A DNA stretch of 64,000 bases from Halorubrum persicum. Its GTDB lineage: Archaea > Halobacteriota > Halobacteria > Halobacteriales > Haloferacaceae. The stretch spans positions 1-64,000 of the forward strand of contig NZ_NHOA01000020.1 of assembly GCF_002727125.1 (NCBI RefSeq), read 5' to 3'. This document shows positions 1 through 64,000 of this stretch, one piece after another; the stretch's first letter is position 1, and each line of letters opens with the position of its first letter. Both the position numbers and the translations under genes were made by a program. The notes beneath the pieces were generated by a model that saw only the letters and a program-made list of their open reading frames with translations, was not told the DNA's origin and did not search any database.

Positions 1-1020
1 GGTGAGGTCGGCCACGCGGTCGCGCACGTCGCCGGCGGGGACGCCGGCGCGCTCGGAGAGCGCCAACGCCCCGCCCATCCCGACGCCCTCCTTCGCCTCG
101 CCGCGGGCGTACGCCGCCATCGCCGGGTGGTCGCTCTCGCCGAACGCCGGGTCGGTCGCGGCGAGCGTCAACTCGAGGTCGTCCGCGAGCGCGCCCACGT
201 CGGCGGAGGGGTCGTCGGCGACGAACGAGGTGGTCGCGAGCGGGAGCCGTCGCTCGACGCCCGCGTGGCGCGCGAGCGCGGCGACCGCCGCCAGTTGGGT
301 CCCGCCCGCGAGCGTGACCGGCACCCCGCGCTCGACCGCGCCGACGACGAGGCCGGCGGCCGCGGCGAGCACGGGGTCACCCATCAGCCGGAGCGCGGCG
401 AGCGGGTCGCCGGCCGCGTCGCCGGCGGCGAGGCCGCTCGCGTCCAACCCCTCCTCGACGACCGCGCGCTTGGTCGCGAGGGGGTTCGCCGGCAGCGACG
501 AGGAGACCGCCGGTCGCTCGCCGAGCGCGGTGAGCACGCCGAGCGCGGTCGTCGTGCCGCCGGGGATCGTCTCGGCGACGAGGAGTTCGCTGTCGCCGTC
601 GTCGCCGGACGCGGTCGCTTCCCCGCCCCGCGCTGCCCGCGGCGCCAGTGCGCGCGCCGACTCGAAGATCGTCGCCGCGTCCGGGACGGGGTCCGAGTCT
701 CGCACGTCGCCGCCGGGCGCGGCGCCCGCGTCGAGGACCGGCGCCCCCGTCGCGGTCGGGACCGCGAGGCCGGCGTCGACCCCGACGAACCCGAACCCGA
801 CGAGCTCGCGCACGGCGCGGGTGACGACCGCCGGCGTCGGACAGCCCGAGGGGCTGACCGGGACGGCCGAGTCGGGTGCGGGCCGCCCGTCGGCGACGAT
901 CTCGAGGTCGGCGCTCGGGGTGTGAGTCCGCAGGTCGGGATCCGCGCCCGCGGCGCTGATCCCGTCGATGGCGGCGGTCCGGGTCGTTCCCGCGACGACC
1001 GCGAGCGTCACGTCGGTCAC
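1..1020 (-). CDS. cobT: CobT-like nicotinate-nucleotide phosphoribosyltransferase, archaeal type (partial)
   Basis: The 340 visible codons match the archaeal CobT (UPF0284) family. CobT-type enzymes transfer phosphoribosyl from nicotinate mononucleotide to the cobamide lower-ligand base, in the nucleotide-loop branch of B12 synthesis. Seen: the N-terminal block [15 protein letters not shown], then [18 protein letters not shown], then the glycine-rich [18 protein letters not shown] and [14 protein letters not shown]. The C-terminus runs off the left edge. The GTG at 1020 is the only start before an in-frame TAA at 1117-1119. It is divergent from the Liv importer. Family assignment is firm; the exact base used is not known for archaeal members. 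Confidence 0.85.
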
Positions 1021-1100
1021 GCCGCACCCCCGGCTCGTCGCCCCGATCTGTCGGGGGCGGGGGCCGGTCGATCGCGTCCGTCGCCCGCCCGGTCGATGAC

Positions 1101-1114
1101 AACCACTAGCGGTT
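1101..1114. promoter_or_regulatory. Imperfect palindrome in the cobT/liv divergent region
   Basis: AACCACTAGCGGTT is palindromic at 12 of 14 positions, centred on CTAG. It lies about 80 bases before the cobT start and 160 before the liv binding-protein gene. It could be an operator for either; nothing else supports this. Confidence 0.3.
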
Positions 1115-1238
1115 GATTAGCACAAGCGGACTTTAATCGATCGGGACTCCGGCTGATCGGTCGACGACGCCCGGCATCGCGGCGATCGATCGCCGGTCGG
1201 CCGGTGGGGACGGGGTTATCCGTGTGATTGACCTGCAC

Positions 1239-1246
1239 ATTTATAT
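1239..1246 (+). promoter_or_regulatory. TATA element of the liv-type operon
   Basis: ATTTATAT lies about 33 bases before the ATG at 1276, so transcription would begin a few bases upstream of the start codon. Confidence 0.6.
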
Positions 1247-1275
1247 GGGCGGACACCCACGGACAATCGTTAACA

Positions 1276-2598
1276 ATGGTAGCTGGAAGCCCGGATAACG
1301 AAAACAAGCGAAACCGGAACAGAGATATCGATGCGGGTTCGGAAAGCCGTTCGCCGGTCGGGCGGCGTCGATTCCTGCAGGCCGCCGGCGCCGGCGCGAC
1401 CGTCGCGCTGGCCGGCTGTTCGGGCGGGGGTGGCGACGACGTGGTTCGGCTGGGCGCGACGTACATCCTCTCCGGGTTCGCCTCGCTGTACGGCGAGGCC
1501 GCCGAGCGGGGGATCGAGATGGCCCAGGCGGAGATCAACGACAACGGCGGCATCGACGGGCGCGACGTGGAAGTGATCGTCCGAGACACCGAAGCGAGCG
1601 CCGACACGGCGATTCAGCAGATGCGGAGCCTCGTCGAGGAGGATAACGTCCACGGGCTGTTCGGGCTGGACTCCAGCGGGGTCGCCCAAGCCGTGGCGCC
1701 GCAGGCGGCACAGCTCGAGATGCCGTTCATGATCACGCACGCGGCGACCCCGTTCGTCACCTCGCCGGAGGGCGAACACGAGGACTCCGTCGGCAACGAC
1801 TACGTGTTCCGCGACTCCAACAACCTCACGCAGGACATCTACGGGGCCGCGCGGACCGCCGCCGAACTCGACGCCACGGAGTGGGCGACGATCGGTCCCG
1901 ACTACGCGTTCGGGTACGAGACGTGGGACTACTTCCAGGACTTCTGTGCGGGCCTCGGTGTCGATGCCGAGTTCACCGCCGAGCAGTTCCCGCCGCTGGA
2001 GACGGGCGATTACACGCCGTACATCAGTTCGATCCTCGACGCCGAACCGGACGCGGTGCTCACGCCGCTGTGGGGCGCCGACCTCACCACGTTCATCGGA
2101 CAGGCCGAGGACGCCGGCTGGTTCGATCAGATCGATCACACGCTGTTCAGCGTCGGCATGGGTACCGACCTCGCGAGCGACGGGAACCCGCTCCCGGAGG
2201 GCGAGTACGCCTCGACGCGGTACGACCCGTTCGCCCCCGACACCGAGGCGAACAACGCGTTTCGCGACGCGTACTACGAGGAGTACGACGCGCTCCCGAC
2301 GTACAACGCCGAGGGCGCGTACCGCGCCGTCTACCTGTACAAGGAGGCGATCGAGTCGAGCGGGAGCACCGAGACCAGCGCGCTCGTCGACGAGTTCACC
2401 GGAATGGAGCACTCCGGCCCGGTCGGCGACTACCGGTTCAGCGAGACGAATCAGGCGACGGTGTCGTCCATCTGGGGCACCGTCACGTACGACGACGAGT
2501 GGGAGAGCAACGTGCTCGACCCCGTGAACGTGTACGACGCCGGCCCGGACGTGCTGTCCGAGGCGCTCGGTGACTCCGATCTGCCGGCGGGTATCTAA
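1276..2598 (+). CDS. Liv-type ABC transporter substrate-binding lipoprotein
   Basis: Periplasmic-binding-protein type 1 fold of the branched-chain amino acid (LivJ/LivK) class, 440 residues. The N-terminus has a twin-arginine signal (GRRRFLQAAGAG) followed by a lipobox-like LAGC, so it is probably Tat-exported and lipid-anchored outside the membrane. The mature part opens with VVRLGATYILSGFASLYGE and IEMAQAEINDNGGIDGRDVE, typical of this family. I chose the ATG at 1276 over the TTG at 1228 because the TATA element sits between them. It heads an operon with two permeases, two ATPases, a CoA ligase and an SDR, so the ligand may be a carboxylic acid rather than an amino acid (inference). Confidence 0.9.
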   Translation: MVAGSPDNENKRNRNRDIDAGSESRSPVGRRRFLQAAGAGATVALAGCSGGGGDDVVRLGATYILSGFASLYGEAAERGIEMAQAEINDNGGIDGRDVEVIVRDTEASADTAIQQMRSLVEEDNVHGLFGLDSSGVAQAVAPQAAQLEMPFMITHAATPFVTSPEGEHEDSVGNDYVFRDSNNLTQDIYGAARTAAELDATEWATIGPDYAFGYETWDYFQDFCAGLGVDAEFTAEQFPPLETGDYTPYISSILDAEPDAVLTPLWGADLTTFIGQAEDAGWFDQIDHTLFSVGMGTDLASDGNPLPEGEYASTRYDPFAPDTEANNAFRDAYYEEYDALPTYNAEGAYRAVYLYKEAIESSGSTETSALVDEFTGMEHSGPVGDYRFSETNQATVSSIWGTVTYDDEWESNVLDPVNVYDAGPDVLSEALGDSDLPAGI

Positions 2599-2613
2599 TC
2601 TGGCGTCGACTCC

Positions 2614-3507
2614 ATGAGCCTACCATCTCTCGTTCCGCTGATCGGGGTTGCCGACGTTGTCATCGGGCTGAGCCTCGGGAGTCGGCTCTTCCTGATCGCC
2701 GTCGGGTTGAGTCTCATATTCGGGGTGCTCGGCGTTCTTAATTTCGCACACGGGGGGTTCTACATGCTCGGCGCGTACGTGACGCTCGCCGTCGTGACGG
2801 GCCTCATCGACAACTTCTGGATCGCCGCCGTCGCCGGGGCCCTCGCAGTGGGCGTCGTCGGCGCAACCATCGAGTTCGCGGCGATCCGACCGTTGTACGA
2901 CCGGGTCGACGCCGATCTCGATCAGCTCATCGTCACGTTCGGATTCGTCCTCGTGATCCACGAGGCGGTTCGATTCATCTGGGGGTCGGGATCGTACTCG
3001 ATCGATCCGCCCGACGTGTTCAACTTCTCCGTGTCGCTCGGCGGGAGCACCTTCAGCGCGTACCGGCTGGTGGTCATCGGTCTCGCGATCGCCGTGTTGG
3101 CGGGGCTCTGGCTGTTCATCACGCGGACGTACTTCGGCTCGCTGGTGCGAGGGACCTCCTCTGACCGCGAGATGGCGTCGATGCTCGGCGTCGACGTGCC
3201 GCGGCTGTACACCGGCGTCTTCTTCCTCGGGAGCGTGCTCGCCGGGCTCGGCGGCGCGCTGTCCGCGCCGCTGCAGTCGACCAGCCCGGCGCTCGGGGAC
3301 CAGGTGATCATCGACGCGTTCATCGTCGTCGTCATCGGCGGGCTCGGCTCGATGAGCGGGGCGTTCGTCGGCGCGATGCTCATCGGCATGATGCAGAGTC
3401 TGGGGCCGCAGTTCATCAGCGCCGGCAGCATCGCGATCCCGTTCCTCGCGATGGTGATCGTGCTGCTGTTCCGTCCCGAAGGGCTCTTCGGAGGGATCGG
3501 CGAATGA
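2614..3507 (+). CDS. livH: LivH-type ABC permease
   Basis: Integral membrane subunit of a branched-chain amino acid-class importer, 297 residues, with about eight hydrophobic segments. The family block near the N-terminus, LNFAHGGFYMLGAYVTL, is present, as is GGLGSMSGAFVGAMLIG near the C-terminus. It starts 15 bases after the binding-protein stop and overlaps the next permease by four bases, so it is co-translated. It should form the channel together with the LivM-type protein. Confidence 0.93.
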   Translation: MSLPSLVPLIGVADVVIGLSLGSRLFLIAVGLSLIFGVLGVLNFAHGGFYMLGAYVTLAVVTGLIDNFWIAAVAGALAVGVVGATIEFAAIRPLYDRVDADLDQLIVTFGFVLVIHEAVRFIWGSGSYSIDPPDVFNFSVSLGGSTFSAYRLVVIGLAIAVLAGLWLFITRTYFGSLVRGTSSDREMASMLGVDVPRLYTGVFFLGSVLAGLGGALSAPLQSTSPALGDQVIIDAFIVVVIGGLGSMSGAFVGAMLIGMMQSLGPQFISAGSIAIPFLAMVIVLLFRPEGLFGGIGE

Positions 3508-4685
3508 GCGCGACGACGACTGCCGGCGGCCGGGTCCGCGAGTTCGTCTCGGCCGCCGCCGACGGCTGGACCCGCGAGCGGTTCGGGGTCCTCGGCGCGC
3601 TCGGCCTGATCCTGTTAGCGTTCGGGCCGTCCTTCCAGGTCTACCTGTTCACCGACTTCCTCGTCGTCGCGCTGTTCGCGCTCGGCTTCAACCTGCTGTA
3701 CGGCTACACCGGACTGCTGTCGTTCGGTCACGGCCTGTTCTACGCGGGCGGCGCGTACGGCGTCGCCATCGTGCTGCGGGACCTCGGTCCGGTGTTCGCC
3801 GACATCGTCGGATCCGGGATCTCCCCGCTCCTCACGTTCGTGGTCGGCGGCGTCGTCGGCCTCGCGCTCGTCGTCGGCGTCGCGGTGCCGGTCGGGTGGC
3901 TCAGCGTGCGGCTCGAGGAGATCTACTTCGCGCTGATCACCCTCGCGTTCGGGATGTTGGGGTACTCCCTGATCATCCAGGATCCGGCGGGACTGACGAA
4001 CGGCACAGACGGGATCATCGTGCTGCTCGGCAGCGTCGATATTGGCGGCTCGAGCTTCCGGATCGGTGCTCGCCGGACGTACTACGCGCTCTCCGTGGTC
4101 GTCGTACTGGCCGCGACGTACGGAGCGTGGCGCGTCGTCAACTCCCCGTTCGGGACCGTCTGTAAGGCGATCCGCGAGAGCCCGGACCGGGCGTCGGCGC
4201 TCGGGATCGACGTCAGGCACCACCGCTGGATGACGTTCATCCTCTCGGCGGCGATCGTGGGGATCGCCGGCGTCTTGCGCGCGGGGCTCGCGGGCGTCGC
4301 GTCCCCGGGACTGACGCACTGGTCGACGAGCGCGATCGCCGTCATCGCCACCGTTATCGGCGGCGCAACGTACTTCTCCGGCCCGATCGTGGGCGCGTTC
4401 GTCTTCCTCTACATCCGCTGGGCGATCAGCCGCTTCCCGACGCTCGAAGCGTACTGGGAGCTGTTCTTCGGCGCGCTGCTCATCGCCGTCGTGCTGTACT
4501 TCAAGCAGGGGACCGTCGGTGGGCTCCTGCTGCTCCGGGATCGGCTGCTCGGGGACGACGGCGACGGAGGCGAAACGGACGCCGGCGGAGACGGAGAAGC
4601 CCCCGACGGCGACGGGGACTCCGGCGGCGCGGGAGCGACTGTACCGGACGACGAAACACGGACCGACCGCGGTGATGACTCGTGA
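3504..4685 (+). CDS. livM: LivM-type ABC permease with acidic tail
   Basis: Second membrane subunit of the importer, 393 residues. Seen: YTGLLSFGHGLFYAGGAYGV near the N-terminus and AIRESPDRASALGIDVRHHR, the cytoplasmic loop that contacts the ATPases. About 45 residues rich in Asp, Glu and Gly follow the last membrane segment; such tails are common in halophile membrane proteins and have no assigned role. It overlaps its neighbours by four bases on both sides. Confidence 0.93.
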   Translation: MSATTTAGGRVREFVSAAADGWTRERFGVLGALGLILLAFGPSFQVYLFTDFLVVALFALGFNLLYGYTGLLSFGHGLFYAGGAYGVAIVLRDLGPVFADIVGSGISPLLTFVVGGVVGLALVVGVAVPVGWLSVRLEEIYFALITLAFGMLGYSLIIQDPAGLTNGTDGIIVLLGSVDIGGSSFRIGARRTYYALSVVVVLAATYGAWRVVNSPFGTVCKAIRESPDRASALGIDVRHHRWMTFILSAAIVGIAGVLRAGLAGVASPGLTHWSTSAIAVIATVIGGATYFSGPIVGAFVFLYIRWAISRFPTLEAYWELFFGALLIAVVLYFKQGTVGGLLLLRDRLLGDDGDGGETDAGGDGEAPDGDGDSGGAGATVPDDETRTDRGDDS

Positions 4686-5455
4686 CGACCGTTCTCAAGA
4701 CCGAAGACCTCCGCAAGCAGTTCGGCGAACTGACCGCTGTCGACGGCGTGTCGATCGAGATCGATGACAGCGAAATCACCAGCATCATCGGGCCGAACGG
4801 GGCCGGAAAGACCACGTTCTACAACTTGTTGACGGGCGTGCTCCAACCGACCTCCGGCTCGATCTGGCTCCGAGACGACGGCGAGGGCGGCCTCGCCGAC
4901 ATCACCGACGCGGAGCCGCACGAGGTCGCGCAGGCCGGCCTCTCGCGCTCCTACCAGATCACGAACGTCTTCGAGGGGCTCACCGTCCGCGAGAACGTCC
5001 GGGTCGCCCGGATCAGCCACGAGAAGACGCGCCTCGACTTCCGGTCGCGAGCGAGCGGCGACGCGGCGCTCGAAGCCGACATCGAGGAGCTGTTGGAGCT
5101 GACCGGGCTCACCGACATCGCGGACACGTCGTGCGACACGCTGAGCCACGGCGAGAAGCGAACCGTCGAGATCGCCTTAGCGCTCGCCATCGAGCCGGAC
5201 GTGTTCTTGATGGACGAGCCGACCGCGGGGATGAACCCGACGGAGGTGACCGAGATCGTCTCGCTGATCCGCGAGCTCGACGCCGACCTAGATGCGACGT
5301 TCGTCGTGACCGAACACAACATGGACGTCGTCACCGACATCTCAGACCGGATCGTCGTGCTCGCCGAGGGAGCGATCCTCGCCGACGGGACGCCGGAGGA
5401 CGTGTTGAACGACGAACGCGTGACGGAGGCGTACTTGGGGAGTGATAGCGTATGA
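4682..5455 (+). CDS. livG: LivG-type ABC ATPase
   Basis: Cytoplasmic nucleotide-binding subunit, 257 residues. Walker A is GPNGAGKTT (about residues 37-45), the signature is LSHGEKRTVEIALAL, Walker B is VFLMDEPT and the H-loop is VVTEHNM. LSHGE instead of LSGGQ is usual for LivG proteins. The GTG start at 4682 overlaps the end of the LivM-type gene. It should pair with the following LivF-type ATPase to drive uptake. Confidence 0.93.
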   Translation: MTTVLKTEDLRKQFGELTAVDGVSIEIDDSEITSIIGPNGAGKTTFYNLLTGVLQPTSGSIWLRDDGEGGLADITDAEPHEVAQAGLSRSYQITNVFEGLTVRENVRVARISHEKTRLDFRSRASGDAALEADIEELLELTGLTDIADTSCDTLSHGEKRTVEIALALAIEPDVFLMDEPTAGMNPTEVTEIVSLIRELDADLDATFVVTEHNMDVVTDISDRIVVLAEGAILADGTPEDVLNDERVTEAYLGSDSV

Positions 5456-6165
5456 CGATACTCGACGTTGACGAGATTAACACGTACTACGGGAACAGCC
5501 ACGTCCTCCACGGGATCTCACTGGAGATAGACGAGGGCGAAGTGGTGACGCTGCTCGGGAGAAACGGCGCCGGAAAGACGACGACGATGCGCTCCATCGT
5601 CGGGGCGTCGCCGCCGCGGACCGGCTCGATCACCTACCGCGGCGAGGAGATCGCCGGCCTCTCCTCGGACGAGATCAACGAGCGGGGGATCTCGCTCGTC
5701 CCGGAGGACCGGCGGGTGTTCCCCACGCTGACCGTGCACGAGAATCTCCGGCTCGCGCACAACCTCGCGAGCGACCCGCGACCGGTCGCGGAGATGTACG
5801 AGCTGTTCCCGGCGCTCGAACCGCTGCGGAAGAACGACGGGCAGAACCTCAGCGGCGGCGAGCAGCAGATGGTGTCGGTCGCCCGCGCACTGGTGCAGGC
5901 GCCCGACGTGCTGCTCCTCGACGAGCCCACCGAGGGCCTCGCGCCCGTGATCGTCGACGACCTCCGAGAGATCGTTCAGACGGTCGTCGACGAGAACGTG
6001 ACAGTCCTGTTGACCGAACAGAACGTTGACTTCGCGTTCGATCTAGCCGAACGAGGGTATATCATGGACACCGGACAGATCGTGTTCGACGGCACCGTCG
6101 AGGAGATCCGCGACCGCGAGGACCTCCTCGAAACGTACCTCTCCGTGGGGACCGCGGATGCCTGA
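5452..6165 (+). CDS. livF: LivF-type ABC ATPase
   Basis: Second nucleotide-binding subunit of the importer, 237 residues. Walker A GRNGAGKTT, signature LSGGEQQMVSVARAL and Walker B VLLLDEPTEGLAP are intact. The N-terminal ILDVDEINTYYGNSHVLHG is typical of LivF. It overlaps the acyl-CoA synthetase downstream by eight bases, which ties transport to CoA activation of the imported acid. Confidence 0.93.
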   Translation: MTILDVDEINTYYGNSHVLHGISLEIDEGEVVTLLGRNGAGKTTTMRSIVGASPPRTGSITYRGEEIAGLSSDEINERGISLVPEDRRVFPTLTVHENLRLAHNLASDPRPVAEMYELFPALEPLRKNDGQNLSGGEQQMVSVARALVQAPDVLLLDEPTEGLAPVIVDDLREIVQTVVDENVTVLLTEQNVDFAFDLAERGYIMDTGQIVFDGTVEEIRDREDLLETYLSVGTADA

Positions 6166-7807
6166 GGAGCTCACGCTCCGCCCCTTCTTCTGGCGGGCGA
6201 CCAGGCTGTTCCCGGAGACGGAGGTCGTCTCGCGCACCCACGACGGGGTCGACAGGTACACGTACGCCGACTTCGGCGACCGGGTCCGGCGGCTCGCCGG
6301 CGCGCTCGCGGAGCTGGGCGTCGAGCCCGGGGACCGGGTCGGAACGCTCGGGTGGAACACCCACCGACACTTCGAGGCGTACTACGCGGTCCCGCTGTCC
6401 GGCGCACAGCTCCACACCGTGAACCTCCTGTTACAGGACGACCACGTCGAGTACATTATCAACGACGCCGCGGACGACGTGCTCATCGTCGACCGCGACG
6501 CCGTCTCGACGCTCGACGAGCTGTGGGACCGGATCGACGGGGTCCGCGAGGTCGTCGTCATGGGCGAGTCGGTGCCGGAGACGGAGTCCGATCTCCCGCT
6601 CTCGGCGGTCGAGGAGCTGATCGCCGACGCCGACCCGATGGAGTCGTGGCCGCCGCTCTCGGAGGATGACCCGGCCGGGATGTGTTACACCTCCGGCACC
6701 ACGGGGAAGCCGAAGGGCGTCGAGTACACGCACAAGATGATCTACGCCCACGCGATGATGGTGATGACGCCCGCCGCGCTCGACATCGCCGAGGACGACG
6801 TGGTGATGCCCGTCGTGCCCATGTTCCACGTGAACTCGTGGGAGTTCCCCTACGCCGTGACGATGGCGGGGGCGAAACAGGTGTATCCGGGGCCCTCTCC
6901 GGACCCGGCCGACCTCGTCGAGCTGATCGAGTCCGAGGGCGTGACGCTCACGGCGGGCGTCCCCACGGTGTGGATCGACGTGCTCGACCACCTCGACGAA
7001 CACGGCGGCGACCTCTCCTCGCTCAAGCGGATCGTCGTCGGCGGGAGCGCGGCGCCCCGCGAGGTGATGCGCCGGTACGAGGACGAACACGACGTGACGA
7101 TCGAACACGCGTGGGGGATGACCGAGACGATGAGCATCGGGTCGGTCTCGCGGCCGACCTCGGAGATGGCCGACGCCGATCGGGAGTCGAAGCTCGACAA
7201 GCGGGCGAAGCAGGGGCTGCTCTCACCCGGGCTGGAGATGCGGGTCGTCGACGACGACGGCGAGCCGGTCGCCTGGGACGGCGAGGCGTTCGGCGAGCTG
7301 CTCGTCCGGGGCCCGTCGGTCGTCGAGGAGTACTACGACCGCCCCGAAGCCGACGCGACGGACTTCCTCGCGGCCGACGACGGCGGGGCCCGATGGCTCC
7401 GCACCGGCGACATCGCCACCGTCGACGAGGACGGTTTCATCGAGGTCGTCGATCGCGTCAAGGACGTGATCAAGTCGGGCGGCGAGTGGATCTCCAGCAT
7501 CGAGCTGGAGAACGCCCTGATGGCTCACGGAGACGTCGCCGAGGCGGTGGTGATCGCGGCCGCCCACGAGCGCTGGCAGGAGCGCCCGCTGGCGTTCGTC
7601 GTGCCGAAGGCGGACCGCGAACTCGACGTCGAGGGCGTCCGGGCGTTCCTCGCGGACGAGTTCCCCCGGTGGTGGCTCCCGGACGACGTGCGGTTCCGCG
7701 AGGAGATCCCGAAGACCGCGACGGGGAAGTTCGACAAGAAGACGCTCCGAGAGACCGTCGACGATCCGCCCCTGCCGTACGCGCCGGGCGAGGGGGGAAG
7801 CGAATGA
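6158..7807 (+). CDS. Acyl-CoA synthetase (AMP-forming, FadD/LvaE-like)
   Basis: ANL-superfamily ligase, 549 residues, that activates a carboxylic acid with ATP and CoA through an acyl-adenylate. Seen: the P-loop-like [18 protein letters not shown] (about residues 175-192), HAWGMTET, the hinge region [20 protein letters not shown], and the C-terminal catalytic lysine segment [13 protein letters not shown]. The ATG lies inside the livF-type gene, so it belongs to the importer operon and is probably the first enzyme acting on the imported substrate. Chain length and substrate cannot be read from the sequence. The context resembles LvaE of bacterial levulinate catabolism. Confidence 0.92.
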
Positions 7808-8616
7808 CCGACGACGCCTCCCGGACGCCGGACGACGCCTCCCTGAGGCCGGACGACGCCCTTCCGGACCTCTCGGGGCGTGTCGCCGTCGTCACCGGCG
7901 GGGGACGGGGGATCGGGCGAGCGATAACCCTCGGGATGGCCGCCGCGGGGGCGACGGTCGTCCCCTCGGCGCGGACCGCGGCGGAAGTCGAGGCGGTCGC
8001 GGGCGAGGCCCGCGAGCTCGGCGTCGAGGCGCGGGGAATCACCGCCGACGTGACAGACGACGACGACGTGGCCGCGCTGGTCGACGAGACCGTCGAGGCG
8101 TTCGGCTCGCTGGACGTCGTGGTCAACAACGCCGGATTCAATCCCGGCGACGCGCTCGGCGACCCGGCGGATGTCGAGAGCGACGCCGTCGAGTCGGTCT
8201 TGGACGTGAACCTGCGAGGGGCGTTTCGAACCCTTCGGGCAGCCGGCCCACACCTGAAAGCGTCCGGCGGGAGCGTCGTCAACGTCGCCAGCGTGGCGGG
8301 GGTCGTCGGTCTGCCGAAGCAGCATCCGTACGTCGCCTCGAAACACGGGCTCGTCGGGGTCACGAAGAGCGCGGCGATGGACTGGGCGCCGGACGTGCGG
8401 GTGAACGCCGTCGCCCCGGGCTACGTCGCGACCGACCTCACGGAGACGCTACAGGAGAGCGAGCGCCTCCGGCAGTCGATTCTCGACCGGACCCCGCTCG
8501 ACCGCTTCGCCGACCCGATAGAGATCGCGGGCCCGGTCGCCTTCCTCGCGAGCGACGCGGCGAGCTTCGTTACCGGCGAGACGCTCGCCGCCGACGGCGG
8601 CTGGACGGCGCGGTGA
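7804..8616 (+). CDS. SDR-family NAD(P)-dependent oxidoreductase
   Basis: Classical short-chain dehydrogenase, 270 residues. After an acidic N-terminal extension of about 20 residues come the cofactor motif VTGGGRGIGRAI, the NNAG motif, the catalytic Ser in NVASVAG, and YVASK with the catalytic Tyr and Lys. DLTETL and the C-terminal FVTGETLAADGGW are typical. The ATG overlaps the synthetase stop, so it closes the operon. It may reduce or oxidise a keto/hydroxy-acyl-CoA; reduction of a 4-keto-acyl-CoA, as LvaD does, is an inference from context. Confidence 0.92.
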   Translation: MTDDASRTPDDASLRPDDALPDLSGRVAVVTGGGRGIGRAITLGMAAAGATVVPSARTAAEVEAVAGEARELGVEARGITADVTDDDDVAALVDETVEAFGSLDVVVNNAGFNPGDALGDPADVESDAVESVLDVNLRGAFRTLRAAGPHLKASGGSVVNVASVAGVVGLPKQHPYVASKHGLVGVTKSAAMDWAPDVRVNAVAPGYVATDLTETLQESERLRQSILDRTPLDRFADPIEIAGPVAFLASDAASFVTGETLAADGGWTAR

Positions 8617-8628
8617 GCCCGGAGCCGG

Positions 8629-9696
8629 TCACAACCGGTCGGTCTCACCCTCGACGTACGCCAGCGTGCGCGCCGCGAGCGTGGGAACCTGCGTCTCCAT
8701 CTTGGGGTACAGCGGGTCGTCGCTGTCGTCGTTCAGGTGCCGCGCGAGGAACATCTCGCCCAGCGCGGCCATCTTGTACGCCGCGAGCGCTCGGTAGAAC
8801 CGCTCGTGGGCGAACTCGCGGCCCGTCGTGCTCTCGTAGCGCTCGATCAGCTCGGCGCGGGTCGGATACCCCTCGCGCGCGGTGAACGTCGACATCAGCT
8901 CGGGCATCGCCGGGACCGGATCGCCCTCGTCGTACCAGAACAGGAGCAGCCAGCCGAGGTCGGCGAGCGGGTCACCGAGCGTCGACAGCTCCCAGTCGAA
9001 GACGGCGACGACCGCCGGCGGCGTTCCGGGGCCGTACATCACGTTGTCGAGCTTGAAGTCGCCGTGGACGAGCGTCTCGGGGTGGTCGTCGGGGACGTTG
9101 TCGGCGAGCCACTCGCCGACGGCGACCAGGTCGGGGACCGCCCTGACCGCCTCGGTCGTCTCGAACGCCCACTCGAGCTGCCCGGTCCAGCGTTCGACCT
9201 GTCGCGCCGTGTACCCCGTGGGACGGCCGAAGTCGTCGAGTCCGACAGCCTCGTAGTCGACCCCGTGAATCGCCGCCAGCGTGTCGACGAGTCGGGTGCC
9301 GACCCGTTCGCGGGCGGTCGGATTGGCGAAGCGGTCCGGCTCGGCCTCCCGGAGCACGTCCCCCTCCGTTCGCTCCATGAGGTAGAAGTCGCTGCCGAGG
9401 ATCGCGTGGTCGTCGCAGGCGCGCAGGGTCTCGGGAACGGGAACGGTCGTGTCGCCGAGCGCGTCGACGACGCGGTGCTCTCGGAGCACGTCGTGGGCCG
9501 TGTCGGCCGTCTCGCCTGGGGGCGGTCGGCGAACCACCAGCTCGCGGTCGCCCCACGTGACGAACAGCGTCTCGTTGGAGTGGCCCTCGGCGTGTCGCTC
9601 GACCGCGAACGTGTCCGCCGGTCCGAGCTCGGCGGTCAGGTACGCCCCGAGCGCGTCGTCGTCGACCAACCGGTCGAGGTAGTCGGGGTCGCTCAC
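8629..9696 (-). CDS. APH-family phosphotransferase (LvaA / ACAD10-11 kinase-like)
   Basis: Aminoglycoside-phosphotransferase-fold kinase of about 355 residues. The catalytic loop is LVHGDFKLDNVMYG and the metal-binding DWE is in VFDWELSTLGDPLADLGWLL. The N-terminal GHSNETLF is the nucleotide-binding loop. This subfamily is not an antibiotic-resistance enzyme: it accompanies acyl-CoA dehydrogenases and forms the N-terminal half of mammalian ACAD10/11, which phosphorylates 4-hydroxyacyl-CoAs. The GTG at 9696 is preferred; an ATG 17 codons upstream is possible. It converges on the SDR gene and is divergent from the acyl-CoA dehydrogenase. Confidence 0.87.
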   Translation of the reverse strand: MSDPDYLDRLVDDDALGAYLTAELGPADTFAVERHAEGHSNETLFVTWGDRELVVRRPPPGETADTAHDVLREHRVVDALGDTTVPVPETLRACDDHAILGSDFYLMERTEGDVLREAEPDRFANPTARERVGTRLVDTLAAIHGVDYEAVGLDDFGRPTGYTARQVERWTGQLEWAFETTEAVRAVPDLVAVGEWLADNVPDDHPETLVHGDFKLDNVMYGPGTPPAVVAVFDWELSTLGDPLADLGWLLLFWYDEGDPVPAMPELMSTFTAREGYPTRAELIERYESTTGREFAHERFYRALAAYKMAALGEMFLARHLNDDSDDPLYPKMETQVPTLAARTLAYVEGETDRL

Positions 9697-9877
9697 GGCC
9701 GATCTGCTCCTGGACGGCCCCCCCTCGATCGGGCCGCCTCCGCCCACTCTGTTTCCGATCGGCTCGCCGCCGACGCGCCGCTTCCCGGCCAGTTCCGTAC
9801 CGAACGGAGTTCGCCGATTATGGGTGATATGACTAACATTGTAAATCTGTTTGTGATATCGAAGTGGTTAGACTCGG

Positions 9878-9885
9878 TATTTATA
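9878..9885 (+). promoter_or_regulatory. Upstream TATA element before the acyl-CoA dehydrogenase gene
   Basis: TATTTATA about 60 bases before the ATG at 9941 would give a leader of roughly 30 bases. It lies in an AT-rich stretch (9825-9935) of an otherwise GC-rich divergent region, which also carries GTGATAT twice (near 9829 and 9853). Confidence 0.5.
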
Positions 9886-9912
9886 GCTTTTTTGGGCATC
9901 TCGCCGGAACTA

Positions 9913-9919
9913 CTATTTA
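9913..9919 (+). promoter_or_regulatory. Proximal TATA element giving a leaderless dehydrogenase transcript
   Basis: TATTTAC is centred about 25-28 bases before the ATG at 9941, the spacing expected for a leaderless archaeal mRNA. Confidence 0.5.
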
Positions 9920-9940
9920 CATTGATAAACTACCAACGCT

Positions 9941-11161
9941 ATGGAATACGACGATATCGGTCGCGGGCCGGAGATCGCCGACGCCGTCAGGCAGTTCGTC
10001 GACGAGACGGTGCTGCCGGTCGAACGCGAGTGGCTCGGTCGCGGGCCGATCCCGGAGGCGGAGATCGAGGCGCTACGCGACGCAGCGCGCGACAGGGGGA
10101 TCTACGCGCCGCAGGTCGACGAGGAGTACGGCGGGCTCGGACTCGGCTTCCGCGAGATGCTGCCGGTGTTCGAGGAAGCGGGCCGCAGCCTGCTCGGGCC
10201 GACGGCGCTCCGGTGTGCGGCGCCCGACGAGGGGAACATGCACACCCTCGAAATCGCGGCCACCGACGCGCAGAAGGAGCGCTGGCTCCGCCCGCTGGCG
10301 GCCGGGGAGATCGATTCGGGCTTCGCGATGACCGAGCCCATGCAGGGCGGAGGCTCCGATCCGAAGATGCTGTCGACGACCGCCGAGAAGGAGGGTGACG
10401 AGTGGGTCATCAACGGCCACAAGTGGTGGACGACCGGCGGAGTCGACGCGGAGGTGCTGTTAACCTTCGCCCGCACGGACCAGGAGGCCCACCCGTACGC
10501 CGGCTGTTCGGTCATCCTCGTGCCCGCCGACGCCGACGGCGTCGAGGTCGTTCGGAACATCCCGCACCTCGGCGAGGGGTTGGTCGGGACGACGCACGCC
10601 GAGATCCGGTTCGACGACGTGCGCGTGCCGGTCGAGAACACGCTCGGCGAGGAGAACGAGGGGTTCACGCTCGTCCAGCAGCGGCTCGGGCCGGCCCGGC
10701 TCACGCACTGCATGCGGTACGCCGGAATGGCCGACCGCGCGCTCGACATCGCGACCGCCTACCTCTCCGAGCGGGAGGGGTTCGGCGAGCCGCTCTCGGA
10801 GAAGCAGGGGCCGCGGTTCCGGATCGCCGACCGCCGCACCGAACTCCACGCCGCCCGCACGATGGTGCGACACGCCGCCGGACGGATCGCCGACGGTCAC
10901 GAGGGGCGCATCGAGGTAGCGATGGCGAAGACGTTCGCGGCGAACGTGACCCAAGAAGCGATCGACGACGCGCTCCAGTTCTGCGGCGGCAACGGCATCG
11001 CGTACGACCTGCCGATCGCGCGCTTCCACGAGAACGTCCGGCAGTTCCGCCTCGTCGACGGCGCCGACGAGGTCCACCGCCGGTCGATCGCCCGAGACGC
11101 CTTCGAGGACCCGCCCACCGAGGAGCTCGAAACCGTCACGCGGTTCGGCGAGTTCGACTGA
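9941..11161 (+). CDS. Acyl-CoA dehydrogenase, ACAD10/11-like
   Basis: FAD-dependent acyl-CoA dehydrogenase fold, 406 residues. Seen: FAMTEP in the middle domain, RLGPARLTHCMR, QFCGGNGIAYD and a C-terminal DGADEVHRRSIAR. The APDEGNMHTLE segment and the GPxRxxHCMR block are hallmarks, from memory, of the ACAD10/11 branch. The catalytic position that is Glu in medium-chain dehydrogenases (YEGT) reads VDGA here, so Asp replaces it, as in that branch. ACAD10/11 and LvaC act on 4-phospho-acyl-CoA made by an APH kinase. The divergent neighbour is such a kinase, so this pair may be the split form. Confidence 0.92.
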   Translation: MEYDDIGRGPEIADAVRQFVDETVLPVEREWLGRGPIPEAEIEALRDAARDRGIYAPQVDEEYGGLGLGFREMLPVFEEAGRSLLGPTALRCAAPDEGNMHTLEIAATDAQKERWLRPLAAGEIDSGFAMTEPMQGGGSDPKMLSTTAEKEGDEWVINGHKWWTTGGVDAEVLLTFARTDQEAHPYAGCSVILVPADADGVEVVRNIPHLGEGLVGTTHAEIRFDDVRVPVENTLGEENEGFTLVQQRLGPARLTHCMRYAGMADRALDIATAYLSEREGFGEPLSEKQGPRFRIADRRTELHAARTMVRHAAGRIADGHEGRIEVAMAKTFAANVTQEAIDDALQFCGGNGIAYDLPIARFHENVRQFRLVDGADEVHRRSIARDAFEDPPTEELETVTRFGEFD

Positions 11162-11179
11162 GCCGGGAGCCCGCGCCGG

Positions 11180-11704
11180 TCACTCCTCGTCCTCCTGAAA
11201 CACCTCGAACAGCTCGGGGTCGGTCCCGAACTTGAGGACGTTCGTCACGACGGAGTTGCGGAGGTTGTTGACGAGCTCGCCGTACTCCTTGTAGAACTCG
11301 TGTATCCACTTCGACTCCTGCTCGCGGTCCTCGAACATCATGATCGTCTTCCACTGGTAGTCGCCGTCGGAGAGGAAGTACATGAACGTGTGCCGGCTCG
11401 ACCGGATATGCTCGAGGGCGTCCTCCCAGTGCTCGTCGAACCCCTTCGGATTGAACTGGAACTCGAAGAGCGAAAAGAAGAGATGCTCCTCGTTGGGGAC
11501 CAACGCCTCTCGGAACACGCCGTCGGCGCGCATCCGCCGGATCGACTCGTTGACCGTGACGTGAGAGACGTCGATGTCGTGTTCCTCGGCGAGGAGGTCG
11601 CGGAGCCCCCGCGAGGTGAGCTGGGGGTCCCGAGCGAGCTCCTGAAGGATGATCGTGTCCCGCTCGGAGAGGTTCCAGTCGGGACGCGGCTGTTTCTCGG
11701 GCAT
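11180..11704 (-). CDS. Winged-helix transcriptional regulator (Lrp/AsnC-like)
   Basis: 174-residue protein. Residues about 12-75 form a helix-turn-helix with wing (LSERDTIILQELARDPQLTS, then VSHVTVNESIRRMRADGVF). Residues about 80-160 form an alpha/beta sensor-like domain (FMYFLSDGDYQWKTIMMFED). It ends in an acidic EDEE. It converges on the acyl-CoA dehydrogenase and is the only regulator near the acid-catabolism genes, so it may control them, perhaps with an acyl-CoA or acid effector (inference). An AT-richer GATTACC about 30 bases upstream may be its TATA element. Confidence 0.8.
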   Translation of the reverse strand: MPEKQPRPDWNLSERDTIILQELARDPQLTSRGLRDLLAEEHDIDVSHVTVNESIRRMRADGVFREALVPNEEHLFFSLFEFQFNPKGFDEHWEDALEHIRSSRHTFMYFLSDGDYQWKTIMMFEDREQESKWIHEFYKEYGELVNNLRNSVVTNVLKFGTDPELFEVFQEDEE

Positions 11705-11840
11705 GCTTTCCGTGGAAGTGAACGCGTCACGGTAATCAGTATTTGGCTCGACGGTCGCCGCCTCGGTCCGCGGTCCGAGTCGGTCGGTCCCGTCCGTCTC
11801 GCGCTCGATGCGCGACGGAGAGCCCGACCCGCCGCTGTGC

Positions 11841-11876
11841 GGTGAGCGGGAACGACTCGGTGAGCGGGAACGACTC
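11841..11876. repeat. Tandem duplication of 18 bp
   Basis: Two perfect consecutive copies of an 18-base unit beginning GGTGAGCGGGAACG. Degenerate copies follow at 11881-11907, running into the 3' end of the small membrane-protein gene on the minus strand. Read on that strand, the units repeat the protein's last codons (PLTE) beyond its stop, so this is a local slip duplication of a gene end. Confidence 0.85.
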
Positions 11877-11888
11877 GGAGGGTGAGAG

Positions 11889-12119
11889 CTACTCGGTGAG
11901 CGGGAGGAAGATCCCGAAGATGAACGGGGTGGCGAGCGCGATCGCGGTGCCGAGGAACTCCAGATCGAGGAGGAGCTGCTCCTCCCACCCCGGTACCTGC
12001 GCGCCCGTCATGTGGATGTACGCCTCGCCGACGGCCCCGATCAGGAACAGTCCGAGCCCGATCGCGACGCCGCGTTTGGTGATCGTCGGGTAGTCCAGGT
12101 TGCCGTACCGTCCAGCCAT
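11889..12119 (-). CDS. Small haloarchaeal membrane protein, unknown function
   Basis: 76 residues from the ATG at 12119, opening MAGRYGNLDYPTITKRG and followed by two hydrophobic segments (VAIGLGLFLIGAVGEAYI and FLGTAIALATPFIFGIFLP) separated by a short acidic loop. I choose this start over an ATG nine codons upstream because CACTTATGC at 12143-12151 on the same strand is a TATA element at leaderless spacing. The pattern resembles conserved uncharacterised haloarchaeal membrane proteins; no function is known to me. Confidence 0.75.
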   Translation of the reverse strand: MAGRYGNLDYPTITKRGVAIGLGLFLIGAVGEAYIHMTGAQVPGWEEQLLLDLEFLGTAIALATPFIFGIFLPLTE

Positions 12120-12142
12120 GGCCGTGGCTTGCCGAGAGAATC

Positions 12143-12151
12143 GCATAAGTG
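12143..12151 (-). promoter_or_regulatory. TATA element for the small membrane protein gene
   Basis: CACTTATGC on the minus strand, about 27 bases before the ATG at 12119. Confidence 0.5.
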
Positions 12152-12204
12152 TTGCTCTCTGGTGAGTGTCGCGCCTGCGTCGACCCGGTGGCGCGACCCG
12201 GCGC

Positions 12205-14172
12205 TCACACCAACCCGCCCGCGGTGAACGCCGCGTAGCAGATCGCCACGAGCAGCCCGGAGTGGAACAGCGCCGCGTACCGCCCGCGAGAGGCGGTGCC
12301 GGCGAACCACCCCGACGCGAGCATCGTCGCCTGCGTGACGACGTACAGCCGGAAGCGTTCGAGGTCGGGGAGCACCGTCTCCGGCTCGGTCACGAGGTCG
12401 GTGGCGCCGGCGAGGTCGGCGAGCCGCGCGGCGTCGATCACCTGCGTGTTGACGACGGCGACGACCGCCGCGACAAGCGCGGCCGCCGCCCACCCGACCG
12501 CGACGTAGGGGTGCATCGAGGAGCGGAGCGCGCGCTGTTCGCTGTAGAGCCGCCCGACCTCGATCCGGAGCGTCTCGAAGACGGCGTCGGCGTCGCTCCC
12601 GGCGTTCAGGGCGTCGGTGACGACCCCGAGCGTCCCCTCGGCGAGCGGCGTTCCGACGCGGTCGACGAACCGGTCGATCGCGGCCTCCCGGACGTCGGAT
12701 GACTGGTCCGACGCGTCGGCCCCCGCTGTGCCGCCCGTCGCCGTCGTCGACCGGAGCGCGAACGCGAGGTCGGCCACGTCGTCGTCGAGCACGCCGAGGT
12801 CCGCGTCGCGCGCGACCGCCTCGACGGCCGCCGGGAAGGGCCGCCCCTGCGCGACGTGACCCGAGACGGCGTGGACGAAGTCCGTCAGCTCGCGGTCCTT
12901 CGCGTCGTCGATCCGGGTGCGTCGCCCCGCGACGACGCCGACGGGGACCGCGAACGCCGCGTACGAGAGCAGTCCCACGTTGACGAGGGTGTACCCCGAG
13001 AACGCGAGCGCGAGCGCGATCAGGACCGCGGGCGGCGCGCAGACGACCGCGGCGCTCGCGGGATTTCGCCCGACCGAGGCGAGGATGCCGCGGGGAGTCG
13101 CCGGGAGGTCGTAGCTCGCGCGCTGGTTCGGCGGGCGCAGCGTCCCGACCGCGACCGCGCCGACGAGGCCGATGGCGACGAGGAAGGCGACGGCGCCGTA
13201 GAGGACGACCGCCCGCGTCGGCACCACGCCGACCGGGGTGTCGACCGGCGGAAGCAGCTCCGGAACGACGACGGTGAGCGCGGTCGCCGCGATGACGAGC
13301 AGCGCCGGCAACACCAGCACGACGACGAACAGCTCCGTGAGCAGTTCGAGGAATCGCCGGGCGCGCTTCCGCGCGCGATCCTGCCGGTGCGCGAGCATCC
13401 GGCGCTCGGTCCGGAGGTACTCCGCGAGCGCCGCGTCGCCGGTCGCCGCGTGCTTGCGGAACTTCAGGAGGAACGGCGCGAGCAGCTCCCGCGAGGGCGT
13501 GTCGCGGGCGACCCGACGGAGTCCCTCGTCGAGGCTCCCGGCGAGGCGCGCGGCGTTGAGCGCCTTCCGGAGCGAGGCCGCGGTCCCGCCGTACGCGTCG
13601 TTCGCGGCCGCCTTCTCGACCATCTCTCGGGGACCGTCGCTCCCGGCGGAGAGCAGTTCGAGGTAGCGGACGGCGGGCGGGAGCGTCCGCTCGATGTCGG
13701 TCCGGCGCGCCGCCGTGAGCCAGCGGAGGTGGAGCCCGCCGAGCCGCACCGTCGCGCGCTTGGCGAGGAGCCCGGCGAGGCCCGCGGCGACGACGGCGAC
13801 GCGGTCGGCCGACAGCGACCCGACCGGGACCGGCGCACGCGCGCCGATCCGGGCGTCGACCGCCGCGAGCAGGCCGGGGGCGGTCGACGCGGCGACGAGC
13901 AGCGCCGGGACGATGACGGCGACGCAGGCGACCCACGAGAGCCCGTACACCCTGGACAGGTACGTCTCGAACCCCGTGTCGAGCGCGGTGCCGCGGTACC
14001 GCTTCCGGTCGGCGTCGTGCCGGCGGTCGCTCGCGTGGCGCGCGAAGAGGGCGTACAGCACGCGGTCGATCACCGAGGAGCCGCCGGCGCGGGTGAACCC
14101 GTCGGCCTCGGCGGCGTCGAGGGCGCGGCGACCTCCCGAAGCGTCGGTCCCCGTCGGAGGCTCGCCGCTCAC
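12205..14172 (-). CDS. Type II/IV secretion membrane platform protein (TadC/PilC-like)
   Basis: 655-residue polytopic membrane protein with two type II secretion F domains, the usual archaeal PilC/ArlJ arrangement. The first half carries RYLELLSAGSDGPREMVEKA and the second, about residues 420-530, ELTDFVHAVSGHVAQGRPFP with VVTDALNAGSDADAVFETLR. Long hydrophobic stretches flank each domain. The start overlaps the end of the ATPase gene upstream by four bases. It should anchor the ATPase and drive assembly of a pilin-like filament in the cytoplasmic membrane. No pilin gene lies next to it. Confidence 0.9.
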   Translation of the reverse strand: MSGEPPTGTDASGGRRALDAAEADGFTRAGGSSVIDRVLYALFARHASDRRHDADRKRYRGTALDTGFETYLSRVYGLSWVACVAVIVPALLVAASTAPGLLAAVDARIGARAPVPVGSLSADRVAVVAAGLAGLLAKRATVRLGGLHLRWLTAARRTDIERTLPPAVRYLELLSAGSDGPREMVEKAAANDAYGGTAASLRKALNAARLAGSLDEGLRRVARDTPSRELLAPFLLKFRKHAATGDAALAEYLRTERRMLAHRQDRARKRARRFLELLTELFVVVLVLPALLVIAATALTVVVPELLPPVDTPVGVVPTRAVVLYGAVAFLVAIGLVGAVAVGTLRPPNQRASYDLPATPRGILASVGRNPASAAVVCAPPAVLIALALAFSGYTLVNVGLLSYAAFAVPVGVVAGRRTRIDDAKDRELTDFVHAVSGHVAQGRPFPAAVEAVARDADLGVLDDDVADLAFALRSTTATGGTAGADASDQSSDVREAAIDRFVDRVGTPLAEGTLGVVTDALNAGSDADAVFETLRIEVGRLYSEQRALRSSMHPYVAVGWAAAALVAAVVAVVNTQVIDAARLADLAGATDLVTEPETVLPDLERFRLYVVTQATMLASGWFAGTASRGRYAALFHSGLLVAICYAAFTAGGLV

Positions 14173-16517
14173 GGCCTCCCCTCCCCGCCCGTCGTGCGGG
14201 CGGCGCGCTCGACGGTCGCCGCCTCGTCGGTCCGGAGGTCCGCGAGGAACTCGAACAGCGCGTCGACGTCGTCGACCCCGTCGCGGACGAGGTACTCGAC
14301 GTACCGTCGCTTGGACGCGAACTCCGCCTCGACGGCGCCGACGTCGCGGTCGGTGTGGTCGGCGATGCGGGCGAGCGCGTGGAGGCGGCGCCCGTCGCCG
14401 GGCGCGGTGGGGGTCTCAGCGGCGTCGGAGTGAGACCCGTCACCGTCCGCGGACGGCGACCCACCCGGCGCGCCCGGGAACCGGAAGTCACCGTCGGCGT
14501 CGCGCCACGCGATCGTGTTGTAGTACACCGCCTCCGACCCCTTGTCGACGACGCCGGCACCGCCGTGTTTGGGGTTCCCCGTCGGGCTGTGCGCCGCCGC
14601 CGGATCGAGCGCCTCGTACTCAGCCTCGGAGAGGAGCTCGACCGCCCGAGAGACGTAGCGCTCGCCGTCGGCCTGCCGCGGGAAGACGACCAGGTCGACC
14701 TCGCGGAGGAGATACGCCGGGAGCCCGTGCTCGATCACGCGGTTGACGAGGGCCTCCACGTCCTCGGCGTGCGTGGTTCCGATCACGCCGTGGCCGGTGT
14801 TGAGCGTCTCGGCGAACGTCTCGAAGCTCGCGGGCGTGTTGATCTCGGCGATCACCTCCACGTCGGGGTTCAGGTAGTTCGCTTCGGCCATCAGCTCCGA
14901 CATGCTCACGGCCTTGTACGCGTCCTCGTGGTCGCGGGTCGTGAGCGACACCCCGGTCTCGTGCGGGAGCCTGACCTCGCGGGACCCCTCGTCGATCGAC
15001 ACCGGCCGGTCGTCGAACGGGATGAAGGGCGTGTGCGCGTTGAGCAGGGTCGTCTTCCCCACCCCGGTTGGCCCAGCGAAGAGGACGACGCCGCGGTGCT
15101 CGTACAGGAGCCACAACAGGGTGACCAGATCGGGGGAGAGCGTCCCGCGCTCGACCAGATCGACGGGGGTCAGGGCGTCCGCGCTCTGCTTCCGGATCGA
15201 GACGTGCGGGCCGCCCTCCGAGATGACGGGGAGCGCCACCGCACACCGGATCGTCTCGTCGACCCCGTCGACGTCGAGGTTCACCTTCGCCGACGGCGTG
15301 GAGGCGTTGAGCTCGGTGCCGTCGCGGGCGGCCAGGCCGGTGACGACGTTGACGAAGGCGGTCTCGTCGTCGAACGCGAGGTTGGTCGGGACGCGCCGCC
15401 CCGCGCCGCCAGCGTCGCCGAGGGCGTCGTCCGCGGACCCCCGCAGGATCGAGGTCCGGGGGACGACCTTCACGCGCTCGCCGACGCGGTTCGCCTCCAC
15501 GTCCTCCAGGTTCGGGTCTCGGATCGGGACCGTCAGGATGCCCTCGCCGACGAAGTCGCGGAGCACGTAGTACGCGAGGTCGTCGAGCCGGTCGCGGGCG
15601 TACCGCGAGTCGACCGGCGGGACCGCGAGCCCGCGGTCGGCCAGCGCGGACCGGACGCGATGGGTCGCCGCGCCGAGCCACGCGCGGGTGTTGCGCGCGG
15701 TGAGCCGCCGCGAGAGGAACCGGCGGGCGTGCTCGGCGACGAACGCCTCGCGGTCGTCGACGACGCCGTTGACGGTCGTCTCCCAGATCCGCTCTTTACA
15801 CTCCTCGATCAGCGCCTCGTCGCCGGGCAGGAGGTCGGGTTCGCGGACGGCGTACTTCGTCTCGAACGCGTCCGAGCCGAGCAGCCGCTCGCGGGCGACG
15901 ACCACCTCGACGGAGAGCCCAGCGAAGTCGACCGCGTACCGGGCGAGCCGCTCGGCGGCGACGCGCTCGACGTACTCCGCGTCGGCGTCGATCCCCGTCT
16001 CCAGCGGCGCGAACGTTTCGGTGTGGACGACCAGCTCGCGCTCGTCGCCCACGTCGGCCACCTCGATCCGGTCGTCGAGGGCGAGCGGCGTCACGTCGCC
16101 GAGCAGTCGGAGGTCGCGCAGCGCGTGGTAGTCGATCCGGCGGCGCGCCGCCGCGCTCGCGTCGACCAGCCGGTCGAGGGCGCGCTCGTACTTCGGCTCG
16201 AACCCCGACTCGGCCCGCTCGTTCACGCCGACCCGCGTGAGCGGGCGGCGGTGGCGCACCCCAGAGAAGTGGTCGCGGACGCGGTCGAGCGCGCGCTCGT
16301 CGGCCGCGGACAGCGGCGGCTCCCGAACGTCGTAGCCGAACCGACCGCCGTCCCGCTCGCGAACGGTCGCGACGACCCCGGGCTCCGATTCGTACTGCGC
16401 GCGAACCGCGGGCGCGTACCACGCCTCGGGGTCGTCCGGCGGCACCGGTGCCGGGACCGCACCGCTCGGATCGTCGTCCGCGTCGTCGACGATCCGGAGG
16501 GTCGGCCCGTCGCTCAC
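14169..16517 (-). CDS. Type II/IV secretion ATPase (PilB/TadA-like)
   Basis: 782-residue secretion ATPase with a long N-terminal part of about 400 residues and a RecA-like motor. Walker A is GPTGVGKTT near residue 480, followed by FDDRPVSIDEGSREVRL. The Walker B region is VEVIAEINTP and the His box is GVIGTTHAED. The unusual AEIN in place of GEVR is seen, from memory, in archaeal PilB-type proteins. A GTG at 16517 starts the gene. It powers the membrane platform encoded just downstream. Roughly 100 C-terminal residues after a Pro/Gly/Asp-rich linker form a separate helical domain. Confidence 0.92.
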   Translation of the reverse strand: MSDGPTLRIVDDADDDPSGAVPAPVPPDDPEAWYAPAVRAQYESEPGVVATVRERDGGRFGYDVREPPLSAADERALDRVRDHFSGVRHRRPLTRVGVNERAESGFEPKYERALDRLVDASAAARRRIDYHALRDLRLLGDVTPLALDDRIEVADVGDERELVVHTETFAPLETGIDADAEYVERVAAERLARYAVDFAGLSVEVVVARERLLGSDAFETKYAVREPDLLPGDEALIEECKERIWETTVNGVVDDREAFVAEHARRFLSRRLTARNTRAWLGAATHRVRSALADRGLAVPPVDSRYARDRLDDLAYYVLRDFVGEGILTVPIRDPNLEDVEANRVGERVKVVPRTSILRGSADDALGDAGGAGRRVPTNLAFDDETAFVNVVTGLAARDGTELNASTPSAKVNLDVDGVDETIRCAVALPVISEGGPHVSIRKQSADALTPVDLVERGTLSPDLVTLLWLLYEHRGVVLFAGPTGVGKTTLLNAHTPFIPFDDRPVSIDEGSREVRLPHETGVSLTTRDHEDAYKAVSMSELMAEANYLNPDVEVIAEINTPASFETFAETLNTGHGVIGTTHAEDVEALVNRVIEHGLPAYLLREVDLVVFPRQADGERYVSRAVELLSEAEYEALDPAAAHSPTGNPKHGGAGVVDKGSEAVYYNTIAWRDADGDFRFPGAPGGSPSADGDGSHSDAAETPTAPGDGRRLHALARIADHTDRDVGAVEAEFASKRRYVEYLVRDGVDDVDALFEFLADLRTDEAATVERAARTTGGEGRP

Positions 16518-16752
16518 GGCTCGGCACCCCGCGTCGCTCGGTTCGTCGCAGCGCGGGCGCCCAGTCTCCGGATCATGGTTCGATCGGCGGGTGGCCGGCG
16601 GACCGATTTAAGCGTTATTTTCTGTCAGCATCGTTTTATTTCAGCGTTCGAAAACGTCCGTGTAAACGATCGGTTCCGGCGGCGGCGGCGCGGCCGCCGG
16701 CGCCTCGAGAAGGTGAATGATCGTTCGTCCGAGTTCTCACATATGAAAACGC

Positions 16753-16759
16753 ATTTATA
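16753..16759 (+). promoter_or_regulatory. TATA element for the TauE/SafE permease gene
   Basis: ATTTATA about 32 bases before the ATG at 16791. The divergent interval 16518-16790 is AT-rich compared with its surroundings and also holds CTTAAATCGG on the minus strand near 16604-16613, a possible promoter for the secretion ATPase. Confidence 0.5.
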
Positions 16760-16790
16760 CGGATCTCCGTAATTCGCGTTCCACGCCTCA

Positions 16791-17876
16791 ATGAGCAATT
16801 CACTGTCGAGCGGCGTGCAGCGTACCTTTCTGCGGTATCAGCACGTCCTCGTGTTCCTCGCCCCGCTCGTGTTCGTCGCGGGGGTGTACGGCTTCGCCCC
16901 GGCGCCGGCCGACGCCGGCGTCGGGTACTGGACCGAGTACTGGTGGCTGTTCATCGCGTTCGTCGTCGGCGCGACCATCGTCAACACCGTCGGGATCAGC
17001 GGGTCGGCGCTGTTCGTCCCGTTCCTCATCTTCGTCTTCCCGCTCGTCGCGTATCCGTTGGAGCCGACGACGCTGGTGAAGATCGGGCTCATCAGCGAGT
17101 CGTTCGGGCTGTCGAGCTCGTCGCTCGCGTTCATCCAGTACGGGCTGGTCGATCGGCGGCTCTCGCTGTCGCTCGTGCTCGGCGGCGTCCCCTTCGTCGT
17201 CGGCGGGGCGCTCCTCTCGTTCGTCATCCCGGAGCCCCTGTTCCACGCGCTGTTGGGTATCGCCCTGATCGCGGCGTCATACCTCCTCTTTCGGGCCGAT
17301 CTGGGTCACGGTGAGCCGACCGGGAGCACGGAGGGCGAAGAGGTCGCGACGGACGGCGGGGCGTCGCGTGACCTCCCGAACGACGCGAACAAGCTCGGTC
17401 CCGCGGGCGTCGAGACGGACGATTCCGGGACGGTCACTCGGGTCGACCGCGACGGCGACGACTACGTCTACTCGCGCGGCGGCTACCTCGAGCGGTTCGC
17501 CAACTACAGCGTCGGCGGCGTGTTTCAGGGGCTCGCCGGCTTCGGGATCGGCGAGCTCGGGATCATCTCGATGCTCCGCACGGAGGTCCCGGTTCGCGTC
17601 GCGATCGGGACGAACCACATCGTGGTCGCGACGACCGCCGTGTTGGCGTCCGTCGTCCACGTGTTCGGCGGCGGGCTCGTCGGCGGCCACGCGATGGACC
17701 TGACGACGACGCCGTGGAACATGGTCGTCTGGACCGTTCCGGCGACGACGCTCGGCGGCCAGATCGCGCCGTACGTCTCGACGGCGCTGAACACCGAGAC
17801 GATCAAGGCGGGCGTGGGCGGGCTGTTCGCGATCATCGCGGTGGCGCTGTTCGCGATGGCCGGCGGCGGCCTGTGA
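16791..17876 (+). CDS. TauE/SafE-family (TSUP) membrane permease
   Basis: 361-residue integral membrane protein of the sulfite/organosulfonate exporter family. The pattern VGATIVNTVGISGSALFVPF in the first half and GGVFQGLAGFGIGELGII in the second is the family's internal repeat. A hydrophilic, acidic loop of about 60 residues (around 166-225) separates the two halves and is longer than usual. The substrate is unknown; the family includes sulfite, taurine and sulfoacetate carriers. It stands alone with its own promoter. Confidence 0.87.
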   Translation: MSNSLSSGVQRTFLRYQHVLVFLAPLVFVAGVYGFAPAPADAGVGYWTEYWWLFIAFVVGATIVNTVGISGSALFVPFLIFVFPLVAYPLEPTTLVKIGLISESFGLSSSSLAFIQYGLVDRRLSLSLVLGGVPFVVGGALLSFVIPEPLFHALLGIALIAASYLLFRADLGHGEPTGSTEGEEVATDGGASRDLPNDANKLGPAGVETDDSGTVTRVDRDGDDYVYSRGGYLERFANYSVGGVFQGLAGFGIGELGIISMLRTEVPVRVAIGTNHIVVATTAVLASVVHVFGGGLVGGHAMDLTTTPWNMVVWTVPATTLGGQIAPYVSTALNTETIKAGVGGLFAIIAVALFAMAGGGL

Positions 17877-18091
17877 GTCGGTCGGGTCGGCGGCGGAGCC
17901 GGACACCCCGGCACCGAGTGTGACGCCCGCGGCCGGAAGCGCCCCGAGCGCGGTACGCCCGGCGGTCGAGGCCCTCGCGTCTGAAGCGGTCGAGGCCACA
18001 GCGGCGACCCACGAGGGCGACGGCCGGGGGCAGACGGAGAGCCTTGCCCGAACTGTAGCCCCTTTCAGTCGGTCGTGATTACGCCGACGAG

Positions 18092-19078
18092 ATGACCGCA
18101 CTGGACCGGATCGAGCGGGTGGGTGAGCTCACGAGCAAGTACTTCGTCCTCTGGGTCCTCGTCGCCTCCGGGGCCGCGCTGTACGAACCGTCGGCGTTCA
18201 CGCCGATCGCCGACTACATCACCCCGCTGCTCGGGGTGATCATGCTCGGGATGGGGCTGACGCTGACGCCCGACGACTTCAAGCGCATCGTGGAACGACC
18301 GCGCGACGTGCTGATCGGCGCGGCGGCGCAGTGGCTGGTGATGCCGACGCTCGCGTACGCGCTCGTCGTCGTCCTCGGCCTCCCCTGGGAGGTCGGCATC
18401 GGGCTGGTCCTCGTCGGCGCGGCGCCGGGCGGCACCGCCTCGAACGTGATGACGTACCTCGGGCGCGGCGACGTGGCGCTGTCGGTGACGATCACGACGG
18501 TGACGACGATCACCGCCCCGCTCGTGATGCCGGCGTGGATCGTCGCGCTCGCCGGCGAGCAGATCTCCGTCACCTTCGCGCAGCTCTCGGAGACCATCAT
18601 CTGGGTCGTGCTCGTCCCGGTCGTCGCGGGGCTCGCGCTCCGGCTCCTCCTCGATCGCTACGCGCCGACCGCGGCGAAGGTCGGGCTCTCGGTGTTCCCC
18701 GCGATCAGTGTCGTCGCCATCGTCGGCATCGTGGCCGCCGTCGTCGGCCTCAACGTCGAGAACATCCTCACCGCCGGCGCGCTGGTCGTCGCGGCCGTCG
18801 TCCTCCACAACGGCCTCGGCCTCGGCGCCGGGTACGGGGTCGGGAAGCTGACGGGGATGGCGGAAGACCGCGCCCGGGCGTGCGCGTTCGAGGTCGGGCT
18901 CCAGAACAGCGGGCTGGCCGTCGCGCTCGCCACGGCCTTCTTCGACCCCATCGCGGCGCTGATCCCCGCGCTGTTCAGCGTCTGGCACAACGTCTCGGGG
19001 CCGGCGCTGGCGACGTTGTTCACCCGTCTCGACGACGAACCGATCGCCGAGTACGAGTCGGCGGTCGGCGCGGACTGA
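18092..19078 (+). CDS. Bile acid:sodium symporter (BASS) family transporter
   Basis: 328-residue polytopic protein with about ten membrane segments. The family block LGVIMLGMGLTLTPDDFKRI near the N-terminus and VGAAPGGTASNVMTYLGRGD, which holds the sodium/substrate crossover region, are clear, as is AFEVGLQNSGLAVALA in the second half. Prokaryotic members carry organic anions such as pantoate, pyruvate or sulfonated compounds with sodium. The substrate cannot be assigned here. The 215 bases upstream contain no gene I can support. Confidence 0.9.
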   Translation: MTALDRIERVGELTSKYFVLWVLVASGAALYEPSAFTPIADYITPLLGVIMLGMGLTLTPDDFKRIVERPRDVLIGAAAQWLVMPTLAYALVVVLGLPWEVGIGLVLVGAAPGGTASNVMTYLGRGDVALSVTITTVTTITAPLVMPAWIVALAGEQISVTFAQLSETIIWVVLVPVVAGLALRLLLDRYAPTAAKVGLSVFPAISVVAIVGIVAAVVGLNVENILTAGALVVAAVVLHNGLGLGAGYGVGKLTGMAEDRARACAFEVGLQNSGLAVALATAFFDPIAALIPALFSVWHNVSGPALATLFTRLDDEPIAEYESAVGAD

Positions 19079-19130
19079 GCAGCCGGGACCGACCCGCGCG
19101 CTTTTGTCTCGGGCGCCGGTAGCGAATCGC

Positions 19131-20171
19131 ATGCGCGCCGCCATTTTCAACGGTCCCGGAGAGATCGACGTCGAGGAGCGACCGCGTCCCGAGATCGAGG
19201 CCCCGACGGACGCGGTCGTCCGCGTGACACACACCGCGATCTGCGGCTCCGATCTGTGGTTCTACCGCGGCGACAGCGACCGCGACGCCGGCTCCCCGGT
19301 CGGCCACGAGCCGATGGGGATCGTCGAATCGGTCGGCGACGACGTGACCTCGGTCGACCCGGGCGACCGCGTGCTCGCCCCCTTCGCCATCTCCTGCGGC
19401 GAGTGCGAGTTCTGCCGGAAGGGGCTCCACACCTCCTGCGAGAACCGCGACTCGTGGGGCGGCGACAACGGCGGCGGACAGGGCGAGTACGTCCGGTCGA
19501 CCCACGCCGACGGGACGCTCGTGCGCGTCCCCGACCGCCACGCCGACGACGAGGACACCCTCCGGTCGCTGCTCCCGCTGACGGACGTGATGGGCACCGG
19601 CCACCACGCCGCCGTCAGCGCGGGCGTCGAGGCCGGCTCGACGGTGGCCGTCATCGGCGACGGCGCGGTCGGCCTCTGCGGCGTGCTCGCGGCCCGGCGA
19701 CTCGGCGCCGAGCGGATCATCGCCGTCGGCCACCACGAGGACCGACTCGACCTCGCCGCGGAGTTCGGCGCCACGGAGACCGTCTCGGAGCGCGGCGAGG
19801 AAGCGGTCGAGCGGATCCGCGAGCTCACCCACGGCGGGCCGAACCACGTGATGGAGTGCGTCGGCGCCGCGAGCGCGATGAACACCGCGATCGACGCCGT
19901 GCGCCCCGGCGGCACCGTCGGGTACGTCGGCGTTCCCTACGGCGTCGACGACGAGGGGCTCGACGTGTTCGGGCTGTTCGGCGACAACGTGACGCTCGCC
20001 GGCGGCGTCGCGCCGGTGCGCGCGTACGCCGAGGAGCTGATGGACGACGTGCTACAGGGCACCCTCGACCCCGCCCCGATCTTCACGGAGACGGTCGGCC
20101 TCGACGAGGTCGCCGAGGGGTACCGCCTGATGGACGAGCGCGAGGCGATCAAGGTGGTCGTGAAGCCCTGA
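19131..20171 (+). CDS. Zinc-dependent alcohol dehydrogenase family protein
   Basis: Medium-chain dehydrogenase, 346 residues. The catalytic-zinc Cys is in TAICGSDLWFYRG, with GHEPMGIVESVG following. The structural-zinc lobe CGECEFCRKGLHTSCEN has four Cys. The Rossmann motif is AVIGDGAVGLCGV. It probably oxidises an alcohol or reduces an aldehyde or ketone with NAD(P). The ATG at 19131 fits the family N-terminus MRAAIFNGPGEIDVEE. It lies 52 bases after the BASS transporter on the same strand, so they may be co-transcribed. Confidence 0.92.
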   Translation: MRAAIFNGPGEIDVEERPRPEIEAPTDAVVRVTHTAICGSDLWFYRGDSDRDAGSPVGHEPMGIVESVGDDVTSVDPGDRVLAPFAISCGECEFCRKGLHTSCENRDSWGGDNGGGQGEYVRSTHADGTLVRVPDRHADDEDTLRSLLPLTDVMGTGHHAAVSAGVEAGSTVAVIGDGAVGLCGVLAARRLGAERIIAVGHHEDRLDLAAEFGATETVSERGEEAVERIRELTHGGPNHVMECVGAASAMNTAIDAVRPGGTVGYVGVPYGVDDEGLDVFGLFGDNVTLAGGVAPVRAYAEELMDDVLQGTLDPAPIFTETVGLDEVAEGYRLMDEREAIKVVVKP

Positions 20172-20246
20172 ACCCTCGCGTCGGCTCTCCTCGGGCTCGT
20201 TCTCGACACAATCCTTATCAGCCAGTAGTCCTTGGCAATAGTTGTC

Positions 20247-20423
20247 ATGTGCCATCATCATATCGAGGCGCGCTCGATCGAGGAACTCCGAGAGCGTCAC
20301 CGGTCCGAGGAGGCGGAGGAACGGCTCGATGCGGTCCCCGACGTCGACGCGGGAGACGAGCCGGCGGACGAAGCGGAGGAGACCGAGCCCCCGGCAGAGC
20401 CGCGCGCCCCGGCCGACGACTGA
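20247..20423 (+). CDS. Small acidic His-rich protein, unknown
   Basis: 58 residues opening MCHHHIEARSIEELRERHRS and ending in a tail made mostly of Asp, Glu, Ala and Pro. The Cys and three His at residues 2-5 could bind a metal. A CTTATC element about 30 bases upstream fits a leaderless promoter. I do not recognise the family. Codon use and acidity look native. Confidence 0.6.
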   Translation: MCHHHIEARSIEELRERHRSEEAEERLDAVPDVDAGDEPADEAEETEPPAEPRAPADD

Positions 20424-20692
20424 CGCGGCCGGGTACGATCCCGCCTCGAACCCCGACTATTTTACGGACGGACATCGCGATGAGAGGTGCTGCACGACTC
20501 GGGCGGAGAGCGTCTCAGAAGCCGTTTCAGTCTCTCCCAGAAGATCTGTAGCGTTCCGGAGACGACGGTTCTGGCGGCGAAATACTACGTCGATGCCGGA
20601 CCTCGGTGAGATATCTCTACCACCGAGCGCCGCAGTATGCATACGACCACCGACGCTCCGCTGACGATGAGGCGACGAACGGTGGCCGAGAG
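20424..20692. other. Intergenic stretch without a supported gene
   Basis: GC is lower than in the neighbours (for example near 20455-20465 and 20575-20625). Reading frames here are short, Arg/Ser-rich and lack haloarchaeal composition. I see no RNA gene, repeat or recognisable transposase fragment, though decayed sequence is possible. Confidence 0.5.
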
Positions 20693-20887
20693 ATGAGACG
20701 AGCGCGGTTCCGTGTCATCTCCGTTGCCACGGTCGTGACCCTGCCTACAGTCATCGCAACGGAGGCGACCGGGACCACGCCGATCGAGGAGACCGATCTG
20801 TTTTCGCTGACGACGCTCGGTGCGGTGGTCGGGGCGTTTCTTATCGCGCTGCTGATCGTGGCCGTAGTCCGGCGGCTGGACCGCTGA
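20693..20887 (+). CDS. Possible small membrane protein
   Basis: A reading frame of 64 residues from the ATG at 20693. It has a signal-like hydrophobic N-terminus (RFRVISVATVVTLPTVIATE) and a second hydrophobic segment (LGAVVGAFLIALLIVAVV) ending in RRLDR. The two-helix pattern argues for a real gene, but no family, promoter or operon supports it, and an ATG 29 codons upstream is also open. Treat as tentative. Confidence 0.35.
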   Translation: MRRARFRVISVATVVTLPTVIATEATGTTPIEETDLFSLTTLGAVVGAFLIALLIVAVVRRLDR

Positions 20888-20996
20888 GAGCAGCGCCACT
20901 GCCCCGTCGCGTGGGCCGCGTCGTCGCGGGGGGCGAACGTCCGCGACGCGAATTCATTCAGTTCCGACTCAGAGAAAATACCCCCGCGTAAGGTAT

Positions 20997-21005
20997 CTTT
21001 ATTTT
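20997..21005 (+). promoter_or_regulatory. TATA element for the CitE-like gene
   Basis: CTTTATTTT places the transcription start near 21027. That excludes the GTG at 21017 and supports the ATG at 21035. Confidence 0.6.
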
Positions 21006-21034
21006 CATGGAAAAGTGTGATAGACCTGCTAGAC

Positions 21035-21946
21035 ATGACGGACGTTACTCTTCGACGAACGCAGCTTGCAACGCCCGCGAGCGACGAGAAGATGATGCAC
21101 TCGGCGGCCGACAGCGACGCCGACGAGGTGTTCCTCGATCTCGAAGACTCCGTGGCGCCCAACGCGAAGCCCGACGCACGTGAGCCGCTGATCGAGGCGG
21201 CTCGCGAGGAGGACTGGAGCGATAAGGTCCTCAGCTTCCGAATGAACGGAATCGACACCAAGTGGTGGTACGACGACCTGATCACCGTCGTCAGCGAGGC
21301 CGGTGAGTTCATCGACGACATCATCGTGCCGAAGGTCAAGGCCGCCAGCGACATTCACACCGTCGAGAATCTGCTCGCGCAGGTCGAGGAGAACAACGGG
21401 CTGGAGGTCGGCGGGATCGGCCTCGAGCCCCAGATCGAAGACGGCGAGGGGATCCACAACGTCCACGACATCGCTCACGCCTCCGACCGGCTCTCCTCTA
21501 TCATCTTCGGGCCGGGCGACTACTCCGCGGCGATGGGGACGCCCGGACTCGACATCGGGCAGTTCCCCGAGTACCCCGGTCACTACTGGCATCACGCCCT
21601 CTCCGAGTGCAACTCCGCGGCGAAGTCGGCGGGACTGCCGTGTCTCGACGGGCCGTACGCCGACATCGAGGACGCCGACGGGTTCCGCGAGTCCGCCGAG
21701 AACGCCAACATGATCGGCTGCGACGGGAAGTGGGCGATCCACCCCTCACAGATCGAGATCGGTAACGAAGTGTTCGCGCCCGACCCGGAAACGGCCGAGC
21801 GCGCCAAGCGCATCGTCGACGCCTACGCCGAGGCGATGGAGAAAGGCCAGGGCGCCGTGAGCGTCGACGGTCAGATGGTCGACGAGGCCACCAACAAGAT
21901 GGCCCAGGACATCGTCGAGACCGCCGAAGCCGCCGGGATCCTGTAA
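21035..21946 (+). CDS. HpcH/HpaI aldolase, citrate-lyase-beta / malyl-CoA lyase-like
   Basis: 303-residue TIM-barrel CoA-ester lyase of the CitE/Mcl class. Seen: LDLEDSVAPNAK (acidic magnesium/CoA region), SFRMNGIDTKWWYDD with the conserved Arg-x-Asn, IFGPGDYSAAMG, and the C-terminal GCDGKWAIHPSQI. These are shared by L-malyl-CoA/beta-methylmalyl-CoA lyases, which split or form malyl-CoA from glyoxylate and an acyl-CoA, as in the haloarchaeal methylaspartate cycle. The precise substrate is not set by the sequence. It is a single gene with its own promoter. Confidence 0.87.
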   Translation: MTDVTLRRTQLATPASDEKMMHSAADSDADEVFLDLEDSVAPNAKPDAREPLIEAAREEDWSDKVLSFRMNGIDTKWWYDDLITVVSEAGEFIDDIIVPKVKAASDIHTVENLLAQVEENNGLEVGGIGLEPQIEDGEGIHNVHDIAHASDRLSSIIFGPGDYSAAMGTPGLDIGQFPEYPGHYWHHALSECNSAAKSAGLPCLDGPYADIEDADGFRESAENANMIGCDGKWAIHPSQIEIGNEVFAPDPETAERAKRIVDAYAEAMEKGQGAVSVDGQMVDEATNKMAQDIVETAEAAGIL

Positions 21947-22052
21947 CGCCCGGGGGCGATCTCCGATATCGCTGTTATTCGTGGAGCCGGCCTCGGAACG
22001 CGCCGTCCGCGGCGCTCGTTTGCTCGCCGCCTCTTCGACTCGTAGGATACAC

Positions 22053-22538
22053 TCAGTCGACGGATCTCGGGAGGAACGGCGTCGGATCGTCGTGGACGAA
22101 CTGCACGGTGTCGTCGTTCAGTCGCCGACAGAAGAGTCGGACGGCTCCCGTCTCCCTGATCAGTTCGATCGCCTCCGCCGACTGGCTCGGATCGTAGTAC
22201 GCGGGGACGAACACGGCGGTCTCGCTCTCGGGGGCGAGCTCGACGACGAGCACGTACACCAGCTCGTCACCCTCCGCCCGGAACACCTCGACGTCCCGGA
22301 ACTGGCGATCCTCGACGAGCGATTCGAGCTCTTCGAACTCCGGACCGGGGAGGACAACATCGAGGCCGGTCCGGCGGTCCGAGTCCACGAGGACGGAATC
22401 GCCCGGGTGGAGTTCGAGCGTCGTCCAGCCGCGCTCCCGGTACTCCGCCGCGGTCGCTTCCATGTCTTCGATGACCGCTGACCACCCGTTTCCGGCCTGT
22501 ACGTTCGCAGGTGCGTCGTTGCCTGCAGGTTCGCCCAT
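22053..22538 (-). CDS. Conserved haloarchaeal hypothetical protein
   Basis: 161-residue soluble acidic protein. It has a helical segment (WSAVIEDMEATAAEYRERGW) followed by alternating strands: LELHPGDSVLVDS, VYVLVVELAPESETAVFVPA and GAVRLFCRRLNDDTVQFVHD. No signal peptide or catalytic motif is visible. I do not recognise a function; it resembles uncharacterised haloarchaeal DUF proteins. A minus-strand TATA element (rc of GTATAAAAGG) lies 27 bases before the ATG, giving a leaderless transcript divergent from the peptide importer. Confidence 0.75.
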   Translation of the reverse strand: MGEPAGNDAPANVQAGNGWSAVIEDMEATAAEYRERGWTTLELHPGDSVLVDSDRRTGLDVVLPGPEFEELESLVEDRQFRDVEVFRAEGDELVYVLVVELAPESETAVFVPAYYDPSQSAEAIELIRETGAVRLFCRRLNDDTVQFVHDDPTPFLPRSVD

Positions 22539-22560
22539 ACGGAGAGACGCTCGGGTAGTA

Positions 22561-22570
22561 GTATAAAAGG
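22561..22570 (-). promoter_or_regulatory. TATA element for the 22053-22538 gene
   Basis: CCTTTTATAC on the minus strand, centred 27 bases before the ATG at 22538. Confidence 0.6.
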
Positions 22571-22586
22571 TTCCACTAGCCCCAAA

Positions 22587-22595
22587 GATATTTTT
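22587..22595 (+). promoter_or_regulatory. TATA element for the fused peptide-transport ATPase
   Basis: GATATTTTT, about 29 bases before the GTG at 22620. Confidence 0.55.
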
Positions 22596-22619
22596 CCGTA
22601 AGGCGCTCTACCGCCGATA

Positions 22620-25340
22620 GTGACTGACCTACTCTCGCTGTCGGCGCTCCGAACCCAATTCAGAACCGAACGGGGCGCAGTCAAGGCCGTCGACGGCATC
22701 GACCTCTCGATAGAACACGGCGAGACCGTCGGTCTCGTTGGCGAGTCCGGATCGGGCAAGAGCGTCACTGCCCTCTCGGCGATGGACCTCGTCGACGATC
22801 CCGGCGAGATCGCCGGCGGGCGGATCACCCTCGCGGATCCGGCGCTCGCCGCCTCCCTCCTCGAGGAGTTCGACGGCGCGTACGTCCCGTACCCGTCCGG
22901 ACTGATCGACGCAATATCGGCCGTGAGCAGCGACCTCCGCGCCGGCCGACGCGTCTCCGACACGCCGGCGGAGCTCCGCGGAATGGCCGACGACCTCGCG
23001 GACGAGGCGGACCCCGACGACCTCGCGGGCGCCCTCGAGACCGCCGCCGAGCGCCTCGCGAACGGCGTCGATCCGGAGGCCGTCGGAGACGACCTCGAGG
23101 CGTCGCTCGCCGACGCCGTCGACGGCTTCGTCTTCCTCGACGCCGGCGCGCGCGAGCGGATCCGCGACGGGGCGACGCCGACCGACGTCGAGATCGGCGA
23201 GGGGATCGTCGACGTGACGGCCGCCCCCGAGGCGGCCGTCCGTCGGGTCCGCGGGGGCGAGATGGGGATGATATTCCAGGACCCGATGACCTCGCTCAAC
23301 CCGGCGGTCACCGTCGGGGAACAGATCGCCGAGTCGCTGCGGCTCCACCGGTACGGCGGTCAGAAGAGCGACTCGTGGGCCAACGGGATCCGCGAGATAC
23401 TCCCGAAGATCGGGGGTCGCGAGGGCGACGAGGAGGTGATGGACGAGGTCGTCAGAATGCTCCAAGCGGTCGGTATCCCGGAGGCGAAACAGCGCGTGGA
23501 CGACTATCCGCACGAGTTCTCCGGCGGGATGCGCCAGCGCGTGCTCGTCGCCATCGCGCTCGCCTGCCAGCCGAACCTCCTCATCGCCGACGAGCCGACC
23601 ACCGCGCTCGACGTGACGATCCAGGCGCAGATCCTCGACCTGATCGACGATCTGCAGACGGAGTTCGGGATGTCCGTCCTGATGATCACCCACGACCTCG
23701 GCGTCGTGGCCGAGACCTGCGACCGCGTGGCCGTGATGTACGCCGGCGAGATCGTCGAGGAGGGGCCGGTCGAGGAGATCTTCTCCAACCCCAGCCACCC
23801 CTACACGTACACCCTGTTGGAGTCGATCCCCACCGAGGAGAAAGAGCGGCTAACTCCGATCGAGGGGAACGTTCCCGACCTGATCGATATGCCCGACGGG
23901 TGCCACTTCGCGCCGCGCTGTCCGTGGGCCGAACCGCAGTGTCGCGAGGGAGAGATCCCGTATCTCCAGCACGGTGCGGACGACGTCGACCACCGGTCGA
24001 AATGCGTACACGAGGAGTTCGACAAGGCGGCGTACGGCACCGACGGCGTCGAGGTCGGCGCGAGGTCCGCCATCGGCGACCCGATCGTCGAGGTCAGCGA
24101 GATGCGGAAGTACTACCAACAGGAGGACGGCGCGCTCGATCGGGTGTTCGGCGGCGGCGACCCGAGCGTGAAGGCCGTCGACGGGATCGATCTCGACGTC
24201 CGCGAGCGGGAGACGCTGGGGCTCGTCGGCGAGTCCGGCTGCGGGAAGTCCACGGCGGGGCGAGCGATCCTCCACCTGGACCCGCCGACCGACGGGAAGG
24301 TGGTGTTCGCCGGCGAGGACCTCGGATCGCTCTCGAAGTCGGACCTCCGCAAGCGGCGGAAGGACATGCAGATGGTGTTCCAAGATCCGATGTCGAGCCT
24401 CGACCCGCGGATGACCGCCGGCCAGACGATCATGGAGCCGCTGAAGATCCACGGGCTCGCCGAGGGGCGTCGACGCGAGCGCGTCTTCGAGCTGATGGAC
24501 GCGGTCGGGCTGGAGCGCGGGCAGTTCGGCCGCTACCCCCACGAGCTCTCCGGGGGGCAGCGTCAGCGGGTCGGCATCGCGCGAGCGCTGGCCGTGGACC
24601 CGGACTTCATCGTCGCCGACGAACCCGTGTCCGCACTCGACGTGTCCGTTCAGGCGCAGATCATCAACCTCCTAGAGGACCTCCAAGAGGAGTTCGGTCT
24701 CACCTTCCTGTTCATCGCGCACGACCTGAGCGTCGTCCGGCACATCTCCGATCGGGTGGCCGTGATGTACCTCGGCGAGATCGTCGAGGTCGCCGAGACG
24801 GACGAGCTGTTCGAGACGCCGAAACACCCCTACACCAGGGCGCTCCTGTCCGCGATCCCGGAGCCGGACCCCCTCGCCGACACGGACGACCGAACGATCC
24901 TCAAGGGGGACGTTCCGTCACCGATCGACCCGCCATCCGGCTGTCGGTTCCGCACCCGGTGCCCGTCGATCATCCCGCCGGACGACCTGGACATCGACCA
25001 GGACCGATACCGAGAGGTGATGTTCTACCGACAGCGCCTGGAGTCCGGGGACATCGACCTCGACGCCATCGAGTCCGAGGTCCGAATCGAGGACGAGTCG
25101 GCGTCGACAGCCGTCGCCGACGGCGGCCCCCACGCGACGCTCTTCGAGTACTTCTTCGACGGTCCGCTCTCGGGGGAGGCGCGTGAGGTCGTCGCCGAAT
25201 CCTTCGAACACCTGAAAAACGAGCGGTGGGAGGAGGCCGAGGCCACGCTGCGCGAGACGTTCGAGAGCGTCTGCGAACGATCGAACCCCGCCCTCGACGA
25301 GAGCGGCCACCCCGCCGCGTGTCACCTCTACGACGAGTGA
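22620..25340 (+). CDS. Fused dipeptide/oligopeptide ABC ATPase (DppD-DppF) with insertion
   Basis: 906 residues containing two full Dpp/Opp nucleotide-binding domains. First domain: Walker A GESGSGKS (41-48), Q-loop [11 protein letters not shown] near 217, signature [10 protein letters not shown] near 300, Walker [13 protein letters not shown]. Second domain: GESGCGKST near 537, [11 protein letters not shown] near 586, [15 protein letters not shown]. Each domain is followed by a Cys cluster ([14 protein letters not shown] and CRFRTRCPS) typical of Dpp/Opp ATPases, which may hold Fe-S. The first domain has about 127 extra residues between Walker A and the Q-loop. It powers the permeases at 27213-29140; the GTG start fits the TATA spacing. 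Confidence 0.92.
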
Positions 25341-25411
25341 TCTGAGGGGCAATCAAACGCGCGGACACTCAAGCGGAGTTTATTCGGTGAGTTGTCCTAT
25401 CGCTCCACCAG

Positions 25412-25420
25412 AATTATTTA
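25412..25420 (+). promoter_or_regulatory. TATA element for the peptide-binding protein gene
   Basis: AATTATTTA, about 28 bases before the ATG at 25444, so this gene has its own leaderless promoter. Confidence 0.55.
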
Positions 25421-25443
25421 GGTAGCCTATTTACCACCGGTGT

Positions 25444-27162
25444 ATGTCCCACGACACCACGGAAACATCACGGCGTAGCTTCTTGCAACGAGCGGGCGGC
25501 GCGACGGTCGCGACGGCGTCAGTCGCCTCACTCGCCGGTTGCGGCGGAAACGGCGGCGACGGCGGCGACGGCAGCGACGGAAGCGACGGCAGCGACGGGA
25601 GCGACGGGAGCGACGGCGAGGACGGCAGCGACGGCGGGGACACGACGTCCCTCCGCTACGGTCGCGGCGCCCACTCCAGCACCCTCGACCCGCAGAACAC
25701 GACCAGCGGCGAGGTCGCGAAGGTCACGAACCAGGCGTACGAGGGGCTGATCGCGTTCCAGCCCGGAGAGGCCTCGCTCACCGAGTCGCTCGCCACCGAC
25801 TGGTCGCTCGACGGCGATTCGGTGACGCTCACGCTGCGGGAGGGCGTGAGCTTCCACGACGGCTCGGAGTTCACCGCCGACGACTTCATCGCGACGTATC
25901 GGCGGTTCGTCGACGAGGACTACGAGTACCACTTCGAGGACGCCTCCGGGTACGGGCCGTTCACCCTCGGCAACTGGGTCGACAGCATCGAGGCGCCGAG
26001 CGACTACGAGCTCTCGATCACGCTCACCCAAACGTACGCGCCGTTCCTCCGAAACCTCGCGATGTTCGTCTCCGTCGCCATCTCGAAGGACGCGATCGAG
26101 GGCGACACGAACCTCGACGAGGAGATGGTCGGGACCGGTCCGTTCCAGCTCGAGACGCTCGACAACGCGAACAACCGCATCCGGCTCACGACCTTCGACG
26201 ACTACTGGGGAGACGCCCCGAACGTCGACGAGGTGCTGTTCCTCACTCGCGGGCAGAACTCCACGCGCGCCCAGGCGCTCGTCGAGGAAGAGCTCGACAT
26301 CATCGACGGGCTCGACCCCGACAGCATGCAGATCATCGAAGGGTCCGACACCGCCGAGGCCCGGACGGCGACGGGGATCAACATCGGATACATGGCGTTT
26401 AACCTCTCGCGCGTCGAGCCGTTCCGGGACCGCCGCGTCCGCCGCGCGATCAGCTACGCCATCGACACCCAAGCGATCGTCGAGAACATCTACTCGGGGA
26501 TCGCCACGCAGGCCGACCAGCCGATCCCGCCCGCGCTGTCCGGCCACAACGACGACATCAGCCCTTACGAGTACGACCCCGAACAGGCGCAGAGTCTGCT
26601 CGAGGAGGCTGGCTACGGCGACGGGTTCTCGTTCTCGCTGACCACGTTCCAGAACCCCCGCGGATACAACCCGGCGCCGCTCCCGACCGCGGAGACGATC
26701 CGGTCGAACCTCTCCGAGGTCGGCATCGAGGTGTCGATCGACGACCGACAGTTCTCCGACTACCTCACGTACACCAACCAGGGGAACCACGACGCGACGC
26801 TCGCCGGCTGGTACACCGACAACGCCGACGCCGACAACTTCTGTTACGTCCTCCTCCACCCCCAGACCGACGTTCCGGAGGGGCAGGACTGGGTCTCCTG
26901 GGACACCGAGGGGTTCAACACCTCGAACAACGCCGCGTGGGCCAACAGCGAGTACATGAGTCTCGTCGAGGATGCCCAACGGACCACGAATCAGGAGGAC
27001 CGCGCGGAGCTGTACCGAGAGGCCGCTCAGGTCGCGCACGACGAGGCGCCGTGGGTGTTCCTCAACTACGCCGACGAGGTCCGCGGCGTGTCTAACAGCG
27101 TAAGCAACTACAGCGTCGCCGCGATCGGGGGACCGTACCTCGAAGCGGTCGAGCTCGAGTAG
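25444..27162 (+). CDS. Peptide-type ABC substrate-binding lipoprotein (SBP_bac_5)
   Basis: 572 residues, family 5 extracellular solute-binding protein. The N-terminus has a Tat motif (SRRSFLQRAGG) and a lipobox SLAGC, then a low-complexity linker of about 30 residues built from Gly-Ser-Asp units. The mature domain shows the family pattern: LDPQNTTSGEVAKVTNQAYE, LREGVSFHDGSEFTADDF, VGTGPFQLE and FRDRRVRRAISYAID. It captures peptides or another solute outside the cell for the Dpp permeases downstream. A T-run after its stop may limit read-through into the permeases. Confidence 0.92.
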   Translation: MSHDTTETSRRSFLQRAGGATVATASVASLAGCGGNGGDGGDGSDGSDGSDGSDGSDGEDGSDGGDTTSLRYGRGAHSSTLDPQNTTSGEVAKVTNQAYEGLIAFQPGEASLTESLATDWSLDGDSVTLTLREGVSFHDGSEFTADDFIATYRRFVDEDYEYHFEDASGYGPFTLGNWVDSIEAPSDYELSITLTQTYAPFLRNLAMFVSVAISKDAIEGDTNLDEEMVGTGPFQLETLDNANNRIRLTTFDDYWGDAPNVDEVLFLTRGQNSTRAQALVEEELDIIDGLDPDSMQIIEGSDTAEARTATGINIGYMAFNLSRVEPFRDRRVRRAISYAIDTQAIVENIYSGIATQADQPIPPALSGHNDDISPYEYDPEQAQSLLEEAGYGDGFSFSLTTFQNPRGYNPAPLPTAETIRSNLSEVGIEVSIDDRQFSDYLTYTNQGNHDATLAGWYTDNADADNFCYVLLHPQTDVPEGQDWVSWDTEGFNTSNNAAWANSEYMSLVEDAQRTTNQEDRAELYREAAQVAHDEAPWVFLNYADEVRGVSNSVSNYSVAAIGGPYLEAVELE

Positions 27163-27179
27163 TCGACGCCGAACACAGA

Positions 27180-27185
27180 TTTTTT
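27180..27185 (+). terminator. T-run between binding protein and permease genes
   Basis: Six consecutive T 18 bases after the binding-protein stop. Archaeal intrinsic termination uses such runs. Partial termination here would give more binding protein than permease, a common ratio. Confidence 0.4.
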
Positions 27186-27212
27186 GACCGTCCCATGCGC
27201 TCCTTTTCCTGA

Positions 27213-28226
27213 ATGGTCTCCAAACGTTTCGTATTGAAACGACTGCTCATGTTGTTCCCCGTTCTGTTCGGGGTCGCGACGGTGGTGTTCGCCATTCTCC
27301 ACCTCTCGCCCGGCGATCCCGCCGTGGTGATCGCCGGTGAGCGAGCGAGCCAGGAGTTCGTCAATCAGGTCCGCGCCGACCTCGGACTCGACGACCCGCT
27401 CTGGCAGCAGTACGTTCGCTTCCTCGGCGAGGTCGCGACGTTCGACTTCGGTCAGTCCTACCAGGTGAACCGGGGCGCGGCGGTGAGCCAGATCCTCGTG
27501 GATCGGCTTCCGATCACGATCGAACTCGCGCTGCTCGGCCAGTTCGCCGGGCTCCTGTTCGGCCTCCCGCTGGGGATCCTCAGCGCGGTCAAACAGGACA
27601 CGTGGACCGACCACCTCACCCGCATCGGCGCACTGAGCGGCATCAGCATCCCGATCTACTGGAGCGGCCCGCTTCTCATCCTGCTTTTCGCGCAGTTCCT
27701 CGGGCTCCTCCCGACCAGCGGTCGAATCGGCTCCGAGTACTTCGTCGAGCCGGTCACGGGGCTCATCCTCGTCGACACGCTGTGGGCGGGGAACCTCGCG
27801 GCGTTCCAGTCCGCGGTCATTCACCTGCTCTTGCCGGTGGTCGTGCTCGGGATCTACCAGATGGCGCTGCTCTCGCGGATGATGCGCTCGTCCATGGTCG
27901 AGGTGATCCGCCAAGACTACATGCGGACCGCCCGGGCGAAGGGGCAGGGCTCGAAGATCACCGTGATGAAACACGGGCTCCGCAACGCGTTCATTCCCGT
28001 CATCACCGTGATCGGCATCCAGTTCGGATCGCTGCTCGGCGGCGCGGTGCTCACGGAGACCGTCTTCGAGATCAACGGCATCGGCACGCTGCTCGTCGAC
28101 GCGATCAACCGCAGCGACTACCCCGTCGTGCAGGGAACAGTCCTCGTCTTCGCCGTGTTGTACACGCTAGTTAACCTCGGCGTCGACCTCACGTACTCGG
28201 TCCTCGACCCACGCATCGAACAATGA
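27213..28226 (+). CDS. dppB: Dipeptide-type ABC permease DppB
   Basis: 337-residue permease with six predicted membrane segments. The N-terminus RLLMLFPVLFGVATVVFAIL and HLSPGDPA are standard for DppB/OppB. The EAA loop is DYMRTARAKGQGSKITVMKH and the C-terminal segment is TETVFEINGIGTLLVDAI. It overlaps dppC by four bases. Confidence 0.93.
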   Translation: MVSKRFVLKRLLMLFPVLFGVATVVFAILHLSPGDPAVVIAGERASQEFVNQVRADLGLDDPLWQQYVRFLGEVATFDFGQSYQVNRGAAVSQILVDRLPITIELALLGQFAGLLFGLPLGILSAVKQDTWTDHLTRIGALSGISIPIYWSGPLLILLFAQFLGLLPTSGRIGSEYFVEPVTGLILVDTLWAGNLAAFQSAVIHLLLPVVVLGIYQMALLSRMMRSSMVEVIRQDYMRTARAKGQGSKITVMKHGLRNAFIPVITVIGIQFGSLLGGAVLTETVFEINGIGTLLVDAINRSDYPVVQGTVLVFAVLYTLVNLGVDLTYSVLDPRIEQ

Positions 28227-29140
28227 GCACAGAGACACAGACCGAAACCATCGACCGAGGCATCGTCGAGCGGCTGCGCGCGAGCCCGTTCCTCTCGCAG
28301 CTCCTCTCGAACCGACTCGCGATCACCGGGATCGTCATCATCGTGGGCGTCATTCTGCTCGCGATCTACGCGCGGATCACGTACGACCTCAGCGACCTCA
28401 TGGCGACCCAGTTCGGGACGAACCCGTCCGAGGCCGCGCCCAGCGCGGCGTACCCCTTCGGCACGGACGGCCAGGCTCGGGACATCTTCCCGCGCGTGAT
28501 GTACGGGGCCTGGTACGCGGTCCTCTACGGCACGGTCACCGTCGTCGCGTCGACGTTCCTCGGAGTGAGTCTGGGGATCGTCGCCGCGTACTACGGCGAC
28601 CTGACCGACAACGTCATCATGCGGACGATGGACGTGCTGCTGTCGTTCCCGTCGCTGCTGTTGGCGCTGGCGCTCGTCACCATCTTCCCGGAAGAGCTTG
28701 GCCTGTGGCGGGCCGTCGGGGCGCTGACGCTCGTCTACACCCCGCGATTCGCCCGGGTCGTCCGGGGCGCCGCGCTGAAGGTGCTCGAAGACGAGTACAC
28801 CGACGCCACGAAGGCGCTCGGCGCGACCGACCCGCGGCTGCTCATTCGGCACGTCCTGCCGAACTGTCTCGCGCCAATCACGGTCCAGTCGACGCTCAAC
28901 TACGGGCTCGCGATCATCGACATCGCCGCGCTGTCGTTCCTCGGCTTCGGAGCCAGTCCGGGAGAGCCGACCTGGGGGATGATGCTCTCGAACGGCGTCG
29001 AGTTCGGGCTGTTCTCCGGGGCGTGGTGGTGGTCCTTCTTCCCCGGTCTGCTGCTCGCGCTGACGGTGCTCGGGTTCAACCTCCTCGGCGACGGGATGCG
29101 CGACGCGCTCGACCCGCGGATGCGGGAGACCGTTGACTGA
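28223..29140 (+). CDS. dppC: Dipeptide-type ABC permease DppC
   Basis: 305-residue second permease. It shows the DppC pattern: PFGTDGQARDIFPRVMYGAW, FLGVSLGIVAAYYGD, the EAA loop EDEYTDATKALGATDPRLLI, and the C-terminal LLGDGMRDALDPRMRE. It pairs with DppB to form the channel. Its stop overlaps the start of a small membrane-protein gene, so that gene is probably in the same operon. Confidence 0.93.
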   Translation: MSTETQTETIDRGIVERLRASPFLSQLLSNRLAITGIVIIVGVILLAIYARITYDLSDLMATQFGTNPSEAAPSAAYPFGTDGQARDIFPRVMYGAWYAVLYGTVTVVASTFLGVSLGIVAAYYGDLTDNVIMRTMDVLLSFPSLLLALALVTIFPEELGLWRAVGALTLVYTPRFARVVRGAALKVLEDEYTDATKALGATDPRLLIRHVLPNCLAPITVQSTLNYGLAIIDIAALSFLGFGASPGEPTWGMMLSNGVEFGLFSGAWWWSFFPGLLLALTVLGFNLLGDGMRDALDPRMRETVD

Positions 29141-29480
29141 CCGCGACACCCGCCCGTCCGGGCGAACGATCGGCCGGTGGGTCGGCGTCGGCGGCCTTCT
29201 CGGGGTCGTCGTCGCGGGCGTGCTCTTCCCGATCGCCGGGGCGAAGCAGGCGACTGACACCTCGTTCGCGCTCGGCGCGCTCCTGTTCGGCTTCGGCGTC
29301 GCGACGTGGGGTGGCGCGGTCGGCTTCGGCGACTCCATGTCGGCGGTACAGGACCACCTCGGCGGCGAGTCGGAGTGGAGCCGCGAGGGGGCGCGCCAGG
29401 CGTTCGCCGTGTTGACTTGGGTCGGCGCCGGCTGGGCGGGGACCGCGGTCGCGGCGTCGATACTGTTCGTCGGAATCTAA
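29133..29480 (+). CDS. Small membrane protein at the end of the dpp operon
   Basis: 115 residues with three hydrophobic segments (VGVGGLLGVVVAGVLFPIAG, ALGALLFGFGVATWGGAVGF, TWVGAGWAGTAVAASILFVG) and a hydrophilic loop between the second and third. The TTG start at 29133 lies within the last codons of dppC. It resembles, from memory, the uncharacterised haloarchaeal DUF7268 family. Co-location with dppC is the only hint of function. Confidence 0.7.
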   Translation: MTDRDTRPSGRTIGRWVGVGGLLGVVVAGVLFPIAGAKQATDTSFALGALLFGFGVATWGGAVGFGDSMSAVQDHLGGESEWSREGARQAFAVLTWVGAGWAGTAVAASILFVGI

Positions 29481-29548
29481 GCGGGTCGCGTCGACGGCGA
29501 CTCGGGACGCTTGGGGCGTGACACCGTCGCGCGGTCGGGCCGGGCGTC

Positions 29549-29917
29549 TCAGAGCGGCTCGATCAGCTCGACCGCGTGGCCGTCGGGGTCTTTCACGAAC
29601 GCGGTGCGCGCGCCGGCCTCCGGCTGGTCGCCCGGCTCCTTCACGACGCCGTGGTGGTCGATCTCATCGAACGTCGCGTCGACATCGTCGACGCCGACGG
29701 CGACGTGGTCGTAGCGGTCGCCGTCGGCGCTCGGCTCCTCGCCGTCGGTGTCCGACAGCTGGAACTCGACGCCGGCGTCGTCGGCGACGTACACGTTGCG
29801 CGTGTCGCCGTCGGCGGTCGTGAACTCCCAGGAGCGCTCGAACCCGAGCTGCTCGACGTACCAGTCCGCGGTGCGGTCGGCGTCCGCCACGTTCAGACAC
29901 GTGTGGAGAATCTCCAT
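29549..29917 (-). CDS. VOC-family protein, glyoxalase I-like
   Basis: 122-residue vicinal-oxygen-chelate protein made of two beta-alpha-beta-beta-beta units. All four expected metal ligands appear: His in MEILHTCLNV, Glu in VEFQLSD, His in YDHVAVGVDDVD and Glu in HAVELIEPL. It is probably a lactoylglutathione-lyase-type enzyme that turns methylglyoxal hemithioacetal into a lactoyl thiol ester; the thiol cofactor in haloarchaea would not be glutathione. A minus-strand TTTATTA at 29940-29946 fits the ATG at 29917. It is divergent from a lactate/glycolate-type dehydrogenase, which would suit a methylglyoxal-to-lactate route. Confidence 0.87.
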   Translation of the reverse strand: MEILHTCLNVADADRTADWYVEQLGFERSWEFTTADGDTRNVYVADDAGVEFQLSDTDGEEPSADGDRYDHVAVGVDDVDATFDEIDHHGVVKEPGDQPEAGARTAFVKDPDGHAVELIEPL

Positions 29918-29939
29918 GGCCGGGGGTGTCGCGGCACCG

Positions 29940-29946
29940 TAATAAA
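29940..29946 (-). promoter_or_regulatory. TATA element for the glyoxalase-like gene
   Basis: TTTATTA on the minus strand about 25 bases before the ATG at 29917. Confidence 0.5.
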
Positions 29947-29998
29947 TCCCGGCGAGCGGCCGACTCGCGATTACCCCATGGAGTGTCATGAACAAAGG

Positions 29999-30005
29999 TT
30001 TTATT
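29999..30005 (+). promoter_or_regulatory. TATA element for the FAD/Fe-S dehydrogenase
   Basis: TTTTATT centred 28 bases before the ATG at 30030. This selects that ATG over the in-frame ATG at 29988, which lies upstream of the element. Confidence 0.6.
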
Positions 30006-30029
30006 CGCGCTTCTCCCCCGCTTAGTATC

Positions 30030-33000
30030 ATGGCAAGCGAGCCCACGCGAGGAGGGAACGTGCCCGACCTGGACACGTCAGCGGCGGCGCTCGGTCACGA
30101 CCGACCCGACGTGCCGGCGTACCGATCGCTCGCGGCGGATCTCCGCGAGCGCGTCGCCGGCGACGTCCAGTTCGACGAGTACGCGCAGGTTCTGTACGCC
30201 ACCGACGGCAGCATCTATCAGGCGCGACCGGCCGGCGTCGTGATCCCGCGCTCGGTCGCGGACGTACAGGCGACGATGGAGGTCGCCGCGGAGCACGAGG
30301 TGCCCGTCATCCCGCGCGGCGCCGGCTCCTCGCTGGGCGGCCAGACCGTCGGCCCGGGCTGTGTCGTCCTCGACTTCTCAACGTACATGGACGAGATCGT
30401 CGACGTCCGGCCCGACGACCGCCGCGCCGTGGTCCAGCCCGGCGTCGTGCAGGACCACCTCGACGACCGGCTCGCCGAAGACGGGCTCAAGTTCGCGCCC
30501 GACCCCGCCTCCTCCGCGCGAGCGACCGTCGTCGGCGGCATCGGCAACAACTCCACGGGCGCGCACTCGGTGCGCTACGGCATCACCGACGCGTACACGG
30601 AGGAGCTGAAAGTCGTCCTCGCCGACGGCTCGCTGATTCACACCCGCGAGGTCGTGCTCGACTCTCCCGAGTACGAGGAGATCGTCGCGCAAAACGACCG
30701 AGAGGCCGCGCTGTACGAGACCACGCGCGCGCTCGTCGAGGAGAACCAGGCCGCGATCGACGAGAAGTACCCGAACCTCAAGCGCTCCGTCTCCGGGTAC
30801 AACCTCCACAAGGTGATCTACGAGAACGACGACGGCGAGGAGGTGATCAACCTCTCGAAGCTGTTCGTGGGCGCCGAGGGGACGCTCGGCACGATCGTCG
30901 AGGCCGAGGTGTCGCTCGTCACCCGCCCCGAAGAGACCGCGCTCGCGCTGTACACCTTCGACTCGCTGGTCGACGCGATGAAAGCCGTCCCCGAGGCGCT
31001 GGAGTTCCCGGTGAGTGCGGTCGAGCTGATGGACGACGAGGTGTTCTCGCTGGCCGCCGGCTCACAGGAGTTCGCGCAGTACGCCGAGCCGATCCCGGAC
31101 CGCGCCACCGCCGCGCTTATGTTGGAGTGGGACTCTGAGCTCGTCGACGACTTCGAAGCGGCGATCGCCGACACGAACGCCCACTTCGTCGACGACGGCG
31201 ACGCCTTCGACGTGCTGGAGGCGTACTCCCCCGAGGCCCAGGCCGACCTCTGGAACCTCCGGAAGGCGGCGATCCCCCTGCTGATGAGCATGCAGGGCGA
31301 CCCGAAACCGTACCCGTTCATCGAGGACGCCACCGTGCCGCCCGAGGAGCTCGCGGAGTACGTCGGGCAGTTCGAAGAGGTCCTCACCGACCACGACACC
31401 TCGGCCGCCTACTTCGCACACGCCGGGAGCGGCACGCTCCACATCCGCCCCATCCTCTCGCTGAAAGAGGAGGAGGGCGTCGAGAAGATGCACTCCATCT
31501 CCGAGGACGTCACCGACCTCGTCTTGGAGCACCACGGCGCCTTCTCCGGCGAGCACGGCGACGGGCTCGCGCGCACCGAGTTCAACCCCAAGATGTACGG
31601 CGAGGCGCTCTGGCGCGCGTTTCAGGAGCTCAAGTCGACGTTCGACCCCGAGTGGCGGATGAACCCGGGGAAGGTCGTCTACGTCGACGACGACACCGCG
31701 ACCGAGCGCGGCTACCCCGACACCGCCGCCGACACGGACATGCGCGAGAACCTCCGATACGGCCCGCAGTACCAATCGATCGAGCCGCAGACCGAGCTGG
31801 ACTTCTCCGACGAGGGCGGGTTCTCCCATCTGGTCGAGCTGTGCAACGGCTGCGGCACCTGCCGGGAGACGGAGTCGGGCGTGATGTGCCCGACGTACCG
31901 CGCCTCCGAGGAGGAGATCCAGGCGACGCGCGGGCGAGCGAACATGCTCCGAGCCGCCATCAGCGGCGAGCTCGACGACGACGAGATCCACTCCGACCGG
32001 TTCCAGGAGGAGGTGCTCGGGCTCTGCGTCGGCTGTAAGGGGTGTCAGAGCGACTGTCCGACCGGCGTCGACCTCGCGAAGCTCAAAGCCGAGGTGAAAC
32101 ACGAACACCACGAGAAGGAGGGGTCGGGGCTCCGCGAGCGGATCTTCCGCGACATCGACCGCTTTTCGGCGCTCGGGAGCGCGCTCGCGCCGGTGTCGAA
32201 CGCGGCGACGAAGATCCCCGGCGCCCGCGCGGTGATGGAGGCCGTCGCGGGGATCGCCGCGGACCGCGAGCTGCCGACGTTCCGATCCGAGAGCTTCGAA
32301 GAGTGGTTCGCGTCCCGCGGCGGGTCGACGGTCGACCCGGCGGACGCGACCGACACGGTCGTGCTGTTCCCGGACACGTACACGAACTACAGCTACCCGG
32401 CGGCCGGGAAGGCGGCGGTCGAGGTGCTGGAGGCGGCGGGCGTCCGCGTGGAGGTGCCGGACGATCTGGCGCCCTCGGGGCGCGCGGCGTTCTCGACCGG
32501 GTTCCTCGACGACGCCCGCGAGCGCGCGGAGGCGAACGTCGCGGCGCTCGCGCCGCGCGTTCGAGCGGGGCAGTCGGTCGTCTTCGTCGAGCCCTCGGAC
32601 GCGGTGATGTTCCAGGACGAGTACCTGGACCTGCTGGACGGCGAGGCGGTCGAGGCGGTGTCGGCGGCCGCGTACGGGGTGTTAGAGTACCTCGACGCGG
32701 GGCGGGTCGACGAGCGGGTGGCGTTCGACGCGCCCGCGGAGTCGCTCACGTACCACGGCCACTGCAACCAGAAGGCGACGAACAAGGACCACCACGCGGT
32801 CGGCGTGTTGCGGCGGGCCGGCTACGACGTGGACCCGCTCGACTCCTCGTGTTGCGGGATGGCGGGCTCGTTCGGCTACGAGGCCGAGCACTACGACATC
32901 TCGAAGGCGATCGGCCGGATCCTCTTCGATCAGGTCGAGGAGAGCGGCGGCGAGACGGTCACCGCGCCCGGCGCCTCCTGTCGGTCCCAGCTGGGCGATC

Positions 33001-33122
33001 GCGACCGGGCCGAGAGCCCGCCGCACCCGATCGAGAAGGTCGCCGAGGCGGTGACCGGGCCCGCGTCCGACGCCGACATCGCTGCCGGCGAGCCGGCGAG
33101 CCCGGCGGCTGCCGACGACTGA
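30030..33122 (+). CDS. FAD-linked oxidase / Fe-S dehydrogenase fusion (D-lactate or glycolate type)
   Basis: 1,030-residue respiratory-type dehydrogenase. An FAD-binding PCMH domain comes first (PRGAGSSLGGQTVGPG near residue 95), then the FAD-oxidase C-terminal domain (HAGSGTLHIRPILSL, then HHGAFSGEHGDGLARTEF). Two 4Fe-4S clusters follow: CNGCGTC with a downstream CP near 605, and CVGCKGCQSDCP near 666. The C-terminal part is GlpC-like with a CCG-type domain (SSCCGMAGSFGYE). It oxidises a 2-hydroxy acid and passes electrons to the quinone pool at the membrane. Lactate permease is the convergent neighbour, so D-lactate is the likely substrate. Confidence 0.9.
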   Translation: MASEPTRGGNVPDLDTSAAALGHDRPDVPAYRSLAADLRERVAGDVQFDEYAQVLYATDGSIYQARPAGVVIPRSVADVQATMEVAAEHEVPVIPRGAGSSLGGQTVGPGCVVLDFSTYMDEIVDVRPDDRRAVVQPGVVQDHLDDRLAEDGLKFAPDPASSARATVVGGIGNNSTGAHSVRYGITDAYTEELKVVLADGSLIHTREVVLDSPEYEEIVAQNDREAALYETTRALVEENQAAIDEKYPNLKRSVSGYNLHKVIYENDDGEEVINLSKLFVGAEGTLGTIVEAEVSLVTRPEETALALYTFDSLVDAMKAVPEALEFPVSAVELMDDEVFSLAAGSQEFAQYAEPIPDRATAALMLEWDSELVDDFEAAIADTNAHFVDDGDAFDVLEAYSPEAQADLWNLRKAAIPLLMSMQGDPKPYPFIEDATVPPEELAEYVGQFEEVLTDHDTSAAYFAHAGSGTLHIRPILSLKEEEGVEKMHSISEDVTDLVLEHHGAFSGEHGDGLARTEFNPKMYGEALWRAFQELKSTFDPEWRMNPGKVVYVDDDTATERGYPDTAADTDMRENLRYGPQYQSIEPQTELDFSDEGGFSHLVELCNGCGTCRETESGVMCPTYRASEEEIQATRGRANMLRAAISGELDDDEIHSDRFQEEVLGLCVGCKGCQSDCPTGVDLAKLKAEVKHEHHEKEGSGLRERIFRDIDRFSALGSALAPVSNAATKIPGARAVMEAVAGIAADRELPTFRSESFEEWFASRGGSTVDPADATDTVVLFPDTYTNYSYPAAGKAAVEVLEAAGVRVEVPDDLAPSGRAAFSTGFLDDARERAEANVAALAPRVRAGQSVVFVEPSDAVMFQDEYLDLLDGEAVEAVSAAAYGVLEYLDAGRVDERVAFDAPAESLTYHGHCNQKATNKDHHAVGVLRRAGYDVDPLDSSCCGMAGSFGYEAEHYDISKAIGRILFDQVEESGGETVTAPGASCRSQLGDRDRAESPPHPIEKVAEAVTGPASDADIAAGEPASPAAADD

Positions 33123-33203
33123 GCGGGGCGCGCGTTCCGACCGGCGTTTCGTCCGGCTACGTTTCGTCCGACCGGCGGCCGCGCCACTTGCGGGGTCGAC
33201 GCG

Positions 33204-33210
33204 AAAAAAA
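33204..33210 (-). terminator. T-run terminator for lctP
   Basis: Seven consecutive T on the minus strand, about 29 bases after the lctP stop, in the convergent interval. It is a standard archaeal intrinsic terminator pattern. Confidence 0.55.
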
Positions 33211-33238
33211 GTGCGGGGCCGTCCTGCCGAGTCCGCGT

Positions 33239-35005
33239 TCAGAAGACGCCGGGGAACACCACGTAGCTGAACAGCAGACACAGCAGTCCGACGCCGGTCG
33301 CGTAGTACAGCAGCGGGATCATGTTCAGCCGCATCACCCGCCCCTCCTGTCCGAGGAGGCCGACCGTCGCGAGCGCGGCGACGAGGTTGTGGATCGCGAC
33401 CAGGTTCCCGATGGCACCGCCGACGGCCTGCGCGCCGACGATGACCGTTCGCGGGAGCCCGAGCTGGGTCGCGGCCTCGAACTGGAACGCGCCGAAGGTG
33501 ATGTTCGAGACGGTGTTCGACCCGGCCATCGCGGCGCCGAGCGCCCCGATCAGCGCGGCGACGGCCGGGTACACGACGCCGAGAAGGTCGGCGGTCGTCT
33601 GTGCGAGCAGGACGATCATGCTGCCGACCGCCGGAGCGCCGGGATGCGCGCCGGACTGGAGCATCACCTGCACCATGGCGATGACGAAGACGAGCGCGAT
33701 GAACGGCGACACGATCTTCCGAGCGGCCTCCTTCCACGCGTCAGTGACCTCCTCACCGGACATGCTGAAGATCGGGATCGCGAGCACGGCGCTCACGAGC
33801 AGCCAGAAGCCCGGCACGTTCATCCACGCGACGGCGCCGTCGAGGCTGGTGCCGAGGATATCGCTCCAACTGACGATGAAGATGTCGCGGTTGATGAAGT
33901 TCGAGATCGGACCGACCGCACGGGTCACGACCAGCAAGATCACGAGCAGGACGTACGGCGACCACGCCTTCAGCAGCGACATCTCTTCGCCGCCGCCGAG
34001 GTCGGCCGCCTTCGCCTCGGGCGAGACGCCGCCGCGAGTGTCGGCGCCCCCGCCGTTCGACCCGTTCGACTGGCCGGGTTCGATCGATCCGACCCAGTGG
34101 TCGGCCCACTTCTCCCGCTCCGGGAACTCCCACTCCTCGTCGGGCAGGAGGTACCCCGCGCGCAGGATGCTCAGGATGATGGCGCCGCCGACCATCGATC
34201 CGATAAGCGCCGGGAACTCGGCCGTGAGGAACCACGCCGAGACCCAGTACGGGACCGCGAAGGCGATCCCCGACGCCAGACAGAGCGGCGCGACCTCCCA
34301 GGCCGGCTCCAGCGAGCGGTCGTCCGGATCCCCGAAGAAGTAGACGACCATGCCGACCGCGAACAGCGGCATGACGAATCCGACCAGCGCGTGATACGTC
34401 GCCGCCCACGCCGCCACGTTGACCGAGAACTCCTGAACGGTCATCCCGCCGTCTTGGATCGCGGTGCGGGTGAACTCGACGCTCTCCATCGGACTCTGGA
34501 TGCCGACCACGATCGGCGTCCCCACCGCGCCGTACGTGACCGCAATGATGTGTCCGATGATCCCGGCGACGACCGCCGCGAGCGCCGGGAAGCCGAGGCC
34601 CAAGAGCAGCGGCGCGACGACCGCGGCCGGCGTCCCGAAGCCGGCGGCGCCCTCGATGAACGTCGCCATGAAGAAGGCGATCAGGACGATCTGGACGCGT
34701 CGGTCGTCGCTGACCGTCGCGAATCCCCGATTGATCCGGTCGAACGCGCCGGCCTCCATCAGCGTGTACAACAGCACCAGCGCGCCGAAGACGATCCAGA
34801 GGATCTCGATCGCAGTCATGACCCCGACGGCCGACGCCGCCGCCAACCAGTTCACCGGCATGCTCCACGCGGTATAGCCGATCACCAGCGCCGCGACCCA
34901 CGCCACCGGCATCGCGCGGGTCGCCGGCCAGAGGAATCCGATCAACAGGACCCCAGCGAGAAGCAGCGGAATCGCGGCCACCGCAACGTCGATACCGGTC
35001 GTCAT
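33239..35005 (-). CDS. lctP: L-lactate permease family transporter
   Basis: 588-residue polytopic protein of the LctP family with about 13 membrane segments. Family blocks seen: ALVLLYTLMEAGAFDRINRG, FFMATFIEGAAGFGTPAAVV, YGAVGTPIVVGIQSPME and GSNTVSNITFGAFQFEAA. A hydrophilic loop of about 50 residues lies near the middle. It imports lactate or glycolate, probably with protons. It converges on the FAD/Fe-S dehydrogenase, so uptake and oxidation are encoded together on opposite strands. Confidence 0.93.
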   Translation of the reverse strand: MTTGIDVAVAAIPLLLAGVLLIGFLWPATRAMPVAWVAALVIGYTAWSMPVNWLAAASAVGVMTAIEILWIVFGALVLLYTLMEAGAFDRINRGFATVSDDRRVQIVLIAFFMATFIEGAAGFGTPAAVVAPLLLGLGFPALAAVVAGIIGHIIAVTYGAVGTPIVVGIQSPMESVEFTRTAIQDGGMTVQEFSVNVAAWAATYHALVGFVMPLFAVGMVVYFFGDPDDRSLEPAWEVAPLCLASGIAFAVPYWVSAWFLTAEFPALIGSMVGGAIILSILRAGYLLPDEEWEFPEREKWADHWVGSIEPGQSNGSNGGGADTRGGVSPEAKAADLGGGEEMSLLKAWSPYVLLVILLVVTRAVGPISNFINRDIFIVSWSDILGTSLDGAVAWMNVPGFWLLVSAVLAIPIFSMSGEEVTDAWKEAARKIVSPFIALVFVIAMVQVMLQSGAHPGAPAVGSMIVLLAQTTADLLGVVYPAVAALIGALGAAMAGSNTVSNITFGAFQFEAATQLGLPRTVIVGAQAVGGAIGNLVAIHNLVAALATVGLLGQEGRVMRLNMIPLLYYATGVGLLCLLFSYVVFPGVF

Positions 35006-35102
35006 GGATCCCCTCCGCGGTTACTCTCAATCGCTCGGTTCGGTCGACAACACATGTGACAGGCTACCATCCACATACGACGCGGAATACATCACGTTCA
35101 TT

Positions 35103-35112
35103 AATTATAAAA
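35103..35112 (-). promoter_or_regulatory. Likely promoter of lctP
   Basis: TTTTATAATT on the minus strand, about 100 bases before the lctP ATG, giving an untranslated leader of roughly 75 bases. A 5' leader that long is unusual beside the many leaderless genes here. Confidence 0.45.
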
Positions 35113-35248
35113 GGTAACTTTTCGGACTCTCTTGCTTCGCAACTATTTCGTCCGGGAGCGAGTGGCACCGAGATCGGTTCGCTCGCGGTGGACATTCCCA
35201 GTTCGAGAGGTCAGCAGGCACGTCAGCGGGCACGTCACGACGGCGCGG

Positions 35249-35256
35249 ATATATCC
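35249..35256 (+). promoter_or_regulatory. TATA element for the ABC-2 ATPase gene
   Basis: ATATATCC centred 28 bases before the ATG at 35281, selecting that start over an open frame extending upstream. Confidence 0.6.
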
Positions 35257-35280
35257 CCGCTCGGCACGTATCGATCCGCA

Positions 35281-36351
35281 ATGGCACGCAGCGCGGCGAG
35301 CGACCGCGGGGGACCCCGCGAGCGCGACGGCGCCCGGTCCGGCGACGCCCCGTCCGGCGGAGACCCGGCGGACGCCTCCCCGCCGGCACTCGCGATCGAG
35401 GGCGTCTCGAAGCGGTTCGGCGACGGCGACGACTCGGTGCTCGCGGTCGACGACGTCAGCCTCGCCGTCGAGCGCGGCTCGATCGTCGGCCTGCTCGGCC
35501 CGAACGGGGCCGGCAAGACGACGCTGATCAAGTGCGCGCTCGGGATCGTCCTCCCCGACGCGGGGTCGGTTCGGGTGTTCGGCACCGACGTCGGCGACGG
35601 GCGACGGGCCGCCTACGCCGACGTCGACGCGATGCTGGAGGGTGCGCGCAACGACTACTGGCGGCTCACCGTCCGCGAGAACCTGCGCTACTTCGCGACG
35701 ATCGCCGGCGTCGATCCGGACTCGGTTCGGGCCCGACACGACCGACTGCTCGACCGCCTCGAACTGACCGAGAAGGCGGATACGCCGGTCCGAGAGCTCT
35801 CGCGGGGGATGAAACAGAAGGTGTCGCTGGCGAGCGTGCTGGCGGGCGGCGCGGAGCTCGTCTTCCTCGACGAGCCGACGCTCGGACTCGACGTCGAGAG
35901 CTCCCGGACGCTCCGCCGGGAGCTCCGGCGGCTCGCCCGCGAGGAGGGGCTCACGATCGTCCTCAGCAGCCACGATATGGGCGTCATCGAGGACGTCTGC
36001 GACCGCGTGGTGATGATGGCGAACGGGCGGATCGTCGCCGACGACACCGTCGCGGCGCTCCTCTCCGGCACCGACCGCGACGTCATCCGGGTCGTCAGCG
36101 CGGACATCGACGACGCCGTCGTCGCGACCCTCCGGGACCGCTTCGACGTGCGGGCGGTCGAAACCGGGCCCGGCGCTGACGCCGCCAGCGTCGAGGTCGC
36201 CGCCGCGGGCGACGCACTGTACGACCTCATGGACGCGCTCCGCGAGGCGGGCGTCACGGTGGAGGACGTTCGGACCGTCCGTCCAGAGCTGGAGGACGTG
36301 TTCGTCGACCTCACCGGGATGGAACCGGACGGGCGAGGGAAGGCGCCGTGA
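35281..36351 (+). CDS. ABC-2 type exporter ATPase
   Basis: 356 residues. After an acidic N-terminal extension of about 35 residues comes one ABC domain: Walker A GPNGAGKTT, signature LSRGMKQKVSLASVL, Walker B ELVFLDEPTLGLD and H-loop LSSHDM. About 80 C-terminal residues form the regulatory domain typical of CcmA/NatA-type exporters (DLMDALREAGVTVEDVRTVR). It overlaps the membrane subunit gene by four bases. The exported substrate is unknown. Confidence 0.92.
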   Translation: MARSAASDRGGPRERDGARSGDAPSGGDPADASPPALAIEGVSKRFGDGDDSVLAVDDVSLAVERGSIVGLLGPNGAGKTTLIKCALGIVLPDAGSVRVFGTDVGDGRRAAYADVDAMLEGARNDYWRLTVRENLRYFATIAGVDPDSVRARHDRLLDRLELTEKADTPVRELSRGMKQKVSLASVLAGGAELVFLDEPTLGLDVESSRTLRRELRRLAREEGLTIVLSSHDMGVIEDVCDRVVMMANGRIVADDTVAALLSGTDRDVIRVVSADIDDAVVATLRDRFDVRAVETGPGADAASVEVAAAGDALYDLMDALREAGVTVEDVRTVRPELEDVFVDLTGMEPDGRGKAP

Positions 36352-37205
36352 CGGGCGGCGAAGACCCCGCGGCGCGGACCGTCGCCGACCCAGACGACGA
36401 GCCCCGACCGGCCACAGACGACGAGCCCCGACCCGCCACGTACTACCACCTCGCGCGGGCCGTGCTCTACCGCGAGTACCTGATCTTCGTCCGGTATCCG
36501 GCGAACGCGATCGGGGGGATCGTCGTCGCGCTGTTCTTCTTCGGCGTCCTCTTCTACGGCGGGCGGCTGCTGGCCGGACAGGCGCTGACGGACTCGCTGT
36601 CTGGGATCATCGTCGGCTACTTCCTGTGGACGCTGTCGGTCGGCGCGTACTCGTCGGTGTCGAACGACATCGGCAGCGAGGTGCAGTGGGGGACGTTAGA
36701 GCGGCACATCACCACGCCGTTCGGCTTCGCGCCGGTCGCCCTGCTGAAGGGGGTCGCGAAGGTGGTCCGGACGTTCCTCACCTCGGCGGTCGTGCTCGCC
36801 GTCATGCTGGTGTTGACGGGGACCCGACTCAGCCTCGACCCCTTCACGGTCATCCCCGTCGCGGGGCTCGCGGTCACGTCGGTGCTGGGACTGGGGTTCG
36901 CCGCCGGCGGCGTGACGGTGCTGTACAAGCGGATCGGGAACTGGCTGAACCTGCTGCAGTTCGGGTTCGTCGCGCTGATCTCGGCGCCCGTCCTCGACGC
37001 GCCGTGGACCCGAGTCCTCCCGTTGGCCCACGGGAGCGCGATGCTCCAGCGCGCGATGGTCGATGGCGTCCGGCTGTGGGAGTTCGGCGTCGCCGACCTC
37101 GGGCTCCTCGTCGGCGTGGCCGCCGGCTACCTCCTCGGAGGGTACGTCGTCTTCCACTACGCGACGCGACGGGCGCGGCGGCTCGGGGTCCTGGGCGACT
37201 ACTGA
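36348..37205 (+). CDS. ABC-2 type exporter membrane subunit
   Basis: 285-residue ABC-2 permease. An acidic cytoplasmic N-terminus precedes YHLARAVLYREYLIFVRYPA and about six membrane segments. EVQWGTLERHITTPFGFAPV is the coupling-helix region of the family. A GTG start at 36348 lies inside the ATPase gene. It forms an exporter, probably as a homodimer with two ATPases. Confidence 0.88.
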   Translation: MTGGEDPAARTVADPDDEPRPATDDEPRPATYYHLARAVLYREYLIFVRYPANAIGGIVVALFFFGVLFYGGRLLAGQALTDSLSGIIVGYFLWTLSVGAYSSVSNDIGSEVQWGTLERHITTPFGFAPVALLKGVAKVVRTFLTSAVVLAVMLVLTGTRLSLDPFTVIPVAGLAVTSVLGLGFAAGGVTVLYKRIGNWLNLLQFGFVALISAPVLDAPWTRVLPLAHGSAMLQRAMVDGVRLWEFGVADLGLLVGVAAGYLLGGYVVFHYATRRARRLGVLGDY

Positions 37206-37213
37206 CCCCCGCG

Positions 37214-37663
37214 TCACCGACCCTCGCCCGGTTCGGCGGCGAGCGCGGCGTCGCGCAGCTCTCGGCACCGGTCGCCCGCCACCGTCAACTCCGGGACCGG
37301 CGTCGGGTCCCCGTCGGCGTCGATTGAGACGAAGACGAAGTACGACTCCGTCGTCAGCTCGCGCTTGCCGGTCCGAGGAGACTCGCGGAACGCCCGGATC
37401 CGCGTGCGGAGGCTCGTTCGCCCGACCGCGTACACGTACGACTCGACGATGCAGGTGTCGCCCTGCGGCACCGGTCGCTTGAAGTCGAGCCCGTTGATCT
37501 TGGCCGTGACGCACGTCTCGCCGGCGGCGCGCATCGCCGACATCGCGCCGATCTCGTCCATCCACTTGACGACGTTGCCCCCGTGGGCCGACTCGTAGTT
37601 GTTGGTGTGGGTCGGCTGGACGCGCTGTCGGTTCTCGATGTACGTGTCGCTGACGCTCGGCAT
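37214..37663 (-). CDS. Acyl-CoA thioesterase (hotdog fold)
   Basis: 149 residues of the YciA/BACH-type acyl-CoA hydrolase family. Seen: THTNNYESAHGGNVVKWMDE, which carries the conserved Asn/His/Gly region and the catalytic acid, then GLDFKRPVPQGDTCIVESYV and SLRTRIRAFRESPRTGKREL. It hydrolyses acyl-CoA to free acid and CoA in the cytoplasm. I chose the ATG at 37663 because upstream in-frame codons read a tandem DNA repeat and are not conserved-looking. It converges on the exporter genes. Confidence 0.87.
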   Translation of the reverse strand: MPSVSDTYIENRQRVQPTHTNNYESAHGGNVVKWMDEIGAMSAMRAAGETCVTAKINGLDFKRPVPQGDTCIVESYVYAVGRTSLRTRIRAFRESPRTGKRELTTESYFVFVSIDADGDPTPVPELTVAGDRCRELRDAALAAEPGEGR

Positions 37664-37708
37664 GCCCGTTGGTGGCGCGCCTGCGGGAAAAGCCCGCCCC
37701 AAGATCGG

Positions 37709-37752
37709 CTCCTGACCGACTCCTGACGGACTCCAGACCGACACCAGACCAG
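37709..37752. repeat. 11-bp tandem repeat, four copies
   Basis: Consecutive units CTCCTGACCGA, CTCCTGACGGA, CTCCAGACCGA and CACCAGACCAG lie about 45 bases before the thioesterase start, on its upstream side. An 11-base period is close to one DNA turn, so these could present one protein site repeatedly, or simply reflect slippage. Confidence 0.75.
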
Positions 37753-37894
37753 CACCGAACCTGTCCCTAACCCGCCCCCGAACCGGACCGAACCATCGAT
37801 CCGCCGCCGCTCGCGGCTTCATCCACGGCGTTATCGGAACGTGTGATTTCGCCTTTAATCCGAAGTAGGGGAGCTTTCTCGGGGTGCGTAAGCA

Positions 37895-38303
37895 ATGCTG
37901 AAATCGATCACCACACGGTACGGGGGCGGGTCGGGGCGGCGGTCCGCCTGACGCTCGCCGTGACCCTCGGATTTATCGCCCTCTTCGCGGGCCACGTCGC
38001 CACGGTCGGGACGGCGACGGCCGCGACGGCTGCGCTGACGTCGACGGCGGTCGTCGTCACGCTGAACCTCGGCCTGCTGGGTATCGTGCTGGTCGGCAAC
38101 GTCGCGGTCGAGCTCCGTCGGCTGACGGAGACGGCCGAGGCGGTCGGGCGGGGCGAGTTCGACGCCCGTGCGACCTCCGAGCGGACCGACGAGTCGGAGC
38201 GGGCTCAGTCGGAGGCGGAGACGGCTCCGAGGAGACGAGCGAGGGCGGGGAACGCGGGGCCGGGCGCACGGAACCGGAAGCCGCGCCGACGGCGGCCGAC
38301 TGA
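37895..38303 (+). pseudogene. Frameshifted remnant of a transducer: membrane segments plus HAMP start
   Basis: Three segments in three frames make one plausible protein. The ATG at 37895 gives MLKSITTRYGG, the next frame gives VGAAVRLTLAVTLGFIALFA and a second membrane segment (VVVTLNLGLLGIVLVGNVAV), then a HAMP-like LRRLTETAEAVGRGEFDA. The third frame gives an acidic tail (GDGSEETSEGGERGAGRTEP) ending at TGA 38301. Each switch fits loss of one base, one of them in a G-run near 37925. Haloarchaeal methyl-accepting transducers have this order, but the signalling domain is absent. Without the shifts the middle frame runs into an Arg-rich tail unlike local proteins. It could also be a sequencing artefact. 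Confidence 0.55.
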
Positions 38304-38420
38304 TCGACCGAGGCGAGGCCCCGATCGGACGACCTCGTCTCTGGTCGAAACATCGAGCAGTTCTGCCGCCGAACGCCGATCGTTCGTTGCCGTTTTCGCA
38401 GAACGATAAAGCCGCAACAA

Positions 38421-38431
38421 GATATTTATAC
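38421..38431 (+). promoter_or_regulatory. TATA element for the 60-residue zinc-finger gene
   Basis: AGATATTTATA, about 27-30 bases before the ATG at 38455; leaderless spacing. Confidence 0.6.
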
Positions 38432-38454
38432 TCGCGTGGCATTCTTTAGCATGC

Positions 38455-38637
38455 ATGTCTAGTAGTGCACCCAGCGCGGACGACGACGTGTTCGACGAGT
38501 TCCTGTCCGACCGCGGCCACGAGACGGAGATCGCACGCTGGGAGCGATCCTATAACAAACTCCAGTGTCCGGAGTGCGGTGCGCTACACCCGGAAGGAAC
38601 CGCGCAGTGTGACGTGTGCGACTGGCGTCCGACCTGA
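38455..38637 (+). CDS. Small zinc-finger protein, HVO_0416-like
   Basis: 60 residues. An acidic N-terminus (DDDVFDEFLSDRGHETEIA) leads into WERSYNKLQCPECGALH and CDVCDW, a four-Cys zinc ribbon (CPEC ... CDVC). It matches, from memory, the haloarchaeal HVO_0416 zinc-finger family, whose role is unknown. Such microproteins are often regulators. It has its own strong TATA element. Confidence 0.85.
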   Translation: MSSSAPSADDDVFDEFLSDRGHETEIARWERSYNKLQCPECGALHPEGTAQCDVCDWRPT

Positions 38638-38725
38638 CGCCAACGGCGTCTCACGGCCGGTTAGCGCTTTTCTTTCGAGGTAAATAGGCGGCAGCATTAT
38701 GTGGTATCAATCGATAGTGGCGAGT

Positions 38726-38884
38726 ATGCCGACCTGCCAGAACTGCGGTTCGTTCGTCACGACCGACTACGTTCGGGTGTTCACACCGAACGAGGTCGAT
38801 CGGCCCCGAGTCTGCCCCGCTTGCGAGGATCTCGTTCGCGACGGCGCCGACGTGCGCGAGGCGCGTGCGACGCGAAGCAACTGA
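38726..38884 (+). CDS. Small zinc-finger protein, DUF7563-like
   Basis: 52 residues with two CxxC pairs, CQNC at residues 4-7 and CPAC about 25 residues later, flanking VTTDYVRVFTPNEVDRPRV. This is a haloarchaeal small zinc-finger family (DUF7563, from memory). The ATG at 38726 is preferred to an ATG nine codons upstream because the family begins MPTCQNCGSFV. It lies between another zinc-finger gene and a helicase, all on the plus strand. Confidence 0.85.
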   Translation: MPTCQNCGSFVTTDYVRVFTPNEVDRPRVCPACEDLVRDGADVREARATRSN

Positions 38885-38978
38885 ACGCGCCGTCCGCAGA
38901 AAGTACGTCGACATCCCCGCCAACGAGCGCAGAAACGCCCCGATCCCGCGTGTGCTCCGGTACGACCCGAGCCACGGC

Positions 38979-38986
38979 GTTTAAGG
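38979..38986 (+). promoter_or_regulatory. TATA element for the helicase gene
   Basis: GTTTAAGG about 27 bases before the ATG at 39010. Confidence 0.55.
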
Positions 38987-39009
38987 AGAGTCGGGATCTG
39001 GAGTAGATA

Positions 39010-40854
39010 ATGACCGATCCCACGGTGACGCGACTGTTCGGCGGTCCGGGCAGCGGGAAGACCACGGCGCTCCTGGATCGCGTCGAGGGGATCCTCGACG
39101 ACGAGGACGCCGACGTTCGCGACGTGCTCGTCGTCTCGTACACGCGCGCGGCCGCCGCAGAGATCCGCGAGCGACTCGCCGAGCGGCTCGACATCTCCCC
39201 GCGGAGCCTCCAGGGGAACGTCTGTACCATGCACGCGAAGGCGTACGAGCTGCTCGATCTCTCTCGCGGTGACGTGGTCGGCGAAGACGACAAGGAGTCG
39301 TTCTGCGAGGAGTACGGCGTCGAGTTCGAGGACCAGAACGGCGGCGCCGGGCGCCGGACCGCGCGGTCGACGACGATCGGCAACAAGATCATCGCCACCT
39401 CGCAGTGGCTCCAGCGCACCGAGCGCGACGTCTCCGACTGGTACGACGTGCCCTTCCAGTGGAACGTCGAAGAGGTTCGGCTCCCGCCCGAGGAGGACCC
39501 CAACGCCCAGCAGGGGAACAAGTACACCCCGACGTGGCCCTCCGACGACGACCGGATCGACATTCCCGAGACGATCCGCGCGTGGCGCGGCTACAAGGGC
39601 GACCACGACCTTGTGGGGTTCGCGGACATGCTCGAACGCGTCGCGCAGCGCTCGCTGGTGCCGAACGTCGACTACCTGATCATCGACGAGTTCCAGGACA
39701 TCACGACGCTGCAGTACAACGTGTTCGAGGAGTGGAAACCCCACATGGAGAAGGTGCTCATCGCCGGCGACGACGACCAGGTCGTCTACGCGTGGCAGGG
39801 CGCCGACCCCGACCTGCTCCTCGACACCGACGTCGACGAGGACGTGGTCCTCCCGAACTCCTACCGGCTCCCCTCCGAGATCCTGAACGTCGTCAACGCG
39901 GAGATCCGCCACATCGACAAGCGGCAGGAGAAGGACCTGCACCCCCGCAAGGAGGGCGGCACCGTCGAGGCGATCGAGTCGCCGTCGATGCTCGAACTCG
40001 TCCGGAACGTCCGGTACACCGTCGAGGACGACGAGGGGAGCGTGATGTGTCTGTTCCGCGCCCGCTATCAGATGTTCGACTTCATCGACGAGTTCATCGA
40101 CCACGGGATCCCGTTCACGATGCTGACCGACGGTCGGATGTGGACGGATCGGGTTCGGGACTACGTCAGCGCCATCGAGAAGGCCGACGCGGGCGATCCC
40201 GTGAACGGCTTAGAGGCCCGGCGGCTCGCCGACATGCTGCAGGACTCGGCGTTCGGTACCCACGAGCGCGACGAGTTCTACGACTTCCTCGACGACCGCG
40301 AGGAGGCGGCCGACGCCGACGACATCGCCCAGATCGACGTGACGACGGACGAGCTCGACGAGTTCATACCCTTCATGCCGGACGCCGCGAGCGCCGACGA
40401 CATGGTCCGGAAGGTGACGAGCTTCCAGCGGAAGTCGATGGGCGCCTACTTCGATGGCGAGTACGAGGGGATGGATCCGACCCGCGTCCGCGTCGGCACC
40501 ATCCACTCCGCGAAGGGCCGCGAAGCCGACCACGTGTTCGTCGCGACCGACCTCACGGAGAAGGTCGTCGAGCAGATGGCCGCCTCCATCGACGACCCGA
40601 CCGACGTGGACGGCGTCGAGGAGTTCACGAAAACCACGAGCCCGGTCCCCGTCCTCACCGACAACGAGCGCCGGGTGTTCTACGTCGGGATGTCCCGCGC
40701 CCGCGAGCGGCTCGTGATCATGGAGAGCCTCATCAGCGGGGCGCCGACGCTCCCGATCAGCGTGCTCCTGTTCAACGAGCTCCGCGACGAGCCCCCACAG
40801 GAGCTCGTCGAAGAGGTGCAGGCCGAGCTGGCCGTTCCCGAACCCGAGCCGTGA
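39010..40854 (+). CDS. UvrD/Rep-type superfamily 1 DNA helicase
   Basis: 614 residues. Motif I is FGGPGSGKTTALL (about 10-22), motif Ia is VSYTRAAAAEIRERL, motif II is YLIIDEFQDI, motif III is AGDDDQVVYAWQGAD, motif IV is NSYRLP, motif V is VGTIHSAKGREADHVFVA and motif VI is FYVGMSRARERL. All residues for ATP-driven 3'-5' translocation are present. It is shorter than bacterial UvrD, with reduced accessory subdomains. It probably acts in DNA repair or removal of proteins from DNA. The stop overlaps the start of an M24-like gene by four bases. Confidence 0.93.
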   Translation: MTDPTVTRLFGGPGSGKTTALLDRVEGILDDEDADVRDVLVVSYTRAAAAEIRERLAERLDISPRSLQGNVCTMHAKAYELLDLSRGDVVGEDDKESFCEEYGVEFEDQNGGAGRRTARSTTIGNKIIATSQWLQRTERDVSDWYDVPFQWNVEEVRLPPEEDPNAQQGNKYTPTWPSDDDRIDIPETIRAWRGYKGDHDLVGFADMLERVAQRSLVPNVDYLIIDEFQDITTLQYNVFEEWKPHMEKVLIAGDDDQVVYAWQGADPDLLLDTDVDEDVVLPNSYRLPSEILNVVNAEIRHIDKRQEKDLHPRKEGGTVEAIESPSMLELVRNVRYTVEDDEGSVMCLFRARYQMFDFIDEFIDHGIPFTMLTDGRMWTDRVRDYVSAIEKADAGDPVNGLEARRLADMLQDSAFGTHERDEFYDFLDDREEAADADDIAQIDVTTDELDEFIPFMPDAASADDMVRKVTSFQRKSMGAYFDGEYEGMDPTRVRVGTIHSAKGREADHVFVATDLTEKVVEQMAASIDDPTDVDGVEEFTKTTSPVPVLTDNERRVFYVGMSRARERLVIMESLISGAPTLPISVLLFNELRDEPPQELVEEVQAELAVPEPEP

Positions 40855-42203
40855 GCGACGGGGAGGGAAAGGGGGACGACGGGGTGGACGGCGACCGTGA
40901 GGCCGGTTTCGGCTCCCCAGTCGACCCCGAGCAGCGCCGCCCGCTCCGCACCGATCTCACGCCGATCGTCGAGGCGGTCAGGGCCGCGGACGCCGACGCT
41001 TTCGTCGCGGTCGGCGACCGCTTCGACGACGACCTGCGGTACCTCACGCGCGTCGTCGGCCCAGAACGGGAGTACGCGCTGGTGGTCGTCCCGGGCGACG
41101 GCGGAAGCGACGCCGACCGGGCCGTCCTCTGTGTCCCCCCGCCGTTCCGCGAGCAGGCCGAACGGGAGTTCGTCGCCGGTGCTCGGAGCCGACGTGACGG
41201 TGACGGCGAGTTCCACGACGGCGTCGCTCGCGAGGTGCGGATCGAGGGCGCCGACGACCACGCGGGCGAGCGCGCCGCGGCGGTCGTGCGCGACCTGCTC
41301 GGGGGCGCCGACGACCAGACACTCCTCGTCCCCGCGTCGATCCCGCACGACGCGGCGGTGTACCTCGAACGCGCCGGCAACGAGCTGGCGTCGACCGACG
41401 CGGTCGCGACGGCGCGGGCGCGGAAGACCGACGCAGAGATCGATCGACTGCGCCGCGTCCAGCGGGCGGCGGTCGCGGGGATGGCGCGCGCAGAGACCGT
41501 GTTGGCCGAGAGCGAGGTCGTCGAGGCGGGACCGGCCGAAACCGGGGACGCGGACCACAGACACCCACTTCGCTGGGACGGCACCCCCCTGACGACGGAG
41601 CGCCTGCGACGGGTCGTGAACGCGACGCTCGCCGCTCACGGCGTCCGGGACGCCGGCGACACCGCGATCGGCGTCGGCCCGTCAGCGGCGGACCGCCACT
41701 ACGTCGGCGACGACCCGATTCGCCCCGGCAGGACGGTCCTGATCGCCATCTCGCCGCGCGGGCCCGACGGATACCGCGGCGAACTGACCAGGACGTTCGT
41801 GGTCGACGGGGACGGCGGCTGGGGCCGGCGGGCGTACCTCGCGGTCGAGTCGGCCCGGGACGTCGCGCTCGACGGGATCGAACCGGGCGTTCCCGCGAAG
41901 ACCGTCCACGGCGAGGCGGCCGCCGAACTGGGCGCGTACGGGTTCGACCCGAACGCGGGGGAGGGCGAGGCGGGGTTCACACACGACGCCGGCCACGGCG
42001 TCGGCGTGAGTCGCCGCGAGCCGCCGTCGCTGTCGGGGGCGGCCGAACTGCGGCCGGGTCAGGTCGTCGCGGTCGGACCGGGAGTGTACGACCCGGGCAT
42101 CGGCGGCGTCCGACTGGGAGACCTCGTCGCCGTCACCGAAGACGGCTGCGAACTGCTGGCCGAGTATCCGCTCGGGATCGTGCCGCGGGAGCGCGGCGGG
42201 TAA
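40851..42203 (+). CDS. M24 (pita-bread) family protein lacking metal ligands
   Basis: 450 residues: an N-terminal creatinase-like domain (about 30-200) and a C-terminal M24 domain (about 205-440). Active members hydrolyse Xaa-Pro or N-terminal bonds using two metals held by Asp, Asp, His, Glu, Glu. Aligning by motif, these positions read Ala299 (in AISPRGPDGYRGELTRTF), Glu311, His382 (GHGVG), Gly409 (AVGPGVY) and Gly423 (VRLGDLV). Only His is kept and one Asp is Glu, so peptidase activity is unlikely. The GTG start overlaps the helicase stop, implying coupled expression. Confidence 0.87.
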   Translation: MSDGEGKGDDGVDGDREAGFGSPVDPEQRRPLRTDLTPIVEAVRAADADAFVAVGDRFDDDLRYLTRVVGPEREYALVVVPGDGGSDADRAVLCVPPPFREQAEREFVAGARSRRDGDGEFHDGVAREVRIEGADDHAGERAAAVVRDLLGGADDQTLLVPASIPHDAAVYLERAGNELASTDAVATARARKTDAEIDRLRRVQRAAVAGMARAETVLAESEVVEAGPAETGDADHRHPLRWDGTPLTTERLRRVVNATLAAHGVRDAGDTAIGVGPSAADRHYVGDDPIRPGRTVLIAISPRGPDGYRGELTRTFVVDGDGGWGRRAYLAVESARDVALDGIEPGVPAKTVHGEAAAELGAYGFDPNAGEGEAGFTHDAGHGVGVSRREPPSLSGAAELRPGQVVAVGPGVYDPGIGGVRLGDLVAVTEDGCELLAEYPLGIVPRERGG

Positions 42204-42221
42204 CTACGGTCGATCTTCGAG

Positions 42222-42476
42222 CTATCGGCGCTGCTCGTCGCCGCGCTCGTCGCCCCGGAGCCGTTGCGGTAAGAGCCCGGAGAGCAGCCGCCGGAGGATC
42301 TCGGTGGGGTCGAGGAAGTACTGCGGGAGGACGACCATCGCGATCGCGACAACGAGCAGGCCGGCGCCGAGCGCGACCTCGCCGGCGATCAGCCGGAAGA
42401 CGGCGTAGTTCCCGAGCGGGATGGCGAAGACCAACGAGGCCGCCAACCCGATCATGTCCAGCAGTCCGAGTCGCAT
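42222..42476 (-). CDS. Small haloarchaeal membrane protein
   Basis: 84 residues with two or three hydrophobic segments (LLDMIGLAASLVFAIPLGNY, LIAGEVALGAGLLVVAIAMV) and a basic C-terminal tail after FLDPTEILRRLL. It resembles conserved uncharacterised haloarchaeal membrane proteins (possibly DUF7533, from memory). It converges on the M24-like gene. No function is evident. Confidence 0.72.
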   Translation of the reverse strand: MRLGLLDMIGLAASLVFAIPLGNYAVFRLIAGEVALGAGLLVVAIAMVVLPQYFLDPTEILRRLLSGLLPQRLRGDERGDEQRR

Positions 42477-42620
42477 CGATGTCCCGTTGGCTCTCGGGGG
42501 TCAAAAGGGGCGCGGGACGCGGCGAGCGGCGGGCCACGCGTCGGTAAACGGGCGACCGCGCAGCCCGGAACGGCGGCGCGAAGCCAGAACCGATAACCGT
42601 CGCCCGCGCCCAGTTCCGGT

Positions 42621-43226
42621 ATGTTTACCGGGATCGTCGAGGACACCGGAACCGTCCGCGCGCGGACCGAGACCGATGACGGGCTCCGCCTCCGGATCGC
42701 CGTCGACGGGTTCGACGACCTCCACCACGGCCAGTCGATCAGCGTCAGCGGGGTCTGTCTGACCGTCGAGGCGTACGGCGCCGCTGACACCGGAGACGAC
42801 GACTGGTTCGACGTGTTCCTCGCGAGCGAGACGGTCGAAAAGACGTACCTCGGCGACGTGGAGGAGGGCGACGCGGTCAACGTCGAGCGCGCGATGCCCG
42901 CCGACGGGCGGTTCGACGGCCACGTCGTGCAGGGGCACGTCGACACCGTCGCCGAGGTGAGAGCGATCGAGCGCGTCGGCGAGGACTGGCGGTTCACCTT
43001 CTCGATCCCGGCGGGCCACGGCGACTACCTCGTCGACAAGGGGTCGGTGACGCTCGACGGCATCTCGCTGACGGTCGCGGAGAAGCGGGCCGGGGAGTTC
43101 GACGTCGCGATCATCCCGACGACCTACGAGCTGACGACGCTCTCCGAGAAGTCGGTGGGCGACCCGGTCCACCTCGAAGTGGACGTGATCGCGAAGTACG
43201 TCGAGAGTATGGTCGACGGATACTGA
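42621..43226 (+). CDS. ribE: Riboflavin synthase, alpha-chain type
   Basis: 201 residues with the diagnostic N-terminus MFTGIVEDTGTV and two lumazine-binding repeats. Each repeat has a VSGVCLTV- or LDGISLTV-type block, and GHVVQGHVDTVAEV begins the second. It dismutates two 6,7-dimethyl-8-ribityllumazine molecules to riboflavin and a pyrimidine. Many archaea use a different, pentameric riboflavin synthase; haloarchaea have this bacterial-type enzyme. It stands alone on the plus strand. Confidence 0.95.
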   Translation: MFTGIVEDTGTVRARTETDDGLRLRIAVDGFDDLHHGQSISVSGVCLTVEAYGAADTGDDDWFDVFLASETVEKTYLGDVEEGDAVNVERAMPADGRFDGHVVQGHVDTVAEVRAIERVGEDWRFTFSIPAGHGDYLVDKGSVTLDGISLTVAEKRAGEFDVAIIPTTYELTTLSEKSVGDPVHLEVDVIAKYVESMVDGY

Positions 43227-43277
43227 TCCAGCCGGCAGCGCACGCCGGTCCCGACGCGTCCGACGCGTCTGCCCGAG

Positions 43278-43976
43278 CTACGCGTCCTTCGCGCCCTTCA
43301 CCGTCTCGCGGACCGCGTCGACGCCCTCGTCGTGGAGGAGGTCGCCGACGACGATCACGTCGCTGTGGGCGGCCATCTCGTTGGCCGACTCGTAGCCGTG
43401 GATGCCGCCGCCGTAGAAGAGCGTGGCCTCGTCGAGCGCGTCGTGGGCGGCGGCGACCTTCTCCGTGTCGCCGAACATGCCCGAGTACTCGACGTAGACG
43501 ATCTCCTGGCCGAACATGCGCTCCGCTACCTTCGCGTAGGCCGCCACGTCGTCGGCGCTGAGGTCGCAGTCGGCCTCGGTCAGCTGGGCGACCGACGCCT
43601 CGGGGTTCATCACGATGTACGCCTCGGTGTGCGTCCGGCTCCAGTCGAGGTCGTCGATCCGCACCCACTCCTTGTGCGCGCCGGTGATCCAGAACGGGCC
43701 GCCGGCGTTGAACACCGTCGGGATCAGGTACCCCTCGAGCGCGGGCGAGTCGATAACGACGCCCGGGTTCGACGGCTCCTGATACAGCGGCACGTCGTAC
43801 TCGGCGGCGGCGTCGACGACGCGGGTCATCTTCTCCGCGGTGACGTCGAGGGTCCCGCCGATCTCGATCGCGTCGGTCCCGGTCCGGCAGACGTCCTCGA
43901 AGGTGTCGTTCCCGTACAGCTCCTTGTCCGGGTCGACCTTCAGCACGTGGTCCCAGTCGTCCCACGGGTTGTTCAT
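43278..43976 (-). CDS. Geranylgeranylglyceryl phosphate synthase
   Basis: 232-residue TIM-barrel enzyme that makes the first ether bond of archaeal lipids, joining geranylgeranyl diphosphate to sn-glycerol-1-phosphate. Seen: [52 protein letters not shown] and [12 protein letters not shown], which hold the phosphate-binding and catalytic residues of the PcrB/GGGPS family. The ATG at 43976 suits the family N-terminus. It lies 87 bases downstream of cetZ on the same strand. Confidence 0.95.
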
Positions 43977-44063
43977 CGGAAACGACTCCAGCGGGCGGAA
44001 CCAAAAAGGTGCGGAACCTGTCTCGCCGGCGCGGTCGACGCCGCCGGTCCGCGCGACGAGGGC

Positions 44064-45143
44064 TCAGAGCAAGTCGTCGAGCTCGTCGTTCTGGAACGCT
44101 TCGGCGGGGTCGGGCTGTCCCTCGGGCTCGTCGCGGACGGCCTGCCGTGCGCGTTCGAGGAACTCCTCGACGCGGCGCGAGCGCTCGACGCCGCCGAGGA
44201 GGACCAAGGCGGCCACCTGATCGGAGTCGAGCGGGAAGTCCCCGCCGCGCACCTGCATCGAGCCGGTCTCCTCTTGGAGCCACTTGCGCGCCTTCTCCGC
44301 GCCCTTCCGGGAGATCCGCTCGGGGTCGCCCGCGATGGCGACCAGGGCGGCGTCCGCCTCGGTCGCGTTGGGGAGCGACATCCCCGTCATCACCGCGCTC
44401 CGGACCGTGCTCATCACGGTCGTCACGTTCTCCTCGGGGTCCGCGGCGGCGGGCGCGGACGCGAACCCGGCCGCGGCCATGCCGCCGGCGCGCAGCGTGT
44501 TGATCACCTCGCTCGTGTCGACGACCGACTCGGCGACCCCCTCCACCGACTCGCCGGCCGCGAGGAGGAGCCCGACCCGCTTCGCCATCGAGGCGTTGAT
44601 CGCGGCGTAGCCGCCCTCGACCGACTCTCCCGAAGAGCGCCACGCGTCGTTGTCAAGCAGGAGTGTCGCGTCGGCCTCACGGACCAGCGTCTTCAGCGAC
44701 CGTCCGGCGTTCACCTGGTACATCGCCCCCTCGTCGCGGCCCGGGAGGATCCCGACCGCGTACACCGGGATGTCGTACACGCGGCTCAGCTCGCGGACGA
44801 GCACCGGCGCGCCGCCGGAACCGGTGCCGCCGCCGAGTCCCGCGACCACGAACAGCGCCTCCGCGGCGGCGTTCACCTTCGGCGCGAGCGCGTCGAGCAC
44901 CTCGACGGCGTCTTCCGTCATCACTTCGGCGCCGAGCTCGTTGTCGCCGCCGACGCCGTGCCCGTTTACCCGAGACTGACCGACGAGGACCGTGTCGAGC
45001 GGGAGGGGATTCAGGTCCGCCGACGCGGTGTTTACTGCGAGCGCGTCGAGCACCGCACCGTAGCCGGCGTCGGCGTCAAACTCAGCGAGCGCGGTCGTGA
45101 GCTTCCCGCCCGCCTGTCCGACGCCGAGGAGGACCGCTTTCAT
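44064..45143 (-). CDS. cetZ: CetZ-family tubulin-like cytoskeletal GTPase
   Basis: 359 residues. The N-terminal nucleotide-binding GVGQAGGKL, the tubulin signature GLGGGTGSGGAPVLVREL and the T7-type loop region of the C-terminal domain are present. An acidic tail ends DDELDDLL. CetZ proteins in Haloferax control cell shape and motility and are distinct from FtsZ. The ATG at 45143 is preferred; a minus-strand GGTATTACC about 25 bases upstream gives leaderless spacing. It is divergent from the pilus-like cluster across only 76 bases. Confidence 0.92.
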   Translation of the reverse strand: MKAVLLGVGQAGGKLTTALAEFDADAGYGAVLDALAVNTASADLNPLPLDTVLVGQSRVNGHGVGGDNELGAEVMTEDAVEVLDALAPKVNAAAEALFVVAGLGGGTGSGGAPVLVRELSRVYDIPVYAVGILPGRDEGAMYQVNAGRSLKTLVREADATLLLDNDAWRSSGESVEGGYAAINASMAKRVGLLLAAGESVEGVAESVVDTSEVINTLRAGGMAAAGFASAPAAADPEENVTTVMSTVRSAVMTGMSLPNATEADAALVAIAGDPERISRKGAEKARKWLQEETGSMQVRGGDFPLDSDQVAALVLLGGVERSRRVEEFLERARQAVRDEPEGQPDPAEAFQNDELDDLL

Positions 45144-45163
45144 GATCGTAAGATAACCGATCA

Positions 45164-45173
45164 CGTGGTAATA
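45164..45173 (-). promoter_or_regulatory. TATA element for cetZ
   Basis: Minus-strand AGGTATTACC, about 25 bases before the ATG at 45143. Confidence 0.45.
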
Positions 45174-45187
45174 CCTTTTCCCCCGAT

Positions 45188-45219
45188 GTTTAAGTAGAGA
45201 ACTGCGGCCAATCGGCCGC
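45188..45219 (+). promoter_or_regulatory. Pilus-cluster promoter 1: TATA plus inverted repeat
   Basis: GTTTAAGT (45188-45195) is followed 16 bases from its first base by the perfect inverted repeat GCGGCC-AATC-GGCCGC (45204-45219), which ends right before the GTG at 45220. The repeat covers the expected transcription start, so it is placed like an operator. The same arrangement recurs at 50225. Confidence 0.65.
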
Positions 45220-45891
45220 GTGACCGACGACACGAGCGACCATGACCGACCGATCGTCGACGCCGACGAACCGTCCGAGACGGCGAGCGACGGGCGTTCG
45301 GAACAGCCACGGGCTTCCCACCGATCCGACCGCACGCCGGTCGAGACGGCCGAACGGGGCGACGACCGCGTCGAAGAGCGCCTCCGCGCGGTCGAGCGCG
45401 CGCTCACCGAAACCGACGACGCGGTCGCCGACGTGACCGACGAGGCGACCGCGACCGCTGAGCGAGCGGAGCTGTCGAAGCGACTCGACGACCTCGAGGG
45501 CCGCGTCGAGGAGTTGGAGGCGGCGACGCAGGCGATCAGAGGCTACGTCGGATCGGTCCGGGCGGTCAACCAGGCGGTCGAGCGCCGCGCCGATCTGGCG
45601 CTCGCGAAGGCGAGCGAGAACGGCGGCGTGGCCGCGGACGACGGAGCGACCGCGAGCGACGGCGAGGTCGCGAACGCGAACGAGGTCGGAGACACGACCG
45701 GCAGCGGCGGGCTCGACGGCGGCGTCCCCAGCGAGACCGATCTCGATACCGCCGTTCCAGCGGACCGGCGCCGAGGAGCGGGGGCGGGAGCGCCGGCAGA
45801 ACCGGGAGCCGATCGGCTCGAGACGGACGAGGAGAGCGCGGACGACTCGTGGGGCTCCGGCGCGCTGGATCGGCTCCGTGACTCGCTGTAA
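45220..45891 (+). CDS. Acidic coiled-coil protein opening the pilus-like cluster (DUF7310-like)
   Basis: 223 residues. A disordered acidic N-terminus is followed by a predicted coiled coil from about 48 to 125 (EERLRAVERALTETDD, LSKRLDDLEGRVEELEAATQ) and a long acidic, low-complexity C-terminus ending WGSGALDRLRDSL. It is soluble, with no signal. From memory it matches the haloarchaeal DUF7310 coiled-coil family. Its position ahead of a secretion ATPase suggests a cytoplasmic scaffold or ATPase partner (inference). The GTG start is fixed by the promoter at 45188. Confidence 0.8.
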   Translation: MTDDTSDHDRPIVDADEPSETASDGRSEQPRASHRSDRTPVETAERGDDRVEERLRAVERALTETDDAVADVTDEATATAERAELSKRLDDLEGRVEELEAATQAIRGYVGSVRAVNQAVERRADLALAKASENGGVAADDGATASDGEVANANEVGDTTGSGGLDGGVPSETDLDTAVPADRRRGAGAGAPAEPGADRLETDEESADDSWGSGALDRLRDSL

Positions 45892-45918
45892 CCGACTCCG
45901 TGTCGCGGAGGCGAGCCG

Positions 45919-46389
45919 GTGATTCGCGTCGTTCTCACGGTCCTCGTCGCCGTCGCGCTCCTCGCGGTCTCGATGCCGGCGCTGGAAGACGCCCGCGCCG
46001 TGACGACCGACGAACGGCTCGAGGCCGAGTCGGACCGCGTCGAGCGGGCGATCGGGGGGCTCGCATCCGGGTCGATGAGCGTCTCTGACCCGTCGCTGGC
46101 CGCCCGGACGACGGTGACGGTCCGTGCGCCGAGCGGCGTCGCTGCCGCGCGGATCGACCGGCTCGCGCTGGTCGAACCGGAACGGCCGGGGGACGAGTCC
46201 GGCGCCGCGCTTCGGTATCGGATCGGCGGCGGACGCGACCGGACGGTCCGGATCGCTCCCGAGGCGGCGGCCGCGAGTGTCGACGTCGTCGACGGGCCGA
46301 TCGCGCTCCGGACGCGCGGCGAGAGCCGTCTGGAGCTCCGACTCGTCGACGAGGACGGCCCGACTGTCGAGATCGCGCGACTCGAGTGA
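45919..46389 (+). CDS. Single-pass membrane protein of the pilus-like cluster (DUF7311-like)
   Basis: 156 residues. An N-terminal hydrophobic helix (VVLTVLVAVALLAVSMPALE) is followed by an extracellular-type domain of strands (TTVTVRAPSGVAAARIDRLA, IALRTRGESRLELRLVDEDG). The GTG start at 45919 lies 28 bases after the preceding stop. The layout resembles pseudopilin-like or assembly proteins. No catalytic motif is seen. From memory it fits a haloarchaeal DUF found only beside these secretion ATPases. Confidence 0.78.
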   Translation: MIRVVLTVLVAVALLAVSMPALEDARAVTTDERLEAESDRVERAIGGLASGSMSVSDPSLAARTTVTVRAPSGVAAARIDRLALVEPERPGDESGAALRYRIGGGRDRTVRIAPEAAAASVDVVDGPIALRTRGESRLELRLVDEDGPTVEIARLE

Positions 46390-46391
46390 GG

Positions 46392-46398
46392 GTTTATA
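46392..46398 (+). promoter_or_regulatory. Internal TATA element before the secretion ATPase
   Basis: TTTATAC about 27 bases before the ATG at 46423. It may give the ATPase-platform pair an extra transcript inside the cluster. Confidence 0.45.
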
Positions 46399-46422
46399 CG
46401 TGATACCGAGGGCACGCCCGCC

Positions 46423-48375
46423 ATGAGCTTCGATCTTCAGTCGCTGTCTCCGCTCGACGGCGACGCCGCGCCGCTCCGATCGCTTCCGTGGGGCGGCGGC
46501 GACGGTGACGACTGTCACTGCGATCCGTCGTTCAGAGAGCCGGCGGGGACCGGCGTCGAGGGGCGCGTGGTTCTCGCGGTCGACTCCGACGACTGCCCCG
46601 GACGCGGCGACCTCGCCGCGAGCCCCGACTGCCTCGCGACCGTCGTGGAGGCGCTGACCGAACGCGACGCCGACGTGGTCCGGACGCGTCACGCCGGTCG
46701 GGAGCGAACCTACGCCGGCCGGGCCGCGGCGTGTCTGATCGCCGCCGGGCGGTTCCGAGAACAGGTCGAGTTCCACGAGACGCGGCTCGCGGAGCGGGTG
46801 ACTCGCGAGCCGGTAGCGGCGGCGCGGGAGGCGAGCGGCCGTGAGGGGTCGCCGAAGCGAATCGCCGCGGAGACCGGGTTGATCGAGACCGTCGCGAACG
46901 CAGGGGAGGTCGACGACGTGCTCCGCGCACACTCCGGGCCGACGATCGCGGCGACGCGCGTCGCGTCGGCGCCGCCGTCGGACGCGGCGCTCGTGGACCG
47001 GTGGGAGATCGACACCGGCGCGACCGTGCGGCTGTACGAGGGTGCGGGGCCGCTGCGGACGTACCACCTCACCCCGCCGTCGACGCGGCTTGACGACGAG
47101 GCGGTCGAGCGCCTCGCCGCGGCCAAGGACCGACTCCTCGACGACCCGACCGGCGGCGACAGGGCGCCAGGTCGGGCGGTACGGTCGGTCGCGGCGGCGG
47201 GCGATCCGGTCTCGACGCTGGTCGACGTGCTCCGGCGGCACACCCGTGGATACGGCGCGTTCGAGCACGTGTTCGCCGACGACCGCGTGAGCGACGCGAC
47301 GCTCTCGGCCCCCGTCGAGGAGAACCCGCTTCGGGTCGTCGTCGACGGAGAGCGCTGTCGCACCAACGTCAGGCTGCCGCCCGAGGGCGCCGCGACGCTG
47401 GCGTCGCGACTTCGACGGACGAGCGGGCGGGGGTTCTCCCGCGCGAGTCCGACGCTCGACGCGACGATCGAGACCGAAGCCGGTCGCGTGCGGGTCGCGG
47501 CGACGACGGGCCCCGCCAGCGACGGCCTCTCATTCACGTTCCGTCGCGGCGACCCGGACGCGTGGACCCTCGCGCGGCTCGTGGACGTCGAGACGATCAC
47601 CCCGGCGGCCGCCGGGCTCCTTTCGGTGGCGGTCGAGCGGGGCGTAACCGGTCTCGTCGCCGGCGGCCGGGGCGCGGGGAAGACGACCGCGCTCGGGTCG
47701 CTGCTCTGGGAGCTGCCCACCGAGGCGAGATCGATACTGATCGAGGACACCCCGGAGCTGCCCGCCGAAGCGGTGGCCGCGGCCGGACGCGACGTCCAGC
47801 GACTCCGCGTGGGCGACGGCGCCGAACCGTCGCCGAGCGAGGCGGTTCGGACCGCGCTCCGGCTCGGCGGCGGCGCAATCGTCGTCGGCGAGGTCCGCGG
47901 CGAGGAGGCGGCGGCGTTGTACGAAGCGATGCGCGTCGGCGCCGCCGGCGAGGCGGTCCTCGGGACGATCCACGGCGAGGATCCCGGCGCGGTCCGAGAG
48001 CGTGTCGTCAGCGACCTCGGCGTCTCTCCCTCCTCGTTCGCCGCGACCGACCTGATCGTCGTGCTCGACGACCACCGCGTCCAGACGGTCGCAGAGGTCG
48101 TCGGACACGACGGAGACACCTCGTTCGAGCCGCTGTTCGAGCGAACCGGAGCGGGACTGACTCCCACCGGGCGGATCGATCGCGGAGAGAGCCGGCTCGT
48201 CGAATCGGTCGCCGAGACCGGCGAGTCGTACGCAGCCGTCCGCGAAGCCATCGATCGACGAGCGAACAGCATCGGGGAGGCAGCGAGAACCAGCCGGATC
48301 GCGCCGGAACGCTACGTCGGCCGCGACGGGACCGGTCGGCCGAGGGGCGGCGATGTCGCCGGTGGCGACCGATGA
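46423..48375 (+). CDS. Type II/IV secretion ATPase of the pilus-like cluster
   Basis: 650 residues. The RecA-like motor has Walker A AGGRGAGKTTALG near residue 414, ILIEDTPELP, Walker B IVVGEVRGEE near 485 and the His box VLGTIHGED. The N-terminal 70 residues carry four Cys (31, 33, 58, 70; CHC then DDCPG and PDC) that could bind a metal, unlike the ATPase at 14169. It powers filament assembly or secretion through the platform protein immediately downstream, whose ATG overlaps its stop by four bases. Confidence 0.92.
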   Translation: MSFDLQSLSPLDGDAAPLRSLPWGGGDGDDCHCDPSFREPAGTGVEGRVVLAVDSDDCPGRGDLAASPDCLATVVEALTERDADVVRTRHAGRERTYAGRAAACLIAAGRFREQVEFHETRLAERVTREPVAAAREASGREGSPKRIAAETGLIETVANAGEVDDVLRAHSGPTIAATRVASAPPSDAALVDRWEIDTGATVRLYEGAGPLRTYHLTPPSTRLDDEAVERLAAAKDRLLDDPTGGDRAPGRAVRSVAAAGDPVSTLVDVLRRHTRGYGAFEHVFADDRVSDATLSAPVEENPLRVVVDGERCRTNVRLPPEGAATLASRLRRTSGRGFSRASPTLDATIETEAGRVRVAATTGPASDGLSFTFRRGDPDAWTLARLVDVETITPAAAGLLSVAVERGVTGLVAGGRGAGKTTALGSLLWELPTEARSILIEDTPELPAEAVAAAGRDVQRLRVGDGAEPSPSEAVRTALRLGGGAIVVGEVRGEEAAALYEAMRVGAAGEAVLGTIHGEDPGAVRERVVSDLGVSPSSFAATDLIVVLDDHRVQTVAEVVGHDGDTSFEPLFERTGAGLTPTGRIDRGESRLVESVAETGESYAAVREAIDRRANSIGEAARTSRIAPERYVGRDGTGRPRGGDVAGGDR

Positions 48376-50189
48376 CCGGGCCAGACGGCGATCGTGATCG
48401 GGTGCCGCGACGCAGTCCGGGGGACCGCGAGGAGGGATCGGCGGAGCTCCGTCGGGCCGTGGCGTTCCTCGGGTGGGAGGCGACGAGCTCCCGGGTGATC
48501 GAAGCGGGATACCGGGCGGGAGTGGGAGTCGGCCTCGCCTGCGCCGTCGTCGTCGCGTTCGTCTCCGGACCCGTTCCGGGACTGCTGTTCGGGCTGGCGG
48601 GCGGTCTGGGTACCGTGCACGCCGTCCATCGCGGACCGGTGTGGCTCGCCTCGCTCCGCCGGACCAGAGCCTTGGGGGCGGCGCCCGGGCTCGTCGGGCG
48701 CCTCGTGTTGCGGATGCGGTTGGATCCGTCGACCGAGCGCGCCGTTCGGTTCGCCGCGCGGACCGGCGACGGGCCGCTCGCCGAGGGGCTCGCTCGACGC
48801 GAGCGATCGAACGCCGACGGGCCGACCAGTGGACTCCGGGAGTTCGCCCGCGAGTGGCAGCCATGGTTTCCGGCGATCGATCGGGCGGCGGCGCTCGTCC
48901 GGACGGCGGCGTCGGCGCCGCCAGAGCGTCGAGGTCGGTGTCTGGACCGCGCGCTCGACGCGACGATCGCCGGAACGACCGATCGGCTCGCCGCCTTCGT
49001 CGGCGAGGTCCGGGGGCCCGTCTCGGCGCTGTACGCCTTCGGAGTGTTGCTCCCCCTCGTGCTCATTGCCCTCCTTCCGGCGGCCGCCGCGGCTGGCGTC
49101 CCGATCGGTCCCGGGATCGTCGCGGCGCTGTACCTCGGCGTGTTACCCGCGGGACTGCTCGCGGCCTCGGCGTGGCTCCTCTCCCGGCGTCCGGTCGCGT
49201 TCGCGCCGCCGAGCATCGGTGGAGACCACCCGGATGTCCCGGAGAGGGGGATCCACGCCGCGGTCGCGGGGGCGGGAATCGGGGCCGTCGCCGCCGCCGT
49301 CGCGGCGCGGGTCGCCGCCGGATGGGCCGCGCCGGTCGCAGGGGTCGGCGTTGGCACCGGCGTGGCGCTGTTCGTCGCCGTCCGTCGTCGCAGAGCGGTG
49401 CTGTCGAACGTCCGCGCCGTTGAGCGCGCTCTTCCGGACGCGATGACGGTGATCGGCGGCGACGTGGCCGAGGGCGTCGCCGTCGAGACCGCGATTGCGC
49501 ACGCCGGCGAGCGGCTCGACGGCGCGACCGGCGAGCTGTTCGAACTCGCCGGGCGACGGAGCGAGACGCTCCGCGTCGGCGTCCGAGAGGCGTTTCTCGG
49601 CCGCGGCGGCCCGGCGGTTCCGGTGCCGTCGCCCCGAGTGAAGGGCGCGGTCGCGCTGCTTTCCGTCGCGGCGCGAGAGGGGCGTCCGGCGGGCGACGTG
49701 TTGCTCGAACTCGCCGACCAGCTTGAGGACCTCCGGGAACTCGAGAGCGACGCGCGGCGACAGCTCGCGACGGTGACGGGAACTCTGACGAACACCGCCG
49801 CGGTGTTCGCGCCGCTCGTCGGCGGAGCGACGGTCGCGCTCGCCACCGGTATCGACACCGTCGACGCCGGGGGACTGGGCGCCGGAGCGGCGGCCGGGGC
49901 GGACGCTCTCAGTACGGGCGGCGTCGACGGCTCCGGTGCCCTCGGCGCCGACACGGGCGGAGGCGGTGCAGGGTCGAAGTCGGGTACCGGCGGTGCGCTC
50001 TCGGTACCGGTGCTCGGGCAGATCGTCGGCGCGTACGTGTTGATCCTCGCGGCGCTCCTCACCGGGCTGGCGACCGGTCTCGAACGGGGGTTCGACCGGA
50101 CGCTCGTCGCCTATCGGGTCGGGATCGCGCTCCCGACCGCGACCGCGACGTACCTCGTCGCGTTCCTCGGCGCCGGGGTGCTGCTGTAG
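48372..50189 (+). CDS. Secretion membrane platform protein (TadC-like, two F domains)
   Basis: 605-residue polytopic protein. Hydrophobic clusters (VGVGLACAVVVAFVSGPVPG, ALYAFGVLLPLVLIALLPAA, TYLVAFLGAGVLL) flank cytoplasmic helical domains. The second F domain holds LPDAMTVIGGDVAEGVAVET and AVALLSVAAREGRPAGDVLL, the usual family pattern. A Gly/Ala-rich stretch of about 50 residues before the last membrane segments is unusual. The first domain (about 60-230) is degenerate compared with the second. It partners the ATPase upstream. Confidence 0.88.
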   Translation: MTGPDGDRDRVPRRSPGDREEGSAELRRAVAFLGWEATSSRVIEAGYRAGVGVGLACAVVVAFVSGPVPGLLFGLAGGLGTVHAVHRGPVWLASLRRTRALGAAPGLVGRLVLRMRLDPSTERAVRFAARTGDGPLAEGLARRERSNADGPTSGLREFAREWQPWFPAIDRAAALVRTAASAPPERRGRCLDRALDATIAGTTDRLAAFVGEVRGPVSALYAFGVLLPLVLIALLPAAAAAGVPIGPGIVAALYLGVLPAGLLAASAWLLSRRPVAFAPPSIGGDHPDVPERGIHAAVAGAGIGAVAAAVAARVAAGWAAPVAGVGVGTGVALFVAVRRRRAVLSNVRAVERALPDAMTVIGGDVAEGVAVETAIAHAGERLDGATGELFELAGRRSETLRVGVREAFLGRGGPAVPVPSPRVKGAVALLSVAAREGRPAGDVLLELADQLEDLRELESDARRQLATVTGTLTNTAAVFAPLVGGATVALATGIDTVDAGGLGAGAAAGADALSTGGVDGSGALGADTGGGGAGSKSGTGGALSVPVLGQIVGAYVLILAALLTGLATGLERGFDRTLVAYRVGIALPTATATYLVAFLGAGVLL

Positions 50190-50224
50190 CGAAACGGAAA
50201 GTGCGCCGAGGCCTGCGGACGAGC

Positions 50225-50254
50225 GTTTAAGTGCGAAGCCGCGGCCAGCCGGCC
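50225..50254 (+). promoter_or_regulatory. Pilus-cluster promoter 2: TATA plus inverted repeat
   Basis: GTTTAAGT (50225-50232) with GCGGCC-AGCC-GGCC beginning 16 bases from its first base (50241-50254), just before the GTG at 50256. Sequence and spacing match the element at 45188. Confidence 0.65.
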
Positions 50255-50255
50255 C

Positions 50256-50744
50256 GTGTTCGAGACCCATCTCGACGCCACGTACGCGTGGCTCGGCCTG
50301 GCGCTAGTGAGCGTCGCGGCTGTCGGCGTCGTCGCCGCGCTCCCTGCCTCTCCGCCGCCGGACGCGAGCGGCGTCGCGCACACGATCGATTCGGTCGCCG
50401 CCGGCGAACACCCCGCGACGGCGGAGCACGGACTCGCCGCGGACCGCATTCGCCTCACCGACCGTTCGGTTGCGCTCGGCGGCGAAGGCGGGGCCGCGCG
50501 GGCGCCGCTGCGCGCACCGCGGGTAACCCCGGTTCCGACGGAGCGACACGGAGCCTCGGACGCCGACGGGCTCCGGCGAGTGCTCGGCGGCGTCCCGCCC
50601 GACGCCGCGTTCGACGATCCCGAGGCCTTCGCGGCCGCCGCCGAACGTGCCCGGGCGAGAGACGACGAGTGGCGTCCGGCACCGGATCGGCTGACGGTGA
50701 GACGCGTTCACTACGGAGGAGTACGTGTCACGCTCGTCGGGTGA
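50256..50744 (+). CDS. Membrane-anchored cluster protein (DUF7283-like)
   Basis: 162 residues. An N-terminal hydrophobic helix (WLGLALVSVAAVGVVAALPA) follows 11 residues, then an extracellular-type region with TIDSVAAGEHPATAEHGLAA and a strand-rich C-terminus (RLTVRRVHYGGVRVTLVG). The GTG start is set by the shared promoter element. It overlaps the next gene by 20 bases. From memory it belongs to the haloarchaeal DUF7283 family, of unknown function but always with this ATPase and platform pair. Confidence 0.78.
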   Translation: MFETHLDATYAWLGLALVSVAAVGVVAALPASPPPDASGVAHTIDSVAAGEHPATAEHGLAADRIRLTDRSVALGGEGGAARAPLRAPRVTPVPTERHGASDADGLRRVLGGVPPDAAFDDPEAFAAAAERARARDDEWRPAPDRLTVRRVHYGGVRVTLVG

Positions 50745-51153
50745 GGGGTTCCTGCGCGGGGACCGTGCCGCAGTCGAACCGCTCGCCGCGCTCGTCGCCG
50801 TGCTCGCGGTGGGCGCGGCGCTGGGAGTGTACACTGTCGCACTCGACGACGCGGCGCCGGATCGGGAGCGCCCGACGGCCGAAACGACGCTCGATCGGGT
50901 CGAGCCGGTGGTGACGAGGGGCGGTATCGTCGAGCCGGAACGGCTGCGCGGTGTCGATGAGTTCCGATACGCCGCGACCGTCACGATCGAGGCCGACGGG
51001 AAGACGTGGCGGGTCCGGTCGGGTGACAGGGCCCCGGCGCCGACAACCACCCGGCGCACGGACGCGGTCGCGGTCGCCGAGCGGACGGTAACGGTCGGCG
51101 TCGGACCGGGGCAGAACGACCGCGGAACCCTTCGGGCGGTGGTGTACCGATGA
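50725..51153 (+). CDS. Pilin-like protein (DUF7285-like)
   Basis: 142 residues. Residues about 10-40 read GDRAAVEPLAALVAVLAVGA: a short charged leader, an R-A-A-V site matching the archaeal prepilin peptidase pattern (basic or acidic residue, Gly/Ala, then two small or hydrophobic residues), and a hydrophobic helix. A beta-rich domain follows (FRYAATVTIEADGKTWRVRS). This is the layout of a type IV pilin or Tad pseudopilin. It overlaps both neighbours, so it is translated with them. Confidence 0.8.
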   Translation: MSRSSGEGFLRGDRAAVEPLAALVAVLAVGAALGVYTVALDDAAPDRERPTAETTLDRVEPVVTRGGIVEPERLRGVDEFRYAATVTIEADGKTWRVRSGDRAPAPTTTRRTDAVAVAERTVTVGVGPGQNDRGTLRAVVYR

Positions 51154-51689
51154 CGAGCACCGTGCTCGACATGACGGTGCTGCTCCTGTGCGTCTCCGCG
51201 AGCGTCGTCGCGCTCGGTGCGGTCGGGAACGACCCCGCGGCGGCGGGACCTCGAGCCACCGAAGTCGCCGATCTGGTCGCCACGGAGACGGTGACGGTGA
51301 CGTACGCGTCGGACGAGGCGCCGAACGGGACGCGAACGATTCACGCGACACGCGCAGAGCTGGTGGCGCTGGTGGCGACCGAACGCGGAGGAGAAAGCGA
51401 AGAGCGCGCGCCGAGAGGGACGTTCGAATCCGAAGCGCTAGCGGCCGTCAAGCGAGGCATCGGTCCGCGAACGCGGATCGACGCGGAGGGAGGTGCGGGA
51501 GCGTCAGACGGCGCCGCGAGCGAAAGCGAATCGGGGGACCTGTCGACCGCGTCCGTATCGTCGGCGTCGATCGCCGTCGGGAGCGAACCGCCGCGGAGCG
51601 CTGACGTCACGGTCGCGGTGATCGCGCATCCGGCACCGAACGGCTCGGGAGAGACCGAAACAGTCAGGATCGTGATCAGGAGGTGGTGA
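51150..51689 (+). CDS. Membrane-anchored cluster protein (DUF7284-like)
   Basis: 179 residues. The N-terminus is almost immediately hydrophobic (TVLDMTVLLLCVSASVVALG), followed by a strand (TVTVTYASDEAPNGTRTIHA), a helical segment with acidic linker, and a C-terminal strand pair (ADVTVAVIAHPAPNG, TVRIVIRRW). The short leader resembles TadE/TadF-type pseudopilins. The ATG overlaps the preceding stop by four bases. Function is unknown; it is probably part of the extracellular complex. Confidence 0.78.
   Translation: MTSTVLDMTVLLLCVSASVVALGAVGNDPAAAGPRATEVADLVATETVTVTYASDEAPNGTRTIHATRAELVALVATERGGESEERAPRGTFESEALAAVKRGIGPRTRIDAEGGAGASDGAASESESGDLSTASVSSASIAVGSEPPRSADVTVAVIAHPAPNGSGETETVRIVIRRW
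51679..51683 (+). promoter_or_regulatory. Shine-Dalgarno deciding the start of the giant protein gene
   Basis: GGAGG, eight bases before the GTG at 51692 and too close to the GTGs at 51683 and 51686. A strong SD is expected because this gene starts inside an operon. Confidence 0.5.
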
Positions 51690-51691
51690 GC

Positions 51692-54600
51692 GTGGGAACG
51701 CGATCGGGCGAAACAGACGCCCCCGGATCCGGTCCGCGATGCCGATCCTTCACCGTCGACGAGCGCGCACGGGTCCCGTTCGCGCTGATCGGCGTGCTCC
51801 TCCTCGTAACGAGTTCGACGTACGCCGCGGGGATCGCCGATCAGGGGCTCATCAGCGAGGACCGAAGCGTGGAGCGTGCCATCGAGCGCGTCGACGCCGA
51901 TTCGACCGCCGCGCTCAGGGCCGCGGCCCGTCGGGCGGCTCACGACGCGGCCGCGGAGCCGGTGACGCGGGCGCCAGACGAGACGACCGCTGGCCCGGGA
52001 GACGGACACGCCACGACCGCGGTCAGAAACGAGTCCCCCTTCGAAGACGCGTTCCGGATCCGGCTCGCGATCGCCGGTGCCGAGGCGCTGTCGGCCGTCG
52101 ACGCCGAAGTCGGCGGCGTGAGGGCGTCGGCGTCGCTTCCGGCGGTAGACGATCCCGAGGAGTTGGCGGCGGCGAGAGGCCGGATCCGCGTCGAGTCCGC
52201 AGCGAACGGAACCGCGACGCGCGTGACGTTCGAGGACGTGGAGACGACCGCGACGCGGGGCGGGCGAACGATCGTCGAGCGAACGGAAGACCGGACGGTC
52301 GTCGTCGCCGTACCGACGCTCGCGGCCCACGAGCGGACGGCGCAGTTCGAGAGGCGGCTCGATCGGGGGCCGACCGAGGGGCCGGGGTTGGGGCGTCAGC
52401 TCACCGCAAGCCTCTACCCGATGGCGTGGGCGCGCGGATACGGCCAGTTCGCGGGGGCGCCGGTCGAGAACGTCCTCGCGAACCGCCACGTGGAGCTGTC
52501 GACGAACGCGGGGATCGTCCGGACGCAGCGGGACGTGTTCGGCGCGAGCGATCCGAACGCACGCGGTGGGGTGGCACGGGCGACGGCGCGAACCGGAGTC
52601 ACCGACCTGCTCAAACCGACCGGCGTCGACGAGGGATCGTGGACGGAGGCCGTGCTCAGCGCCCCGACACCGGGAGAGAGCGACGGCGCGGGAAGGAGCC
52701 GCGGCTCAGCCGAGAGCGGCGATCTGGCGCCGCAACCGAGCGAGGACGCCGCGTTCGAACCGCCGGGCGATCCGACAGACGAGCGAACGTCGGTCCCGGT
52801 CGGCCGCGCGGCCGACGAGGGGGCGACCCGCGTCTACGACGATCTGGACGCGATCATCGAGGACGCCTACCGGGTCGAAGCGAGCGTCGAAACGTCGACG
52901 GCGCTGGTCGTCGACGGCGGGCGTCCGACGCCACCGTCACCCGCTGCACCGGAGTCCACGACGACCGGCGGCTGGGACCGCGTCGACCTGACACGGACGG
53001 AACGGTCGCCGGTCGTCTCCGGGAGCGGCGTGCCGGAGGGCGTTCCGTCGGGGACGGTCGACCCCGGCGAGCGCGTCTCGTTCGGCGTCGCGACCCGCGA
53101 GGCGACCGTCGAGCGCGTCGCGATCGCTGAATGGGAGCGTGTGACGATCCAGCGTGGGCCAAACGGAACCGTCGTCGACGAGCAGGTCCACCGGACGACC
53201 ACGCGCGACGCGGTGACCGACCGCTACCGGGTGCGAGTGTCGGTGTCGGGGGAACACGCTCCGACCGACGGGGCGCCCGACCGGGCCGCCGCGACGTTCG
53301 GCGCGGGCGACACCACCGACGGACCGGACCTGCGCGACGCGCCGTCGGCCGCCCGTGCCGATCTCGGTGTCGACACCGACGGCGGCGTCGACCGGATCGC
53401 CGAAGAGGCGGTCAGCCGCGGGGCGGTCCGCGATTCGACGACCGTCGTCGGCTCCCGATCGGCCGGCGATCGGGACGCCGTCGCGGCCGAGGTGGCCGCG
53501 CTCGCGAGCGACGTTCGCGACATCGAGACCGAGGCGTCGATGGAGAACGCGGCGTTCGGTGAGGCGGAGCCGTACGCCGACCTCGCTCGCGCGCTCCGCG
53601 ACCGACGCAGTGCTCTCGTCGACGCGCCGGCGACGTACGACGGCGCCGTTGATCGGGCGGGGACCGCCGCCCGCGCCGCGTACCTCGACGCCGTGATCGA
53701 CGAGCTCGAGGACGCTGCCGACGACCGCGAACGCGCGACGAACGGGTTTCTCGACCGCGTGAACGGCGCGTTCGACGGCCCCGACGTGGGCGACGCGCTC
53801 GCCAGCCGCGAGGCCGCCCGCGACCCCGGAACGTACGCAGTCGGCGCGGACGGTCCGGGTGGGGAAGTGACGTTCGCGCCGCGCGGGTCGCCGGGATACC
53901 TTCCGCGGACGACGGTCGACGGAGAGTCGGTCAGCGGCGTGAACGGAACGACGACGCGTCCGCTCGCGGTTCGCAACGTGAACTACGTCACGGTGCCGTA
54001 CGGGGAGGTGTCGAGCGGCGTCGTCGACCGGATTCTCGGCACCGAGAACACGGTGCGGGTCGGGACCGCCGGTCGGTCGCTCCGCCTGGCGAACGAGGCG
54101 CTGGCGGTCGGCGACGACCCCGATCTGCGGGCGGATCGGGACGCGCTCGCCCGACAGATAGACGGATCGCTGGCCGAGGTGGACAGGGAGCTCGAAGCGG
54201 CGATCCGGGTCCGGACCTCGCTGTCGCGCGACGAGCGGCGCAGGGCGCTCGACGAGGCCGCAGCGAGCTACGGGACGACGGGCGAACGCGCCGTCGCCGT
54301 CGGCAACGGCTCGTACCCGGAACGGGTCGCCGCCGAGGCCGCGAGCGTCGGGTCGCTGTCGCCGGCGGCCGAGGAGGCGCTCGCCGCGAACCTCCGCGTC
54401 GCGACTCGGACCGCAGCCGGGAGAGACGCGGTTCGGGTCCCGACCCGGTTCGTCGACGACACGACGAGCGGCGCGCGAGTGCTACTCAGAGACCGGCTGG
54501 AGAAGGCGATCGAGCGAGAGGCGGCGCGAGCGGGCGAGGCGGCGGCCGGAACGGTGAGCGAGAAGGCGGTCGAGGAGCTGGGCGAGGAGTGGTCGCTGAA

Positions 54601-54994
54601 GCCTGCGCGGACCGTCGGCGCGGGGCTTCCGGTCGCGCCCGTTCCGGGGTACTGGGTGACGACCGTGAACGCCTGGCGGGTGCAGGTCCGCGGAGAGTAT
54701 CCGCGCTTCGCGCTCCGTGCCGACGTGGGAACGCCCGGCGAGCGCTTCGCGTACGTCCGGAGCGAGGGCGACGTGACCGTCGAGGTCGGCGGCGAAACTG
54801 TGCAGCTCGGCGAGACGGACCCGGTCGCGTTCGAGACCGAAACGGTGGTGGCCGTCGCGGTCCCGGCCGGTCCGCCCGGCGTCGGCGACGTTGACGGAAC
54901 TCGCGACGAGCGATCCAAGGGGTGGCCGTGCCCCGGCGCGATGGGGGAGCCGTCACCGAAAGGCGACGGGGGCGGGAGCTGTGCGGAGCCGTGA
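51692..54994 (+). CDS. Giant pilin-like surface protein (DUF7286-like)
   Basis: About 1,100 residues. After about 25 residues, ERARVPFALIGVLLLVTSST gives a short leader, an R-A-R-V prepilin-peptidase-like site and one hydrophobic helix; the rest looks extracellular. Helical regions (DADSTAALRAAARRAAHDAA, DEAAASYGTTGERAVAV) alternate with strands, and the C-terminal 150 residues include WVTTVNAWRVQVRGEYPRFA. A GGAGG-type Shine-Dalgarno at 51679-51683 favours the GTG at 51692 over two nearer GTGs (51683, 51686). It could be a tip, adhesin or TadG-like component (inference). Confidence 0.82.
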   Translation: MGTRSGETDAPGSGPRCRSFTVDERARVPFALIGVLLLVTSSTYAAGIADQGLISEDRSVERAIERVDADSTAALRAAARRAAHDAAAEPVTRAPDETTAGPGDGHATTAVRNESPFEDAFRIRLAIAGAEALSAVDAEVGGVRASASLPAVDDPEELAAARGRIRVESAANGTATRVTFEDVETTATRGGRTIVERTEDRTVVVAVPTLAAHERTAQFERRLDRGPTEGPGLGRQLTASLYPMAWARGYGQFAGAPVENVLANRHVELSTNAGIVRTQRDVFGASDPNARGGVARATARTGVTDLLKPTGVDEGSWTEAVLSAPTPGESDGAGRSRGSAESGDLAPQPSEDAAFEPPGDPTDERTSVPVGRAADEGATRVYDDLDAIIEDAYRVEASVETSTALVVDGGRPTPPSPAAPESTTTGGWDRVDLTRTERSPVVSGSGVPEGVPSGTVDPGERVSFGVATREATVERVAIAEWERVTIQRGPNGTVVDEQVHRTTTRDAVTDRYRVRVSVSGEHAPTDGAPDRAAATFGAGDTTDGPDLRDAPSAARADLGVDTDGGVDRIAEEAVSRGAVRDSTTVVGSRSAGDRDAVAAEVAALASDVRDIETEASMENAAFGEAEPYADLARALRDRRSALVDAPATYDGAVDRAGTAARAAYLDAVIDELEDAADDRERATNGFLDRVNGAFDGPDVGDALASREAARDPGTYAVGADGPGGEVTFAPRGSPGYLPRTTVDGESVSGVNGTTTRPLAVRNVNYVTVPYGEVSSGVVDRILGTENTVRVGTAGRSLRLANEALAVGDDPDLRADRDALARQIDGSLAEVDRELEAAIRVRTSLSRDERRRALDEAAASYGTTGERAVAVGNGSYPERVAAEAASVGSLSPAAEEALAANLRVATRTAAGRDAVRVPTRFVDDTTSGARVLLRDRLEKAIEREAARAGEAAAGTVSEKAVEELGEEWSLKPARTVGAGLPVAPVPGYWVTTVNAWRVQVRGEYPRFALRADVGTPGERFAYVRSEGDVTVEVGGETVQLGETDPVAFETETVVAVAVPAGPPGVGDVDGTRDERSKGWPCPGAMGEPSPKGDGGGSCAEP

Positions 54995-55036
54995 CCCGAC
55001 CGCAGCCGTTTTGAGACGCGACGACCGAGTGCGACC

Positions 55037-55486
55037 ATGTTTCACGAGGTCGTCGTCGACGGCACGACGGGAGCCGAGAGCGGCGCGGACGAGGTGACCG
55101 CGGCAGCCCTGCTCGCGTCGTTCGAGACGCTGGTGAGCGAGGCGGCCGCGGAGGCCGAACGAGAAGCGCTCGCCGAGGAGACGGGACTCGACGAACCGAC
55201 CCTCGACGCCGCCCTCGGCGGTGACGTGGCGGAGATCCGGTTCGAAGACGCGGCCGCGATCGTCGCCCTTCCGACCGATCGCGACGGCGACGCAGTCGTC
55301 GCCGAGGTCCGCGACCACCTGCTGATGGGGATGGCGACCGCGGTGCTCGACGTCGACTCGATCGCCGCCGCGATCGACGCGGATCTCACGGGACAGGAGG
55401 TCCAGCAGGCGCTCGAGGGGCGCGCCGCGATGACGCTCGGCCAGCTGGCGGAGATCATGGCGGTCATCGAACAGCGGAAGCCATGA
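55037..55486 (+). CDS. Conserved haloarchaeal hypothetical protein (DUF5791-like)
   Basis: 149 acidic residues, soluble and mostly helical (LLASFETLVSEAAAEAEREA, LGQLAEIMAVIEQRKP), with VRDHLLMGMATAVLDVDSIA in the second half. It may belong to the haloarchaeal DUF5791 family, from memory. It starts 42 bases after the pilus-like cluster and overlaps the epimerase gene by four bases, so it is more likely linked to that gene. Confidence 0.75.
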   Translation: MFHEVVVDGTTGAESGADEVTAAALLASFETLVSEAAAEAEREALAEETGLDEPTLDAALGGDVAEIRFEDAAAIVALPTDRDGDAVVAEVRDHLLMGMATAVLDVDSIAAAIDADLTGQEVQQALEGRAAMTLGQLAEIMAVIEQRKP

Positions 55487-56421
55487 GAGTCGTCGTCGTC
55501 GGCTGCGGCTACGTCGGCCTCGAACTCGCCCGACAGCTCGCGGAGCGGGGACACGCCGTGACGGGGGTTCGGCGATCCGACGCCGGGATAGACGCGATCG
55601 GATCGGTCGGGGAGCGCATAGACGGCGAGGGGGACGCGGAAGGCGAGGGGCGGGTGGACGCCGTCCGCGCGGACGCGACGGACGCGGCGTCGCTCGACGC
55701 GCTGCCCGACGCCGACGCGGTCGTGTTCGCGGCCAGCTCCGGCGGGCGTGGCGCCGCGGCCGCCCGCGAGGTGTACGTCGACGGCCTCCGAAACGTGATC
55801 GAGGCGTACGGCTCGCGCGGGTCTGCTCCGGACAGACTCGTCTACACGTCGTCGACGGGCGTGTACGGCGACCACGGCGGCGCGTGGGTCGACGAGGAGA
55901 CACCGATCGAACCCACGACCGAGAAGACCCGCGTCCTCGCCGAGGCGGAGCGGACCGCGCTGGAGACGGCGGCCGAGTTCGGGATCGACGGGACGGTCGC
56001 GCGCTTCGCGGGGCTGTACGGACCCGACCGCTACCGGCTCGACCGCTACCTCGACGGCCCGGTCACGGCCGGCTACCTCAACATGGTCCACCGCGACGAC
56101 GCCGCCGGGGCGGTCCGATACCTCCTCGAAACCGACCGCGCACGCGGTGACGCGGTTCTGGTCGTCGACGACGAGCCGGCCGACAAACACGCGTTCGCCG
56201 ACTGGCTGGCCGACGCGTGCGGCGTCGCGCGGCCCGAAAAGCGATCGAAGAGCGAACGGATCGCCGCCGGGGAACTCTCCGAAGCGGCCGAACGGCGGAT
56301 CCGGACGAGCAAGCGCTGCTCGAACGACCGCCTGCGGGCGCTCGGTTACGAGTTGGCCTATCCGACCTTCAGAGAGGGGTACTGCGACGCGGTGCGGGCG
56401 TTCCGAACGGCGGACGAGTGA
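55483..56421 (+). CDS. NAD-dependent epimerase/dehydratase (extended SDR, YeeZ-like)
   Basis: 312 residues. The N-terminal Rossmann motif VVVGCGYVGLELARQLAERG, DAVVFAASSGGRG, YTSSTGVYGD with the catalytic Ser/Thr, and VARFAGLYGPDRYRLDR are typical of atypical extended SDRs. The usual YxxxK is not obvious: the expected region reads TTEKTRVLAEAE, so Tyr appears to be missing and catalysis is uncertain. It overlaps the preceding hypothetical gene. Confidence 0.85.
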   Translation: MRVVVVGCGYVGLELARQLAERGHAVTGVRRSDAGIDAIGSVGERIDGEGDAEGEGRVDAVRADATDAASLDALPDADAVVFAASSGGRGAAAAREVYVDGLRNVIEAYGSRGSAPDRLVYTSSTGVYGDHGGAWVDEETPIEPTTEKTRVLAEAERTALETAAEFGIDGTVARFAGLYGPDRYRLDRYLDGPVTAGYLNMVHRDDAAGAVRYLLETDRARGDAVLVVDDEPADKHAFADWLADACGVARPEKRSKSERIAAGELSEAAERRIRTSKRCSNDRLRALGYELAYPTFREGYCDAVRAFRTADE

Positions 56422-56526
56422 TCCGTCCGACCGGCGCGGCCGGCTTCGCCCCGGTCATCGCGTCGTTGTCGGTGGGTCGAAACGGTAACGAACCTTGATG
56501 TATCGTGAGCGAGTCGACCGGCACGT

Positions 56527-57702
56527 ATGTGGTCTCTGAGCGGGATCGACGACCGGCTCTCGCAGGCGGAAGTGCTGGCGCGGGAGAACCCGGAGCTCGT
56601 CGTCGTCGCCGCGGTCGTCGCGCTCGTCGCGCTCGTCGGTGCGTACGTGCTGTTCCGCGCTCGCAGGACGCCCGGCGTCAGGTTCCGCCGGCTGTTGGCC
56701 GATCGCGACGAGGTCGCGGTGCTGATGCACCCGAACCCGGACCCGGACGCGATGTCGGCGGCGCTCGGCGTCGCGTCGCTCGCGGAGCAGCTCGACGTCG
56801 ACGCGACGGTCCAGTACCCCGGACAGATTCGTCACCAAGAGAACCGGGCGTTCCGCACGGTGCTCGATCTGGACTTGAAGCCGATCGAGCACGTGAGCGA
56901 CCTCGCCGCCGAGTCGGTCGTGTTGGTCGATCACAACGAGCCGCGGGGGTTCGCCGGCGCCGACGGTGTGCTCCCGTTCGCCGTCGTCGACCACCATCCC
57001 GGCGACGGCGCCGGCGACGCGTTCACCGACGTGCGGACCGACTACGGCGCGACGGCGTCGGTGATCGCGGAGTACTTCCAACAGAACGGCGCGACGCCGG
57101 TGCCGCCGGACAAGCACGCGAGCGAGACGGACAGCGACCTCACGCTCCCCACCGACACGGCGACGGGGCTCCTGTACGGGATCCTCACCGACACGAAACA
57201 TCTCACCGTCGGCGCGAGCGAACCCGACTTCGCCGCCGCCGCGTACGTGTACCCCGGCGTCGACCAGGACCGGCTCGACCGGATCGCCAACCCCGCGGTC
57301 GACGCCGAGGTGTTGGAGGTGAAGGCGCGGGCCATCGCCGGCCGCCGCATCGAGGGGTCGTTCGCGGTCGCCGACGTGGGGGGTGTGAACAACGTCGACG
57401 CGATCCCGCAGGCGGCCGACGAGCTGATCCAGCTGGAGGGCGTCAGCGCCGTCGTGGTGATCGGCGAGCGCGACGGGACGGTTCACCTCTCCGGCCGGTC
57501 GCGGGACGACCGCGTCCACATGGGGAACGCCATCGACGCCGTCATGTCCGACCGCGACAACAGCAACGGGGGCGGCCACTCACGGATGGGCGGCGGGACG
57601 ATCGCGCCGACGGTCGACCCGACCGGCGACGAGGATCCGGAAACCGTCGACCGCGACGCGCTCGCCGACGACCTGTTCCGCGCGATGGCGGGCGACGTGT
57701 GA
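56527..57702 (+). CDS. Membrane-anchored DHH/DHHA1 phosphoesterase
   Basis: 391 residues. A hydrophobic segment at about 22-43 (PELVVVAAVVALVALVGAYV) precedes a DHH domain: MHPNPDPDAMSAALG, VLVDHNE, the DHH motif in VVDHHPGDG near 154, and GILTDTKHLT. The DHHA1 domain ends in NGGGHSRMGGGTI near 350. Manganese-dependent members cleave oligonucleotides, pAp or cyclic di-AMP. The membrane anchor is as in bacterial GdpP-type cyclic di-AMP hydrolases, so that role is possible (inference). Confidence 0.88.
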   Translation: MWSLSGIDDRLSQAEVLARENPELVVVAAVVALVALVGAYVLFRARRTPGVRFRRLLADRDEVAVLMHPNPDPDAMSAALGVASLAEQLDVDATVQYPGQIRHQENRAFRTVLDLDLKPIEHVSDLAAESVVLVDHNEPRGFAGADGVLPFAVVDHHPGDGAGDAFTDVRTDYGATASVIAEYFQQNGATPVPPDKHASETDSDLTLPTDTATGLLYGILTDTKHLTVGASEPDFAAAAYVYPGVDQDRLDRIANPAVDAEVLEVKARAIAGRRIEGSFAVADVGGVNNVDAIPQAADELIQLEGVSAVVVIGERDGTVHLSGRSRDDRVHMGNAIDAVMSDRDNSNGGGHSRMGGGTIAPTVDPTGDEDPETVDRDALADDLFRAMAGDV

Positions 57703-57756
57703 ACGGCGACAGACGGCGGGGGAGGAGCAGCGCCGGAGACGGAGCAGCCACCGGGA

Positions 57757-57764
57757 GTTAAGTC
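57757..57764 (+). promoter_or_regulatory. TATA element for the 48-residue membrane protein
   Basis: AGTTAAGT, about 26 bases before the ATG at 57786. Confidence 0.45.
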
Positions 57765-57785
57765 GACAGCGACGAAGGGTCGGGT

Positions 57786-57932
57786 ATGAGCACGGATCTC
57801 GCGCTCGGCGATCTGCCGACCGACGACGGGTGGCGCGCGCTCGTCGGCGTCGGCGTCGGTTACGCGATCGCGACCGGACTGATCTTCGCGTTCCTCTTCG
57901 TTCTGCCGTACGTGGTCGTACGCGCGCTGTAA
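57786..57932 (+). CDS. Membrane microprotein, 48 residues
   Basis: The reading frame gives an acidic N-terminus (MSTDLALGDLPTDDGWRALV) and one hydrophobic helix of about 27 residues (VGYAIATGLIFAFLFVLPYV) ending VVRAL. A promoter at leaderless spacing, clean start and stop, and a strongly amphipathic layout support it as real. It converges on the PAN gene. Function unknown. Confidence 0.65.
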   Translation: MSTDLALGDLPTDDGWRALVGVGVGYAIATGLIFAFLFVLPYVVVRAL

Positions 57933-58021
57933 CGGCCGGCGACGCGTCGAACTGACGGACGGCGTCTCGAACGGTCGACGACGTGACCGAACAGGGGAGA
58001 AATCGGAAGCGGTGAGCCGTC

Positions 58022-59239
58022 TCAGGCGAACGCCAGCGAGTCGTCGGCACCGGTCTCGTCGTCCGTCTGGAGCTTCTCGTGAGCTCCGAGGAAGTCGTCG
58101 AGCGTGACCTCGGTGCGGTCGTCGCGGATCGCGAACATCCCGGCCTCCGTGCAGATGGCCTTGATGTCGGCGCCGGACGCGTCCGGCGTCAGCTCGGCGA
58201 GCTCGGTGAAGTCGATGTCGCTCGCGAGGTTCATCTTCCGGGTGTGGATCTGGAAGATGATCTCGCGGCCCTCGGTGTTCGGCTTGGGCACTTCGATGAG
58301 CCGGTCGAAGCGGCCCGGGCGGAGGATGGCGGGGTCGAGCATGTCGAAGCGGTTGGTGGCGGCGATGATCCGGACCTCGCCGCGCTCGTCGAAGCCGTCC
58401 ATCTCCGAGAGCAGCTGCATCATCGTGCGCTGGACCTCGGCGTCGCCCGACGTCTTCGAGTCCGTCCGCTTCGAGGCGATCGCGTCGATCTCGTCGATGA
58501 AGAGGACGGCGGGCTGGTTCTCCCGCGCGACCTCGAACAGGTCGCGGACCAGCTTCGCCCCCTCGCCGATGAACTTGTGGACGAGCTCGGAGCCGGCCAT
58601 CTTGATGAAGGTGGCGTCCGTCTCGTTGGCGACCGCCTTCGCGAGCATCGTCTTCCCCGTACCCGGCGGGCCGTACAGCAGGACGCCGCTCGGCGGCTGG
58701 ATGCCCACGTCCTCGAACATGTCGGGATGTTCGAGGGGCATCTCGACGGTCTCGCGGACCTCCTGCATCTGGTCTTCGAGCCCGCCGATGTCGGCGTAGG
58801 TGACGTCGGGCGAGTGCTCGACCTGCATCACGCGGGCGCGCACGTCCGTCTCCTTCTCCAGCTTCTTGACGACGGACAGCGAGTTGTTCACCGCGACCCG
58901 GTCGTCCGGGTTGAGCTTCTCGCGCATCTCGGCGGTGATCTCGGTGAGCGCCTCCTGGTTGTTCCCGTGCTGCTTGATGACGGCGCCGTCGGGCGTGATC
59001 TCCTGAACCGTCGCCACGAACAGCGGGGACTGCTTCAGCTTCTTATTCTCGTGTGTGAGCCGCTCGAGCTTCTGCTGGTACTTGTTGTTCTCGGCGTTCG
59101 CGTCGAGGAGCTTGTCGCGCATCTCCTCGTTTTGCGACTCCAGCACGTCGAGCTCCTCTTGGAGGGACTCGATCTTCTCCTGTCTCGACGCCGACCCCTC
59201 GTCGTAGGGGAGCTCGACGTCGTCGACGGTGTCTGTCAT
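58022..59239 (-). CDS. pan: Proteasome-activating nucleotidase (PAN)
   Basis: 405-residue AAA+ ATPase that unfolds substrates for the 20S proteasome. It has an N-terminal coiled coil (EKIESLQEELDVLESQNEEM), an OB domain (LFVATVQEITPDGAVIKQHG), Walker A GPPGTGKTMLAK, Walker B VLFIDEIDAIASKR, and a second-region-of-homology ATNRFDMLDPAILRPGRFDR. The C-terminus is SLAFA, so the hydrophobic-Tyr-x tail that opens the proteasome gate reads with Phe in place of Tyr. It is divergent from a small winged-helix gene. Confidence 0.94.
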   Translation of the reverse strand: MTDTVDDVELPYDEGSASRQEKIESLQEELDVLESQNEEMRDKLLDANAENNKYQQKLERLTHENKKLKQSPLFVATVQEITPDGAVIKQHGNNQEALTEITAEMREKLNPDDRVAVNNSLSVVKKLEKETDVRARVMQVEHSPDVTYADIGGLEDQMQEVRETVEMPLEHPDMFEDVGIQPPSGVLLYGPPGTGKTMLAKAVANETDATFIKMAGSELVHKFIGEGAKLVRDLFEVARENQPAVLFIDEIDAIASKRTDSKTSGDAEVQRTMMQLLSEMDGFDERGEVRIIAATNRFDMLDPAILRPGRFDRLIEVPKPNTEGREIIFQIHTRKMNLASDIDFTELAELTPDASGADIKAICTEAGMFAIRDDRTEVTLDDFLGAHEKLQTDDETGADDSLAFA

Positions 59240-59335
59240 TGTGCGTAATAAAGCGTCTCGCGGGTAAGAGGTTTCGGGTGGGGGAGAGATACCAGGCTGT
59301 GTTCGCCCAAAATATTTCCAATAGTAATTAAATAG

Positions 59336-59351
59336 GATAGTAAATATTATC
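59336..59351 (+). promoter_or_regulatory. AT-rich near-palindrome before the winged-helix gene
   Basis: GATAGTAAATATTATC matches its reverse complement at 12 of 16 positions. It lies in an unusually AT-rich stretch (59310-59365) and overlaps the likely TATA element (TAAATATTA). It is a candidate autoregulatory operator. Confidence 0.45.
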
Positions 59352-59379
59352 TAATGGCATGAATTAGGAGAGTGTACGC

Positions 59380-59643
59380 ATGAGTGCCACCGACGCCGTC
59401 ACCGCCGAGGAGGACGTCACGGACCGCTGGAGCGCCGTCAGAGACCTGCCGCCGAGCGCGAAGCTCGTCGCGAAGGTGCTCGACTACAACGACACGCTCA
59501 CGCAGAGCGAGCTCGCCGAGGAGACCCTGCTCCCGCCTCGGACCGTCAGATACGCGCTCTCGCGGCTGGAGGAGGAGGAAGTCGTCGACTCCCGGTTCTC
59601 CTTCGCCGACGCCCGGAAGCGGCTGTACACCCTGTCGGTGTAG
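59380..59643 (+). CDS. Small winged-helix DNA-binding protein
   Basis: 87 residues consisting almost only of a MarR/TrmB-type winged helix. Residues 24-87 read SAKLVAKVLDYNDTLTQSEL, then LLPPRTVRYALSRLEEEEVV and a wing ending KRLYTLSV. An AGGAG Shine-Dalgarno sits nine bases before the ATG, rare among the leaderless genes here. It lacks an effector domain, so it is probably a simple repressor or an architectural DNA-binding protein. Confidence 0.82.
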   Translation: MSATDAVTAEEDVTDRWSAVRDLPPSAKLVAKVLDYNDTLTQSELAEETLLPPRTVRYALSRLEEEEVVDSRFSFADARKRLYTLSV

Positions 59644-59752
59644 CCGATCGGGAGCGACCGCTTCTTCTCGGACCACTCCCCGCCGCGTACACGCTCTCCA
59701 TCCGACACACCCCAGAGCCACCGCTTATGAGCGATGGCGACCCAGCACGCCC

Positions 59753-60085
59753 ATGGTCTCGACCGCCGCCGTCAAGCGGGCGCTCTCCGCGCTGGCCAGT
59801 CGCACCGACACCGCGACCCGACCGTCCGTCGCCGTGATCGACGAGGCCGAGGCCGCGCGGGGCGACCTGCGCCGCGCCGCCGCGTTCGTCGACGCCGACG
59901 GGCTCGACCGGCTCGACGACGCGATCGGCGCCGCCGAGCGCGCAGGTGACGAGGCCGACGCGGAACGCGGGCGCGAGGCGCGCGCCGCGTTTCGCCGGTT
60001 TCGCGAGGCGGCCGCTGGCAGCGACGAGCGAATCGTCGACGGCTGGAGCGACGAGAACGACGAGAGCGACGAGCGTCGCCGATAA
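59753..60085 (+). CDS. Hypothetical helical protein upstream of mre11
   Basis: 110 residues, mostly helical and highly charged: VKRALSALASRTDT, AEAARGDLRRAAAFVDADGL, DEADAERGREARAAFRRFRE, then an acidic/basic tail ending SDERRR. No membrane segment or known motif. It ends 66 bases before mre11 on the same strand and may be its co-transcribed partner. I do not recognise a family. Confidence 0.7.
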   Translation: MVSTAAVKRALSALASRTDTATRPSVAVIDEAEAARGDLRRAAAFVDADGLDRLDDAIGAAERAGDEADAERGREARAAFRRFREAAAGSDERIVDGWSDENDESDERRR

Positions 60086-60151
60086 CCCGCCGGACCACTT
60101 CCGCCCCGCCCCCGGAACCACTAAACCCGATACCGGCCAAGACCGGGGCAG

Positions 60152-61435
60152 ATGACACGGGTGATCCACACCGGCGACACCCACGTGGGGTACGCGCAGT
60201 ACCACTCGCCGGTCCGACGACAGGACTTCCTCGACGCGTTCGCGGCGGTGATCGACGACGCGATCGACGGAGAGGTCGACGCGGTGGTCCACGCCGGCGA
60301 CCTCTTCCACGATCGCCGACCCGAGCTCGCCGACCTGATGGGAACGATCTCGGTCCTCCGACGGCTCGACGACGCCGGGATCCCCTTCCTCGCCGTGGTC
60401 GGGAACCACGAGGCGACGCGGGGCGGCCAGTGGCTCGACCTGTTCGAGCGGCTGGGGCTCGCGACGCGGCTCGACGACGAGCCGACGGTCGTCGGCGACA
60501 CCGCCTTCTACGGCCTCGATCACGTCCCCGTTTCGCGCCGCGACGACCTCGACTACGCGTTCGCGGACCACGACGCCGAGTACGCCGCCCTCGTCGCGCA
60601 CGGGCTCTTCGAACCGTTCGGCTACGCGGACTGGGACACGGAGGAAGTGCTCGCGGAGAGCGACGTGGCGTTCGACGCGATGCTCCTGGGCGATAACCAC
60701 ACGCCCGACGTGGCCGAAGTCAACGGCACGTGGGTCACGTATCCGGGATCGACCGAGCGGGCGAGCGCGAGCGAGCGCGAGGGGCGCGGGTACAACCTCG
60801 TCACGTTCGACGCCGACGCCGCCGGGGGCGACGACCGCGTGGAGATCCGGCGGCGGGCCCTCGACACCCGCCCATTCGTCTTCGTGGAGGCGGATCTCCG
60901 CGAGGGAGAGGGCGCGGCGCGAGTGCGCGAGCGAGTCCGGCAGCACGACCTCGACGACGCGGTCGTCCTCGTCGACGTGACGGGCGAAGGCGATCCGGTC
61001 ACGCCGGCCGCAATCGAGGAGTTCGCGACCGACGAGGGGGCGCTGATCGCCCGGGTGACCGACCGCCGCGAGGTGGAGACGGACGCCGAGGTCGACGTGA
61101 GCTTCGCCGACCCCGAGGACGCCGTCCGAGAGCGGGTCGAAGAGATGGGGCTGTCGGAGGCCGGACTCGACGTCGAGGAGGCGGTCCGCGCCGACACGGT
61201 CCCCGACACGAACGTCAGGGAGACGGTGAAACGACGGATAGAGGAACGGGTCGACGACCCCGACGACCTCGGCGCGTTCGACCGGAGCGAGGCCCGAGAC
61301 GAGGCCGGCGACGGCGTCGAATCCGAAGCGGACGACGGCGGTTCCGACGAATCGACCGACGGCGACGCCACAACTGAACCGACCGACAGCGGCGACGAGC
61401 CTGACGGGCAGGTCTCCATGGAGGACTACCTATGA
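60152..61435 (+). CDS. mre11: Mre11 DNA double-strand-break repair nuclease
   Basis: 427 residues. Phosphoesterase motifs in order: HTGDTHVGYAQYHSPVRR, VVHAGDLFHDRRP, AVVGNHEATRGG, YAALVAHGLFE and MLLGDNHTPDVAEV, which together bind two manganese ions. About 100 acidic C-terminal residues end QVSMEDYL, a likely Rad50-binding tail. It processes broken DNA ends with Rad50, whose ATG overlaps its stop by four bases. Confidence 0.95.
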   Translation: MTRVIHTGDTHVGYAQYHSPVRRQDFLDAFAAVIDDAIDGEVDAVVHAGDLFHDRRPELADLMGTISVLRRLDDAGIPFLAVVGNHEATRGGQWLDLFERLGLATRLDDEPTVVGDTAFYGLDHVPVSRRDDLDYAFADHDAEYAALVAHGLFEPFGYADWDTEEVLAESDVAFDAMLLGDNHTPDVAEVNGTWVTYPGSTERASASEREGRGYNLVTFDADAAGGDDRVEIRRRALDTRPFVFVEADLREGEGAARVRERVRQHDLDDAVVLVDVTGEGDPVTPAAIEEFATDEGALIARVTDRREVETDAEVDVSFADPEDAVRERVEEMGLSEAGLDVEEAVRADTVPDTNVRETVKRRIEERVDDPDDLGAFDRSEARDEAGDGVESEADDGGSDESTDGDATTEPTDSGDEPDGQVSMEDYL

Positions 61436-64000
61436 ACTTCGACCGGGTCCGGCTCGCGAACTTCAAGCCGTACGGCGACGCCGACCTCCGACTGGCCGAG
61501 GGCGTCACCGTCATCCACGGACTCAACGGCAGCGGGAAGTCCTCGCTCTTGGAGGCCTGTTTCTTCGCGCTGTACGGCTCGAAGGCGCTCGACGGCACCC
61601 TCGAAGACGTGATCACGAACGGCGAGGAGGAGACCGACGTGGATCTCTGGTTCACGCACGACGGCGTCTCCTACCACGTCGAGCGGCGACTCAAGCGGTA
61701 CGACGGGCGGATCGACCACCGGTGCACCCTCGAGTCGACCGACGGGAGCGACGTGTCCCGCGACGGCGCCCGGGCGGTCCGGGAGTTCGTCACCGAGCTC
61801 CTCCGGATGGACGCCGAGGCGTTCGTCAACTGCGCGTACGTCCGGCAGGGCGAGGTGAACAAGCTGATCAACGCCACGCCGCGCGAGCGGCAGGACACGA
61901 TCGACGACCTGCTCCAGCTCGGCAAGTTGGAGGAGTACCGCGAGCGCGCCGGCGCCGCGCGGCTCGGCGTCGAGGACGTGCTGGAGAACCGCCGCGGGCG
62001 GCTCGACCAGCTCGACGACCAGATCGCCGAGAAGGAGGAGAAGGGCCTCCACGATCGGCTCAACGCGCTCGAGACCGACCTCTCCGAGGTCACCGACGAG
62101 ATCGACCGGTACGAGACGCAGCGAGAGCAGGCGAAGGAGACCCGCGAGGCCGCCGCGGAGACGCTGTCGGCCCACGCGGAGAAGCGGGAGAAGCTGGAGT
62201 CGATCGAGGCGGAGATCGACGAGCTCGAATCCACGGTCCGGTCGACCGAACGCGAGCGCGACGAGCACCGCGATGCGATACGGGAGAGCCGCGAGCGGAT
62301 CGCGGAGATCGAGGCCGCGATCGACGAGCGGCTCGACGACGCCGGGATCGACGACGCGAGCGACGAAGCCATCGCCGAGCGGCGCGCCGAACTCGACGAC
62401 AGGGAGGAGGCGATCCGCGAGGAGCTCGACGACGGGCGAGTGAGCGCCGAGGCGTTCCGGAATCAGGCGACGAACCTCGCCGGGAAGGCCGACGACCGCA
62501 CCGAACGCGCCGCGGAAGTCGAGGCCGAGGCCGACGACCTCGCCGACGAGGCCGAGGCAGCCGCGGACGAGGCGGACGAGCGCGAAGCCTCGATCGAGGA
62601 GCTCCGCGAGGAGGCCGACCGGCTCCGCGAGCGGTTCGCGACCGCCGACGCCGAGGTCGACCGCGACGGCGTCGCCGACGAGCGGGAGGCGCTCCGCGAG
62701 CGACGGGGCGAGGTCCGCGAGCGGATCGCGGAGCTGTCGGCGGAGCTGAAAAACGCCCGGGAGCGCGTCGAAGAGGCCGAGGAGCTGCTCGCGGCGGGGA
62801 AATGCCCCGAGTGCGGCCAGCCGGTCGAGGACTCGCCGCATGCGAGCGGGATCGACGAGGACCGCGAGCGGGTCGCCGAGCTGGAGGCCGAGCTGGAGGC
62901 CGCCCGCGAGCGCGAGGGCGACCTCGGCGACCGGATCGCGGAGCTCGACGACCTCGCGTCGGCGGCGGACCGGCTCGACGAGATCGACGAGACCGTCGAG
63001 ATGCTCGAAGAGCGGGTCGAGGAGAAGCGCGCGGAGGCGGAGCGGAAGCGAGAGGCGGCGACGGAGAAGCGAGCGCGCGCCGAAGACCTCCGCGAGGAGG
63101 CCGAAGAGACCCGCGATGTCGCCGCCCAGAAGCGCGAGGAGGCGACGGAGGCCGCGGCCCGCGTGTCGGAGCTGGAGGACGCGCTCGCGGCGGTCGACGA
63201 CGCGCGAGAGGCGGTGGCGGCGATCGAGGAGCGGCTCTCCGCGATCGCGGACGCGGAAGGCGAGATCGAGCGCCGCCGCGAGAAGCGGGAGAACCTGAGC
63301 GAGGTGAACGACGAGCGACGCGAGCGGCTCGCGGACAAGCGCGAGCGCCGCGACGAGCTCGCCGAGGCGGTCGACGAGGACGCGGTCGACGAGGCGAAGG
63401 CGAAGAGAGAGCGGGCGGAGGAGTACCTCGAGCAGGTCGAGGCCGAGCTCGATCGGCTCGCCGAGCGGCGGACCGAGCTCGAGAACGCGATCGGCGGAGT
63501 GAACGGCGAGATCCGAGAGCTCGAGAGTCTCCGCGGAGAGCGTGAGGAGCTGGCCGACACGGTCGCGGCGCTCGAAGACCTACACGAGGAGACGAGCGAA
63601 CTGGAGGCGATGTACGGCGACCTCCGTGCGGAGCTCCGCCAGCGCAACGTCGCCGAGCTGGAGCGCACCCTCAACGAGACGTTCGACCTCGTCTACGGGA
63701 ACGACGCGTACTCGCACATCGAGCTCGACGGCGAGTACGTCCTCACCGTCTACCAGAAGGACGGAGAGCCGCTCGACCCCGAACAGCTCTCGGGCGGCGA
63801 GCGCGCCCTCTTCAACCTCTCGCTGCGCTGTGCGATCTACCGGCTGCTCTCGGAGGGGATCGAAGGCGCGGCACCGACACCGCCGCTCATCCTCGACGAG
63901 CCGACCGTCTTCCTCGACTCCGGACACGTCTCCCGGCTGGTCCGGCTCGTCGAGGAGATGCGCGGCTTCGGCGTGCGACAGATCCTCATCGTCAGCCACG
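61432..64000 (+). CDS. rad50: Rad50 DNA-repair ATPase (partial)
   Basis: 856 visible codons; the C-terminus runs off the right edge. The N-terminal ATPase half has NFKPYGDADLRL, Walker A HGLNGSGKSSLLEA near residue 30 and the Q-loop YVRQGEVNKL. Long coiled coils flank the zinc hook CPECGQP (Cys458, Cys461), which joins two Rad50 molecules. The C-terminal half has the signature LSGGERALFNLSLRCA near 787, Walker B LILDEPTVFLDSG near 820, and an H-loop ending at the window edge. It forms the Mre11-Rad50 complex with the gene upstream. Confidence 0.95.
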   Translation, partial: MNFDRVRLANFKPYGDADLRLAEGVTVIHGLNGSGKSSLLEACFFALYGSKALDGTLEDVITNGEEETDVDLWFTHDGVSYHVERRLKRYDGRIDHRCTLESTDGSDVSRDGARAVREFVTELLRMDAEAFVNCAYVRQGEVNKLINATPRERQDTIDDLLQLGKLEEYRERAGAARLGVEDVLENRRGRLDQLDDQIAEKEEKGLHDRLNALETDLSEVTDEIDRYETQREQAKETREAAAETLSAHAEKREKLESIEAEIDELESTVRSTERERDEHRDAIRESRERIAEIEAAIDERLDDAGIDDASDEAIAERRAELDDREEAIREELDDGRVSAEAFRNQATNLAGKADDRTERAAEVEAEADDLADEAEAAADEADEREASIEELREEADRLRERFATADAEVDRDGVADEREALRERRGEVRERIAELSAELKNARERVEEAEELLAAGKCPECGQPVEDSPHASGIDEDRERVAELEAELEAAREREGDLGDRIAELDDLASAADRLDEIDETVEMLEERVEEKRAEAERKREAATEKRARAEDLREEAEETRDVAAQKREEATEAAARVSELEDALAAVDDAREAVAAIEERLSAIADAEGEIERRREKRENLSEVNDERRERLADKRERRDELAEAVDEDAVDEAKAKRERAEEYLEQVEAELDRLAERRTELENAIGGVNGEIRELESLRGEREELADTVAALEDLHEETSELEAMYGDLRAELRQRNVAELERTLNETFDLVYGNDAYSHIELDGEYVLTVYQKDGEPLDPEQLSGGERALFNLSLRCAIYRLLSEGIEGAAPTPPLILDEPTVFLDSGHVSRLVRLVEEMRGFGVRQILIVSH

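Follow-up and report, generated by a model that had tools for sequence, protein, structure and literature searches.

The window, a stretch of 64,000 nucleotides from Halorubrum persicum, contains at positions 45220–54994 eight protein-coding genes, here called A to H, all on the forward strand (Table 1). An earlier sequence-only reading had counted nine linked genes there. Its description of overlapping or closely spaced genes holds, with neighbours either overlapping by 4–20 bp or separated by 27–66 bp, and so does its list of parts: the coiled-coil protein, the single-pass protein and the secretion ATPase match DUF7310, DUF7311 and T2SSE, respectively, and the TadC-like platform is recognized by its position and its methanogen relatives. 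A single membrane helix at the N-terminus is seen in each of B, E, F, G and H, in agreement with the helices previously noted in the last four proteins. The CetZ gene next door had been missed; 76 bp separate its start codon from that of A. Downstream, the DUF5791 gene is, judged by its position, probably arCOG04674 of Brown and Duggin (2023), and the epimerase/dehydratase gene is probably arCOG03095 (PMC9856176).

Table 1. Genes of the A–H locus and its neighbours (positions in the window).
Feature	Position	Strand	Evidence and remarks
CetZ tubulin-family gene	44064..45143	-	Pfam CetZ_C 1e-61, Tubulin 8e-27; divergent from operon, published cetZ2 position
A: DUF7310 coiled-coil protein, membrane helix absent	45220..45891	+	Pfam 1e-27
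B: DUF7311, one N-terminal membrane helix, without prepilin leader here	45919..46389	+	Pfam 9e-39
C: PilB/VirB11-type secretion ATPase	46423..48375	+	T2SSE 6e-18
D: TadC/PilC-like membrane platform	48372..50189	+	T2SSF weak; orthologue adjoins ATPase
E: DUF7283, N-terminal membrane helix, without prepilin leader (MFE...)	50256..50744	+	Pfam 4e-53
F: DUF7285, prepilin-like	50725..51153	+	Pfam 1e-25
G: DUF7284, short form	51150..51689	+	Pfam 5e-11, profile positions 1-121 of 278
H: DUF7286, 1103 aa, prepilin-like N-terminus	51683..54994	+	Pfam E=0, 1089 bits
DUF5791 protein, downstream neighbour outside machine	55037..55486	+	Pfam 4e-41
NAD-dependent epimerase/dehydratase, downstream neighbour outside machine	55483..56421	+	Conserved neighbour

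ATPase C carries an intact Walker A motif (GGRGAGKTT) and an N-terminal four-cysteine domain; C31, C33, C58 and C70 were invariant in 31 sequences, as were the motor motifs. Among solved structures it lies nearest to 2oap, a type II secretion ATPase from an archaeon, and to CpaF and FlaI; ATPases related to C form hexamers. D has ~8–9 hydrophobic peaks and matched T2SSF at E = 0.003 and 18 bits, which is under the family cut-off. We assign it as the platform because of its position and because relatives scoring 300–345 bits adjoin the methanogen ATPase. The earlier proposal that an ATPase, a TadC-like platform and prepilin-like proteins together form a machine of the T4P/Tad family is supported. 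The ATPase and platform belong to the same superfamily as those of the bacterial Tad pilus (CpaF/TadA, TadB/C, TadE-G). However, the A–H locus contains no TadZ, secretin or Flp pilin, and C scored 107.6 bits against the TadA NCBIfam model, where the cut-off is 373. It scored 74.9 bits against the FlaI model (cut-off 550), and the locus differs from the archaellum in having neither archaellin nor ArlH.

The locus is already catalogued, both, by its features, as a haloarchaeal subclade 4F T4P system (Makarova, Koonin and Albers, 2016; PMC4858521) and as the pilB2/C2 regulon beside cetZ2 (Brown and Duggin, 2023; PMC9856176). That classification gives the haloarchaeal 4F form a Cys-rich ATPase N-terminal domain, a TadC partner, the cytoplasmic coiled-coil protein arCOG07564, an FtsZ-like neighbour, a large surface-type protein and ATPase relatives in Methanocella-type methanogens (PMC4858521). 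In line with this, we find a VirB11/PilB-superfamily ATPase with a TadC partner, an extra Cys-rich N-terminal domain on C, an FtsZ-family gene (CetZ), and a coiled-coil protein lacking a membrane helix (DUF7310), a putative member of arCOG07564. The published layout of the pilB2/C2 regulon (cetZ2, pil regulon, arCOG04674, sugar epimerase; PMC9856176) is also the same as here, with DUF5791 and the epimerase fitting the last two genes. These 4F features conflict with the assignment of H. volcanii PilB2 to subclade 4C (Legerme and Pohlschroder, 2019; PMC6491452). In our ATPase tree, which included no accession labelled 4F or 4C, C fell in one clade with methanogen ATPases (support 100/99), apart from its four own paralogues.

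Expression data are available for a likely counterpart. The pil-2 cluster of Hbt. salinarum R1 comprises PilB2 (arCOG01818), PilC2 and three FlaFind prepilins; its seven ORFs are co-transcribed, and blastn restricted it to haloarchaea (Losensky et al., 2014; PMC4292770). It was up-regulated in adherent cells, pilB2 8.5-fold, and its pilC2 is interrupted by an in-frame stop (PMC4292770). The arCOG numbers shared in the papers make pil-2 the likely counterpart of the A–H locus, although it spans 6.9 kb as compared to 8.6 kb for C to H here. The machine can thus be called uncharacterised, as the sequence-only reading did, only in part: its class, its place beside cetZ2 and, likely, its expression are on record. 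Literature searches by DUF numbers found no paper, and a search by guessed H. volcanii locus tags returned HVO_0739 only, which is apparently unrelated.

The order A to H was kept in all 40 haloarchaeal loci compared, from diverse genera, which is far beyond chance. Among 80 loci ascertained via the ATPase alone, each other A–H gene was present in 70–80, most gaps being short contigs, so that the accessory proteins do co-occur with the ATPase in other genomes, and the lack of co-occurrence that the earlier reading named as a refutation did not arise. The DUF5791 neighbour was kept in 39 of the 40 loci. The system is common in haloarchaea, with DUF7286 in 224 of 292 genomes, and yet its presence is patchy. 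Brown and Duggin (2023) proposed that the regulon is mobile and perhaps recently acquired, and found identical flanking genes with or without the operon (PMC9856176). Our results argue for an old locus with losses instead: 58 of 77 genera carry DUF7286, the ATPase tree tracks families (12 label changes, against a minimum of 10), methanogens have relatives, and a search for a plasmid copy found none. In one genome (L174), moreover, a scar between CetZ and DUF5791, where the start of A runs on in frame into the last part of H, marks a deletion. Recent mobile acquisition in some haloarchaea, a question of origin rather than function, seems to us very unlikely.

One new element is that the five predicted pilin-like proteins occur in methanogens too, in genomes with the same motor. 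Profile comparison pairs B, E, F, G and H one to one with methanogen proteins (B', E', F', G' and H') in identical gene order, the matches ranging from H–H' (probability 100%, E 2e-50) and B–B' (96.6%, 5e-10) to a moderate E–E' match (59%, 9e-5). The earlier reading was right that the accessory proteins belong to DUF families, but these are not confined to haloarchaea. In methanogens, the ATPase/TadC pair lies at a separate locus from the five-pilin set. Nevertheless, the two co-occur. Outside the haloarchaea the phylum was represented by 242 genomes, of which 35 encode DUF7286 and 36 the orthologous ATPase; 33 have both, 5 only one and 204 neither (Fisher p = 8e-35, with genome relatedness ignored). 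Cys-rich N-termini are also visible in the methanogen ATPase orthologues, and near the ATPase in Methanocella-like loci lies a gene for a prepilin peptidase (A24), together with one for a DUF7311-like pilin. Homology between A and the coiled-coil protein beside B' was unsupported by hhalign (1.4%), and we treat it as a positional lead at most. With this co-occurrence across the phylum, what was a list of DUFs becomes a defined core of ATPase, platform and five pilin-like proteins that can be tested as a unit, and methanogens offer a second place for doing so. Neither the conservation of the five-protein set in methanogens, at a distance from the ATPase, nor leader loss is described in the consulted part of the 4F classification (PMC4858521).

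Two prepilin-like sites, the number reported earlier, are present, in F (DRA/AVEPLAALVAVLAV; RA/AVEPLAALVAV; the slash marks the predicted cut) and in H (ERA/RVPFALIGVLLLV). One might argue that such sites are coincidental and that E to H are unrelated envelope proteins, since Arg and Ala are abundant in high-GC proteins and the strict consensus fails in B, in E and in H, which has Arg at +1. Arg at this position is unusual among prepilin-peptidase substrates. Yet, [KR][GA] is kept at the predicted site in 103 of 114 F and 105 of 111 H sequences, and in methanogens Gly or Ala stands at −1 in almost every member of the B' and E' to H' families. Coincidence therefore appears extremely improbable.

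Compared to these class III prepilin sites on F and H, and on G in other families, the haloarchaeal B and E have none: the prepilin leader was missing from B in the haloarchaea sampled and from E in a comparison of 41 N-termini. G starts here with M/TSTVLDM, its initiator Met standing exactly at the R-[AG]/ position of its relatives when N-termini are compared by genus, and this placement at −1 occurred in one family, the Haloferacaceae. Some haloarchaeal versions of these proteins thus seem, from their N-termini, to have lost the cleavable leader, which is the second new element here. A minority of haloarchaea have [KR][GA] directly upstream of the B start, which we put down to GC-rich sequence rather than to a leader; a hidden upstream start of B may exist in some haloarchaea. 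As a tentative extension, which we think could well be wrong, B and E in all haloarchaea sampled and G in Haloferacaceae might have swapped the leader of an old five-pilin core, common to methanogens and haloarchaea, for an initiator Met at or near −1, and would need no prepilin peptidase to join the same machine, unlike F and H, which would still depend on it. If true, this would break the rule that every type IV filament subunit passes prepilin peptidase. Processing by PibD, the criterion put forward in the earlier reading, would then mislead as to membership, because B, E and the Haloferacaceae G lack a leader and yet belong to the set.

The AlphaFold model of one F orthologue (L041; pLDDT 88) has a helix at 16–43, two further helices and four strands, unlike the classical archaeal beta-sandwich pilin; in PDB it came closest to proteins of the ribosomal S3 type, but no hit reached E ≤ 0.001 and these were taken as chance. 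H gave no significant match in sequence searches, and in the fold search against PDB nothing under E 0.5, so that no solved fold was matched. The operon contains no multi-copy major pilin; if there is one, it is probably encoded elsewhere. An alternative explanation might be a type II secretion-like pseudopilus, in which a short piston built from the five pilin-like proteins exports folded proteins across the S-layer, with no lasting surface filament. The lack of an obvious major pilin would suit this, as would five low-copy pilin-like genes, one of them very large, which recall GspG-K sets, and H as the sole large exported protein. However, true pili have similar-looking minor-pilin sets, no conserved secreted-substrate gene adjoins the haloarchaeal operon, and the small secreted protein K that adjoins H' in methanogens has no counterpart in it. 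We consider a secretion piston rather unlikely.

Instead, we think it likely, on the comparisons above, that a subclade 4F-type T4P-family motor drives a five-pilin complex with the giant H, probably for surface adhesion. In the proposed assembly, C would power platform D, which would insert or extract pilin-like subunits, and B, E, F, G and H would form a conserved minor-pilin (pseudopilin) core. F and H would be cut by the sole prepilin peptidase of the H. persicum genome, whereas B, E and, in Haloferacaceae, G would be inserted uncut. Large minor pilins cap other T4P/T2SS filaments, and H, comparable in principle, would be a likely cap or surface-exposed working end. The most likely output would be a short surface filament or pseudopilus serving adhesion. 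This explanation is favoured by the protein families, the intact ATPase motifs, synteny, ATPase/DUF7286 co-occurrence, the one-to-one methanogen matches with Gly/Ala at −1, the single peptidase, the Methanocella-like loci and pil-2 expression. It is weakened by the folds of F and H, Arg at +1 in H, the absence of a major pilin from the operon, the moderate E–E' match, the unsupported A relationship, a co-occurrence p-value that ignores genome relatedness, a pil-2 orthology drawn from arCOG numbers and the in-frame stop in pilC2.

The part played by CetZ invites another explanation, in which CetZ filaments position or gate the ATPase and platform via A, for cell shape or contact sensing, while B and E would serve as stators in the membrane instead of as filament subunits. 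ArlF and ArlG serve as stators in archaella. This would be consistent with the leader loss of B and E, with a divergent CetZ in 33 of 40 loci (CetZ in 52 of the 80 ATPase-ascertained loci), and with a methanogen-side genome (L182) in which ~4.4 kb separate a tubulin-family gene from the orthologous ATPase. FtsZ-like genes also occur at T4P loci in Thermococci (PMC4858521, PMC9856176). However, many lineages lack CetZ next to the operon, as do the methanogen loci other than L182, and the machine persists there without it. The adjacency may reflect co-regulation or history only, because DUF5791 and the epimerase are equally conserved neighbours. An envelope or cytoskeletal machine is thus improbable in our judgement. 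Within the favoured adhesion machine, A may be a cytoplasmic coiled-coil adaptor, possibly tying the ATPase either to the membrane or to a neighbouring CetZ filament; the CetZ link would offer a testable bridge from an archaeal tubulin to a putative surface machine. A motif G-x-x-x-R-L-R-x-x-L was conserved at the extreme C-terminus of protein A across 41 loci.

The locus holds eight genes, overlapping or with short gaps between them (see table); the nine genes in the title of the sequence-only reading were a miscount. The Pfam T2SSF score of D is weak, but its relatives adjoin the ATPase in nearly all loci examined. The nearest relatives of the window ATPase are from Halorubrum (85–90% identity), which makes a Halorubrum species the most likely source of the window. 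Among solved structures, its closest relatives are 2oap, CpaF and FlaI. The genome contains six T2SSE matches in total.

Features of the locus and of comparison loci. Positions are those of the window or, where a locus (L) is named, of that fetched locus; primes denote methanogen counterparts.
Feature	Positions	Strand	Description	Example site in counterpart	Profile match with counterpart
Operon A–H	45220-54994	+
A		+	first gene; DUF7310
B		+	second; DUF7311	B' EKG|ADFLG	96.6%, E 5e-10
C		+	third; secretion ATPase
D		+	fourth; TadC-like platform; T2SSF 18 bits
E		+	fifth; DUF7283	E' DRG|VDYGVL	58.8%, E 9e-5
F		+	sixth; DUF7285	F' DERG|VTEPYTDL	96.5%, E 1e-9
G	51150-51689	+	seventh; DUF7284; short (179 aa), as in some related lineages; ~260–300 aa in most haloarchaea	G' ERG|FSSSIDA	97.7%, E 2e-12
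H		+	eighth; DUF7286	H' DDRA|RVPF	100%, E 2e-50
CetZ		opposite	tubulin family, upstream of A; CetZ_C 1e-61
DUF5791, sugar epimerase/dehydratase			two genes downstream of H
Second ATPase/T2SSF platform pair	12205-16517	-	782 and 655 aa
L174 (genome G012)	10380-11318		313-aa frame, A start fused to H end
L178	11847-13917		Methanocella-type ATPase locus; HerA-like ATPase, A24 prepilin peptidase
L177	13492-14094		sister locus of L178; DUF7311-like pilin at corresponding place
L182 (genome G487)	1928-5651		Tubulin/FtsZ-family gene (2.7e-10), then 772-aa coiled-coil protein, near orthologous ATPase
K in L157	12370-12984		small secreted protein
K in L161	4424-5041		same
K in L162	15059-18990		same

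Synteny across haloarchaea, proposed earlier as a check, was borne out: the order and orientation of A to H were constant in all forty loci fetched via H alone, which span many genera and eight families. DUF5791 followed the operon in 39 of these, and a divergent CetZ gene lay upstream in 33. Among 80 named loci fetched via the ATPase alone, D was present in 80, A, B and E in 74 each, F and G in 73 each, and H in 70; the gaps mostly reflect short contigs, with a few genuine absences (two split Halorussus loci and two Halovenus loci without E–H). The conserved arrangement is not due to chance. Three loci (L126 and L138, from Halovenus MAGs, and L122) have ATPase and TadC but no E–H in the flanking DNA. 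L187 (G046, family f4) and L188 (G033, family f7) have a split operon, with A–E or A–D–E beside the ATPase and H elsewhere on the chromosome.

The ATPase tree mostly tracks taxonomic families (12 label changes versus a minimum of 10), and families f1 (Haloferacaceae) and f2 each form one clade. No copy of the operon was found among 72,556 plasmid records. Furthermore, the L174 fusion, located between CetZ and DUF5791, is the scar of an operon deletion. These results agree better with losses from an old locus than with recent gain of the operon.

The accessory families, known to the sequence-only reading only as haloarchaeal DUFs, are not confined to haloarchaea. DUF7286 occurs in 224 of 292 haloarchaeal genomes and also in methanogens and relatives, with 35 positives among 242 genomes of the phylum from outside the haloarchaea; Methanosarcina acetivorans was positive among the named controls. 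In three Methanocella-like loci (L157, L158, L160) the genes run B', E', F', G', H', and the 17–19 kb fetched contain no ATPase; two Methanosarcina-like loci (L161, L165) have B'E'F'G' and H' nearby on opposite strands; these putative genus names derive partly from gene content. Profiles matched one-to-one, every non-matching pair scoring below 5%. An accessory set common to haloarchaea and methanogens is a new observation. Thus, in haloarchaea the ATPase and platform are flanked by B and E, and elsewhere the set is separate from them. Protein K lies directly 3' of H in methanogens and is multicopy in some, and L162 and L171 contain partial H repeats.

An ATPase profile search over the same 295 genomes gave a clear split, with ~720–945 bits in operon-bearing haloarchaea and 289–450 bits in one methanogen set; no other ATPase exceeded 180 bits. 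The ATPases of haloarchaea and methanogens group in a single clade (tree support 100/99), apart from the other ATPases of the window genome, and most methanogen loci have their own TadC adjacent. In line with the expectation that accessory proteins accompany the ATPase in other genomes, 33 non-haloarchaeal genomes had both DUF7286 and the ATPase and five had one (DUF7286 two, ATPase three), while 204 had neither (Fisher p = 8e-35, overstated since genomes are related). Because gene linkage cannot account for the methanogen pattern, this co-occurrence provides the strongest support for a joint function of motor and accessory set.

In nearly every methanogen B', E', F', G' and H' sequence, Gly or Ala directly precedes the hydrophobic segment, usually after D/E/R/K. 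Haloarchaeal F and H have [KR][GA] at this site in 103 of 114 and 105 of 111 sequences, respectively. A leader was absent from all 39 models of haloarchaeal B (N-terminus M-I-R-x-V-L-A or similar) and all 41 of E (M-[FLI]-[DE] or similar). The N-terminus of G divides by lineage: R-[AG]| is retained in Haloarcula, Halorientalis, Natronomonas, Halosimplex, Halostella, Halorussus and others, and ATG or GTG stands at -1, followed by T or N, in Halorubrum, Halopenitus, Haloplanus, Haloprofundus, Halobellus, Halogeometricum, Haloferax and Halolamina. These alignment-based predicted starts suggest loss of the prepilin leader in haloarchaeal B and E and in some lineages of G, a new observation.

The F orthologue of L041 (136 aa) was predicted with good confidence (pLDDT 88) as a membrane helix, two helices and a four-stranded sheet, a fold without a match among solved structures at E<=0.001. 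H (1103 aa, pLDDT 78) was predicted as a mixed multi-domain protein; no match was found by fold or by sequence.

The system itself, including its motor, is already in the literature; the novelty lies in the methanogen set, the unlinked co-occurrence and the leader loss. Makarova et al. (2016, PMC4858521) describe subclade 4F by an ATPase with a Cys-rich N-terminal domain and, in haloarchaea, a unique coiled-coil protein and an FtsZ-like gene; all three features are found here. However, PilB2 has been assigned to 4C (Legerme & Pohlschroder 2019, PMC6491452), which conflicts with these features. The layout is the same as that shown by Brown & Duggin (2023, PMC9856176): cetZ2 adjoins the pilB2/C2 regulon, and the region also contains arCOG04674 and an epimerase. 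From arCOG01818 and naming, pil-2 of Hbt. salinarum probably corresponds to the window locus. The pil-2 passages of Losensky et al. (2014, PMC4292770) report seven co-transcribed ORFs with three predicted prepilins, 8.5-fold higher pilB2 in adherent cells and an in-frame stop in pilC2, and describe no pilB2 mutant.

The genome encodes an intact ATPase, a platform and a prepilin peptidase, and the five-member single-pass set has prepilin-type N-termini in the wider family. ATP-driven assembly through D would probably build a minor-pilin core with H as its large exposed end, a major pilin would be supplied in trans, and adhesion would be the likely output. The coiled-coil protein A is cytoplasmic and ends in a conserved C-terminal tail (G-x-x-x-RLR-x-x-L); at a guess, it contacts the membrane, the ATPase or CetZ. 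On the methanogen side, L182 offers a possible independent link to tubulins.
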